DNA from: Pseudomonadota bacterium
Lineage (GTDB): Bacteria > Pseudomonadota > Gammaproteobacteria > Burkholderiales > Burkholderiaceae_C
Reading direction: 5' to 3'
DNA: 36,673 nt
NCBI GenBank assembly: GCA_018240985.1
Contig: JAFEER010000016.1
Location: forward strand, 1-36,673
Under the pieces are notes generated by a model that was not told the DNA's origin, searched no databases, and worked only from the letters and a program-made list of their open reading frames with translations. The translations under genes were made by a program, and so were the position numbers. Of this stretch, positions 1 to 36,673 are shown one piece after another; within the stretch, counting starts at the first letter, position 1; every line of letters starts with the position of its first letter.

Positions 1-861
1 CCGGTGCTGCTGCTGGCCTGGCTGCGCTTTGGCATTGGCGGCCTGGCGATGCTAGGCTGGCTGAAAAAACCTGCCGACGAGCCGCCCCTGACGCCGCAGA
101 CACGCGGCCTGCTGTTTCTGCAGTCGCTGCTGGGCAATTTTTTGTTCACCGTGTGCATGATTTACGGGGTCAGCCTGACCAGCGCCACCTCGGCCGGGGT
201 GATCATGGCCTGCATACCGGCCTGTGTGGCGGTGATGAGCTGGTTCTTCCTGCGCGAGCGCGTGACGCAGCGCACCTGGGCGGCCGTGGCCCTTGCGGTC
301 ATCGGCATTGCGCTTTTCTCGCTATCTAAACAAGAGCATGCAGCGCTCGCCAGCAAAACCACCAACCCTGAAAATGCCCAGCATATGCAATGGCTGGGCT
401 ACGCCCTGCTGCTGGCCGCATCGGTGTGCGAGGGGGCGTACTCGGTGATCGGCAAGAAGCTCACCGGGGCACTTGGCCCCAAGCGCATCACCTCGCTCAT
501 CAATCTATGGGGCTTCGTGCTCTCCACCCCGTTCGGCCTCTACCTGGCCTGGGGTTTTGACTTTGCCGCGGTACCCTGGGGTATGTGGCTGCTGCTGCTG
601 TTCTACGCCCTGGCCGCCTGCATGTGGACGGTGTGGTTGTGGATGACCGGACTGCGCGCCGTGCCCGCGGCGCAGGGCGGCGTGTTCACCGTGCTGCTGC
701 CGGTGAGCGCCGCCCTGGTCGGCGTGCTGGTGCTGGGCGAGCGCTTCACGCCGCTGCAGCTGCTGGCCTTTGGCCTGGCGCTGGCCAGCGTGGTACTGGC
801 CACCCTGCCCTCGCGGCTGGCGCTGCGCGTGGGGCGCGGCGCCATTGAGCGCAAAGACTGA
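1..861 (+). CDS. EamA/DMT-family transporter, 5'-truncated by window edge
   Basis: The reading frame is open from base 1, so the true start lies upstream; about 286 residues are visible. The protein is almost wholly hydrophobic with about nine membrane segments separated by short basic loops, and carries two EamA-type halves, the second starting near the segment that reads EGAYSVIGKKL. This fits an inner-membrane drug/metabolite exporter of the DMT superfamily; the substrate cannot be told. A hydrophilic loop around residues 105-128 (LSKQEHAALASKTTN) looks inserted between two membrane segments, and its DNA (about 322-356) resembles a dispersed family repeat. The family assignment is firm; the exact role is not. 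Confidence 0.85.
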   Translation, partial: PVLLLAWLRFGIGGLAMLGWLKKPADEPPLTPQTRGLLFLQSLLGNFLFTVCMIYGVSLTSATSAGVIMACIPACVAVMSWFFLRERVTQRTWAAVALAVIGIALFSLSKQEHAALASKTTNPENAQHMQWLGYALLLAASVCEGAYSVIGKKLTGALGPKRITSLINLWGFVLSTPFGLYLAWGFDFAAVPWGMWLLLLFYALAACMWTVWLWMTGLRAVPAAQGGVFTVLLPVSAALVGVLVLGERFTPLQLLAFGLALASVVLATLPSRLALRVGRGAIERKD

Positions 862-1276
862 ACTTGCCATATCTCCTCACTGGTTTGCCACCGAAGAGGA
901 CTCCACCCGCCACCAGGCCGCTTGCCGGCATGCAGGCGCTGGCCAAATAGCGGCCTGCGCTACCCGTTTGCCAGCTATGGCATACAGCAGGACGCCAGGG
1001 CCGGCATGGGCATGAGCTACCCAAAAAAGAGTCCTGAAACCTGCCAGCCGGTGTTACAGCGCGCGGGAGCTGATCACGATGCCGGCCCGGCCGTTGCACG
1101 CGGCGCTGGCTGCCAGGTTGCCGCTCACGATGGCGCGGCGCAACAAATCGAGGCAAAAAAGAACCGATTTCCCTTGGAAGGGCGTTTTTTTCACAGTAGC
1201 ATCATGAGAACCAGTGGAGCAGCACAAGCAAGGTTTTCGCTGGAGACACTTTTCATTTCCATAAGGATCGTAAGAC
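862..1276. other. Intergenic stretch without a convincing gene
   Basis: There are 415 bases between the DMT transporter and the SWIB gene. Open frames here are short and lack recognisable motifs or ribosome binding sites. The last part (about 1180-1276) presumably holds the promoter of the SWIB gene; an AAGGA about nine bases before its ATG is the likely ribosome binding site. Confidence 0.5.
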
Positions 1277-1567
1277 ATGGCAACTGCTAAGACCGCGCCC
1301 GCAGCTCCCGCAAAGAAGCGCACCCCCAACGCCGCTTTCATGAAGCCCCTGACCCCCAGCCCCGCCCTGGCTGCCGTGGTCGGCGCCACCCCGCTGCCAC
1401 GCACGGAAATCATCAGCAAGCTGTGGGTCTACATCAAGGCGCACAAGCTGCAGGACGCAGCCAACAAGCGCATGATCAATGCCGACGCCAAGTTGAAGGA
1501 AGTGTTCGGCAAGCCCCAGGTCTCGATGTTCGAGATGGCCGGCCTGATCGGCAAGCACGTCAAGTAA
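1277..1567 (+). CDS. SWIB/MDM2 domain-containing protein
   Basis: This is a 96-residue basic protein with an Ala/Lys/Pro-rich tail (residues 1-20) followed by a SWIB domain (about 25-95). Hallmarks are the LPRTEIISKLWVYIKAHKLQ segment and the end FEMAGLIGKHVK. SWIB domains in eukaryotes belong to chromatin remodelling complexes. Bacterial stand-alone copies are common in betaproteobacteria and chlamydiae, where a nucleoid or topoisomerase-related role has been suggested but is not settled. The gene is monocistronic, with a hairpin and T-run just after the stop. The ATG at 1277 has an AAGGA about nine bases upstream. Confidence 0.9.
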   Translation: MATAKTAPAAPAKKRTPNAAFMKPLTPSPALAAVVGATPLPRTEIISKLWVYIKAHKLQDAANKRMINADAKLKEVFGKPQVSMFEMAGLIGKHVK

Positions 1568-1616
1568 GCCTGTTTCAACAGAGCATCCAGGTCACACGGA
1601 ACGTTGGCCTGCAGGG

Positions 1617-1648
1617 GAAAACCGGCACGAAGTGGTCGGTTTTTTTTC
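1617..1648 (+). terminator. Rho-independent terminator of the SWIB gene
   Basis: An AAAACCG/CGGTTTT stem encloses a second short CAC/GTG stem with a GAA loop, followed by a run of T. It lies about 50 bases after the SWIB stop codon. Confidence 0.75.
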
Positions 1649-1700
1649 GCCCGTGCACGACCAAGAGGGTTTCCTACATCGCAGCATGGATACAGAGCGC

Positions 1701-1726
1701 AAATGCGACGGATTCGTATTTATAAT
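1701..1726 (+). promoter_or_regulatory. Probable Fur box and -10 element of the bfd-tonB-exbBD genes
   Basis: Bases 1701-1721 form the inverted repeat AAATGCGA-cggat-TCGTATTT with one mismatch. This resembles Fur boxes in betaproteobacteria, which are often AAATGCGA/TCGCATTT-like. A TATAAT follows at once at 1721-1726. Repressor binding here would overlap the promoter. The genes downstream (bfd and the TonB energiser) are classical Fur targets. The assignment is by eye only. Confidence 0.55.
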
Positions 1727-1766
1727 CACGACGTCGCCTTCATCGCCTGCTTTCAGAGCCTGCATC

Positions 1767-2021
1767 ATGATCGTCTGTGTTTGCCGCAGTATTTCCGACC
1801 GCGAGATTGCACGCCATGCGCGCGCGGGAATGAGTTTTGATGAGATCCAGTTCGAGCTCGGCGTGGCGACGCAATGCGGGTGCTGTGAAGACTGCGCGCG
1901 CGATGTCGTGGCACAGTGCTCCACCTCGGCGCCGGTGGCAGCGATATATAGAGACGGCGAATCAGTCCCCGCCGCATCGGGCTGCTGCGGCCAGCAAGGC
2001 ACGGCATGCAGCTGCTCCTGA
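1767..2021 (+). CDS. bfd: Bacterioferritin-associated ferredoxin
   Basis: The protein has 84 residues and begins MIVCVCRSISD, the typical Bfd/BFD-like [2Fe-2S] opening. Likely cluster ligands are C4, C6, C37 and C40, in the CxC ... QCGxC arrangement of the family; an extra Cys at 39 and at 43 is unusual. The C-terminal tail (residues 50-84) is longer than in E. coli Bfd (64 aa) and ends in a Cys-rich GCCG...CSCS stretch. In the known family Bfd reduces bacterioferritin-stored ferric iron. The gene lies downstream of a probable Fur box and directly upstream of tonB-exbB-exbD, consistent with an iron-starvation unit. The internal ATG at 1767 was chosen because the upstream part of the open frame has no Bfd similarity. 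Confidence 0.88.
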   Translation: MIVCVCRSISDREIARHARAGMSFDEIQFELGVATQCGCCEDCARDVVAQCSTSAPVAAIYRDGESVPAASGCCGQQGTACSCS

Positions 2022-2145
2022 GCCTGGCCGCGAGCCTGGCAATCGTTTTATGCTCGGCTTGGTGGATCCTGCATAAATAGGCTCTGGATTTCACTGGTTT
2101 TTGGCCTTTTACCGACGCTGCACAAGCGTTGGCAGCTATCGTTTT

Positions 2146-2865
2146 ATGTCGCTTTCAGATCGCTATGACGCACCCTCGGGCCTGAGTCGCAACGCCGTGA
2201 TCGTGCTGTCCGTGGTGACGCTGCATGTGCTGGGGGTGTGGGCCTTGCAATCGGGCTTGGTGCGCAAGGCGGCAGAAGTCATCATCCCGGCCGAGGTTCT
2301 GAGCGAATTCCTTACGCCCCAGCCACCGGCGCCGCCCGCGCCCCCTACCCCGCCAGCGCCCCCCCCACCCAAACCGGCACCACCCAAGCCGGCACCCGCG
2401 CCACCCAGGCCGGCTCCGCCAAAACCAGCACCGGCGCCCGCCCCCATGCCCGCAGCCATTGCCGACCCGACGCCGGCGCCGGCCGCACCCGTGGGCGTGC
2501 TGGAGCCACAGCCAGCCGCCAAGCCCGTAGAGGCGCCGGTGGCAGCGGCTCCGGCTCCGGCGGCCCCGCCCGGCCCCGCGATCGTGCAGCCCAGCAGCGA
2601 TGCCAGCCACCTGAACAACCCCAAGCCCGTCTACCCGGCCGTGAGCAAACGCATGGGCGAACAGGGCAAGGTCGTGCTGCGCGTGCTGATCGGCACTGAC
2701 GGCGTGCCGCAGAAGATTGAAGTCAAGCAGTCCAGCGGCTTTGACCGGCTCGATCGCCAGGCCGTGGACACGGTAACGCGCTGGCGCTTCGTACCCGGCA
2801 CGCGCAACGGCGTGCCCGAGGCCATGTGGTATCTGCAACCCATCAACTTCGTTCTCCAACAATAG
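2146..2865 (+). CDS. tonB: TonB energy-transducing protein
   Basis: This protein of 239 residues has the standard three-part TonB plan. A single membrane anchor lies at about residues 17-37 (NAVIVLSVVTLHVLGVWAL). A long periplasmic Pro/Ala/Lys spacer covers about 55-150. The C-terminal TonB domain (about 165-239) contains the NPKPVYPAVSKRMGEQGKV segment and VTRWRFVPG. With ExbB and ExbD it couples the proton-motive force to outer-membrane receptors, mainly for ferric siderophores. It is followed after 15 bases by exbB. The open frame extends to a TTG at 2101, but the ATG at 2146 gives the expected short cytoplasmic tail before the anchor and is preferred. Confidence 0.93.
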   Translation: MSLSDRYDAPSGLSRNAVIVLSVVTLHVLGVWALQSGLVRKAAEVIIPAEVLSEFLTPQPPAPPAPPTPPAPPPPKPAPPKPAPAPPRPAPPKPAPAPAPMPAAIADPTPAPAAPVGVLEPQPAAKPVEAPVAAAPAPAAPPGPAIVQPSSDASHLNNPKPVYPAVSKRMGEQGKVVLRVLIGTDGVPQKIEVKQSSGFDRLDRQAVDTVTRWRFVPGTRNGVPEAMWYLQPINFVLQQ

Positions 2866-2880
2866 TCCCCGGGAGTTTTC

Positions 2881-3600
2881 ATGGAATCGCAATTTGGCAT
2901 CGCCAATGTCTGGATACAGGGCGACTTCGTCACCCGCGCCGTCGCCCTGCTGCTGCTCGGCATGTCGCTGGCATCGTGGATCGTGATCCTCATCAAGGCG
3001 CTGGACATCATCAAGTACAAGAAGCAGGCACGTCAGGCGCACGACTTCTGGCATAGCGCGGATTTCGCAGCCGGCCTGACCCGGTTGGGCGCCGACCCCA
3101 GCAACCCGTTTCGCCACCTGGCCCTGGAGGGCCGCGAGGCCACGGCGCACCACCGCAACACCCAGACCCAACTGCACGACAGCCTGGACGTGAGCGACTG
3201 GGTCACGCGCTGCCTGCGCAACTGCATCGACGAATTCACGGCACGCCTGCAGTCCGGCCTGGCCATCCTCGCGTCCGTGGGGTCCACCGCCCCCTTCATC
3301 GGCCTGTTTGGCACCGTCTGGGGCATCTACCACGCGCTGGTGGCCATCGGCGCCTCGGGCCAGTCCACCATCGACAAGGTGGCCGGCCCCATCGGCGAGG
3401 CGCTGATCATGACCGCCCTGGGGCTGGCCGTGGCCATCCCGGCCGTGCTGGGCTACAACGCGCTGGTGCGCGGCAACAAATCCATCCTGGGCAGCCTGAA
3501 CAGCTTTGCCCACGACCTGCACGCCTACTTCGTGACCGGCGCCCGCGTGACCGTGCAAGGCGAGGGTGCGGCGCGCGTGCTGCCCATCAAGAAAGGCTGA
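2881..3600 (+). CDS. exbB: ExbB, MotA/TolQ/ExbB proton channel family
   Basis: This 239-residue protein has three membrane segments: about 18-40, 125-150 and 170-195. The conserved block GLAILASVGSTAPFIGLFGTVWGIYHAL, followed by GPIGEALIMTALGLAVAIPAVLGYN, is diagnostic of ExbB/TolQ. It forms the pentameric inner-membrane channel around an ExbD dimer and powers TonB. The gene sits directly between tonB and exbD, which supports ExbB rather than TolQ; no tolA, tolB or pal is nearby. A GGGAG before the ATG serves as ribosome binding site. Confidence 0.93.
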   Translation: MESQFGIANVWIQGDFVTRAVALLLLGMSLASWIVILIKALDIIKYKKQARQAHDFWHSADFAAGLTRLGADPSNPFRHLALEGREATAHHRNTQTQLHDSLDVSDWVTRCLRNCIDEFTARLQSGLAILASVGSTAPFIGLFGTVWGIYHALVAIGASGQSTIDKVAGPIGEALIMTALGLAVAIPAVLGYNALVRGNKSILGSLNSFAHDLHAYFVTGARVTVQGEGAARVLPIKKG

Positions 3601-3606
3601 TGCACC

Positions 3607-4017
<411 letters not shown>

Positions 4018-4041
4018 GAGCCAAGCCTTTGTTCCATGCAT

Positions 4042-4069
4042 AAAAAACCGGCATCGATGCCGGTTTTTT
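4042..4069. terminator. Bidirectional terminator between exbD and the minus-strand GlcG-like gene
   Basis: A perfect palindrome AAAAAACCGGCATCGATGCCGGTTTTTT lies between two convergent genes. It has an A-run on one side and a T-run on the other, so it can stop transcription from both directions. Confidence 0.9.
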
Positions 4070-4085
4070 ATGGCCGCGCTGCCGC

Positions 4086-4493
4086 CTACAGGCCGATGGC
4101 AGCGATGCCGGCGCGGGCAATCTGGGCGTCTTCGGTGGACTTCACGCCGCTCACGCCCACGGCGCCCAGGCATTGGCCGGCCTTCATGATGGCCACGCCG
4201 CCTTCGAGCATGCCCTGCAGGACTGGCGCGCTCAGGAATGCGGTACGCCCGCCATTGATCACCTCCTCATAGCCCTTGCTGTCGCGACGGCCCAGGGCGG
4301 CCGTATGGGCCTTGGCGGGTGCGATATGCGAGGAAATCGCCGGGGCGCCATCCAGGCGCTGCAGCCACAGCAGGTGGCCGCCATCGTCCACGATGGCAAT
4401 CGTCACGGCCCAGTGGTTCTTCAGCGCCTCGGCCTCGGCGGCGGCGGCAATCAGCTTCAGGTCGGACAGTTCGAGTTCGGGTTTGTTTTTCAT
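4086..4493 (-). CDS. GlcG/HbpS-family heme-binding-like protein
   Basis: This 135-residue protein matches the GlcG/HbpS fold (PF03928-type). It shows the AVTIAIVDDGGHLLWLQRLDGA block, then AKAHTAALGRRDS, then GGVAIMKAGQCLGAVGVSGVKSTEDAQIA. The family includes Streptomyces HbpS, which binds heme, and GlcG of the glycolate locus; most members have no proven function. It faces the TonB/ExbBD genes across a shared terminator, so a link to iron or heme is possible but not shown. The MKNKPEL start was chosen because the longer open frame upstream has no family similarity. Confidence 0.8.
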   Translation of the reverse strand: MKNKPELELSDLKLIAAAAEAEALKNHWAVTIAIVDDGGHLLWLQRLDGAPAISSHIAPAKAHTAALGRRDSKGYEEVINGGRTAFLSAPVLQGMLEGGVAIMKAGQCLGAVGVSGVKSTEDAQIARAGIAAIGL

Positions 4494-4727
4494 GGCGGGG
4501 TTCCTGCAATCGGGGGTGGACGCGCGCCGCGCCAAGACGCAGCGCGCACGACCCGGCAGCATAGCCGCTGTCGCATCCATCACTGAACCTTTGCAAGGCA
4601 AAACAATCGAACCCCGCATGCACGGGATGCGCAGCGCATTCCCACCCGGTTGCATTCGATATCGGCAGCCCCATCTAGAATGCACCTCACTGCCATTCAA
4701 GGCAGACCATTGCAGGAGAATGAGTAC

Positions 4728-5420
4728 ATGAATACACAAGTCACCCCAATCCGCACCGCGGGCTATGCCCTGTCGCAGGAGGAGCGCAACCGCGTGCTGC
4801 GCAACACCTACTGGCTGCTGGCCTTGAGCCTGCTGCCCACGGTGCTCGGCGCATGGGTGGGCGTGGCCACCGGCATCACCGAATCGCTGCGCGGCGGCCT
4901 GGGGCTGATCGTCTTCCTGGGCGGCGCCTTCGGCTTCATGTTCGCCATTGAAAAGACCAAGCAGTCATCCATGGGCGTGGCCGTGCTGCTGGGCTTCACC
5001 TTCTTCATGGGCCTGATGCTCTCGCGCATGATCGGCATGGTGCTGGGCTTCAAGAACGGCACCGACCTGATCATGACGGCGTTTGCCGGCACGGCAGGCG
5101 TGTTCTTCGTCATGGCCAGCCTGGCCACCGTCATCAAGCGCGACCTGTCGGGCATGGGCAAGTGGCTGTTCGTGGGCGCCCTGGTGCTCATGGTGGGCGC
5201 CATCATCAACGTGTTCGTGGGTTCCTCGGCCGGCATGATGGCGATCTCGGTGGCGGCCATCGGCATCTTCAGCGCCTACATGCTGTATGACTTGAAGCAG
5301 ATCATCGACGGCGGCGAGACCAACTACATCAGCGCCACGCTGGCCCTGTACCTGGATCTGTTCAACGTGTTCCAGAGCCTGCTGGCACTGCTGGGCATCA
5401 TGGGCGGCGAGCGCGACTGA
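4728..5420 (+). CDS. Bax inhibitor-1 / YccA family membrane protein
   Basis: The protein has 230 residues with seven predicted membrane helices and the family's C-terminal motif AYMLYDLKQIIDGGETNYISATLALYLDLFNVFQSLL. The conserved Asp residues there form the pH-sensing/ion-leak site in the structurally known BsYetJ. YccA-type members interact with FtsH in E. coli. The start at 4728 is preceded by GCAGGAGAATGA, a good ribosome binding site; the longer frame to 4650 lacks one. It is monocistronic with its own terminator. Confidence 0.9.
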   Translation: MNTQVTPIRTAGYALSQEERNRVLRNTYWLLALSLLPTVLGAWVGVATGITESLRGGLGLIVFLGGAFGFMFAIEKTKQSSMGVAVLLGFTFFMGLMLSRMIGMVLGFKNGTDLIMTAFAGTAGVFFVMASLATVIKRDLSGMGKWLFVGALVLMVGAIINVFVGSSAGMMAISVAAIGIFSAYMLYDLKQIIDGGETNYISATLALYLDLFNVFQSLLALLGIMGGERD

Positions 5421-5447
5421 AACCAGCCCGCACTCCAAGGTATCGAG

Positions 5448-5476
5448 GCCCCGGTTTCCACCGGGGCTTTTTTTTT
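5448..5476 (+). terminator. Rho-independent terminator of the BI-1 family gene
   Basis: A GCCCCGG/CCGGGGC stem with a short loop is followed by nine or ten T, about 28 bases after the stop codon. Confidence 0.9.
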
Positions 5477-5570
5477 CGCGTCGTGCAGCCTTGGCGGCCT
5501 CAATTTGGCGCCGATACTGCCGATAGCACAGCTACATGCTGTCTTCCTACCCACTCCATCGCCTGCTTCA

Positions 5571-5735
5571 AGGAGCCTGTCGGACTTGGAGCGCCGAAAG
5601 CGAAAATCGGCCCCAGCGAGCACAGTTTTTGCCGGATTTGCAGCCCAATAGCCGAGCTATTGGGCAAAAAGACGGTAAAAAATGGGCCGCTGCGGTCGAT
5701 TTGCAGCCGGCGATTTCCAAGTCCGACAGGCTCCT
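5571..5735. repeat. 165-bp palindromic MITE-like element with 20-bp terminal inverted repeats
   Basis: The left end AGGAGCCTGTCGGACTTGGA (5571-5590) and the right end (5716-5735) are perfect 20-bp inverted copies. The two arms remain alignable inward, and a central hairpin CCCAATAG-CCGAG-CTATTGGG lies at 5644-5664. The whole element is therefore one long imperfect palindrome with no coding capacity. No clear target-site duplication is visible. It resembles a miniature inverted-repeat element or large REP; no transposase is in the window. It ends a few bases before the signal-peptide region of the next lipoprotein. Confidence 0.85.
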
Positions 5736-6096
5736 AGGCCTGCGCACCGCCCTGGTAGTCGCGGCGCTGCTGCCATTGACGGGCTGCAGCGTTGACGACA
5801 TTCCCGGCCTGGGCCCGGATCCGCGCGTCGTGCAGCGCGAGGCCGAGGCCAAGGCCATTGGCGGCGCCTGCCGCCATGCGCTGCGCGGCCTGGAGGACTG
5901 CTTCACGCTCAACCCCAAGGCGCCCAAGGCCCAGGTGTTTGCCGGCTGGAAGGAGATGGATCAGTACATGCGCGAGAACAAGCTGGAGGGCGCGCCCTCG
6001 GTGCTCACGCAGTTGGAGAAAAAGCCCGCAGCCGCTCCGGCACGCTCCAGCGAGGACGAGGCCGATCATCCGCGCGGCTCACGCAACCGCGGTTGA
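5701..6096 (+). CDS. Hypothetical lipoprotein with 5' end inside a palindromic repeat
   Basis: From a TTG at 5701 the product is 131 residues: a hydrophobic signal (LRTALVVAALLP), the lipobox LTGC (Cys about 29), then a mature part with DIPGLGPDPRVVQREAEAKAIGGACRHALRGLEDC. It ends in a charged, disordered tail. I know this only as a Comamonadaceae-type conserved hypothetical lipoprotein. The start is uncertain: no in-frame ATG is near the signal peptide. The only upstream in-frame ATG is at 5536 and would add about 55 residues, mostly translated from the repeat. The inserted repeat may have removed the original start, leaving TTG 5701 or CTG 5740 as substitutes. It may be poorly expressed. 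Confidence 0.65.
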   Translation: MQPAISKSDRLLGLRTALVVAALLPLTGCSVDDIPGLGPDPRVVQREAEAKAIGGACRHALRGLEDCFTLNPKAPKAQVFAGWKEMDQYMRENKLEGAPSVLTQLEKKPAAAPARSSEDEADHPRGSRNRG

Positions 6097-6103
6097 CACT
6101 ACT

Positions 6104-6155
6104 TAAATGGTAGCTGCCAGCGGCCTATCGACGGGCGCTACCGCCCAAATACCTA
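6104..6155 (+). repeat. Dispersed GTAGCTGCCAGCG-type repeat
   Basis: The sequence around AAATGGTAGCTGCCAGCGGCC ... GGGCGCTACCGCCC belongs to a repeat family also seen in this window at about 6520-6575 (inside rlmD), 13262-13318, 20862-20912 and 36423-36475. It lies between the convergent lipoprotein gene and rlmD. Copies share an AAAATNATAGCTGCCAGCGC core and a complementary GCGC-rich second half. Confidence 0.6.
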
Positions 6156-6164
6156 TTAATCCGT

Positions 6165-7619
6165 CTAATCCGCCCGTTCAAACACCGCCATGCTTTCCAC
6201 ATGCGCCGTGTGCGGAAACATGTTGACCACGCCAGCCGCCACACAGCGGTAGCCCGCCTGGTGCACCAGCAGGCCCGCGTCGCGCGCCAGCGTGGCCGGG
6301 TTGCAGCTCACGTAGACGATGCGCCGCGGCGGCTGCCAGCTTTCGTGCCCTGCGGGCAATGCCGGCGCGCCTTCGGCGCCGATGCGCGCCTGGTGGATGT
6401 CGGCCAGGGCCTTGGACAGGGCAAACGCTCCCTCGCGCGGCGGATCGACCAGCCATTTGTCGGCCGCGCCATCGGCAACCAGCATCTCGGGCGTCATCTC
6501 GAACAGGTTGCGCGCCACAAAATCAGTAGCTGCCAGCGCTTGGGTTGCGGGCCTTTCGGCCTGATTTCGCTTGTAATTCTCGCGTGAACGCGCCACCAGC
6601 GCCTCGCTGCCCTCGATGCCCAGCACCGCGCGCGCCTGGGTGGCGATGGGCAGCGTGAAGTTGCCCAGGCCGCAGAACCAGTCGATCACGCGTTCGCTCT
6701 TTTGCGCATCCAGCAGGCGCAGCGCGCGTGTGACCAGCACGCGGTTGATGTGCGGGTTGACCTGGGTGAAGTCGGTGGGCTTGAACGGCATGGTGATGCC
6801 GAAATCCGGCAGGGCGTAGGCCAGCTGCGCGCCGCCCGCGTCCAGCAGCTGCACCGTGTCCGGTCCCTTGGGCTGCAGCCACCATTGCACGCCGTGCTCG
6901 GCGGCAAAGTCGCGCAGCTTCTGCCTGTCGTCGCCCGACAGCGGCTCCAGGTGGCGCAGCACCAGGGCCGTGACGCTGTCGCCGCAGGCCAGCTCGATCT
7001 GCGGGCAGGTGTCGCGCGCAGCCAGGCTGCCGATCAAGGCGCGCAGCGGCATCAGCATGGCGTCCACATGCGGCGGCAAGATCTTGCAGGTCTGCATGTC
7101 GGCGATGTAGCGGCTCTTGCGCTCATGGAAACCCACCAGCACCACGCCCTTCTTGGCCACATGGCGCACCGACAGCCGGGCGCGGTAACGGTAGCCCCAG
7201 GCAGGGCCCTGGATGGGGCGCAGGATGGTCTCGGCGCGCACCTTGGACAGGTGCCAGAGGTTGTCCTCCAGCACGCGCTGCTTCATGGCCACCTGGGCAT
7301 CCGCATGCAGATGCTGCATCTTGCAGCCACCGCAGGCGCCCTGGTGCAGGCCAAAGTGCGGGCAGCCGGGCGTCACGCGCTGGCTCGACTCGCGGTGGAT
7401 GGCCGTCAGGCTGGCCTGCTCCCAGTTGTTCTTCTTGCGGTGCGTATTGGCGCTGACCAGCTCGGTGGGCAAGGCGCCGTCGATGAAAACCACCTTGCCA
7501 TCGGCCCGGCGCGCCACGCCCTGGGCATCCATGTCCATGGAGGTGACTTCGAGCCAGCCTGGCGGCAGATCGGGCGTGGGGTCTTGGGGCGCGGGAAAGT
7601 TGTCTGTGGGCTCACTCAT
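6165..7619 (-). CDS. rlmD: 23S rRNA (uracil-1939-C5)-methyltransferase
   Basis: This 484-residue protein is a TrmA/RumA-family enzyme. An N-terminal TRAM-like OB domain (about 20-80) is followed by the [4Fe-4S] ligands C86, C96 and C99 (GCPHFG...GACGGC) and C177 (MQTCKIL). The SAM-binding core has [14 protein letters not shown] (about 312-325) and the catalytic cysteine is in [14 protein letters not shown] (C438). It methylates U1939 of 23S rRNA. It is monocistronic or followed at distance by nothing on its strand. Residues about 349-368 ([18 protein letters not shown]) appear to be encoded by a copy of the dispersed repeat seen between genes, giving a short insertion in the SAM domain. Confidence 0.93.
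6520..6575 (-). repeat. Dispersed repeat copy inside the rlmD coding sequence
   Basis: On the minus strand the stretch reads AAATCAGGCC...AAGCGCTGGCAGCTACTGATTTTG. This has the same layout as the intergenic copies at 6104 and 20862. It stays in frame and adds a few residues to the RlmD SAM domain compared with the E. coli RumA layout I recall. Confidence 0.5.
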
Positions 7620-7656
7620 GCCCGCAATTGTCTCAGGCCCGCCCTTTCCCTCTTCC

Positions 7657-7965
7657 CTACGGGCGCGGAGTGGGCTTTTTCAGCGGCGCAGTGCTCACCG
7701 CGACCCTGGCGGCCGCGCCAGGCAGGTTGTGAATTTCCAGCTCGCAGCCATTGGAATCCAGCGTGAAAACCAGCATGCCACCCGGTGCAATCTGCTGCAC
7801 CGTTTCGTGCAGCGGGCGCGACATGTCCACGGGCGGGAGCTGCGAGCGGTAGACGATCTGCTTGTCCGCCGCATAGACGACATAGCAAGCGGCCGAACTG
7901 GCCTGCGCAAACAGGCAGGCCAAGAGGGCTGCCGCGGTGGTCAGGGCCGGGCGAATGACTGTCAT
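7657..7965 (-). CDS. Small secreted protein of unknown function
   Basis: The protein has 102 residues. It has a clear Sec signal peptide ([25 protein letters not shown], cleavage near 25), then a short mature part with [29 protein letters not shown] and a Cys pair (C27 and the Cys in DSNGCELEI) that could form a disulfide. I do not recognise a named domain. The start at 7965 has AGGAGGAAGGA upstream, an excellent ribosome binding site; the longer frame to 8031 has none. It sits between rlmD and the RNA ligase-like gene on the same strand, 37 bases upstream of rlmD. Confidence 0.75.
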
Positions 7966-8020
7966 GGCTTCCTTCCTCCTCGACATGTAGATACGGCGGA
8001 TTATTGCGAAATTCCAGCGC

Positions 8021-8605
8021 TCAAGGGCCACTCGCCCAGCAACTCGTAAGGGCCCCGGAGCCGCGCCGGTTGTGCAGCAGCACGAAGCGATCCACCGTCC
8101 AGGCCAGCGGCGCCACGGCCTGCTGGAGCACGGCCTGGCGGCTGTAGCACAGCGTCATGTGCGGCGTGATGGGCGGGATCTGCTGCCCTGGCACTTCGGG
8201 CCAGAGCGCCGCATGCAAGGCCTCATACAGCCGGACAAAACCCACTTGCGCCGCGCCGGGCGCACACAGCACGCAGGGGCGCTTGGCCCGTGGGGCGCGC
8301 GCAAAGCTCAGCACCTGGTCAAAGCGCAGCTCGAATGGCGCAACCCGCACCCGCGCCGCCGCGCCGCGTGCCCAGGCCAGCTGGCGCTCTGACAGCGTGG
8401 CCTCCCAGCCCAGCGACAGCAGCGTGGCATGCAGGCGTTCGGTACGCACCTGGCCGTTGAGGGCGTAGCGTGCAATGAGCGACCGCGCCATGTCCGTAGC
8501 CGCGCCGCGCACGGCCGCGTCCGGCAGCACCGCAAAAAACAAATGGTGCTCAAGCGGCGGCTGCGCGGGCCTGGCTTGCCCGGGTGGCGCTCGATGGGTC
8601 TGCAT
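8021..8605 (-). CDS. thpR: 2'-5' RNA ligase / ThpR family protein
   Basis: The 194-residue protein carries the two HxTx motifs of the 2H phosphoesterase superfamily: HATL in RLHATLLSLGW and HMTL in PHMTLCYS. LFFAVLPD at the N-terminus is the usual first strand. Members hydrolyse or ligate 2',5' or cyclic phosphodiesters in RNA; the E. coli homologue ThpR acts as an RNA 2',3'-cyclic phosphodiesterase. The ATG at 8605 is used; a GTG three codons upstream (8614) is an alternative. The gene ends 55 bases before the next minus-strand start. Confidence 0.85.
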   Translation of the reverse strand: MQTHRAPPGQARPAQPPLEHHLFFAVLPDAAVRGAATDMARSLIARYALNGQVRTERLHATLLSLGWEATLSERQLAWARGAAARVRVAPFELRFDQVLSFARAPRAKRPCVLCAPGAAQVGFVRLYEALHAALWPEVPGQQIPPITPHMTLCYSRQAVLQQAVAPLAWTVDRFVLLHNRRGSGALTSCWASGP

Positions 8606-8715
8606 GCGCGCCACTGTAGCCTGGCGGCTTTACCGCAATGGCAAAAGTGCCTGCGCGCCTGCCAGACCACCAAGCGGCAGGCTCTTACACTGCCGCGTTT
8701 TCAAATCATTTGCCC

Positions 8716-9537
8716 ATGGATCGCATGCTGCAACTTGGCCCCCTGGCGCTGCCCTGGGGGCTGCTCATCCTGCTGGCCGGCTGGCAGCTGGGCAACCTGC
8801 TGCATGAGCGCCTGTCGGCACGCCGCGGCCTGGCGCCCGGCCCGCATGCCTGGCGTCTCACGCTGGCTGCCCTGCTGGCGGCGCGCCTGGGCTTTGTGCT
8901 GCGCTACCCGGCCGAATACGGCGCCGCACCCTGGTCGGTGCTCGATATCCGGGACGGCGGCTGGCAACCCTGGGCCGGCCTGGGCGCCGCGCTGCTCTAT
9001 GTGGCGGTGCTGTGGCTGCGGCGCAGCGCCTGGCGCCGGCCTGTGGCCGCCGGTGTTGCCATGTTCACGGCCGCATGGCTTGCCGGCCAGGTGCTGCTGC
9101 TGGCCACCGCCCCGGCCACAACGGCCGGCCTGCCCGATTGGCGCGGCCTGGCCCTGGACGCGCGCCCCATCGCCCTGCCCGAGCTGCGCGGCCAGCCCGT
9201 GGTGCTGAACCTGTGGGCCAGCTGGTGCCCGCCCTGCCGGCGCGAAATGCCGGTGCTGCTGCAGGCGCGCGGGGAACAGACCGGGGTGCGCTTTCTGTGG
9301 GCCAACCAGGGGGAGTCTGCCGAAATCGTCGCACGCTTTGCCGATCGGCAAGGCCTGCCCGCGGCCGATGTGCTGCTGGACACCGAGTCACGCCTGGGCC
9401 GCGGCCTGGGCCACAGCGCGCTGCCCACCACGCTGTTCTATGACGCCCAGGGCCGGCTGCAGGCCGTGCGCGCCGGTGAACTGTCGGCCGGCTCACTGGC
9501 GCATCACCTGGCGCAGATCACGGCCCCCAGTCCGTGA
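8716..9537 (+). CDS. TlpA-like thiol:disulfide oxidoreductase fused to an Lgt-like membrane domain
   Basis: This 273-residue protein has an N-terminal half (about 1-135) with about four membrane helices. These include AALLAARLGFVLRYPAEY...LDIRDGGWQPWAG, which resembles part of prolipoprotein diacylglyceryl transferase. The C-terminal half (about 140-273) is a thioredoxin-like TlpA/ResA domain with the active site WASWCPPCRREMP and the cis-Pro loop ALPTTLFYD. The thioredoxin part should face the periplasm and reduce or isomerise disulfides. No lgt catalytic set is complete here, so the membrane part is probably only a scaffold. The start at 8716 gives a normal membrane-protein N-terminus. Confidence 0.8.
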   Translation: MDRMLQLGPLALPWGLLILLAGWQLGNLLHERLSARRGLAPGPHAWRLTLAALLAARLGFVLRYPAEYGAAPWSVLDIRDGGWQPWAGLGAALLYVAVLWLRRSAWRRPVAAGVAMFTAAWLAGQVLLLATAPATTAGLPDWRGLALDARPIALPELRGQPVVLNLWASWCPPCRREMPVLLQARGEQTGVRFLWANQGESAEIVARFADRQGLPAADVLLDTESRLGRGLGHSALPTTLFYDAQGRLQAVRAGELSAGSLAHHLAQITAPSP

Positions 9538-9568
9538 CGGCTTCGCCGGCATGGGCACCGCTGGCGGG

Positions 9569-10147
9569 CTATTTGCCGTCGCCAAAGCGCTCCAGCAGCC
9601 CGCCGCGGTTGCCTTCCACCGCCAAGGGTTTGCCGCTGGCGGACTCCACCGCCGAGAGGAAGTAGCTCATCGACTCCACCGCCCGGCCACGCTGCTCGCC
9701 GCTGTTGAGCGTCTCGTCCACGCTGCGCCCATCGGCCGTGTAGACGCGCACCCAGCTGCGCGCGGCATAGGCCAGCTGCGCAATCAGATTGAGTGGCACG
9801 TCGAACGCCGTGGCCGGAAAGCCAAGCTCGGGCGCGGCGCTGCTTGAACGCGAGCGCACCCGCACCACTTGGTTGATACCCACGTGGAAGTCGGCACCCG
9901 TCACCTCGGCTTTCTGGTAAGGCAGCCCCACCATCAGCACCGCCTGGCCGGCCTTGGCGCTGCTCCAGCTGGCGGCCAGCACGGGGCATTGTGTGCGCGA
10001 GCAGACGGCGCCCGCGGGCGCCACGGCCACGGTCTTGTGGCCGTCCTCGGCCACCCCCTGGGTGACCTCCGGCACCAGACTTTTCTGACTGGCGCAGCCC
10101 GCGAGCATCAAAACGCCAACCACACCCAAGAGCCGCAACAATTGCAT
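9569..10147 (-). CDS. Hypothetical lipoprotein
   Basis: The protein has 192 residues. The start MQLLRLLGVVGVLMLAGC shows a lipoprotein signal with lipobox LAGC (Cys 18). The mature part has two cysteines (CSRTQC) and beta-rich segments such as INQVVRVRSRSSS and RSWVRVYTADGRSVDETL. No named domain is recognised. The ATG at 10147 has AGGAG eight bases upstream; a GTG at 10156 overlaps that site and is unlikely. It is divergent from ppk across about 340 bases and convergent with the TlpA-like gene. Confidence 0.75.
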   Translation of the reverse strand: MQLLRLLGVVGVLMLAGCASQKSLVPEVTQGVAEDGHKTVAVAPAGAVCSRTQCPVLAASWSSAKAGQAVLMVGLPYQKAEVTGADFHVGINQVVRVRSRSSSAAPELGFPATAFDVPLNLIAQLAYAARSWVRVYTADGRSVDETLNSGEQRGRAVESMSYFLSAVESASGKPLAVEGNRGGLLERFGDGK

Positions 10148-10415
10148 CAAGATCACTCCTCATCCACGCTGTACAGGCCGCGCCGGTGCCACACATGGGG
10201 CGACATCATGAACCCGCCGCATCCAGACTGCCGGCAGCCCGGCACTGAAGGGCAAAGTGGCATTGCCGATCGTGGGAACACCCAAGCGCATTGACCTTGC
10301 ATTATCGGGCGACAGGTCTCGCGCGGCAGCCCCCGGCTGTGCAGCCATTGCGACCTCGCAAGCAAAGCACGGCTGCTTCCAGGGGCCCGCACTGCGCCAG
10401 CGGCCCTTCTCGCTG

Positions 10416-10459
10416 CGTCATGCAACCGTCATCACACTGTCACACAGCGTTTCGATACT
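10416..10459 (+). promoter_or_regulatory. Pho box (three 11-bp repeats) and -10 of ppk
   Basis: Three contiguous 11-mers read CGTCATGCAAC (10416), CGTCATCACAC (10427) and TGTCACACAGC (10438), the PhoB half-site pattern TGTCAN6. A -10-like GATACT follows at 10454-10459 with the usual spacing of about ten bases after the last TGTCAC. It lies 29 bases before the ppk ATG. The rest of the 10148-10415 gap shows nothing else that I can name. Confidence 0.75.
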
Positions 10460-10487
10460 GCGGCGGTCGCCCACTGCCGCAGTTTCC

Positions 10488-12737
10488 ATGTCGTCCTTCA
10501 CGCCCACCAAGACCGAGCCACCCGTTGACGCTCTCCAGGGTGGCGATACCGTCCCCGCCTTGGCCGAACCGGCGCCCATTGAGGCTGTTGAGCCTGTTGA
10601 GCCGATTGAACCCATTGCGCTCGATGCTCCCATTGAGTCCATCGCGCCCATAGAGCCCGAACTCCCGGCGCCGGCACCAGCCGCAGCGCTGCAGCTCCTG
10701 GATCGCGACCACAGCATCCTGGCCTTCAACGAACGGGTGTTCGACTGGGCCCGGCGCAGCGACGTGCCCCTGCTCGAACGCCTGCGCTATCTGTGCATCG
10801 TCTCCTCGAACCTGGACGAATTTTTTGAGGTGCGTACCGCGCCGCACATCACCGCAGCGCAGAACGGCGATACCAAGGGCATCTATACCCAGGCCAGCTT
10901 CGAGGCCCTGATGGCCAGCGCACAAAGCCTGGTGGCGCGTCAGTACCAGCTCTACAACGAGGCCCTGGCCCCGGCCCTGGCGGCCGAGGGCCTGCGCGTC
11001 GTGTCGCACGGCCAGCGCACGGCCGAGCAGCGCCGCTGGGTGCAGGAGTACTTCGCGCGCGAAGTACGCCCGCTGCTGGTGCCCGTGGGGCTGGATCCGG
11101 CCCACCCGTTTCCCATGGTGGCCAACAAGACGCTCAACTTCATCGTGCGCCTCAAGGGCCAGGACGCCTTTGGCCGCGACAACGAGATCGCCATCGTGCG
11201 CGTCCCGCGCGTCATGCCGCGCGTCATCCGCATGCCGGCGCGCGTGGCGCCCAAGGAATCGCTGTTCGTGCTGCTCTCCAGCGTCATCCGCGCACACCTG
11301 GCCGACCTGTTCCCCGGGCGCGAGGTCAGCGAGTATTCACAGTTTCGCGTCACGCGCCATTCCGAGCTGGCGGTGGACGAGGACGATGTGAAAAACCTGC
11401 GCACCGCCCTGCGCCAGGGCCTGCAGCAGCGCAACTACGGCCAGGCCGTGCGCCTGGAGGTATCGGCCAGCTGCTCGCGCTTTCTGGCCGACTTTCTGCA
11501 AACCCAGTTCGTCCTGCCGCCGCAGGCGCTGTTTCGCGTGCACGGGCCGGTGAACCTGGTGCGCCTGGCGCAGCTGGTGGATCTGGCCGACCGTCCCGCG
11601 CTGCTGTTCCCTGCCTGGCAGGGCGCCTGGCCGCAGGGCCTGGCGGCGGGCCAGCCCATCCTGGAGCGGCTGCGCGAGCGGGACATTCTGCTGCACCACC
11701 CCTTCGAGACTTTCGACGCGGTGCTCGCCTTTCTGCGCGAGGCCGTGTACGACCCCGACGTGCTGGTCATCAAGCAAACCATTTACCGCACCGGCGCCGA
11801 CTCGGCGCTGATGGAACTGTTGCGCGAAGCCGTGCGCCGTGGCAAGGAGGTCATGGCCGTGGTGGAGCTCAAGGCACGCTTTGACGAAGAGGCCAACATC
11901 AACTGGGCCGAGGCCCTGGAGTCCATGGGCGCGCAAGTGGTCTATGGCGTGGTCGGCCTCAAGACGCACGCCAAGATGCTGCTGGTCACGCGCCGCGAAG
12001 GCAAGGGCCTGCGCCGCTACGGGCATCTGTCCACGGGCAACTACAACCCGCGCACGGCAAGGCTTTACACCGACCTGGGGCTGCTGACCGCCAACGAGAG
12101 CATCACCGCCGACATGGACGGTGTCTTCAACCATCTGGCCAGCCAAAACCGGCCGCCCAGGCTGCGCCAGCTCATGCTGGCGCCCTTCTACCTGCAGCAG
12201 CGCATGCTGGACAAGATTGCCGCCGTGGGCCAGGCGGCGCAGGCCGGGCAGCATGCGCGCATCGTCGCCAAGATGAACGCGCTCACCGACGAAGCCCTGG
12301 TGCTGGCCCTGGTGCGCGCCGGCCAGCAGGGGGCGCGCATTGACCTCATCGTGCGCGGCGCATGCACGCTGCCGGCGCAGCTCGACGGCGTGACCGGCAA
12401 CATCCGCGTGCGCTCCATCATCGGGCGCTTTCTGGAACACACGCGGGTGTTCTATTTTGCTGCGGGCGAGCAGGAAGACCTGTACCTCTCCAGCGCCGAC
12501 TGGATGAACCGCAACATGATGCGCCGCGTAGAGCTGGCCTGGCCGGTGCACGACCCGCAGCTACGCCAGCGCATCATCGACGAATGCCTGGTGGCCTACC
12601 TGCGCGACGATCGCGACGCCTGGAGCCAGCAACCCGACGGCCGCTACAACGCGCCTGCACGCCCCGCCAATGGCAAGGGCGCGCAGGCGGCGCTGATGGC
12701 GCGCTACAGCCCTGATTCACGCAAGAAACGCAAATGA
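10488..12737 (+). CDS. ppk1: Polyphosphate kinase 1
   Basis: This 749-residue protein is a PPK1. The N-terminal domain starts at LLDRDHSILAFNERVFDWA (about 64). The two PLD-like catalytic domains include YGVVGLKTHAKMLLVTRREG, the active-site histidine in YGHLSTGNYNPRTARLYTD, and the second conserved His in GRFLEHTRVFYF. It makes polyphosphate reversibly from ATP. It is longer than typical PPK1 (about 690) because of a 60-residue low-complexity leader rich in EPVEPIEPI-type repeats. An upstream Pho box suggests induction by phosphate starvation. The frame extends further upstream, but ATG 10488 is the first plausible start after the promoter. sixA overlaps its stop by four bases. Confidence 0.95.
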   Translation: MSSFTPTKTEPPVDALQGGDTVPALAEPAPIEAVEPVEPIEPIALDAPIESIAPIEPELPAPAPAAALQLLDRDHSILAFNERVFDWARRSDVPLLERLRYLCIVSSNLDEFFEVRTAPHITAAQNGDTKGIYTQASFEALMASAQSLVARQYQLYNEALAPALAAEGLRVVSHGQRTAEQRRWVQEYFAREVRPLLVPVGLDPAHPFPMVANKTLNFIVRLKGQDAFGRDNEIAIVRVPRVMPRVIRMPARVAPKESLFVLLSSVIRAHLADLFPGREVSEYSQFRVTRHSELAVDEDDVKNLRTALRQGLQQRNYGQAVRLEVSASCSRFLADFLQTQFVLPPQALFRVHGPVNLVRLAQLVDLADRPALLFPAWQGAWPQGLAAGQPILERLRERDILLHHPFETFDAVLAFLREAVYDPDVLVIKQTIYRTGADSALMELLREAVRRGKEVMAVVELKARFDEEANINWAEALESMGAQVVYGVVGLKTHAKMLLVTRREGKGLRRYGHLSTGNYNPRTARLYTDLGLLTANESITADMDGVFNHLASQNRPPRLRQLMLAPFYLQQRMLDKIAAVGQAAQAGQHARIVAKMNALTDEALVLALVRAGQQGARIDLIVRGACTLPAQLDGVTGNIRVRSIIGRFLEHTRVFYFAAGEQEDLYLSSADWMNRNMMRRVELAWPVHDPQLRQRIIDECLVAYLRDDRDAWSQQPDGRYNAPARPANGKGAQAALMARYSPDSRKKRK

Positions 12738-13198
12738 TGGACTTGATCTTATGGCGCCACGCCGAGGCCTACGACGCCGAGGAAGGCCAGGACGACCTGC
12801 TGCGCACCCTGACGGCGCGCGGCGAAAAGCAGGCCGCGCGCATGGCGGTCTGGCTCGATCGCCAGCTGCCCCAGGGGCTGCGCGTGCTGGCCAGCCCGGC
12901 ACGGCGCACCCAGCAGACGGCGCAGGCATTGGGGCGCAAGTTCAAGATGCGCGCCGAGCTGCTGCCCAACGGCAGTCCGGCCGATCTGCTGGAGCTCGCC
13001 CGCTGGCCCGAAGGGCGCGGCGCCGTGCTGGTGGTGGGCCACCAGCCCATGCTGGGGCAAACGGCAGCGCAGCTTCTGGGTGTGCAGGGGCACGAATGCA
13101 AGCTGCGCAAAGGCGCCGTGTGGTGGCTGCGCCGGCGCGAGCGCCAGGGAGAACACCAGACGGTTCTGCTGGCAGCCCTGTCGCCGGACTATTTGTAG
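12734..13198 (+). CDS. sixA: Phosphohistidine phosphatase SixA
   Basis: This 154-residue histidine phosphatase has the RHG-type motif LWRHAEA (nucleophile H9), SPARRTQQTA (about 54-63) and the second catalytic histidine in VVGHQPMLG (H103). SixA dephosphorylates phosphohistidine in phosphotransfer proteins. The ATG overlaps the ppk stop (ATGA), so the two are translationally coupled. This coupling to ppk suggests a role in phosphate or polyphosphate signalling here, but that is inference. A strong terminator follows. Confidence 0.9.
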   Translation: MMDLILWRHAEAYDAEEGQDDLLRTLTARGEKQAARMAVWLDRQLPQGLRVLASPARRTQQTAQALGRKFKMRAELLPNGSPADLLELARWPEGRGAVLVVGHQPMLGQTAAQLLGVQGHECKLRKGAVWWLRRRERQGEHQTVLLAALSPDYL

Positions 13199-13215
13199 GG
13201 CGCCAGAAAACGCAG

Positions 13216-13250
13216 GCGCCGCAATGCCGAAGCAGCATTGCGGCGCTTTT
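13216..13250 (+). terminator. Rho-independent terminator of ppk-sixA
   Basis: A 12-bp stem GCGCCGCAATGC/GCATTGCGGCGC with a seven-base loop is followed by TTTT, 17 bases after the sixA stop. Confidence 0.9.
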
Positions 13251-13261
13251 CTTGTTGGTAG

Positions 13262-13318
13262 AAACTATTGTTTTGATAGCTATTTGCGCCTGATGGATAA
13301 GCGCTACAGCCAAAAAAT
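13262..13318 (-). repeat. Dispersed repeat copy downstream of sixA
   Basis: The sequence reads ...TTTTGATAGCTATTTGCGCCTGATGGATAAGCGCTACAGCC... It is a member of the GATAGCTnnnnGCGC family listed at 6104. It is intergenic, right after the sixA terminator. Confidence 0.6.
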
Positions 13319-13365
13319 CACCTGATTTTTGTAACGACTCAGCTTCGCAGCACGCGCCCCGCCAA

Positions 13366-13445
13366 ATCCAGCCGGCAAGATGCCGGCGCTCCCAGCAGAC
13401 CTATCAACGCACGCGCCTGGAAGCGCCGGCGTCCCGCCGGCCAGT
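13366..13445. repeat. Partial copy of the GCCGGCAAGATGCCGGC hairpin repeat
   Basis: GCCGGCAAGATGCCGGCGCTCC is followed by GCGCCGGCGTCCCGCCGGC. The first hairpin (7-bp stem, AGA loop) is identical to the one in the larger repeats at 20740, 23822, 24100 and 36500. Confidence 0.6.
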
Positions 13446-13500
13446 GAGTCAGAGACTGAGTAGTTACTGATCTTTAATATGCCTCAGATCAGGCCGCGAG

Positions 13501-13591
13501 CCCTCACCCCTGCCCTCTCCCAGAGGGGAGAGGGAGTAAAGCCAGCGCGGCCGATCGCCCTCGCCCCTCTGGGAGAGGGGAGGGGTGAGGG
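13501..13591. repeat. Extragenic palindrome with 28-bp inverted arms
   Basis: The left arm (13501-13528) starts CCCTCACCCC and ends CAGAGGGG. The right arm (13564-13591) is its reverse complement with a single mismatch. It is a REP/BIME-type structure between the convergent sixA and ppx genes; no open frame of interest is present in 13251-13624. Confidence 0.75.
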
Positions 13592-13624
13592 GCTTGCAGC
13601 GGTACGTACACAGGCAGCCAAAAG

Positions 13625-15103
13625 TCACTCAACAACTTCAAGCTCCCAGGGCGTGCGCTGCCAGTCCAGGCATTCCTCGCGCAGCAAATGCGCGGATTGG
13701 GGGTAGCGTGCGGCCCAGCCGGGGGGCAGTTGCAGGCTCAGGCGTTGCTGGCCGCTTTGCTGCAGTTGCAGGCCGGAGATGTCGGGATCGCGCCGCGCGT
13801 GGCATAGGGCCACGGCCAGGCGCAGGCAGGCCAGCTGCAAGGCAAATTGCGGACGGCTCCAGTCAAGCTCCAGCTTGCGCAGCTTGCCCCGGTGGCAGCG
13901 CAGCAACAGGCCCAGCTGCTGCAGCTCGGGCTGGGCAAAGCCCGGGGCGTCGGTGTGCTCCAGGATGTAGGCGCCGTGGCGGTGGTAGCCGCTGTGGGCG
14001 ATGCGCTGGCCAATCTCATGCAACTCGGCGGCCCAGGCCAGCTCATGCGCGGCCTGCTCGCGGCCCTGGGGGGCGGCCTGGGCAAACAGGCGGCTGGCCA
14101 CCTGCGCCACGCGCCGGGCCTGGGCAGCATCGACGGCAAAGCGCTGGGCCAGCGCGGCGACGGTGGCGCTGCGCTGGTCGGTATGCGGCGATTCGCGATC
14201 CAGCAGGTCGTAGAGTGCCCCCTGGCGCAGCGCGCCCTGGGCGACATGCAGGGTGTCGATGCGCAGCAAGTCCATCAGGGCGCGCAGCACGCTCACGCCG
14301 CCGCCAATCACGGGGCGGCGGTCATCTTTCAGGCCCGGCAGATCCACGCGGCTGGCATGGCCGGCGCGCAGCAGCTGCTGCTGCAGCCAGTCAAGATCGT
14401 GGCGTCGAATCACCCCGTGGCCGCGACCGCTGGCGGCCAGAATCTCCCCCACCGCGCCCACCGTGCCGGACGAGCCATAGGCCCGCTCCCAGCGCTTGGG
14501 AAGGTATACCACCAGGGCCTCATCCAGCACCGCCTGGGCCGCGGTTTCGGCGCGCAGGAATGCACGGGGCGTGAACTGCCCGTCGGCAAAGAACTCGGCG
14601 GACGAAGACACGCTGCCGACGCGAAACGAGGCCACTTCGTGCGCCTGGTACTGCTGGCCCAGGATGAGCTCGGTGGAGCGCCCGCCAATGTCGATCACCA
14701 GGCGCTTTTCGTCGGACTGCGGCAGCAGGTGGGCCACGCCCTGGTAGATCAGGCGCGCCTCTTCGGGGCCGGAGATGACCTCGATGGTGTGGCCCAGGAT
14801 GGCGCTGCCGCGCTCTATGAACTGTTCGCGGTTGTGCGCCTCGCGCAGGGTTTGCGTGGCCACGGCGCGCACCTGCTGCGGCGCAAAGCCGGCCAGGCGT
14901 TCGGCAAACCGGGCCAGGCAATCCCAGCCCCGCTGCATGGCATCGGGCGTCAGGTTGCGTTCGTCGTCCAGCCCACCGCCCAGACGCACGACTTCCTTGA
15001 GATATTCGACTCGCTGGATCTGGCCCCGCTCGTAGCGGGCGATTTCCACTCTGAAGCTGTTGGAGCCAAGGTCTACAGCGGCAATCAATGTTCCGTCTTG
15101 CAT
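13625..15103 (-). CDS. ppx: Exopolyphosphatase, Ppx/GppA family
   Basis: This 492-residue protein starts MQDGTLIAAVDLGSNSFRVEI, the ASKHA phosphate-1 loop. It contains ISGPEEARLIYQGV, the phosphate-2 loop VIDIGGRSTELILG, and the C-terminal HD-like helical domain with AWAAELHEIGQRIAHSGYHRHGAYI. It removes terminal phosphate from polyphosphate (or pppGpp). The Gly-rich loop has R in place of the common second G of GGGST, a variant within the family. It is divergent from pstS. The ATG at 15103 is preferred over an extended frame to 15178, which would overlap the Pho box. Confidence 0.93.
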   Translation of the reverse strand: MQDGTLIAAVDLGSNSFRVEIARYERGQIQRVEYLKEVVRLGGGLDDERNLTPDAMQRGWDCLARFAERLAGFAPQQVRAVATQTLREAHNREQFIERGSAILGHTIEVISGPEEARLIYQGVAHLLPQSDEKRLVIDIGGRSTELILGQQYQAHEVASFRVGSVSSSAEFFADGQFTPRAFLRAETAAQAVLDEALVVYLPKRWERAYGSSGTVGAVGEILAASGRGHGVIRRHDLDWLQQQLLRAGHASRVDLPGLKDDRRPVIGGGVSVLRALMDLLRIDTLHVAQGALRQGALYDLLDRESPHTDQRSATVAALAQRFAVDAAQARRVAQVASRLFAQAAPQGREQAAHELAWAAELHEIGQRIAHSGYHRHGAYILEHTDAPGFAQPELQQLGLLLRCHRGKLRKLELDWSRPQFALQLACLRLAVALCHARRDPDISGLQLQQSGQQRLSLQLPPGWAARYPQSAHLLREECLDWQRTPWELEVVE

Positions 15104-15175
15104 GCGGGAATGGGGGTCAAACAGTGCGGCGCAGCATAGCACCGGGGAAACATGCGAATCGCGCAGGGTAAAAGC

Positions 15176-15197
15176 CATTCATGACAATTTGGTGACT
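15176..15197 (-). promoter_or_regulatory. Putative Pho box of ppx
   Basis: Read on the minus strand, the site is two 11-mers AGTCACCAAAT-TGTCATGAATG, matching the PhoB half-site spacing. It is 73 bases upstream of the ppx start. A weak TACCCT at about the right distance could be the -10. Confidence 0.55.
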
Positions 15198-15251
15198 GAC
15201 CAACAAACCGCCTCCCGCCGCCTGGCGGCACCCATGACGGGCCGATCCCCA

Positions 15252-15284
15252 TGTCATGCAGCTGTCACAAACCGCCCCTACATT
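15252..15284 (+). promoter_or_regulatory. Pho box and -10 of the pst operon
   Basis: TGTCATGCAGC (15252) and TGTCACAAACC (15263) are adjacent 11-bp PhoB half-sites close to consensus. TACATT at 15279-15284 is a plausible -10. The site is 38-70 bases before the pstS ATG. Confidence 0.8.
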
Positions 15285-15321
15285 GCCAGTCATCCCTTTC
15301 AACCACCTTTGAAGGTATTTC

Positions 15322-16362
15322 ATGAAACTGAGCGTTTTGCGTGTTCTGGCTGCGACTTTGGTGTCGGCCTCCGTCCTGCCCCAAGCCCTGGCCCAGCAAG
15401 AAGCCACTGGTGCCGGCGCGAGCTTTCCGGCGCCGCTGTACTCCAAGTGGGCCGCCGACTACAACAAGGCCACGGGTGTGAAGATCAACTACCAGTCCGT
15501 CGGCTCGGGCGCTGGCTTGAAGCAGATCGAAGCCAGGACGGTGGACTTCGGCGCTTCCGACGCCCCCCTGAAGGACGAAGACCTCAAGGCCAAGGGCCTG
15601 GTGCAGTTTCCCACCGTCATCGGCGGCATCGTGCCCGTGATCAACGTGCAGGGCATCAAGCCCGGCGAGCTCAAGCTGAACGGCCAGGTGCTGGGCGACA
15701 TCTACCTGGGCAAGATCACCAAGTGGAACGACCCCGCCATCGCGGCCTTGAACCCCGGCCTGGCCCTGCCCGATGCCGCCATCGCCCCGGTGCGCCGCGC
15801 GGACGGCTCCGGCACCACCTTCGGCTTCACCAACTACCTGAGCAAGGTCAACGCCGAGTGGAAGGCCAAGGTGGGTGAAGGCACCGCCGTCAACTGGCCC
15901 ACCGGCGCCGGCGGCAAGGGCAACGAGGGCGTGGCCGCCTTCGTGGGCCGTCTGCCCAACTCCATCGGCTACGTCGAGTACGCCTACGTGAAGCAGAACA
16001 AGATGAACTACGCCATGCTGCAGAACGCTGCCGGCAACTTCGTCTCGCCCGACGACGGCAATTTCAAGGCTGCAGCCGCTGGTGCCGAGTGGCACAAGAG
16101 CTTCTACCAGATCCTGACCAACCAGCCTGGCAAGGACGCGTGGCCCATCACCTCGGCGACCTTCATCCTGATGAACAAGACCCAGGAAAAGCCCGCACAG
16201 GCCACCGCCTCGTTGAAGTTCTTCGAATGGGCCTACCAACAAGGCGACAAGACCGCCGCCGACCTGGACTACGTGCCCATGCCCGACAGCGTCAAGAAAA
16301 TCATCTACAAGTCCTGGAGCGACATCAAGGACACCGCCGGCAAGAGCGTGGCGCCCCACTGA
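15322..16362 (+). CDS. pstS: Phosphate ABC transporter substrate-binding protein
   Basis: The 346-residue precursor has a Sec signal peptide ([25 protein letters not shown], cleavage near 25). The mature PstS has the phosphate-binding segments [42 protein letters not shown] and [16 protein letters not shown]. It captures periplasmic phosphate for PstCAB. It is the first gene of pstSCAB-phoU-phoBR, behind a Pho box. The spacing to pstC is 104 bases. Confidence 0.96.
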
Positions 16363-16466
16363 TCCACCGGATCAACGCCCCGATCTGGCGACCACCGAGC
16401 TGAAAAGTGCCCACTACACTGCAGGTCAACCACGCCTCCGCATCTTCGGCGGGGCGTGGCACCACC

Positions 16467-17432
16467 ATGACCCAACCCCCTGCGAAGAAGCCCCTGCTGT
16501 CCGGCACGGTGGCTGACAAGTTGTTCGGCTGGCTGGCCAAGGGGGCGGCGCTGCTGACCCTGGGCCTGCTGGTCGGCATCCTGGCCTCTCTGGTGCTGGG
16601 CGCCTGGCCCGCCATCACCACCTACGGCCTGGGTTTCTTCACCAGCACCACCTGGGATCCGGTGCAGAACGAGTACGGCGGCCTGGTGATGATCTACGGC
16701 ACGCTGATCACGTCGATCATCGCGTTGCTGATCGCTGTGCCGGTAAGCTTCGGTATCGCGCTGTTCCTGACCGAGCTCTCCCCCGCCTGGCTCAAGCGCC
16801 CCCTGGGCACGGCCATTGAACTGCTGGCCGCCATACCCTCCATCGTCTACGGCATGTGGGGCCTGATGGTGTTTGCCCCCATCCTGGCCAAGTATGTGCA
16901 ACAACCCCTGCAGGCGCTGCTCTCAGGGGTGCCGGTGCTCGGCGCCCTGGTGTCCGGGCCGCCGGTGGGTATCGGCCTGCTGTCGGCCGGCGTCATCCTG
17001 GCGATCATGATCATTCCGTTCATCGCCTCGGTGATGCGCGACGTGTTCGAGGTAACGCCCGCGCTGCTCAAGGAATCTGCCTACGGCCTGGGCGCCACCA
17101 CCTGGGAAGTGACCGCCAAGGTGGTGTTGCCCTACACCAAGACCGGCGTGATCGGCGGCATCATGCTGGGCCTGGGCCGCGCGCTGGGTGAAACCATGGC
17201 CGTGACCTTCGTCATCGGCAACATGAACCAGCTCAACTCGGTGAGCCTGTTCGAGGCCGCCAACAGCATCACCTCGGCCCTGGCGAACGAGTTTGCCGAA
17301 GCCAGCGAAGGCCTGCACCAGGCATCGCTGATCTACCTGGGCCTGGTGCTGTTCTTCATCACCTTCGTGGTGCTGAGCATCTCCAAGCTGCTGCTGAACC
17401 GTCTGAAAAAGAACGAGGGCAAGAAATCATGA
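16467..17432 (+). CDS. pstC: Phosphate ABC transporter permease PstC
   Basis: This 321-residue protein has six membrane helices and the BPD_transp_1 signature. The EAA loop reads [42 protein letters not shown], which couples to PstB. The N-terminal tail is cytoplasmic (residues 1-25). The ATG at 16467 was chosen over an in-frame GTG 60 bases upstream because the extra part is hydrophilic and not family-like. The stop overlaps the pstA start (ATGA). Confidence 0.95.
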
Positions 17433-18310
17433 GCACCGCCCAACGCCTCATCAGCGCGGCCGACCAGACCAGCGCGCGGCAGGCCCGCTTCAATAGCCGC
17501 AACCGGGTCAACAAGATCGCCCTGTCGCTGTCGCTCGCGGCCATGCTGTTCGGCCTGTTCTGGCTGGCCTGGATCCTGTGGGAGACGCTGCGCCTGGGTC
17601 TGGGCGGGCTGGATCTGGCCCTGTTCAGCCAGATGACGCCGCCACCCAATGACGAAGGCGGCCTGGCCAACGCCGTCTTTGGCTCCATGATCATGGTGGC
17701 CCTGGCCACCTTTGTGGGCACCCCGATCGGCGTGATGGCCGGCATCTACCTGGCCGAGTACGACACCCATGGCTGGCTGGCGTCCGTCACCCGCTTCGTG
17801 AACGACATTTTGCTGTCCGCCCCCAGCATCGTCATCGGCCTGTTCGTGTATGCCGTGGTGGTGGCGCGCTTCAAGAGCTATTCCGGCTGGGCGGGTGCGA
17901 TGGCGCTGGCGCTGATCGTGATTCCGGTGGTCATCCGCACCACCGAGAACATGCTGCTGCTGGTGCCCGCCGGCCTGCGCGAGGCGGCCTATGCACTGGG
18001 CACGCCGAAGTGGAAGGTCATCATCAAGATCACGCTGCGTGCCGCCAAGGCAGGCGTCATCACTGGTGTGCTGCTGGCCGTGGCCCGCATTGCAGGCGAG
18101 ACGGCGCCGCTGCTATTCACCGCACTGAACAACCAGTTCTGGAATGCCGACCTGTCCAAACCCATGGCCAGCCTTCCGGTAACCATCTTCAAGTTCGCCA
18201 TGAGTCCGTATGAGAATTGGCAGCGCCTGGCCTGGGCCGGCGTGTTCCTCATCACCATGGCGGTCTTGGGCCTGAACATCGTGGCACGCATCGTGACGCG
18301 CCAGAAATAA
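17429..18310 (+). CDS. pstA: Phosphate ABC transporter permease PstA
   Basis: This 293-residue protein has six membrane helices. The conserved parts are [34 protein letters not shown], and the EAA loop [44 protein letters not shown]. It forms the inner-membrane channel with PstC. It overlaps pstC by four bases and is followed by pstB after 16 bases. Confidence 0.95.
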
Positions 18311-18326
18311 CGCAGGAAAATCTGTC

Positions 18327-19106
18327 ATGAACGCAATTGCAACTCCCACCGAGGTGGCGAAGATCACGGTGAAAGACCTGAACTTTTACTATGGCAAGTT
18401 CCACGCGCTGAAGAACATCAACCTCTCCATCCCCGAGAACAAGGTCACCGCCTTCATCGGGCCCTCGGGCTGCGGCAAGTCCACGCTCTTGCGCACCTTC
18501 AACCGCATGTTCGAGCTCTACCCCGAGCAGCGCGCCGAAGGCGAGATCGTGCTGGACGGCGAGAACCTGCTGACCAGCAAGCAAGACGTGGCGCTGATCC
18601 GCGCCAAGGTCGGCATGGTGTTCCAAAAGCCCACGCCGTTTCCCATGTCGATCTACGACAACATCGCCTTTGGCGTGAAGCTGTTCGAAAACCTGAGCGC
18701 CACCGACATGGATGAGCGCGTGGAATGGGCGCTGCGCAAGGCAGCGCTGTGGACCGAGGTGAAGGACAAGCTGTCGCAAAGCGGCTCGGGCCTCTCCGGC
18801 GGCCAGCAGCAGCGCCTGTGCATCGCCCGCGGCATCGCCATCAAGCCCGAAGTGCTGCTGCTGGACGAGCCCTGCTCGGCGCTGGATCCGATCTCCACCG
18901 CAAAAGTCGAGGAACTGATCGCCGAGTTGAAGGATGAATACACGGTCGTCATCGTGACCCACAACATGCAGCAGGCCGCGCGCTGCAGCGACTACACGGC
19001 CTATATGTACCTGGGCGACCTGGTGGAGTTTGGTGACACCGAGCAAATGTTCTTCAAACCGCAGCGCAAGGAGACTGAGGACTACATTACCGGCCGCTTT
19101 GGCTGA
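18327..19106 (+). CDS. pstB: Phosphate ABC transporter ATPase PstB
   Basis: This 259-residue ABC ATPase has Walker [10 protein letters not shown] (about 46-54), Q-loop [17 protein letters not shown], signature [14 protein letters not shown], Walker [14 protein letters not shown] and H-loop [10 protein letters not shown]. It is the standard PstB length. It ends 118 bases before phoU, a gap filled by an inverted repeat. Confidence 0.96.
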
Positions 19107-19115
19107 CGGATATTC

Positions 19116-19210
19116 ACTCCCTCCCCTCCGGGGGAGGGTTGGGGTGGGGGCCTGCTGACATTGCCGCCCTGGCCCCCATCCCCGCCTTCCCCCAGTGGGG
19201 GGAAGGAGAA
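19116..19210. repeat. Extragenic inverted repeat inside the pst-pho operon
   Basis: The left arm (about 19116-19152, CTCCCTCCCCTCCGGGGGAG...GGGGTGGGGGCC) is complementary to the right arm (about 19171-19208, GGCCCCCATCCCCGCC...GGGGGGAAGGAG). It fills the pstB-phoU gap and overlaps the only AAGGAG near phoU, so it could act on mRNA stability or on phoU translation. Confidence 0.65.
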
Positions 19211-19224
19211 AGACCAGAGACACC

Positions 19225-19926
19225 ATGACCGACAAACACCTTTCCACCCAATTCGACAGCGACCTCAACCAGGTCTCGGCCCGCGTAATGGAGCTGGGCG
19301 GTCTCGTGGAATCACAGATCCGCCAGGCCATCTACGCGCTCTCGCAGTTCAGCCTCGACGCCGTCGAAGAGGTCGAGCGCATCGAACGCCGCACCAACCA
19401 GATGGAGATCGAGATCGATCACGAGCTCATCACCATCATTGCCCGGCGCCAGCCCACGGCGCGCGACCTGCGCCTGCTGATGACGTTTTCCAAGGCCACC
19501 GCCAACCTGGAGCGCATGGGCGACGAAGCCACGCGCATGGCGCGCATGGTGCGCTCCATCATCGAGAGCGGCGCCGCACGCTCGCTGCCCACCAGCGACC
19601 TGCGCGTGGCGGCCGACCTGGCCTCGGGCCTGCTGCGCAAGGCGCTGGACGCCTTTGCCCGCCTGGACACCCGTGCGGCCGTCTCCATCCTCAAGGAGGA
19701 CGATCAGATCGACCGCGAGTTCGACGGCTTTGTGCGCAAGCTGATCACCTACATGGTGGAAGACCCGCGCACCATCTCGGCCAGCCTGCACCTCGTCTTC
19801 CTGGCCAAGGCCATCGAGCGCATCGGCGACCATTCCAAGAACATTGCCGAGCTCATCGTCTACCTGGTCGAAGGCAAGGACATACGCCATCAGGCGCTGG
19901 ACACGATCGAATCCTCCCTGCAATGA
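19225..19926 (+). CDS. phoU: Phosphate signalling regulator PhoU
   Basis: This 233-residue all-helical protein has two PhoU repeats, each with the metal-binding E/D patterns: MEIEIDHELITIIARRQPTARDLR...NLERMGDEATRMA in the first and DREFDGFVRKLITYM...AIERIGDHSKNIAELIVYLVEG in the second. PhoU links Pst transporter activity to PhoR and restrains the Pho response when phosphate is ample. The ATG at 19225 is used; the frame runs 30 bases further up into the inverted repeat. A terminator-like hairpin separates it from phoB. Confidence 0.95.
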   Translation: MTDKHLSTQFDSDLNQVSARVMELGGLVESQIRQAIYALSQFSLDAVEEVERIERRTNQMEIEIDHELITIIARRQPTARDLRLLMTFSKATANLERMGDEATRMARMVRSIIESGAARSLPTSDLRVAADLASGLLRKALDAFARLDTRAAVSILKEDDQIDREFDGFVRKLITYMVEDPRTISASLHLVFLAKAIERIGDHSKNIAELIVYLVEGKDIRHQALDTIESSLQ

Positions 19927-19963
19927 AACAACACAGACCCCACGCCCCATCGCTGGGCGTAGT

Positions 19964-19991
19964 CCGCGGCCCCTCGGGGCTGCGGCTTTTT
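19964..19991 (+). terminator. Terminator-like hairpin between phoU and phoB
   Basis: CCGCGGCCC-CTCG-GGGCTGCGG is followed by CTTTTTCTT, 37 bases after phoU and 20 before phoB. It probably reduces transcription into phoBR, giving more Pst/PhoU than PhoBR. Confidence 0.65.
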
Positions 19992-20011
19992 CTTATTGGG
20001 GCGGCCCGTCG

Positions 20012-20707
20012 ATGAGCAAACCTCCGCTAGTCCTCATCGTCGAGGACGAACCCGCAATCGCCGAACTGCTGTCGGTGAACCTGCGCCACAACGGCTTTAC
20101 CCCCATCTGGGCCGAAGATGGCACCACCGCGCAGCGCGAGCTCGATGCCGTGCTGCCCGACCTGATCCTGCTCGACTGGATGCTGCCCGGCCAAAGCGGC
20201 CTGCAACTGGCGCGCAAATGGCGTGCCGACGCGCGCAGCAAGGCCGTGCCGATCCTGATGCTGACCGCGCGCGGCGACGAGCCCGACAAGGTCGCAGGCC
20301 TGGACGCCGGTGCCGACGACTACATCACCAAGCCCTTCTCCACCCAGGAACTGCTGGCGCGCATACGCGCCGTGCTGCGCCGGCGCGCCCCCGAGCACAG
20401 TGGCGAGAGCGTCACGGTAGGCGCGCTGCAGCTCGACCCCACGACGCACCGCGTGCACCACGCGGGCCAGGCGCTCAAGCTCGGGCCCACCGAGTTCAAG
20501 CTGCTGCACCACCTGATGCGCAACGCCGAACGCGTGCACAGCCGCGCGCAGCTGCTGGACAAGGTCTGGGGTGACCATGTGTACATCGAAGAGCGCACCG
20601 TGGACGTGCATGTCAAGCGCCTGCGCGAAGCCCTGGGCGACGCAGCCGCCATGGTGGAAACCGTGCGCGGCGCGGGCTACCGTTTGACGGCCCAGGGACA
20701 AGCGTAA
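20012..20707 (+). CDS. phoB: Phosphate regulon response regulator PhoB
   Basis: This 231-residue OmpR-type regulator has a receiver domain (1-122) with the acidic pair at E11/D12, phosphoacceptor D55 (LILLDWMLPG), conserved T in MLTARGDE and K in YITKPFS. The winged-helix DNA-binding domain (about 130-230) has LGPTEFKLLHHLMRN and RTVDVHVKRLREAL. It binds the Pho boxes seen upstream of ppk, ppx and pstS. The ATG was chosen because MSKPPLVLIVEDE is the natural receiver start. It is 209 bases from phoR. Confidence 0.95.
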   Translation: MSKPPLVLIVEDEPAIAELLSVNLRHNGFTPIWAEDGTTAQRELDAVLPDLILLDWMLPGQSGLQLARKWRADARSKAVPILMLTARGDEPDKVAGLDAGADDYITKPFSTQELLARIRAVLRRRAPEHSGESVTVGALQLDPTTHRVHHAGQALKLGPTEFKLLHHLMRNAERVHSRAQLLDKVWGDHVYIEERTVDVHVKRLREALGDAAAMVETVRGAGYRLTAQGQA

Positions 20708-20739
20708 AAATGCTTGATTGGCAAGCTGTCTCGTTGAGA

Positions 20740-20835
20740 TGGGGGCTGGAGCGCCGGCATCTTGCCGGCATCGACGCGCGAGCGTCGCTGGCCCCCACCC
20801 CGGCCCTCCCCCAGAGGGGGAGGGAGTAAGACAGG
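20740..20835. repeat. Copy of the GCCGGCATCTTGCCGGC hairpin repeat between phoB and phoR
   Basis: GGAGCGCCGGCATCTTGCCGGC is followed by TCGACGCGCGAGCGTCG and a CCCCCACCCCGGCCCTCCCC tail ending GAGGGAGTAAG. The same module, in one or the other orientation, is at 23822, 24100 and 36500. It lies within the operon but outside genes. Confidence 0.75.
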
Positions 20836-20861
20836 CCATCCGAGATCCGTTGCCAGTTAAT

Positions 20862-20912
20862 TAAAAATGATAGCTTCCAGCGCCCTTATTTATTGGGCTA
20901 ACGCCATTTTTC
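20862..20912 (+). repeat. Dispersed repeat copy just upstream of phoR
   Basis: AAAAATGATAGCTTCCAGCGCCC...GGGCTAACGCCATTTTT is a compact member of the family at 6104, with complementary GGCG/CGCC and AAAAATG/CATTTTT ends. It occupies the phoR leader, ending five bases before the ATG, so phoR lacks a normal ribosome binding site. Confidence 0.65.
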
Positions 20913-20916
20913 CATC

Positions 20917-22284
20917 ATGCTCTGGCGCATAACGATATTGCTCATCTTCCAGCTGCTCGGTGCTGCCATTGGCATGTGGCTGGGCGGCACCTGGGGGCTG
21001 GCCGCGGGCGTGGCGCTGGCCTCCTGGCTGTGCTGGGGCTGGGGCGCCTGGCGCGGCCTGCGCGTGCTGGGCTGGTTGCGCCAGGGCGGATCGCCCACCG
21101 AAGCCCCCGTCCTGCGCGGCCCGCCAGGCCTGTGGGGCGAAGCCGTAGACCGCATGCGCCGCCTGCTGCGCCAGAGCGAGCACCAGGTAGCCGCCAGCGA
21201 CGCGCGCCTGCAGGCCTTTCTGGCCGCGCTGCAGGCCTCACCCAATGGCGTGATCCTGCTCGATGCCACCGACCACATCGAGTGGTGCAACCAGACAGCA
21301 GCCGATCATCTTGGCCTGGATGCCAAACGCGACCTACTGCAGTCCATCGGCCACCTGCTGCGCGATCCCGACTTCAGCGCCTACCTCTCGGCCGGAGACT
21401 TCACGCACGACCTGCTACTGACCGGGCGCGGCAGCACCAACACGCAGCCAGTGCGGCTGTCGATCCACCTGCATCCCTATGGCGAGGGCCGCAACCTCAT
21501 GCTGACGCGCGATGTGACGCAGCTGGAGCAGGCCGATGCCATGCGGCGCGACTTCGTGGCCAACGTATCGCACGAGATCCGCACGCCGCTGACCGTGCTG
21601 TCAGGCTTTGTGGAAACCCTGCAAACACTGCCGCTGGAAGAATCCGAGCGCACACGCTACCTGGGCCTGATGGCGCAGCAGGCCCACCGCATGCAGCACC
21701 TGGTGCAAGACCTGCTGACGCTCTCGCGCCTGGAAGGCGGTGCATTGCCCAGCACCACGGCCTGGACCAGCGTCCGCACGCTGCTGCAACGCTGCGAGCA
21801 AGAGGGGCGCAACCTCTCGGCGCAAATCACCCCCGCGGGCGCCGCACCCCAGCGCCTGACGTTTCCATCGCCCGAGCATCTGGCGCAATGCGGCGAGATT
21901 GCCGGCAACGCCGAAGAGCTGCACAGCGCTCTGTCCAACCTGATCGGCAACGCCGTGCGCTACACCCCGGCGGGCGGCAGCATCTGCGTCGATTGGCAGC
22001 CACAGGCCGATGGCGGCGCGCGCTTTTCCGTGCGCGACAGCGGCCCCGGCATTGCCCCCGAACATGTGCCGCGCGTGACCGAGCGCTTTTACCGCATAGA
22101 CCGCAGCCGCTCGCGCGACTCGGGCGGCACCGGCCTGGGCCTGGCCATCGCCAAGCACAGCCTGCAGCGCCACGGCGCCACGCTGCACATCGCCAGCGTG
22201 CTGGGCCAGGGCTCAACCTTCAGCGCCCAGTTTCCGGCCCAGCGGCTGCGCGGCAGCGCCCGGCCCCAGCCAACGGCCGCGTAA
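20917..22284 (+). CDS. phoR: Phosphate regulon sensor histidine kinase PhoR
   Basis: This 455-residue kinase has an N-terminal membrane region (about 5-52) with the DUF3329-like opening MLWRITILLIFQLLGAAIGM. A PAS-like domain (about 95-200) is followed by HisKA with VSHEIRTPLTVLSGFVETL (H219), and HATPase with an N-box (LSNLIGNAVRYTPAGG) and G-boxes DSGPGIAPEH and GGTGLGLAIAKH. It has no large periplasmic sensor domain, as usual for PhoR, which senses phosphate through Pst/PhoU. It closes the pst-pho operon. The gene leader consists of a dispersed repeat, so initiation may be weak. Confidence 0.95.
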   Translation: MLWRITILLIFQLLGAAIGMWLGGTWGLAAGVALASWLCWGWGAWRGLRVLGWLRQGGSPTEAPVLRGPPGLWGEAVDRMRRLLRQSEHQVAASDARLQAFLAALQASPNGVILLDATDHIEWCNQTAADHLGLDAKRDLLQSIGHLLRDPDFSAYLSAGDFTHDLLLTGRGSTNTQPVRLSIHLHPYGEGRNLMLTRDVTQLEQADAMRRDFVANVSHEIRTPLTVLSGFVETLQTLPLEESERTRYLGLMAQQAHRMQHLVQDLLTLSRLEGGALPSTTAWTSVRTLLQRCEQEGRNLSAQITPAGAAPQRLTFPSPEHLAQCGEIAGNAEELHSALSNLIGNAVRYTPAGGSICVDWQPQADGGARFSVRDSGPGIAPEHVPRVTERFYRIDRSRSRDSGGTGLGLAIAKHSLQRHGATLHIASVLGQGSTFSAQFPAQRLRGSARPQPTAA

Positions 22285-22346
22285 GGCCGCAACGACCTGG
22301 CTGGCCTGGTAAGCATCTTGGTCAGCATCTGGAAAGGACGGAAATC

Positions 22347-22628
22347 ATGAGCACCGCATTTGACAGCATAAAACAGGGGCTACACGAGGCCATTGCCCAC
22401 GCCAAGGCAGAGGGCGAGGCGCAAATGCACTACCCGCGCGCCGTAGACGTAAAGGCCGTGCGAGCCAAGGTAGGCATGACCCAGGAGCAATTCGCCGCCC
22501 GCTTCGGCTTTTCCACGGCCACCCTGCGGCACTGGGAGCGTGGCGACCGCACGCCCACCGGCCCCTCACTGGTATTGCTCAACGTCATCGAGCGCAACCC
22601 CCAGGCAGTCATTCAAACACTGGCCTGA
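22347..22628 (+). CDS. Orphan NadS/HigA-like helix-turn-helix antitoxin
   Basis: The protein has 93 residues. The C-terminal XRE-type HTH (about 35-90) reads VDVKAVRAKVGMTQEQFAARFG...LRHWERGDRTPTGPSLVLLNVIERNPQAV, close to the NadS family of type II antitoxins. The N-terminal helix (FDSIKQGLHEAIAHAKAEGEA) is also typical. NadS genes normally follow a RelE-like toxin (NadT), but upstream there is only phoR, 62 bases away, and downstream only a repeat. It is probably a solitary antitoxin or repressor left after loss of its toxin. GGAAAGGACGG before the ATG is a good ribosome binding site. Confidence 0.8.
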   Translation: MSTAFDSIKQGLHEAIAHAKAEGEAQMHYPRAVDVKAVRAKVGMTQEQFAARFGFSTATLRHWERGDRTPTGPSLVLLNVIERNPQAVIQTLA

Positions 22629-22682
22629 ACCACCCTCGCCACCAGCTATTGATCTGCCCCATTGAAGTTGTGATGCTTCGTC

Positions 22683-22702
22683 ATTCCGGCGAAAGCCGGA
22701 AT
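22683..22702. repeat. REP-like hairpin ATTCCGGC-GAAA-GCCGGAAT
   Basis: A perfect 8-bp stem with a GAAA tetraloop, inside the motif GTCATTCCGGCGAAAGCC that is widespread between genes in many proteobacteria. Read on the other strand it gives the tell-tale peptide DSGFRRND. Confidence 0.75.
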
Positions 22703-22781
22703 CCAGTGCCAAGGCTACTGTGCAGCAGGGTTTGGCGCGCAAGGCAGGCATGGGGGATTGCCTTTCACCCTCATTTTCATC

Positions 22782-22870
22782 ATGGCTTGGCGCATAGCGA
22801 TATTGCTCATCGTCCAGCTGCTCAGCGCTGCCATCGGTATGTGGCTGGGTGGCAGCTGGGGCTGGCCGCC
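22782..22870 (+). pseudogene. Decayed duplicate of the phoR 5' end
   Basis: The first 84 or so bases match the start of phoR (20917 onward) with about a dozen mismatches. They translate as MAWRIAILLIVQLLSAAIGMWLGGSWG against MLWRITILLIFQLLGAAIGMWLGGTWG in PhoR. One base is then missing (a run of G), and similarity is lost soon after. It is 498 bases downstream of the intact phoR. It is a remnant of a duplication or of recombination with a related locus, not a functional gene. Confidence 0.75.
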
Positions 22871-22943
22871 ATCGAGGCGCCAGCCGCAGCCCATGCTGGC
22901 GGCCTGGGCAAGGCGGGCAACGATGAGCATCCCCGCCATCACC

Positions 22944-23372
22944 TCACAACACCAGCAAATGCTCCGCCTTTGCGCCTGGCACGGCTGCCAGATTCACCCG
23001 GGCATCAAAACTGACAAACCGGCAGCCGTGCCGCAACGCCAGCCCCAGCAAATACGCATCGGTCACCTGCCGGTGCCCCAGCAGCTGCGGCCAATGCAGG
23101 CTGCCTGCATCCAGCAGGCTGTAGTCATCCGCAATGAATTGGTGCGCCGGTGCGGCCGCCGCCTGCGCCAAGCGCTGCGCCACCGCTGCCAGTGGCAGCG
23201 CCTGCGGGTAAGCGGGCTGCGCCATGATGCGCAGGCAGCCGTTTTGCGTAAGCGGGCACGACGCCCAACCGTGATGCAACTCTTGCACCAGCCATTGGCT
23301 GGCGCGCTGGTGGTGCACATGTGCCGCGTCCAGCAAGGCGATGAGCACGTTTACATCGAGCAAGGCACGCAC
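22944..23372 (-). CDS. vapC: VapC-type PIN-domain toxin
   Basis: This 142-residue PIN ribonuclease has acidic residues D6 (ALLDVNVLIALLD), D105 (HRQVTDAYLLGLA) and D123 (FVSFDAR). The second acidic position reads TQNG at 42-45, with Gln instead of the usual Glu, a variant I believe is common in this subfamily. It cleaves RNA when freed from its antitoxin. It starts three bases after the stop of vapB, so the two are one operon. Its 3' end lies about 70 bases from the phoR remnant. Confidence 0.88.
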   Translation of the reverse strand: MRALLDVNVLIALLDAAHVHHQRASQWLVQELHHGWASCPLTQNGCLRIMAQPAYPQALPLAAVAQRLAQAAAAPAHQFIADDYSLLDAGSLHWPQLLGHRQVTDAYLLGLALRHGCRFVSFDARVNLAAVPGAKAEHLLVL

Positions 23373-23375
23373 GGC

Positions 23376-23624
23376 TTACACCCCTTCGCTGTCGCGCAAT
23401 TTGTCGATCAGCTCGTTGCTGACCACCACGCCACGCGGGGCGAAGGGCACAAAACCCGTAGCTGAAGCTGCGCCCCCTGATGCAGCAGCGCCCTGCACTA
23501 CCTGCCCCGTCAGTGCCTGGCGCAACAAGCGCGAAACGACCTTGCCCAGGCTCACGTTTTCCTGCCGCGCCAGCTCTTTGACTGCCATCAAAGCGTCAGG
23601 CTCCAGATCAATAGTGGTTCTCAT
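23376..23624 (-). CDS. vapB: VapB-type ribbon-helix-helix antitoxin
   Basis: The protein has 82 residues. The N-terminal ribbon-helix-helix is MRTTIDLEPDALMAVKELARQENVSLGKVVSRLLRQAL (1-38), and the flexible C-terminal half ends with FAPRGVVVSNELIDKLRDSEGV, which would wrap the VapC PIN domain. It represses its own operon by binding the promoter just upstream (about 23625-23700); the AT-rich ATTGATGTGATGCGCTGATT there contains TGATG repeats that may be operator sites. Confidence 0.85.
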   Translation of the reverse strand: MRTTIDLEPDALMAVKELARQENVSLGKVVSRLLRQALTGQVVQGAAASGGAASATGFVPFAPRGVVVSNELIDKLRDSEGV

Positions 23625-23821
23625 AGCGAGCCCCTTGATTCATTGATGTGATGCGCTGATTCTATCGCATCATGATGCATTAGCATCATCGCACCCAAGA
23701 GCAGTGTCTCCCCCGACGTCATCGACCTTTCCTGCTTCGGGATCTTCTTCACTTCTCGTCCTTCAAATTTCGACGCTAACCCTTGGCCCTTGGAAGTCGA
23801 AAAACGGCGAGCAGCGCAATG

Positions 23822-23895
23822 AGGGGAGCGCCGGCATCTTGCCGGCACCGACGCGCTAGCGTCGCTTGCCCCTACCCCTGCCATCCCCCAGAGGC
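23822..23895. repeat. Copy of the GCCGGCATCTTGCCGGC hairpin repeat
   Basis: GGAGCGCCGGCATCTTGCCGGC is followed by CGACGCGCTAGCGTCG and a CCCCTACCCCTGCCATCCCC tail. It has the same orientation as the copy at 20740. Confidence 0.75.
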
Positions 23896-23953
23896 AAAGG
23901 CATCTACTCATCTTATTTTGATAGTACGCAAGGCTTATTTGGCGCCGGTTTTG

Positions 23954-24060
23954 CTCCCTCTCCCCTCGCGGGAGAGGGTTGGGGAGAGGGGTAGATGAGG
24001 CGCTGCCCCTTTTGAGGGCCCCCTCTCCCCGAGCCCCTCTCCCGCGAGGGGAGAGGGGAG
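23954..24060. repeat. Extragenic palindrome with about 40-bp inverted arms
   Basis: The left arm (23954-23991, CTCCCTCTCCCCTCGCGGGA...GGGGAGAGGGG) and the right arm (24020-24060) are inverted copies with a few changes. It is similar in style to the palindrome at 13501. Confidence 0.75.
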
Positions 24061-24099
24061 CGGTGCAGCGTAAAGACCTGTGTAGATACCCATGCTTTG

Positions 24100-24270
24100 G
24101 GGCAGGGGTGGGGGCCGGCGACGCTTGCGCGTCGATGCCGGCAAGATGCCGGCGCTCCAGCCCCCATCCCAGCCTCGGTGCTGGCGGCGAGACGCCGCCG
24201 CTCTTCAGGCAGTCCACTTCCGCACTGGCGGAACTGGAGCCGCAGCCTTCAGCCCCAAAGGGGGAAGGAG
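24100..24270. repeat. Multi-hairpin dispersed repeat, full copy
   Basis: Four hairpins follow one another: CGACGCTTGCGCGTCG, GCCGGCAAGATGCCGGC, GGCGGCGAGACGCCGCC and ACTTCCGCACTGGCGGAACT. The block from about 24117 to 24252 is nearly identical to 36540-36673 at the other end of the window. It lies just downstream of the thiD stop codon. Confidence 0.85.
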
Positions 24271-24288
24271 TCTGAGACAGCTTGCTAA

Positions 24289-25143
24289 TCAAGAATAATC
24301 GTTCAAAACCACCTGTGCCACGGGCGCGTAGCCATGGTTGAGCGGCCCATGGCCCCGGCCGGTGCGGACGTCGGCGCCGGCGGCAATGGCGCCCAGGATG
24401 TAGCGGCGCGCAGCCTGTACGGCCGCTGCCAGATCCAGGCCCAGCGCCAGCTGCGCAGCAATCGCCGACGACAGCGTGCAGCCCGTGCCATGGCCGTTGT
24501 GCGTGGCGATGCGCTGCGACGCCAGGCGGTGCTGCGCGCCGCCGGGCAGCGCCAGCAAGTCCACCACACGCTCGCCCGGCAGATGCCCGCCCTTTAGCAG
24601 CACGGCGCGCGCGCCCAGGGCCAGTAGTTCCTGCGCTGCCGCTGCCAACTCGTCCTCGTGTGTGACCTGGCGGCCCAGCAGCCAGCCGGCCTCGTCCAGA
24701 TTGGGCGTGACCAGCGCGGCCAGCGGAAACAGTTCGCGCACCAGGGTGCCCACGGTGTCCTCGGCGATCAGGCGGTCGCCGCTGGTGGCGACCATCACCG
24801 GATCCAGCACCACGTTGGGCAGGTTGTGGCGGCGGATGGCATCGGCCACCACCTGCACCACTTCGGGCGCGTGCAGCATGCCGATCTTCACGGCGTCCAC
24901 GCCGATGTCCTCGACCACGGCGTCGATCTGCGCGCGCAGGATGTCGGGCGGCACGCCATGGATGGCGTGCACGCCGCAGGTGTTCTGCGCCGTGATGGCG
25001 GTGATCGCCGTCATGCCGTAGCAGCCCAGGGCGCTGAAGGTCTTGAGGTCGGCCTGTATGCCGGCGCCGCCGCCGCTGTCTGAGCCGGCGATGGACAGTA
25101 CGCGGGCGTAGCGCCGCTGTGGCGTTGGAACGTCTTGAGTCAT
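24289..25143 (-). CDS. thiD: Hydroxymethylpyrimidine/phosphomethylpyrimidine kinase
   Basis: This 284-residue ribokinase-fold enzyme has VLSIAGSDSGGGAGIQADLKTFSALGCYGMTAITAITAQNT (about 14-55), VVLDPVMVATSGDRLI (about 120) and the anion-hole/catalytic motif HNGHGTGCTLSSAIAAQLALG (about 215-235). It phosphorylates HMP and HMP-P in thiamine synthesis. The ATG at 25143 precedes MTQDVPTPQRRYARVL; the eight upstream in-frame codons are not family-like. It lies 9.8 kb from thiO-thiS and on the opposite strand. No TPP riboswitch was seen before it. Confidence 0.94.
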   Translation of the reverse strand: MTQDVPTPQRRYARVLSIAGSDSGGGAGIQADLKTFSALGCYGMTAITAITAQNTCGVHAIHGVPPDILRAQIDAVVEDIGVDAVKIGMLHAPEVVQVVADAIRRHNLPNVVLDPVMVATSGDRLIAEDTVGTLVRELFPLAALVTPNLDEAGWLLGRQVTHEDELAAAAQELLALGARAVLLKGGHLPGERVVDLLALPGGAQHRLASQRIATHNGHGTGCTLSSAIAAQLALGLDLAAAVQAARRYILGAIAAGADVRTGRGHGPLNHGYAPVAQVVLNDYS

Positions 25144-25179
25144 GAGGAAAATTATGCGGCACGGCAAAGCCGATGGCGC

Positions 25180-25992
25180 TCATTTCTCGATCATGGCCAC
25201 ATGCGCCTGGATCTTGCCGTCCACGGCATGCGCACCAAACCTGCGCGCGAGCGCGTCGGCGGCGGCATCGGTCGCCTGCGCGAGCCGCGACCCGCCGCGC
25301 GCCTCGATTTCGTTGCGCAGCGGTGTCCCCTGGCAGTAGGCGATGGCGGGCTCGCGCGGCGATGGCGCGCGGCTGCGCGCCGCGACCGTGGCCCATTGCG
25401 GCGGCTGCGTGAAGCCGCCCGCGGCAAGATCCCGTTCGATCGCAGACCGGTCGTGGTAACCGTGCGGCGTGCGCGCCAGGAAGCGCGGCGGATCGGCTGG
25501 AAATACAGCCTCCAACGCGGCCGTGACGGTGTCCGCGAATTCATTCTCGGCGATGGCGTCCCAGACGTTGAAGAGGAAGGCGCCGCCGGGTGCGAGCACG
25601 CGGCGCGCCTCGGCGAATGCCTTGGCCTTGTCCGGGAAGAACATCGCGCCGAACTGGCACACGACGAGATCGAATTCGCCATCGGCAAAGGGCAGCGCCT
25701 GGGCATCGGCCTGCTGCCAACGCACGGGGCGCGCGGTACCGGCGGCCACCGCTTCATCCAGCATGGCCTGGTTCAGATCCGTCGCGACGATGGAAAGCCG
25801 GGCATGAGGCAGACTTGCCAATGCGCGCGTCACCACGCCGGTGCCCGCTGCCACTTCCAATACCCGCGGCCGATCCATCGCAGCGACCCGGCCCTTCAGG
25901 TCGGCCGCATAGGGCGCGAAGATCAGCGGCACCAGACTGGTCTGGTAGAGCCTGGCGATCGAACCCGAAAAAACCTTGTCGATGTGGGACAT
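25180..25992 (-). CDS. Class I SAM-dependent methyltransferase
   Basis: The protein has 270 residues. The SAM-binding motif is VLEVAAGTGVVTRALA (about 44-59), then IVATDLNQAMLDEA, then ADAQALPFADGEFDLVVCQFGAMFF and the post-motif VLAPGGAFLFNVWDA. This is the UbiE/Methyltransf_11 pattern, so the substrate is probably a small molecule, but it is not identifiable. It is on the same strand as thiD (36 bases before it) and as the cassette upstream, so it may be transcribed with either. The start has AGGGAGATACGC upstream. Confidence 0.85.
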   Translation of the reverse strand: MSHIDKVFSGSIARLYQTSLVPLIFAPYAADLKGRVAAMDRPRVLEVAAGTGVVTRALASLPHARLSIVATDLNQAMLDEAVAAGTARPVRWQQADAQALPFADGEFDLVVCQFGAMFFPDKAKAFAEARRVLAPGGAFLFNVWDAIAENEFADTVTAALEAVFPADPPRFLARTPHGYHDRSAIERDLAAGGFTQPPQWATVAARSRAPSPREPAIAYCQGTPLRNEIEARGGSRLAQATDAAADALARRFGAHAVDGKIQAHVAMIEK

Positions 25993-26143
25993 GCGTATCT
26001 CCCTGTCCCATCACCACGGTGCGCCCCGGCTCGATTGCGCCAACGCCGTGGCGCATACGGCACGATGGAAGGCTGGACAAGGCCACGGGATCGCCCGCGC
26101 GGTGCGGGCCTGCCGTGGCCTGTCTCGCCTCCATGGCGCCTGA

Positions 26144-27040
26144 TCACCGCACCCTCATGCCCGTGGGCGAAAAGCGGTAGCCGCAGAAGATGGTGTAAGG
26201 GCCTCGATTGCAGTTGGCGGGCGTGCGGGTCGTGCCGTTGATCAGCACGCCGGCGTTATCCACGTTGCGCGCCGCGGTTCCGCCGGGCTTGTGTCCCCAA
26301 AATCCCGCGGAGTGGCGGCGGTACCAGTGGTAATCGACCCCCGGCCATATGACAAGCGCCACATTCTTGTTGGAGCCGTTGCACACCGCCGTGCAGCCGT
26401 CCCAGTTGGCCGCATTGGCGACCTGCGGACACGCCATGACGGCATTGGGGTGACCCGAAATCCGCCCAGGCTGGGCGAACGTGTCCGAGCGGAAGTTCAT
26501 TGCATAGTTGTAGCAATTGTTTTTCGGCTGAACGGCGGGAACGTTCCAAAACCCTGGGTTGTAGGCGGTGTTGGCGATGATGCAGGCCAGCGCCGCAGCG
26601 CCAAGGTCTCTGTCCGATTCCTCTATCGCCTCCGCGGCCGGTTCCTCCTCGCGCAGCCCCTGCAGCTTGGACTCGACTTCCTCCTGCACCGCGCCAGCCA
26701 GAGCGTCGCCCACGGCATGGGCGCCGGTGGCCAGCAGCCATTTGACGGTGTCGTCGGTCTCGTCAAAGGTCAGCGCGCGATAGCCCGCCTGCAGCGCTTG
26801 AGCGCTCGGGTTCGCCATACCTCCGATGCGGAACGCCATGGGCACTACGGCGCCAGCGTCGGCATCCGTGGTCTGCGACACCACCAGCCCGCGAAAGCCC
26901 AGCGCATAGTCGTCTTCAACAACGTCGGCCGGAGTGAGCGCCCGTTGGGCGACGCGATCCACGAGTTCCTTCGCCTTCTTGTCCGAGAGCATCCATGAAG
27001 GGTTGCGACGGCCCGAAAAGATTTCCAAGGTCACAAGCAT
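26144..27040 (-). CDS. IFSGRxNPxW-domain protein with papain-like Cys/His signature
   Basis: The protein has 298 residues and no signal peptide. The N-terminal part has IFSGRRNPSWMLSD (7-20) and ALGFRGLVVSQ (46-56), shared with the next upstream gene. A charged helical linker (about 95-145) is followed by a Cys-rich C-terminal domain with NNCYNYAMNF (C176), TFAQPGRISG, DYHWYRRHSAGFWGHKPGG (H238) and NVDNAG (D261/N262). The order Cys-His-Asp/Asn fits a papain/NlpC-like amidase or protease fold; that is inference from motifs. Eight or more cysteines are present. I do not recognise a named family. It is the last gene of the candidate cassette; AAGGAGAACTGAA before the ATG is a good ribosome binding site. 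Confidence 0.7.
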   Translation of the reverse strand: MLVTLEIFSGRRNPSWMLSDKKAKELVDRVAQRALTPADVVEDDYALGFRGLVVSQTTDADAGAVVPMAFRIGGMANPSAQALQAGYRALTFDETDDTVKWLLATGAHAVGDALAGAVQEEVESKLQGLREEEPAAEAIEESDRDLGAAALACIIANTAYNPGFWNVPAVQPKNNCYNYAMNFRSDTFAQPGRISGHPNAVMACPQVANAANWDGCTAVCNGSNKNVALVIWPGVDYHWYRRHSAGFWGHKPGGTAARNVDNAGVLINGTTRTPANCNRGPYTIFCGYRFSPTGMRVR

Positions 27041-27116
27041 TTCAGTTCTCCTTCAGAAAACATCGAAGCACGGCGCCCCGACGATTCGATTCAAGGTGGC
27101 TACTGCCCCGGCAGCG

Positions 27117-27443
27117 TCAACGCGGCGGGATGCCGTCCAGGATCGCCGCCCAGCCATTGGCGCGCGCGCTGCGTTGCAGCCAGGCCTCGGCACCGCGTAT
27201 ATCGGCGAACGGCTGCGAGTCGATCTCCACCGTTCCAGCGAAAACCCGAACCGGCGCTGCCGCCACGCCTGCGGAACCGCAGCGGTAGACAAGAAAGCCG
27301 CGGTAGCCAAGTGGTTCGGGCTGGCCTTGCGTGGCAACCGGCAGGTCGGACAGCAGAGCCAGCAATTCGATCGTTTGCGCATCGTCGAGCCGCCAGGTCG
27401 GGTTCGGCCGACCACTGAAGATGTCAAGTTCTATCTGAACCAT
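27117..27443 (-). CDS. Small IFSGRxNPxW-domain protein
   Basis: The protein has 108 residues: MVQIELDIFSGRPNPTWRLDD (1-21), LGYRGFLVYR (45-54) and a C-terminal part ending AWLQRSARANGWAAILDGIPPR. The first 55 residues have the same two motifs, at the same spacing, as the neighbouring 298-residue protein, so the two share a domain. No family name is known to me. It is soluble and has no signal if the ATG at 27443 is used. A longer in-frame start at 27566 would add a hydrophobic, signal-like segment (LASLVFALLPLSTHGAG) and must be kept in mind: with it the protein could be exported. Confidence 0.7.
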   Translation of the reverse strand: MVQIELDIFSGRPNPTWRLDDAQTIELLALLSDLPVATQGQPEPLGYRGFLVYRCGSAGVAAAPVRVFAGTVEIDSQPFADIRGAEAWLQRSARANGWAAILDGIPPR

Positions 27444-27582
27444 TGGAACCCCTGGGTTGTGGCCCGCACCATGCGTGGACAAGGGCAGGAGGGCGAACAC
27501 CAAGCTTGCCAAGCCATTGGCCCAAAGCTGCCCGCGGCCGCCGGCGATCCGCCTGGAAGATGGCATATGTATGGTTCAGGCA

Positions 27583-28797
27583 CTACGGTGGCGATCCCAG
27601 TGCGTTTGGCAGGTAGCGCCGCTTGCGCCAATCGAACTCGAAGTAGTCGATCATCTGAACTGGCTTGCTGAAGGGCTCTTGCGGCCTGGGCACGGTGAAA
27701 TAGCGCCCGATGATCAACTTGTCGGTCAACTCGACGCGAAGAAAACCATGGTGGTCGTCGCAATAGCGCTCCAGCGTGACAGTCTCGCCAGACTTGTCCG
27801 TGAAGGCCACGGGCGTGATCATCGCCTGCCCATCGACCTTGATGATCGAATGCAGGTGGTGGTAGCCACCGGCGCCCGTCACGAGATAGGGCAGTTGTTC
27901 GCCATTGGCCAGGCTTTTCGTCAGTCGCTGGTAGTTGTGCACATGGCCGGCAAGCACCATGTCGGGCTGGCGCTTGGCGCTCAGGGTCGCCTGCTCCAGC
28001 ATGTGCTTCATCGGCGTGCTGCCCGAATGGTGGTCATCGGCGGAATAAATGGGGTGGTGCAAAGACACGAAAAGCGGCCGGTCGGTCGGCAGCGTCCGCA
28101 GTTGCTCTACCAGCCATTCGGTTTGCGGCGCCTTGATTTCACCGCCTTCGGGAACATTGCTGTAGAGGCCGACGAACGACGCCAGCGGCGTCAGCAAAGT
28201 CCAGTAGACATTCGGCTGAACCATCGCCGTGCGGTGCGAGTCGCCGGATTCGGGCATTTTCACCGGATGAGCCGCGCAGAAGTTTCTGACAAAGCCGTCC
28301 AGTGAATCGTCGCCTGGCAGATTCTCGCCATCGTGATTACCCGGCACGGCAAAGATCGCAGCAGGATAAAACTCGTAAGGGCGATAGAACTGGTTGTAAT
28401 ACCGTTTGATCTCGCCGTTGAAGTACACGCAATCGCCGCAGATGTACAAAAAAGCCGGCTTGTCGGCAAGCTTGGTTTTGCCATGAAAGTCGGCTTCCAT
28501 GCCTTTTGCGACCAGGGTTTGCGGCACGTCGTAGTTGATGCCGCCCATGTCGCCGTTCAGGTGGAAGACCAGCTTCTTGGCCGCGACGACCGCCTTGTAT
28601 TGCGCCGCCGGCACAATGGTCTTCAGGTCAAGTTGGAAAGGGGGTTTGCCGGTCGGCGGCGGCAAGTCGCGGAAATGCGTGTCCCGCTTCGGCGTCGTAT
28701 GCAGGCTGAAGGTTCCCGACGCGCTGGGGCGCGTGCGCCCGAAAACGTGATCGAATGACCGAGGCTCCGCGGGAGTGACTGATGACTTCTTGGCCAT
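27583..28797 (-). CDS. Purple-acid-phosphatase-like calcineurin-type phosphoesterase
   Basis: This 404-residue protein has the five metallophosphoesterase blocks in the purple-acid-phosphatase style: GDMGG (82-86), GDCVY (121-125), GNHD (153-156), SLHHPIYS (about 245-252) and GHVHNYQR (284-291). The Tyr of GDxxY is the residue that gives purple acid phosphatases their Fe(III) charge-transfer band. No signal peptide or lipobox is present, unusual for this group, most of which are secreted. The N-terminal 75 residues are unique. It belongs to the minus-strand cassette; substrate unknown (phosphomonoester, diester or nucleotide). Confidence 0.88.
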   Translation of the reverse strand: MAKKSSVTPAEPRSFDHVFGRTRPSASGTFSLHTTPKRDTHFRDLPPPTGKPPFQLDLKTIVPAAQYKAVVAAKKLVFHLNGDMGGINYDVPQTLVAKGMEADFHGKTKLADKPAFLYICGDCVYFNGEIKRYYNQFYRPYEFYPAAIFAVPGNHDGENLPGDDSLDGFVRNFCAAHPVKMPESGDSHRTAMVQPNVYWTLLTPLASFVGLYSNVPEGGEIKAPQTEWLVEQLRTLPTDRPLFVSLHHPIYSADDHHSGSTPMKHMLEQATLSAKRQPDMVLAGHVHNYQRLTKSLANGEQLPYLVTGAGGYHHLHSIIKVDGQAMITPVAFTDKSGETVTLERYCDDHHGFLRVELTDKLIIGRYFTVPRPQEPFSKPVQMIDYFEFDWRKRRYLPNALGSPP

Positions 28798-28871
28798 GCT
28801 GAGCTCCTAGTCCACGAACTTCGCTCTGCGGCAGCAGCCTGCAGAACTCGCCGCGCAACTGTGGTGGAAAT

Positions 28872-28900
28872 CCTAGCGCCGGCAGGTTCAAGGCGCTAGG
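28872..28900. repeat. 9-bp inverted repeat between the phosphoesterase and small-protein genes
   Basis: CCTAGCGCC and GGCGCTAGG form a perfect stem around an 11-base loop. No T-run follows on the transcribed strand, so it is not a classical terminator; it could process mRNA or bind a regulator. Confidence 0.5.
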
Positions 28901-28978
28901 ACAATCCCGCCATTCACTAGGACGATCTTGCGTCCACGGCAGCCCCTGCGGCCCTGGCGTCGCCAGGCGGGAGCAGAT

Positions 28979-29272
28979 TTAAAGCGCCCGAATGGGCGCG
29001 CCGCCGACAATGCGTGTCGGCAAGCCTTCGACGGTGGCTGGCAAATGCGCCCTGCCCCCCTTGGGCGTGTAGTGCAACACCACCACGCGTTGTCCGCTGG
29101 CGTCGCGTTCGATCCAGACGCCATCGACACCGGCAATGCCCATCAGCCTGTCAACGACCGCCTGGGGCAGCCTGTCGGCCGCAGCACCCGCCCCCCCGAC
29201 GGCCTGCCGCGTGACTGGCAGGGGGTCGGAAGCCAGGAAGTCTGTGGAACCGGGGGGCAGGCTGGTCGCCAT
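28979..29272 (-). CDS. Stand-alone homologue of the trypsin-like peptidase N-terminal domain
   Basis: The protein has 97 residues. The pattern LMGIAGVDGVWIERDASGQRVVVLHY...AHLPATVEGLPTRIVGGAPIRA follows the plan (I-x-GV-x-GV-x-I / VY / LP-x-x-x-x-G-x-P-x-R-x-V / G-x-I-x-A) found in the domain just before the catalytic part of bacterial NAL1-like peptidases. That domain is also present in the upstream gene. It may be a detached propeptide, inhibitor or targeting partner of the peptidase; this is inference. The ATG at 29272 has a GGAG at good spacing. The longer frame to 29323 starts nine bases past the peptidase stop and is less likely. Confidence 0.65.
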   Translation of the reverse strand: MATSLPPGSTDFLASDPLPVTRQAVGGAGAAADRLPQAVVDRLMGIAGVDGVWIERDASGQRVVVLHYTPKGGRAHLPATVEGLPTRIVGGAPIRAL

Positions 29273-29332
29273 GGCAACTCCAATCAGGCTGGCAAAGGCC
29301 GGTGAAAACGCGTGGAAAACCATTGTGAACCA

Positions 29333-30499
29333 TCAGGTCACCAGCTGCACGTCCAATGCCGCGAGCACGTTGACGATGGGGTTGCCGAAGGTCGTTCCGC
29401 CGCCGCCGGCGAACAGCAGCGCCACCGGCGCACGGCGCGCATCCCAGGTCCAGATCAATGAGCCCGAATCACCGCCGGCACTGAAAGTGCCGCCGGGCGT
29501 GCTGACCGCGATCTGGTTGACGAAGCGCGCCACGCGGCCGCCGCCGTAGTTGACGTTGATGGTGGCACCCACCGCCGTGACGCCGCCGCGCGTGAGCTGC
29601 GTCGTGCGTCCCGACTTGCCCACCTGCATGCCCAGGAACGCGGCCACCGGCGTGGAGCCGACGCGGAAGTAGTTGGTCACGCCACCCGAGATGTACATCA
29701 GCTCCTTGCGCACCAGGTTGGGCCAAGCCCAGCCGGTGGCGCAATCGACGACGTTCGCGGCACCTGCGGCGAAGTTGATGGGCACGAAGCGCTCCAGTAT
29801 CGCGATCCGGTCGGCCGGATTGACCCCGCCGTCGAACGGGCCGGGCTGCAGGATGTTGGCGCCCAGCGGCCCGGCGTTGGTATTGGCCAGCACATGGTTG
29901 TTGCTCAGCACCATCAGCCGGTTGTTACGCGGCGCGCTGCGCCCCCGCACCAGGCAGCCTAGCGTGCCCGCGGTGATGGCGAAGTGCCCGCAGCTGATGC
30001 CGCCCGGCGCCGGCCGCAGGCGCATGCGGTGCGGCTGCGCATCAATCACGCCGGTGTGCACGGCCCTGATCGGGAAGTCGCTGTCGGCAAGCGCCGATAC
30101 GCCGGCCACCGAGGCCAGGCGGGCGCGCAACTCGCCGCCGGATTCGGGCTCCAGCGTGTACACCTCCAGCACCGGATCGCCGGGCGAGCCGGCGGCCGAC
30201 AGGCCGTCGCCCAGGCCGACGCCCACGCCGGTGATATTGGCATCCTGCGCCGCCTGGGACTGGGCGCCTTCCGCCTCGTTGCTCAGGCTGTCGAGCAGCT
30301 TTTCCAGCTCCGACTTGACGGCCATGAGCTGGCTGTCAACGCCGGACAGGAACGCCTCTGTTTCAGCTTCGACTGCTTCCTTCTCCATCGCGCCTTCCGT
30401 ATTCGGCTCTTCGTAGCCGGAAAGATCGCTGGACGAGCTCTGCTGCCCGTCGTCCGTGCCGGGGGCCTGGAACTCGGTGTGGGTTTTCCTGGTTGCCAT
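29333..30499 (-). CDS. NAL1-like trypsin-fold serine peptidase
   Basis: The protein has 388 residues. A hydrophilic leader (1-40) and a coiled-coil-like acidic helix (41-85) precede a small alpha/beta domain (about 88-155) ending FPIRAVHTGVIDA. The catalytic domain then reads GISCGHFAITAGTLGCLVRG, VLSNNHVLA (His 202), NVVDCATGWAW (probable Asp 252) and GGDSGSLIW (Ser 345). This triad order and the SNNHVLA motif are those of the NAL1-type branch of trypsin-like peptidases. No signal peptide is seen, so it probably acts in the cytosol or is exported by another route. AAGGAGATCATC before the ATG is an excellent ribosome binding site. Confidence 0.82.
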   Translation of the reverse strand: MATRKTHTEFQAPGTDDGQQSSSSDLSGYEEPNTEGAMEKEAVEAETEAFLSGVDSQLMAVKSELEKLLDSLSNEAEGAQSQAAQDANITGVGVGLGDGLSAAGSPGDPVLEVYTLEPESGGELRARLASVAGVSALADSDFPIRAVHTGVIDAQPHRMRLRPAPGGISCGHFAITAGTLGCLVRGRSAPRNNRLMVLSNNHVLANTNAGPLGANILQPGPFDGGVNPADRIAILERFVPINFAAGAANVVDCATGWAWPNLVRKELMYISGGVTNYFRVGSTPVAAFLGMQVGKSGRTTQLTRGGVTAVGATINVNYGGGRVARFVNQIAVSTPGGTFSAGGDSGSLIWTWDARRAPVALLFAGGGGTTFGNPIVNVLAALDVQLVT

Positions 30500-30720
30500 G
30501 ATGATCTCCTTGGCAGGGCGTCAAGCCCCGAACTGAACAAACCAATATCTTCATGAAGCGCTGTTGCAGCGACTTCGCGCCAGGCTGGCTTTGCAACCAC
30601 CTGCCGGCCCCCACCCGAGAAACGCCATCCATTCCCGGGCTTCACCACGTTCAATGGGTCTGCATATGCATTGATTGCCTCCTTCACCTTGGGTTGCTCG
30701 GATCACAAAGGGCAGGCGGG

Positions 30721-30972
30721 CTATGCGCTGCGCCCGAAGATGCCCTGCCTGAGCAGGCCGGCTACGTCGCGGGCGTCCACCCACTGGACAGGGCGTGCCG
30801 CGGAGAATGGGTAGGCCATCCCCGTGATGGCGCCATGCACGACGATCGGCGCCGCGCCCAGATAACGCATGCGCGTGGGCGCACGCGCCATGGCACTGCC
30901 GCCCGGCCGCACCGCGCCAGCGCCTGCCTGGCTAGCTTTCAGTGCCATCCGCCCCTGACCGCAACACGACAT
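30721..30972 (-). CDS. Small MSCCGQ-type protein
   Basis: The protein has 83 residues. It starts MSCCGQGRMAL and carries MRYLGAAPIVVHGAITGMAYPFSAA...VDARDVAGLLRQGIFGRSA. I recall this layout (YxG-x-x-x-I-x-V-x-G-x-x-TG-x-x-Y-x-F ... VD-x-RD-x-x-x-LL) from small conserved hypothetical proteins next to DUF1360 genes and, in some genomes, in phage-like contexts; no function is established. The start overlaps the end of the DUF1360 gene by 41 bases in another frame, implying translational coupling. Confidence 0.65.
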   Translation of the reverse strand: MSCCGQGRMALKASQAGAGAVRPGGSAMARAPTRMRYLGAAPIVVHGAITGMAYPFSAARPVQWVDARDVAGLLRQGIFGRSA

Positions 30973-31306
30973 GATCGTTGTCCTCCGGAAATTCCAGCGC
31001 ATGCGCCGGCAGCTCGCGGCGCGCGGCGCCAATGCGCTCCAGTAGGCAGGCCGCGCCCGATAGCGCCAGCCAGGCCAGCACCCCCTCCACCAGCGACTGC
31101 GCCACGGCGATGGCAAAGGGCACGGCAATCCAGAGCGACAGGCACTGAAAGCAGTCCATCCAGCCGCCCAGCACGCTTGACCCCAGCTTCAGCCGCAGCC
31201 TCAGCACCAGCTCGGCCGGGCCGTCTTCCTCCGCGATCAAATGCGTCACCCGCCAAGTTCCAAGCGCCGCCAGCGCAAACGCAAACCATGGGTTGATGCT
31301 GTTCAC
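30932..31306 (-). CDS. DUF1360 family membrane protein
   Basis: This 124-residue protein has the DUF1360 signature: LAALGTWRVTHLIAEEDGPAELVLRLR (12-38), DCFQCLSLWIAVPFA (51-65) and LAWLALSGAACLLERIG (78-93). About three membrane helices are likely. The DCFQC cysteines may bind metal or form a disulfide. The GTG at 31306 is the only plausible start. Family function is unknown; the gene lies between the large Cys-rich protein and the MSCCGQ-type protein. Confidence 0.75.
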   Translation of the reverse strand: MNSINPWFAFALAALGTWRVTHLIAEEDGPAELVLRLRLKLGSSVLGGWMDCFQCLSLWIAVPFAIAVAQSLVEGVLAWLALSGAACLLERIGAARRELPAHALEFPEDNDHVVLRSGADGTES

Positions 31307-31360
31307 GGCCGTTACCCCGCGCGTTCACCGAGTGATTCAATGCTCGTCCTTTCATCTCGG

Positions 31361-33697
31361 TCATCTCGGCTCGCCTCCATCGGTTTCGGCTGCCCCACGC
31401 CGTGGCGGGCACACGCCGGGGCACAGATCCGGGCGCAGCACGGTGAATGACAGTTCGAACTGGTTGTGGTGCGTCACGCTCGGGTCTGAGCAGCCGCTGG
31501 TGGTGCGCTTCCAGGCCCACAGCCGCAGCAGGTAGGCGCAGCACTCGGGAAAGTCGGAGCCGCGCAGCACGACCTTGAAGTCGCCGCCATGCCAATGCGC
31601 GCGCGGCGCACCCTGGCCCAGGGCCTGGCTGTAGCTCGGGCCGAATTCCGCGGTCGGGTCGGCCGACAGCGCACCCACGCCGCCGGTCGCGTCCACGTAG
31701 AGCGGTGCGGCGATGTAGAAGGCCTGGTTGGCACCGTATTCGGCACGCAGCCAGTAGCCGCCGAGGTGGCCGTCCGGCACCGTCGCAGGGCAGGTGACGC
31801 TGAAGTGCAGGGTCAGCGTGTCGCTTGGCTCCAGCCGCGCGATGTCGCAGGCGGACACGCATTCCTGGCCCGGCTGGCCCTCGTTCTTCCAGATCTCGCG
31901 GATATAGCAGTCCGGCTCGACGGTGCAGGCGTGGATGATGCCGCCGCAGGCATGCGGGATCTTGCACGGCGCCGGCAGCGACGGCCCGGGGTGCGTGGCC
32001 GCCTGGTTGTCAATGCGCAGGTACACGCGCTCGGCCGATTCCTTGCCGCAGGTCGGCAGGATGCGCTCGCTGGCCGCAATCAGGTTGTCCGCGGCATCGG
32101 CGGTGAAGCCGTCGAACTGCAGCTGGTACAGCGCGTCGGGCGTGAGCCCCGGTTGCGTCGTGTCGAAATAGCACAGCGTGGCATAGTCGTTCCAGATCAC
32201 CTGTCCACCGAAACGCGGAATGCCCGGGTTCAGCGCCTCGTAGTGGCGCCGCGTGATGATTACCAGATGGCCGTTCTTGGGCGCAGGCGTGAAGGCCACC
32301 GGCACGAACGTGGAGCCATCCCAGTAGCTGCGCGTGAAACCGCCGAACGCGGGGCTGGGCAGGTCGGCCCACGGCGCGCCGTTTTTCGACACCTGCAGCT
32401 TGAAGTAGTCCACGTCCCATCCCACGGCGCCCTGGATCTGCAGTGATCCGTAGAACGGGTTGTCCTTCCAGGGGTCGGCCGCCGAGACGCCGGTGCGGGC
32501 GTAGCCGCGCAGGTCGGGTGGGCCCGCATTCGCACTGATCTGGTCGACCGGCGTGCAGCCGACCCAGGTGAGCTTCAGGCATTCCGGGCATTCCGGGTCG
32601 CGGCAGGTGGGAATGCAGCACGCGAGCTCGTTGGCGATCAGCGTGACGTTCAGCGTGGTCGGTATGTCCCAGCGCGTCTGTGCGTTTGACTCCTGGTAGA
32701 TCACGTTGACGCGGTCGCCGCAGCGCTGCGTCGCGCGGAACACGATGTCCGGCGCGCAATCGCTTCTATCCCACCACGGCCACACACGCTGTGCGGCCAG
32801 TTCGGCCGAGGCCGGCAGCCTGGCGCGCAGGGCCTGCGCCGACACCATGGCGGCGGGCTGCTGCAACGCGGGCAGCGACAGCGCCCCCTGTGTCGCGGCG
32901 GCCAGCACCGGCCCGGTCAGGCTGGCGGCACCGCCCAGCCATTGCTGGAACAGCGTCGGGTCGGGATCGGGCCCCGGGGGCAGCGGCGGCAACGGCGGCT
33001 CCACGGTCGCGAGCAGCTGCTGGATGCGCGCCAGGATGTCCGGGTCAATGACCGCGTTCTGGCGCAGCCACGGCAACCAGCGCAGGCAGCACCAGCGAAA
33101 GCTCATGTGGAAGTTGCCGTTGATGTCGGTGGTCGCGCTGGTGATTTCGTCGCGCCAGTACCACCACCAGAAGCGGTCTACGTCCCAGGCCTCGACGACG
33201 GCGCCCGGCACCGGCTCGTCGCAGAAGGTCCAGCGATGCAGCCGGGGGTCGTAGTGCCAGTGCCGGCAGACGATGCGGCCGTTGATGGTGTAGGTGCGGC
33301 AGCAGACCAGCCAGCAGTGGTAGATCGCAGCCTCGACCACGATGGGGCCAATCTTGAGCTGCGCGCCCTGTGCCGCGGCGGTCTTTGCGGTGCCTCGTTC
33401 CATGGCGGGCGCCAGATCCACCTCGTAGCGGGCGGTATCGATGGCCAGCAACTCGCGGTCGGAGACGTTGGGCCCGGCCAGCAGAACCACCGGGCAAGGC
33501 AGGCGCGCGCCCGGCAGCATCGGCGGATCGAACGCCAGCTCGAACGGCAGGCGCCGCTCCTTCGCGTCACGCGGCTTGATGACGGCCGAACCCAGGACTG
33601 CCCCTTCGCGCACGACAGCCACACGCAGTTCCAGGCCAGGTTGGAATTGTTCGTCCGCAACTCGGGACAGATCCAACTCACCGGTGATCTTGGTCAT
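31361..33697 (-). CDS. Large Cys/Trp-rich protein with carboxypeptidase-regulatory-like domain
   Basis: The protein has 778 residues, no signal peptide and no membrane segment. Region 1-100 is beta-rich (GLELRVAVVREGAVLGSAVI). Region 120-215 has YHCWLVCCRTYTINGRIVCRHW, then VPGAVVEAWDVDRFWWWYWRDEI and SATTDINGNFHMSFRWCCLRWLPW, the pattern of a transthyretin/CarboxypepD_reg-like fold. A Pro-rich linker lies near 235-250. The C-terminal two thirds hold further Cys clusters (ELACCIPTCRDPECPECLKL, FPECCAYLL) and beta-sandwich-like segments. There are more than 30 cysteines, which argues for metal sites or an oxidising destination. Function unknown. It is the largest cassette gene. AAGGAG is eight bases before the ATG; the frame upstream to 34228 is only a shadow. 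Confidence 0.75.
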   Translation of the reverse strand: MTKITGELDLSRVADEQFQPGLELRVAVVREGAVLGSAVIKPRDAKERRLPFELAFDPPMLPGARLPCPVVLLAGPNVSDRELLAIDTARYEVDLAPAMERGTAKTAAAQGAQLKIGPIVVEAAIYHCWLVCCRTYTINGRIVCRHWHYDPRLHRWTFCDEPVPGAVVEAWDVDRFWWWYWRDEITSATTDINGNFHMSFRWCCLRWLPWLRQNAVIDPDILARIQQLLATVEPPLPPLPPGPDPDPTLFQQWLGGAASLTGPVLAAATQGALSLPALQQPAAMVSAQALRARLPASAELAAQRVWPWWDRSDCAPDIVFRATQRCGDRVNVIYQESNAQTRWDIPTTLNVTLIANELACCIPTCRDPECPECLKLTWVGCTPVDQISANAGPPDLRGYARTGVSAADPWKDNPFYGSLQIQGAVGWDVDYFKLQVSKNGAPWADLPSPAFGGFTRSYWDGSTFVPVAFTPAPKNGHLVIITRRHYEALNPGIPRFGGQVIWNDYATLCYFDTTQPGLTPDALYQLQFDGFTADAADNLIAASERILPTCGKESAERVYLRIDNQAATHPGPSLPAPCKIPHACGGIIHACTVEPDCYIREIWKNEGQPGQECVSACDIARLEPSDTLTLHFSVTCPATVPDGHLGGYWLRAEYGANQAFYIAAPLYVDATGGVGALSADPTAEFGPSYSQALGQGAPRAHWHGGDFKVVLRGSDFPECCAYLLRLWAWKRTTSGCSDPSVTHHNQFELSFTVLRPDLCPGVCPPRRGAAETDGGEPR

Positions 33698-33837
33698 GGC
33701 TTGCTCCTTGAACGGTGGCGCGTTGAACGCGCGCTTGACTGAAGCCCCAAGCATGCGGCAGCGGCGCGATGGCCGGTTAGTACCGACCTGCGCCTTTATC
33801 GGACGATTCTGCGGTGGGCCTGGGGGTTCGGCCGGGG

Positions 33838-34617
33838 CTACGGCGATCGCATGCGCTGGTATTGCGTCGCGGGGACGCCTACGAAACGGCGAAACACGCG
33901 CCCGAAATACGAGAGGTCGTTGAAACCGACCGCATAGGCCACCTGCGAGACCGATGACCCCGGTTCGGCCAGAAAATCGCGCGCCCTGGCGACCCGGTAC
34001 TGCAGCAAAAAGCTGCAGAACGACAGGCCCTGCTCGCGCCGAAAGGCGCGGCTGAATTCCGATTCGGACAGATGACAAAGTTCGGCAGCGACCTTGATAG
34101 GGCAAGGCTGCGCGTAGTGCTCGCTGATCCAGGCCACGGCGGCTGAGGTTCGTGGGGAGGCCGTCAGTGGTTTGCGCAAATGTCCTGCCGGCGCGCGCAA
34201 ATCCGGCGGCAACTCGGTGTCCAACCATTCATGGCGCGCCATCGGGCCAGTGATGGCGGACGTCAGAATCCCGATCAGGCGCGCCAGCGTTTCGGCGGTG
34301 ACCGGCATGACCCGGTAGTCCCAGACCCGGCAGCGAAAGGCCCACACTGCCAGCGCCTCGGTGTGGTATTCGGTGAACATCAGCACCGGTAGCGCCGGGA
34401 ACTCACGCCGCACCATGGGCACGGCCGTCAGGCGGGAGCGGTCGGGGTAGTCGTACTCGATCCCAACGAAATGCGGGCGGTGGGCGGCGATGGCGGACGA
34501 GACCTCGGCGATCTGCGTGACGCGGGCGATGTCGCAATGCGGCCGGGCATCCGGCCACAGGCCGCGTTGCTGCGGCATGCACCGCAGATCAATCCAGACG
34601 GCGCGCCGCTCGTTCAT
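33838..34617 (-). CDS. AraC-type regulator with degenerate receiver domain
   Basis: The protein has 259 residues. The N-terminal part (about 5-125) follows a CheY-like fold: RAVWIDL, then HFVGIEYDYPD, then LPVLMFTEYHTEALAVWAFRCRVWDYRVMPVT. The conserved Lys before the final Pro is replaced (VMPVT), and the phosphoacceptor strand reads GIEYDYP, so normal phosphorylation is doubtful. The C-terminal HTH_18 domain (about 155-259) has AELCHLSESEFSRAFRREQGLSFCSFLLQYRVARARDFL and VSQVAYAVGFNDLSYFGRVFRRFVGVPATQYQ. It probably controls the downstream minus-strand cassette. Direct TACGTATnTA repeats lie about 165-195 bases upstream. Confidence 0.85.
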   Translation of the reverse strand: MNERRAVWIDLRCMPQQRGLWPDARPHCDIARVTQIAEVSSAIAAHRPHFVGIEYDYPDRSRLTAVPMVRREFPALPVLMFTEYHTEALAVWAFRCRVWDYRVMPVTAETLARLIGILTSAITGPMARHEWLDTELPPDLRAPAGHLRKPLTASPRTSAAVAWISEHYAQPCPIKVAAELCHLSESEFSRAFRREQGLSFCSFLLQYRVARARDFLAEPGSSVSQVAYAVGFNDLSYFGRVFRRFVGVPATQYQRMRSP

Positions 34618-34957
34618 GCCGGTTCCCCTCGCTGCCGTCTCGGGCTTCTCACTGTGGAGGCTAGACGCTGGAAGAGTCCTGTGCTGCCGAAGCGATTGTT
34701 GTTCAAGACTGGCTCCTCAACAGCCAAAGCGGTGGCTGGGCGGTCGATGTTCGCATCCTAGAAAACATCAGTTTGAAAGTACGTATTTACTTAGAAAAAT
34801 TACGTATGTAACTGCATTCGCGCCAATAGTCCCTACAGCAAATCTGGGGGTGGCGTATGAGCAGAGTTCAATTCGCAAGCCGTTGCCAACAGCGTGGAAA
34901 CCTGCGCCATGTCAACGCCATGGGCTTGGGGCCTGTGCTGTAATGCCGGCCACTGAC
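34618..34957. other. Divergent control region between the regulator and the thiamine genes
   Basis: No gene was seen. The central part (about 34755-34815) is strikingly AT-rich compared with the surroundings and holds the direct repeats listed separately. Promoters for the AraC-type gene (leftward) and for thiO (rightward) must lie here. An isolated open frame of 96 residues (34471-34761) is mainly antisense to the regulator. Confidence 0.55.
34780..34812. promoter_or_regulatory. Direct TACGTATnTA repeats, likely regulator binding site
   Basis: TACGTATTTACT (34780-34791) and TACGTATGTAAC (34801-34812) are direct repeats spaced 21 bases start to start, i.e. two helical turns. Two in-phase direct sites are typical of AraC-family operators. 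The stretch is AT-rich. Assigning them to the adjacent AraC-type regulator is inference. Confidence 0.45.
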
Positions 34958-35044
34958 GAAACAGGGGTGTCCCGGCCGCACAGGCTGGCGACTGAGAAAC
35001 ACCCTCCGCACCCGATCCAGGTCATGCTGGCGTGGGGAGTTTTC
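34958..35044 (+). promoter_or_regulatory. TPP (THI-box) riboswitch
   Basis: The thi-box elements are in order: ACAGGGGTGTCCCG, a variable stem, CTGAGAAACACCC, ACCCGATCCAGGTCATGC, then TGGCGTGGGGA. The closing stem pairs GAAAC (34958-34962) with GTTTTC (35039-35044). It binds thiamine pyrophosphate and shuts off thiO-thiS downstream. It begins about 160 bases before the thiO ATG. Confidence 0.93.
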
Positions 35045-35119
35045 AGCCATCAGGGTCACGCCGCCCTTGGCACCTGTTTTGTCCCCCCACGGTTTTGATT
35101 GGATTGCGGACAAGACACC

Positions 35120-36226
35120 ATGCAGCCACTGCTTTCTCCCTCTTCCTCGGTCACCATCCTGGGCGCAGGCCTGCTCGGCAGCCTGCTGGCCACCAGCCTT
35201 GCGCGCCAGGGCCATCGCGTGCAGGTTTACGAAGCCGGCGGCCCCGCCGGTGTGGGCGCTGCCGCCTATGTGGCCGCGGCCATGGTGGCGCCCCTGGCCG
35301 AGTCGGTGGTGGCCGAGGCCTGCATCGTGCGCATGGGCCAGCATGCGCTGACGCGCTGGCCCGAACTGATCGCGCCGCTGCCGGCGCCCGTGTACTGGCA
35401 GCAGAACGGCACCCTCATCGTCTGGCACCGCCAGGACGCGGGCGACGCTGCCCGCCTGCGCGGCTTGTTCGAGCACCGGCAGAGCGAGGTGGCGGGCCTG
35501 CCCGCCATGCAGCCGCTTGACGCCGCAGGCGTGGCCGCCGCAGACCCGGGCCTGGCCGGACGGTTTGCCCAGGGCCTGCTGCTGCCGGGCGAGGGGCAGA
35601 TCGACAACCGCCAGCTGTTTGCCGCCCTGGCGCAGGACATGCAGCAGCTGGGCGTTGAAACCCACTACCACAGCCCGCGCGAGGTGGGCGACTTCCGCCC
35701 CGGCGAGGCCGGCCAGCCGGACTGGCTCATCGACTGCCGCGGCCTGGGCGCACACCCGCAATGGCAGCAGCTGCGCGGCATACGCGGCGAGGTGGTGCGC
35801 ATCCACGCGCCCGAGGTCACGCTGGCGCGGCCCACGCGGCTGATCCACCCGCGCTACTCGATCTACGTGGCGCCCAAGGAAAACCATGTGTTCGTGATCG
35901 GCGCCACCGAGATCGAGTCCGACGACCGCTCCGGCATGAGCGTGCGCTCGGCGCTGGAGCTGCTCTCGGCCGCCTACACCGTCCACAGCGGCTTTGCCGA
36001 GGGCCGCATCCTGGAGCTGAACACCCAGTGCCGCCCCACCCTGCCCAATAATCTGCCCGCCATCCGCCTGCAGCATCCGCGCGTGCTGGAGATCAACGGC
36101 ATGTACCGCCACGGCTTCATGCAGGCCCCGGCCCTGCACGACGTGGCGCTGGAGCTCTTGAACCAGGGACAATCGCCGTTGGCAACGCAATTCGACCTGG
36201 CCCTGCAGGGCCCCGCCTTCGCATGA
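35120..36226 (+). CDS. thiO: Glycine oxidase ThiO, FAD-dependent
   Basis: This 368-residue DAO-family flavoenzyme has the FAD-binding GxGxxG reading VTILGAGLLGSLLATSLARQGHRVQVYEAG near the N-terminus. IRGEVVRIHAPEV and the C-terminal VIGATEIESDDRSGMSVRSALELLSAAYTVHSGFAEGRILE are typical of ThiO. RHGFMQAP is the end of the FAD site. It oxidises glycine to iminoglycine (dehydroglycine) for the thiazole ring of thiamine. A TPP riboswitch precedes it and thiS overlaps its stop by four bases. The ATG at 35120 is preferred to a TTG seven codons upstream. Confidence 0.92.
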   Translation: MQPLLSPSSSVTILGAGLLGSLLATSLARQGHRVQVYEAGGPAGVGAAAYVAAAMVAPLAESVVAEACIVRMGQHALTRWPELIAPLPAPVYWQQNGTLIVWHRQDAGDAARLRGLFEHRQSEVAGLPAMQPLDAAGVAAADPGLAGRFAQGLLLPGEGQIDNRQLFAALAQDMQQLGVETHYHSPREVGDFRPGEAGQPDWLIDCRGLGAHPQWQQLRGIRGEVVRIHAPEVTLARPTRLIHPRYSIYVAPKENHVFVIGATEIESDDRSGMSVRSALELLSAAYTVHSGFAEGRILELNTQCRPTLPNNLPAIRLQHPRVLEINGMYRHGFMQAPALHDVALELLNQGQSPLATQFDLALQGPAFA

Positions 36227-36420
36227 ACGTCTCTTTGAACCAACAACCCACCCAGCTGCCCGCGCAGGCCAGCGTGCAGGACGCGCTGGCGCTGCTGCAG
36301 CCCAGGCCGCCCTTTGCCGTGGCCGTGAACACGGTTTTCGTACCCCGGGCTCAATACGCAAGCCGCCAGCTGCAAGAAGGCGATCGGGTCGAGGTGATTG
36401 CACCGGTGACTGGTGGATAA
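36223..36420 (+). CDS. thiS: Sulfur carrier protein ThiS
   Basis: This 65-residue ubiquitin-like protein has the obligatory C-terminal Gly-Gly (VIAPVTGG), which is adenylated and thiocarboxylated, and the FAVAVNTVFVPRAQYASRQLQEGDRVEVI core. It donates sulfur for the thiazole ring. It overlaps thiO (ATGA). The usual next genes, thiG and thiE, are not visible; the remaining 250 bases are repeats. Confidence 0.93.
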   Translation: MNVSLNQQPTQLPAQASVQDALALLQPRPPFAVAVNTVFVPRAQYASRQLQEGDRVEVIAPVTGG

Positions 36421-36422
36421 AA

Positions 36423-36475
36423 CAATGGCAGGCCCATATCCAGCAAGCGCAAGCAGCTATCCAATTTATTTGACT
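36423..36475 (-). repeat. Dispersed repeat copy after thiS
   Basis: The sequence AACAATGGCAGGCCCATATCCAGCAAGCGCAAGCAGCTATCCAATT is the minus-strand form of the GATAGCTGCTTGCGCTTGC version of the family at 6104. It starts directly after the thiS stop. Confidence 0.6.
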
Positions 36476-36499
36476 GGCAACGCCAAATGTGGCCGGTCT

Positions 36500-36673
36500 T
36501 ACTCCCTCCCCCTCTGGGGGAGGGCCGGGGTGGGGGCTCGCGACGCTCGCGCGTCGATGCCGGCAAGATGCCGGCGCTCCAGCCCCCATCCCAACCTCGG
36601 TGCTGGCGGCGAGACGCCGCCGCTCTTCAGGCAGTCCAGTTCCGCACTGGCGGAACTGGAGCCGCAGCCTTCA
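36500..36673. repeat. Multi-hairpin dispersed repeat, second full copy (cut by window end)
   Basis: The four hairpins are the same and in the same order as at 24100: CGACGCTCGCGCGTCG, GCCGGCAAGATGCCGGC, GGCGGCGAGACGCCGCC and AGTTCCGCACTGGCGGAACT. It differs from the 24100 copy by only a few bases over about 135 and has a CTCCCTCCCCCTCTGGGGGA lead. The two copies flank the thiD-to-thiS region in the same orientation. Confidence 0.85.

Follow-up and report, generated by a model that had tools for sequence, protein, structure and literature searches.

A recurrent three-gene core with changing peptidase neighbours in a block inserted between thiamine genes of a Pseudomonadota bacterium

Results

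The window analysed here, the whole stretch of 36,673 nucleotides of contig JAFEER010000016.1 (assembly GCA_018240985.1, a Pseudomonadota bacterium), carries between two thiamine genes a block whose widely conserved core consists of three genes, encoding a protein of the 778-aa type (LBP), a DUF1360-like protein and a small protein starting with MSCCGQ (CCG protein). The peptidase partner of this trio changes family between lineages, and the remaining genes of the block look like lineage-specific neighbours. No description of the trio or of a peptidase-linked unit was found in the literature searched, and the three-gene core is apparently undescribed.

A block inserted between thiD and thiO

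All nine same-strand genes listed for this region in a first-pass annotation of the DNA were found where it had placed them, on the minus strand (Table 1). The 778-aa, 83-aa, small and IFSG proteins matched no Pfam family at cut-off, and two of the three trio proteins gave nothing credible in Pfam and NCBIfam scans. In four genus-mates (G001, G003, G004 and G006) thiD and thiO adjoin each other in divergent orientation, approximately 200 bp apart, which identifies the block as an insertion; the suggestion of an insertion into a thiamine region was thus borne out by an empty site in all four genus-mates fetched, and the insert divides a single divergent locus into a thiD arm and a thiO arm. Also as proposed, mobile-element genes are absent, no such family occurring among the ten block proteins; a PHROGs scan of the same ten proteins detected no phage structural or integration genes, and no target-site duplication was seen by eye at the block edges. 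In two other trio loci (L037 and L038) thiD adjoins the module too.

Table 1. Features of the inserted block and its thiamine flanks (positions in the window)
Feature	Position	Strand	Remarks
thiD	24289-25167	-	end of the same-strand run, after the methyltransferase
Inserted block	25155-34900		approximate limits, thiD to TPP-riboswitch/thiO arm
Class I methyltransferase	25180-25992	-	last cargo gene before thiD; Methyltransf_11 E 7e-23
IFSG protein 1	26144-27040	-	cargo; IFSG domain and putative Cys/His hydrolase domain
IFSG protein 2	27117-27566	-	cargo; IFSGRPNPTW motif
Calcineurin-like phosphoesterase	27583-28797	-	cargo; Metallophos E 9e-11
'Small' protein	28979-29323	-	adjoins the peptidase
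NAL1-like trypsin-fold serine peptidase	29333-30499	-	Pfam Nal1_C
MSCCGQ protein, 83 aa	30721-30972	-	core gene 3; 41-nt overlap with DUF1360
DUF1360-like small membrane protein	30932-31306	-	core gene 2
LBP, 778 aa, Cys/Trp-rich	31361-33697	-	core gene 1
AraC-type regulator	33838-34617	-	HTH_18 E 1e-21
TPP riboswitch	34953-35055	+	
thiO	35099-36226	+	

The locus of a relative, G005, carries between the same thiamine genes the AraC-type regulator, the 778-aa protein, the DUF1360-like protein, the MSCCGQ protein, the NAL1-like peptidase and the small protein. The phosphoesterase, the two IFSG proteins and the methyltransferase are missing from the 40 kb stretch of the G005 contig that was compared, and these four therefore look like cargo. 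For the six shared genes dN/dS between the window and G005 was 0.16-0.33 (thiD, 0.21), a test that covered these six because the cargo genes lack a G005 counterpart; such values make chance reading frames unlikely for the six. The idea that all nine genes form one functional unit was rejected on the G005 locus, which is without four of the block's ten genes, and on the absence of IFSG relatives from the other trio loci examined; what survives of it is a conserved, apparently undescribed unit with a peptidase beside it. In the clade to which the window belongs the module includes the AraC-type regulator, the trio being preceded by copies with 63-78% identity in G005, L033, L034, L036, L037 and L038.

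Recurrence of the trio across phyla

The expected co-occurrence across genomes was found for the 778-aa type, DUF1360 and MSCCGQ proteins, which recur together, and not for the IFSG proteins; the family of the accompanying peptidase varies. Of 33 loci, 32, from five phyla, have a CCG protein after DUF1360; the 33rd, from a sixth phylum, has just a CCG-like start there. Among the 30 new loci, which were found with DUF1360 alone, 29 show this adjacency, and so do all four further Acidobacteriota loci, L074 included. At L042 the small protein is no more than a frame that starts with CCG and lacks the remainder of the domain, and at L036 a C18 fragment is present. Directly upstream of DUF1360 lies an LBP-type gene, recognised from homology or from its position and size, in 28 of the 33 loci (25 of the 30 new ones); LBP is absent from L036, L054 and L060.

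The distribution of the trio is rare and patchy and its tree mixes phyla; the trio-bearing module has most likely spread horizontally. The core was not found to be carried by plasmids or phages: the 778-aa protein, an Acidobacteria DUF1360 and a type-B LBP had no match in plasmids, the MSCCGQ protein had none in phages, and the DUF1360 search in phages returned nine records with a best E value of 1e-3.

The core proteins

The window LBP (Cys 3.9%, Trp 3.5%) is 86% identical to the G005 copy with a dN/dS of 0.18, and lacks a hydrophobic N-terminus. LBP types A and C share the Cys/Trp-rich composition, and type D proteins are not Cys-rich (Cys 1.2-2.1%). Profile comparison linked types A and B (98%), B and D (95%) and B and G (96%); type C was weakly linked to D (54%) and not to A (1.4%), type E was unlinked, and L045 was placed in type C by position alone. 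On these sequence comparisons LBP is not proven to be one family. The AlphaFold2 model of the window LBP is mostly strand with a mean pLDDT of 52, and in Foldseek its best PDB matches were multi-domain beta-sandwich proteins (complement, integrin and the biofilm protein RbmA), with TM scores of about 0.1 and rmsd values of 17-40 A for a low-confidence model; two fold searches gave no functional lead. By a hydropathy test none of the 27 LBP-type proteins carries a signal peptide, and neither the MSCCGQ proteins nor the window's peptidase have a signal-peptide-like start.

The DUF1360 label of the second core protein holds in part, resting on a weak Pfam match and a PHROG 781 match: the window copy resembles the Pfam family (PF07098) as a small membrane protein with a kept DCxxC, and differs in scoring below the Pfam cut-off (18.2 bits vs 21). 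Its match to PHROG 781 had an E value of 9e-5, compared to 8e-12 and 7e-7 for the relatives at L054 and L056. Across 27 DUF1360 sequences W18, R19, H22, E27, D28, G29, P30, R38, G42, D51, C52, C55, S57 and S83 are invariant, so that DCxxC is present in all of them. The Pfam entry gives no function, and partner genes of DUF1360 were not described in the literature searched. The MSCCGQ protein is modelled as a flexible N-terminus with CCGQ followed by a compact domain (pLDDT approximately 92). Of 32 CCG proteins, 31 carry CCG close to the N-terminus, the next residue being Q or K in 27 of these 31, and the gene overlaps DUF1360 in 21 of 31 cases and is separated from it by 2-79 nt in the other 10.

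Peptidase partners

The NAL1-like label was upheld, the window protein scoring 29.4 bits against Nal1_C (cut-off 26.1, E 5.7e-7) and matching rice NAL1 (7y77) with an E value of 0.0013. A putative catalytic triad of His (NNHVLA), Asp (VD) and Ser (GDSG) is kept in four aligned bacterial sequences. The protein is predicted to be a leaderless serine peptidase and a lineage-specific partner of the trio; it shares with rice NAL1 (NARROW LEAF 1) the Pfam family, the PDB sequence match and the candidate catalytic residues, but it is bacterial and adjoins the small protein and the trio. Related bacterial copies occur elsewhere in other contexts; Rhizobium, for example, has one next to a radical SAM gene. 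The small protein is 79% identical in G005, and a related peptidase in Rubrobacter is followed by a similar-looking 77-aa gene. Its proposed homology to the N-domain of the peptidase is weak (hhalign probability 20%, E 0.001; nothing meaningful by BLASTP).

Peptidases of unrelated families flank the trio, namely NAL1-like, A4/G1, papain-like C1, CHAT, subtilase S8 and M16, the M16 genes on the strand opposite to the trio; about half of the loci have no peptidase beside it. Of the 19 trio genomes searched, 10 had CHAT, and in seven of these it lies within 10 kb of the trio (0.18 expected, P ~7e-12), or in five of eight groups when the sigma-factor arrangement of three genomes was counted once (P ~3e-8), in a genome-wide test made post hoc, after the pattern had been noticed, on hand-picked genomes. 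In three CHAT genomes (G805, G810 and G834) CHAT lies away from the trio, and the window's own genome (G000) has no CHAT match. A gene at L046 was discarded as CHAT since its sequence ends before any CHAT domain. A4 occurs once each in 4 of 21 genomes, beside the trio in two of the four. At L040-type loci the trio is followed downstream by a sigma-70-like gene (below the Pfam cut-off), a zf-HC2 putative anti-sigma gene and then TPR-CHAT. Signal-peptide-like N-termini were found on the CHAT proteins of L037 and L058, the S8 of L048, the M16 of L056 and the A4 of L075, which fits an envelope location.

Cargo genes

The phosphatase-like label of the window enzyme was well founded (Metallophos 42.9 bits vs a cut-off of 21.5). 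No relatives of it were detected at trio loci by profile; other kinds of calcineurin-like gene do occur close to the trio (3 of 125 nearby proteins, the window's included, and L043 by Pfam), and its status as cargo is less clear than that of the IFSG proteins. IFSG protein 1 has relatives over 97% of its length on a Rhizobium plasmid (32% identity) and a Streptomyces plasmid (29%), which keep a Cys in NNCYNYA (NNCYCYA in Streptomyces) and a His in DYHWYR (DFHFYR), and IFSG protein 2 has a hydrophobic, signal-peptide-like N-terminus. IFSG relatives were absent from the other trio loci examined; as trio partners these proteins were dismissed, a tblastn match of IFSG protein 2 at L038 being spurious and the motif, among the loci scanned, being confined to the window and the two relatives on plasmids. 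L034 has a relative of the methyltransferase (70% over 188 aa) approximately 7 kb downstream of its trio.

Discussion

The mechanism that we consider the most likely, and propose tentatively, is one in which LBP is held or matured at the membrane by DUF1360 together with the CCG protein, and is processed by the neighbouring peptidase. The regulator would switch the module on; DUF1360 and the CCG protein, via their paired cysteines, would hold, translocate or mature LBP at the cell membrane; and the partner peptidase would cleave LBP or be gated by it. The core is often flanked by a regulator and one or more lineage-dependent peptidases, here the NAL1-like protein together with the small protein. 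The lack of a signal-peptide-like start on LBP speaks against this membrane reading, as do the loci with no peptidase beside the trio, and the role of LBP may be cytosolic instead. More speculatively, and with less confidence than the mechanism itself, LBP, DUF1360 and the CCG protein might together define a new class of membrane systems coupled to peptidases and exchanged between phyla, in which this conserved core is paired with the peptidase that each lineage has recruited (serine, glutamic, cysteine, CHAT or metallo) and which possibly derives from phage packaging-module proteins. If the peptidase coupling is true, protease-controlled envelope or stress biology would gain a new example. 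The module may also resemble bacterial gasdermin systems.

Among the alternatives, an intracellular counter-invader or stress system is doubtful; here LBP would be sensor or scaffold, a NAL1-like, CHAT or papain-like peptidase would act as the trigger, and DUF1360 would be the component acting on the membrane, with the phosphoesterase and IFSG protein 1 as interchangeable effectors. Leaderless LBP and several leaderless peptidases, the patchy, horizontally moving distribution and calcineurin-like genes near the trio at more than one locus are consistent with it. In PMC8195603 trypsin, caspase and calcineurin domains are listed as rotating effectors of bacterial conflict systems, and unrelated peptidases and calcineurin-like enzymes likewise neighbour the trio; however, a Pfam scan of the ten window proteins showed no STAND/MoxR NTPase or death-like adaptor domain. 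The L040-type arrangement recalls the protease-sigma switch of CRISPR-associated Csx29/Csx30/CASP-sigma, where, as described in PMC10028731, a TPR-CHAT protease is combined with a sigma factor and its inhibitor, although no CRISPR gene was noticed and the window's genome itself has no CHAT match. Arguing against this alternative, several partner peptidases look exported, and among anti-phage defence models (PADLOC-DB 2.0.0) the ten window proteins gave matches for the methyltransferase only, to methyltransferase-type models.

Somewhat less probable is an operon for a surface or matrix structure, with LBP as a secreted beta-sandwich structural or adhesive protein that DUF1360 and CCGQ export or cross-link, and with peptidases that just share the envelope niche. 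The mostly strand model, the beta-sandwich matches (at the low TM scores given above) and the Cys/Trp-rich types A and C would agree with such an operon, but the lack of signal peptides on LBP-type proteins does not, and the CHAT link looks too strong for a shared niche alone. We consider it improbable that the module is a domesticated piece of phage morphogenesis, with DUF1360 and the CCGQ domain coming from phage head or packaging modules. There is similarly little likelihood that no functional unit exists and that small conserved genes travel together by chance in insertion hot spots: the patchy distribution, the cargo differing between the window and G005, and thiD adjoining the module at two further loci would suit a chance association, whereas the DUF1360-CCG adjacency across five phyla and the purifying selection speak against it.

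The order of the trio, kept over at least five phyla with changing peptidases, points to a general bacterial function for which no description was found. DUF1360 followed by a small protein starting with CCG provides a concrete bait for finding the module, and by record title cultured carriers of the trio include Roseateles saccharophilus DSM 654, Pelomonas aquatica KCTC 42961 and Paracidobacterium acidisoli 4G-K13.

A six-gene module at the thiamine locus

The run of nine same-strand genes that the first-pass annotation had described between two thiamine loci was confirmed on the minus strand, where a methyltransferase gene and thiD come next in the same orientation. AraC, Metallophos, Nal1_C and the methyltransferase scored above the Pfam cut-offs, and the DUF1360 membrane protein slightly under. 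PHROGs assigned DUF1360 to PHROG 781 and the NAL1-like peptidase to a phage protease family; otherwise no specific match was obtained among the window proteins with NCBIfam, PADLOC or PHROGs, no known defence system was recognised by PADLOC, and PHROGs revealed no recognisable prophage among the ten block proteins scanned.

Insertion of these genes into a thiamine region, as originally proposed, is borne out by the genus-mates: in four of four examined (G001, G003, G004 and G006; G002 was left out) thiD and thiO are divergent and adjoining, approximately 200 bp apart, compared to approximately 9.7 kb in the window, and the TPP riboswitch was confirmed in G003 and G004. No target-site duplication was seen at the insert. 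The NAL1-like peptidase is present in two of the seven same-genus genomes (the window's own, G000, to G006), as is the large leaderless protein (LBP), which has 778 aa in the window. In the relative G005 six genes, encoding AraC, LBP, DUF1360, the 83-aa CCGQ protein, the peptidase and the protein termed 'small', lie between thiD and thiO and are 70-86% identical to those of the window. Their dN/dS values between the two genomes were 0.22, 0.18, 0.33, 0.30, 0.18 and 0.16, respectively, those of DUF1360 and CCGQ being approximate because the two genes overlap; thiD gave 0.21 for comparison. The stretch from 'small' to thiD in G005 contains a racemase-like and a permease-like gene (both named by look) as well as a partial thiD copy, and showed no match to the phosphoesterase, the two IFSG proteins or the methyltransferase. 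The view that all nine genes form one unit thus had to be abandoned, since G005 keeps the six-gene module at this locus without phosphoesterase or IFSG proteins there. Because the six genes occur in G005 and this additional cargo was not matched there, the cargo probably arrived after the module. In two more MAGs (L037, L038) thiD lies immediately upstream of AraC, and therefore this neighbourhood either served repeatedly or was retained after rearrangement.

A conserved trio in several phyla

An LBP-profile search of 398 genomes of the window's phylum found, beyond the window's own genome, a single distant relative, G756, in which LBP is followed by DUF1360 (51% identical) and an overlapping MSCCGQ protein. 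When 84,980 species genomes were scanned once with three aligned DUF1360 sequences as query, a search limited to this DUF1360 subfamily because two exact peptide patterns were used, 31 loci were obtained, one of which (L032) is G005. Together with the window and G756 they make up 33 loci, 30 of them new, assigned by record title to Pseudomonadota, Acidobacteriota, Chlorobiota, Bacteroidota, Gemmatimonadota and Actinomycetota. In 32 of the 33 loci (29 of the 30 new ones) the gene after DUF1360 encodes a small protein of the CCG type. The exception, L042, has a CCG-starting frame after DUF1360 in which the remainder of the domain was not matched and, since it is the sole Actinomycetota locus, the pair is documented in five phyla. 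CCG stands close to the start in 31 of the 32 small proteins, with Q or K as the next residue in 27; among these 31, 21 overlap DUF1360 and 10 follow it at 2-79 nt. An LBP-type gene is located directly upstream of DUF1360 in 28/33 loci (25/30 new; the copies in L046 and L048 are short), while L034 retains a remnant alone, L042 has LBP downstream, and no such gene is present in L036, L054 or L060. The CCG protein was also found in all four additional Acidobacteriota loci (L072-L075). The anticipated co-occurrence elsewhere holds for LBP, DUF1360 and CCG; it fails for the peptidase, whose family varies among loci. Two genes upstream of the DUF1360-CCG pair, L054 encodes a protein of 2100 aa that matches annexin (E 4e-19).

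Profile comparison linked LBP types A and B (98%), B and D (95%), B and G (96%), and F and G (93%). Type C (Roseateles and others) showed no link to A and a weak one to D (54%), and type E was unlinked; given these absent or weak links, types C and E owe the name LBP to their position, size and composition. L045 was assigned to type C by position and size, tblastn giving no tie to the others. A hydrophobic N-terminus was absent from all 27 LBP-type proteins examined (26 belonging to trio loci, the start in L035 being cut by the contig end, plus L027). LBPs of types A and C are rich in Cys, and those of type D are not. The predicted structure of the window LBP is mainly strand, in a poor model (pLDDT 52) whose Foldseek matches, multi-domain beta-sandwich proteins at TM ~0.1, are not taken as evidence of kinship.

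Distribution and probable horizontal spread

The module is rare and its occurrence patchy. Searches for the 778-aa protein detected it in 2/59 relatives (own genome and G005) and, across the class, in 2/369 genomes (its own and the distant G674); DUF1360 was found in 6/247 genomes of an Acidobacteriota search, one being the search centre and one weak. In a tree built from DUF1360 and CCGQ for 26 of the 33 loci, with 11 of 23 inner branches unresolved, G756 groups with Chlorobium (support 100/98) and the remaining Pseudomonadota are split among several separate clades, a topology that fits horizontal spread. In the viral collection two DUF1360 relatives, both without LBP, and no LBP were found. 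A Microbacterium phage and two viral contigs have DUF1360 relatives adjoining their terminase and portal genes; in L064 the gene after the DUF1360 relative carries an internal CCGQ, perhaps by chance.

Peptidase partners and a possible mechanism

The peptidase beside the trio is NAL1-like in the window and G005, an A4/G1 glutamic peptidase in L033 (G798), L034, L035 and L075, papain C1 in L052, S8 in L048, CHAT in L031, L037, L040, L041, L047, L048 (twice), L050, L058 and L075, and M16, on the opposite strand, in L056, L057, L061 and L062. In total 19/37 loci have such a neighbour (21/37 including a borderline M48 in L072 and an opposite-strand trypsin-like gene in L074), a count that is no statistic in itself because contigs are often short and a large number of the loci are related. 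Genome-wide tests covered CHAT and A4, both after the pattern had been noticed. CHAT was present in 10 of 19 trio genomes searched (9 were without) and lay within 10 kb of the trio in seven of these ten versus 0.18 expected (P ~7e-12), all seven within ~6 kb, although 14 of the 19 were hand-picked from the 31 scan genomes with CHAT neighbours already known in some; the others were G000, G005, G756, G834 and G982, and G837 and G1022 were left out. Counting the genomes with the sigma-factor arrangement (G801, G804, G982) once gave 5/8 groups (P ~3e-8). CHAT lies away from the trio in G805, G810 and G834. A4 occurred in 4/21 genomes, one copy each, two of them beside the trio. For the window itself, a TPR-CHAT system was rejected, as its genome gave no CHAT match.

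The EDGP and DCxxC residues of DUF1360 are invariant, and the small protein combines its CCG start with a compact C-terminal domain. Tentatively, and with some doubt, we infer that LBP, DUF1360 and the CCG protein might form a membrane complex in which the partner peptidase would process or gate LBP. An envelope location is favoured by the exported-looking partner peptidases of several lineages, but not by the leaderless ones of the window, L034, L052 and L031. The trio would work somewhat like the systems of PMC10028731 and PMC8195603, in which a protease gates a response; membership is not claimed.

Other neighbours and minor features

A C18 family (~440 aa) follows the trio in L033, L034, L035, L037 and L038 (82-100% identical to the query from L033); L036 has a fragment of it and L042 a distant copy (34% over 89 aa). 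In L038 C18 is followed by a 248-aa protein with a HELLE motif and no Pfam match, perhaps a metallopeptidase. L040-type loci have, before CHAT, a sigma-70-like gene (under the Pfam cut-off), a putative anti-sigma gene with zf-HC2 (23.5 bits, cut-off 22.2) and a 280-aa protein. Further neighbours are a lipase (L048), an Arr-like ADP-ribosyltransferase with TPR (L031) and, near the trio on the other strand, a calcineurin-like phosphoesterase (L043; Metallophos 54 bits). A gene in L058 shows weak likeness to the window's phosphoesterase. Within the cargo, IFSG1 is probably a Cys/His hydrolase because the residues are conserved in its relatives; two full-length ones, annotated hypothetical, are encoded on plasmids and have no trio genes among their annotated neighbours. 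Elsewhere, a NAL1-like peptidase on a Rhizobium plasmid adjoins a radical SAM gene and a putative peptide-modification gene with HEXXH, and one in Rubrobacter precedes a 77-aa gene resembling 'small'.

Coordinates of features in the window and in compared loci
Feature	Locus	Position	Strand	Remark
Nine-gene block	window	26144-34617	-	
TPP riboswitch	window	34953-35055	+	upstream of thiO
Two small genes	window	22944-23624	-	
108-bp stretch	window	20909-21016; 22774-22880		
Repeat	window	24100-24251; 36522-36673; 20733-20883; 23825-23894		
Partial second copy of thiD start	L003	9216-9400		G005, downstream end of module
Viral DUF1360 relative	L063	7983-8267		
Viral DUF1360 relative	L064	7977-8267		
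Viral DUF1360 relative	L065	~8001-8174		
2100-aa protein	L054	2194-8493		
248-aa protein	L038	12622-13365		
Calcineurin-like phosphoesterase	L043	6859-7668		
Gene with weak likeness to phosphoesterase	L058	10956-11849		
IFSG1 relative	L076	5992-6822		Rhizobium plasmid
IFSG1 relative	L077	5995-6975		Streptomyces plasmid
NAL1-like peptidase and neighbours	L078	3318-6867		
NAL1-like peptidase and 77-aa gene	L079	5716-7027		

Two small genes of the window resemble a PIN-domain toxin and a ribbon-helix-helix antitoxin, which we presume from the look of their sequences. A 108-bp stretch (84% identical) represents a partial second copy of a histidine kinase gene start. A repeat of ~70-152 bp, its copies 87-96% identical to each other and lying in either orientation, resembles an interspersed intergenic element that this genome carries in multiple copies.
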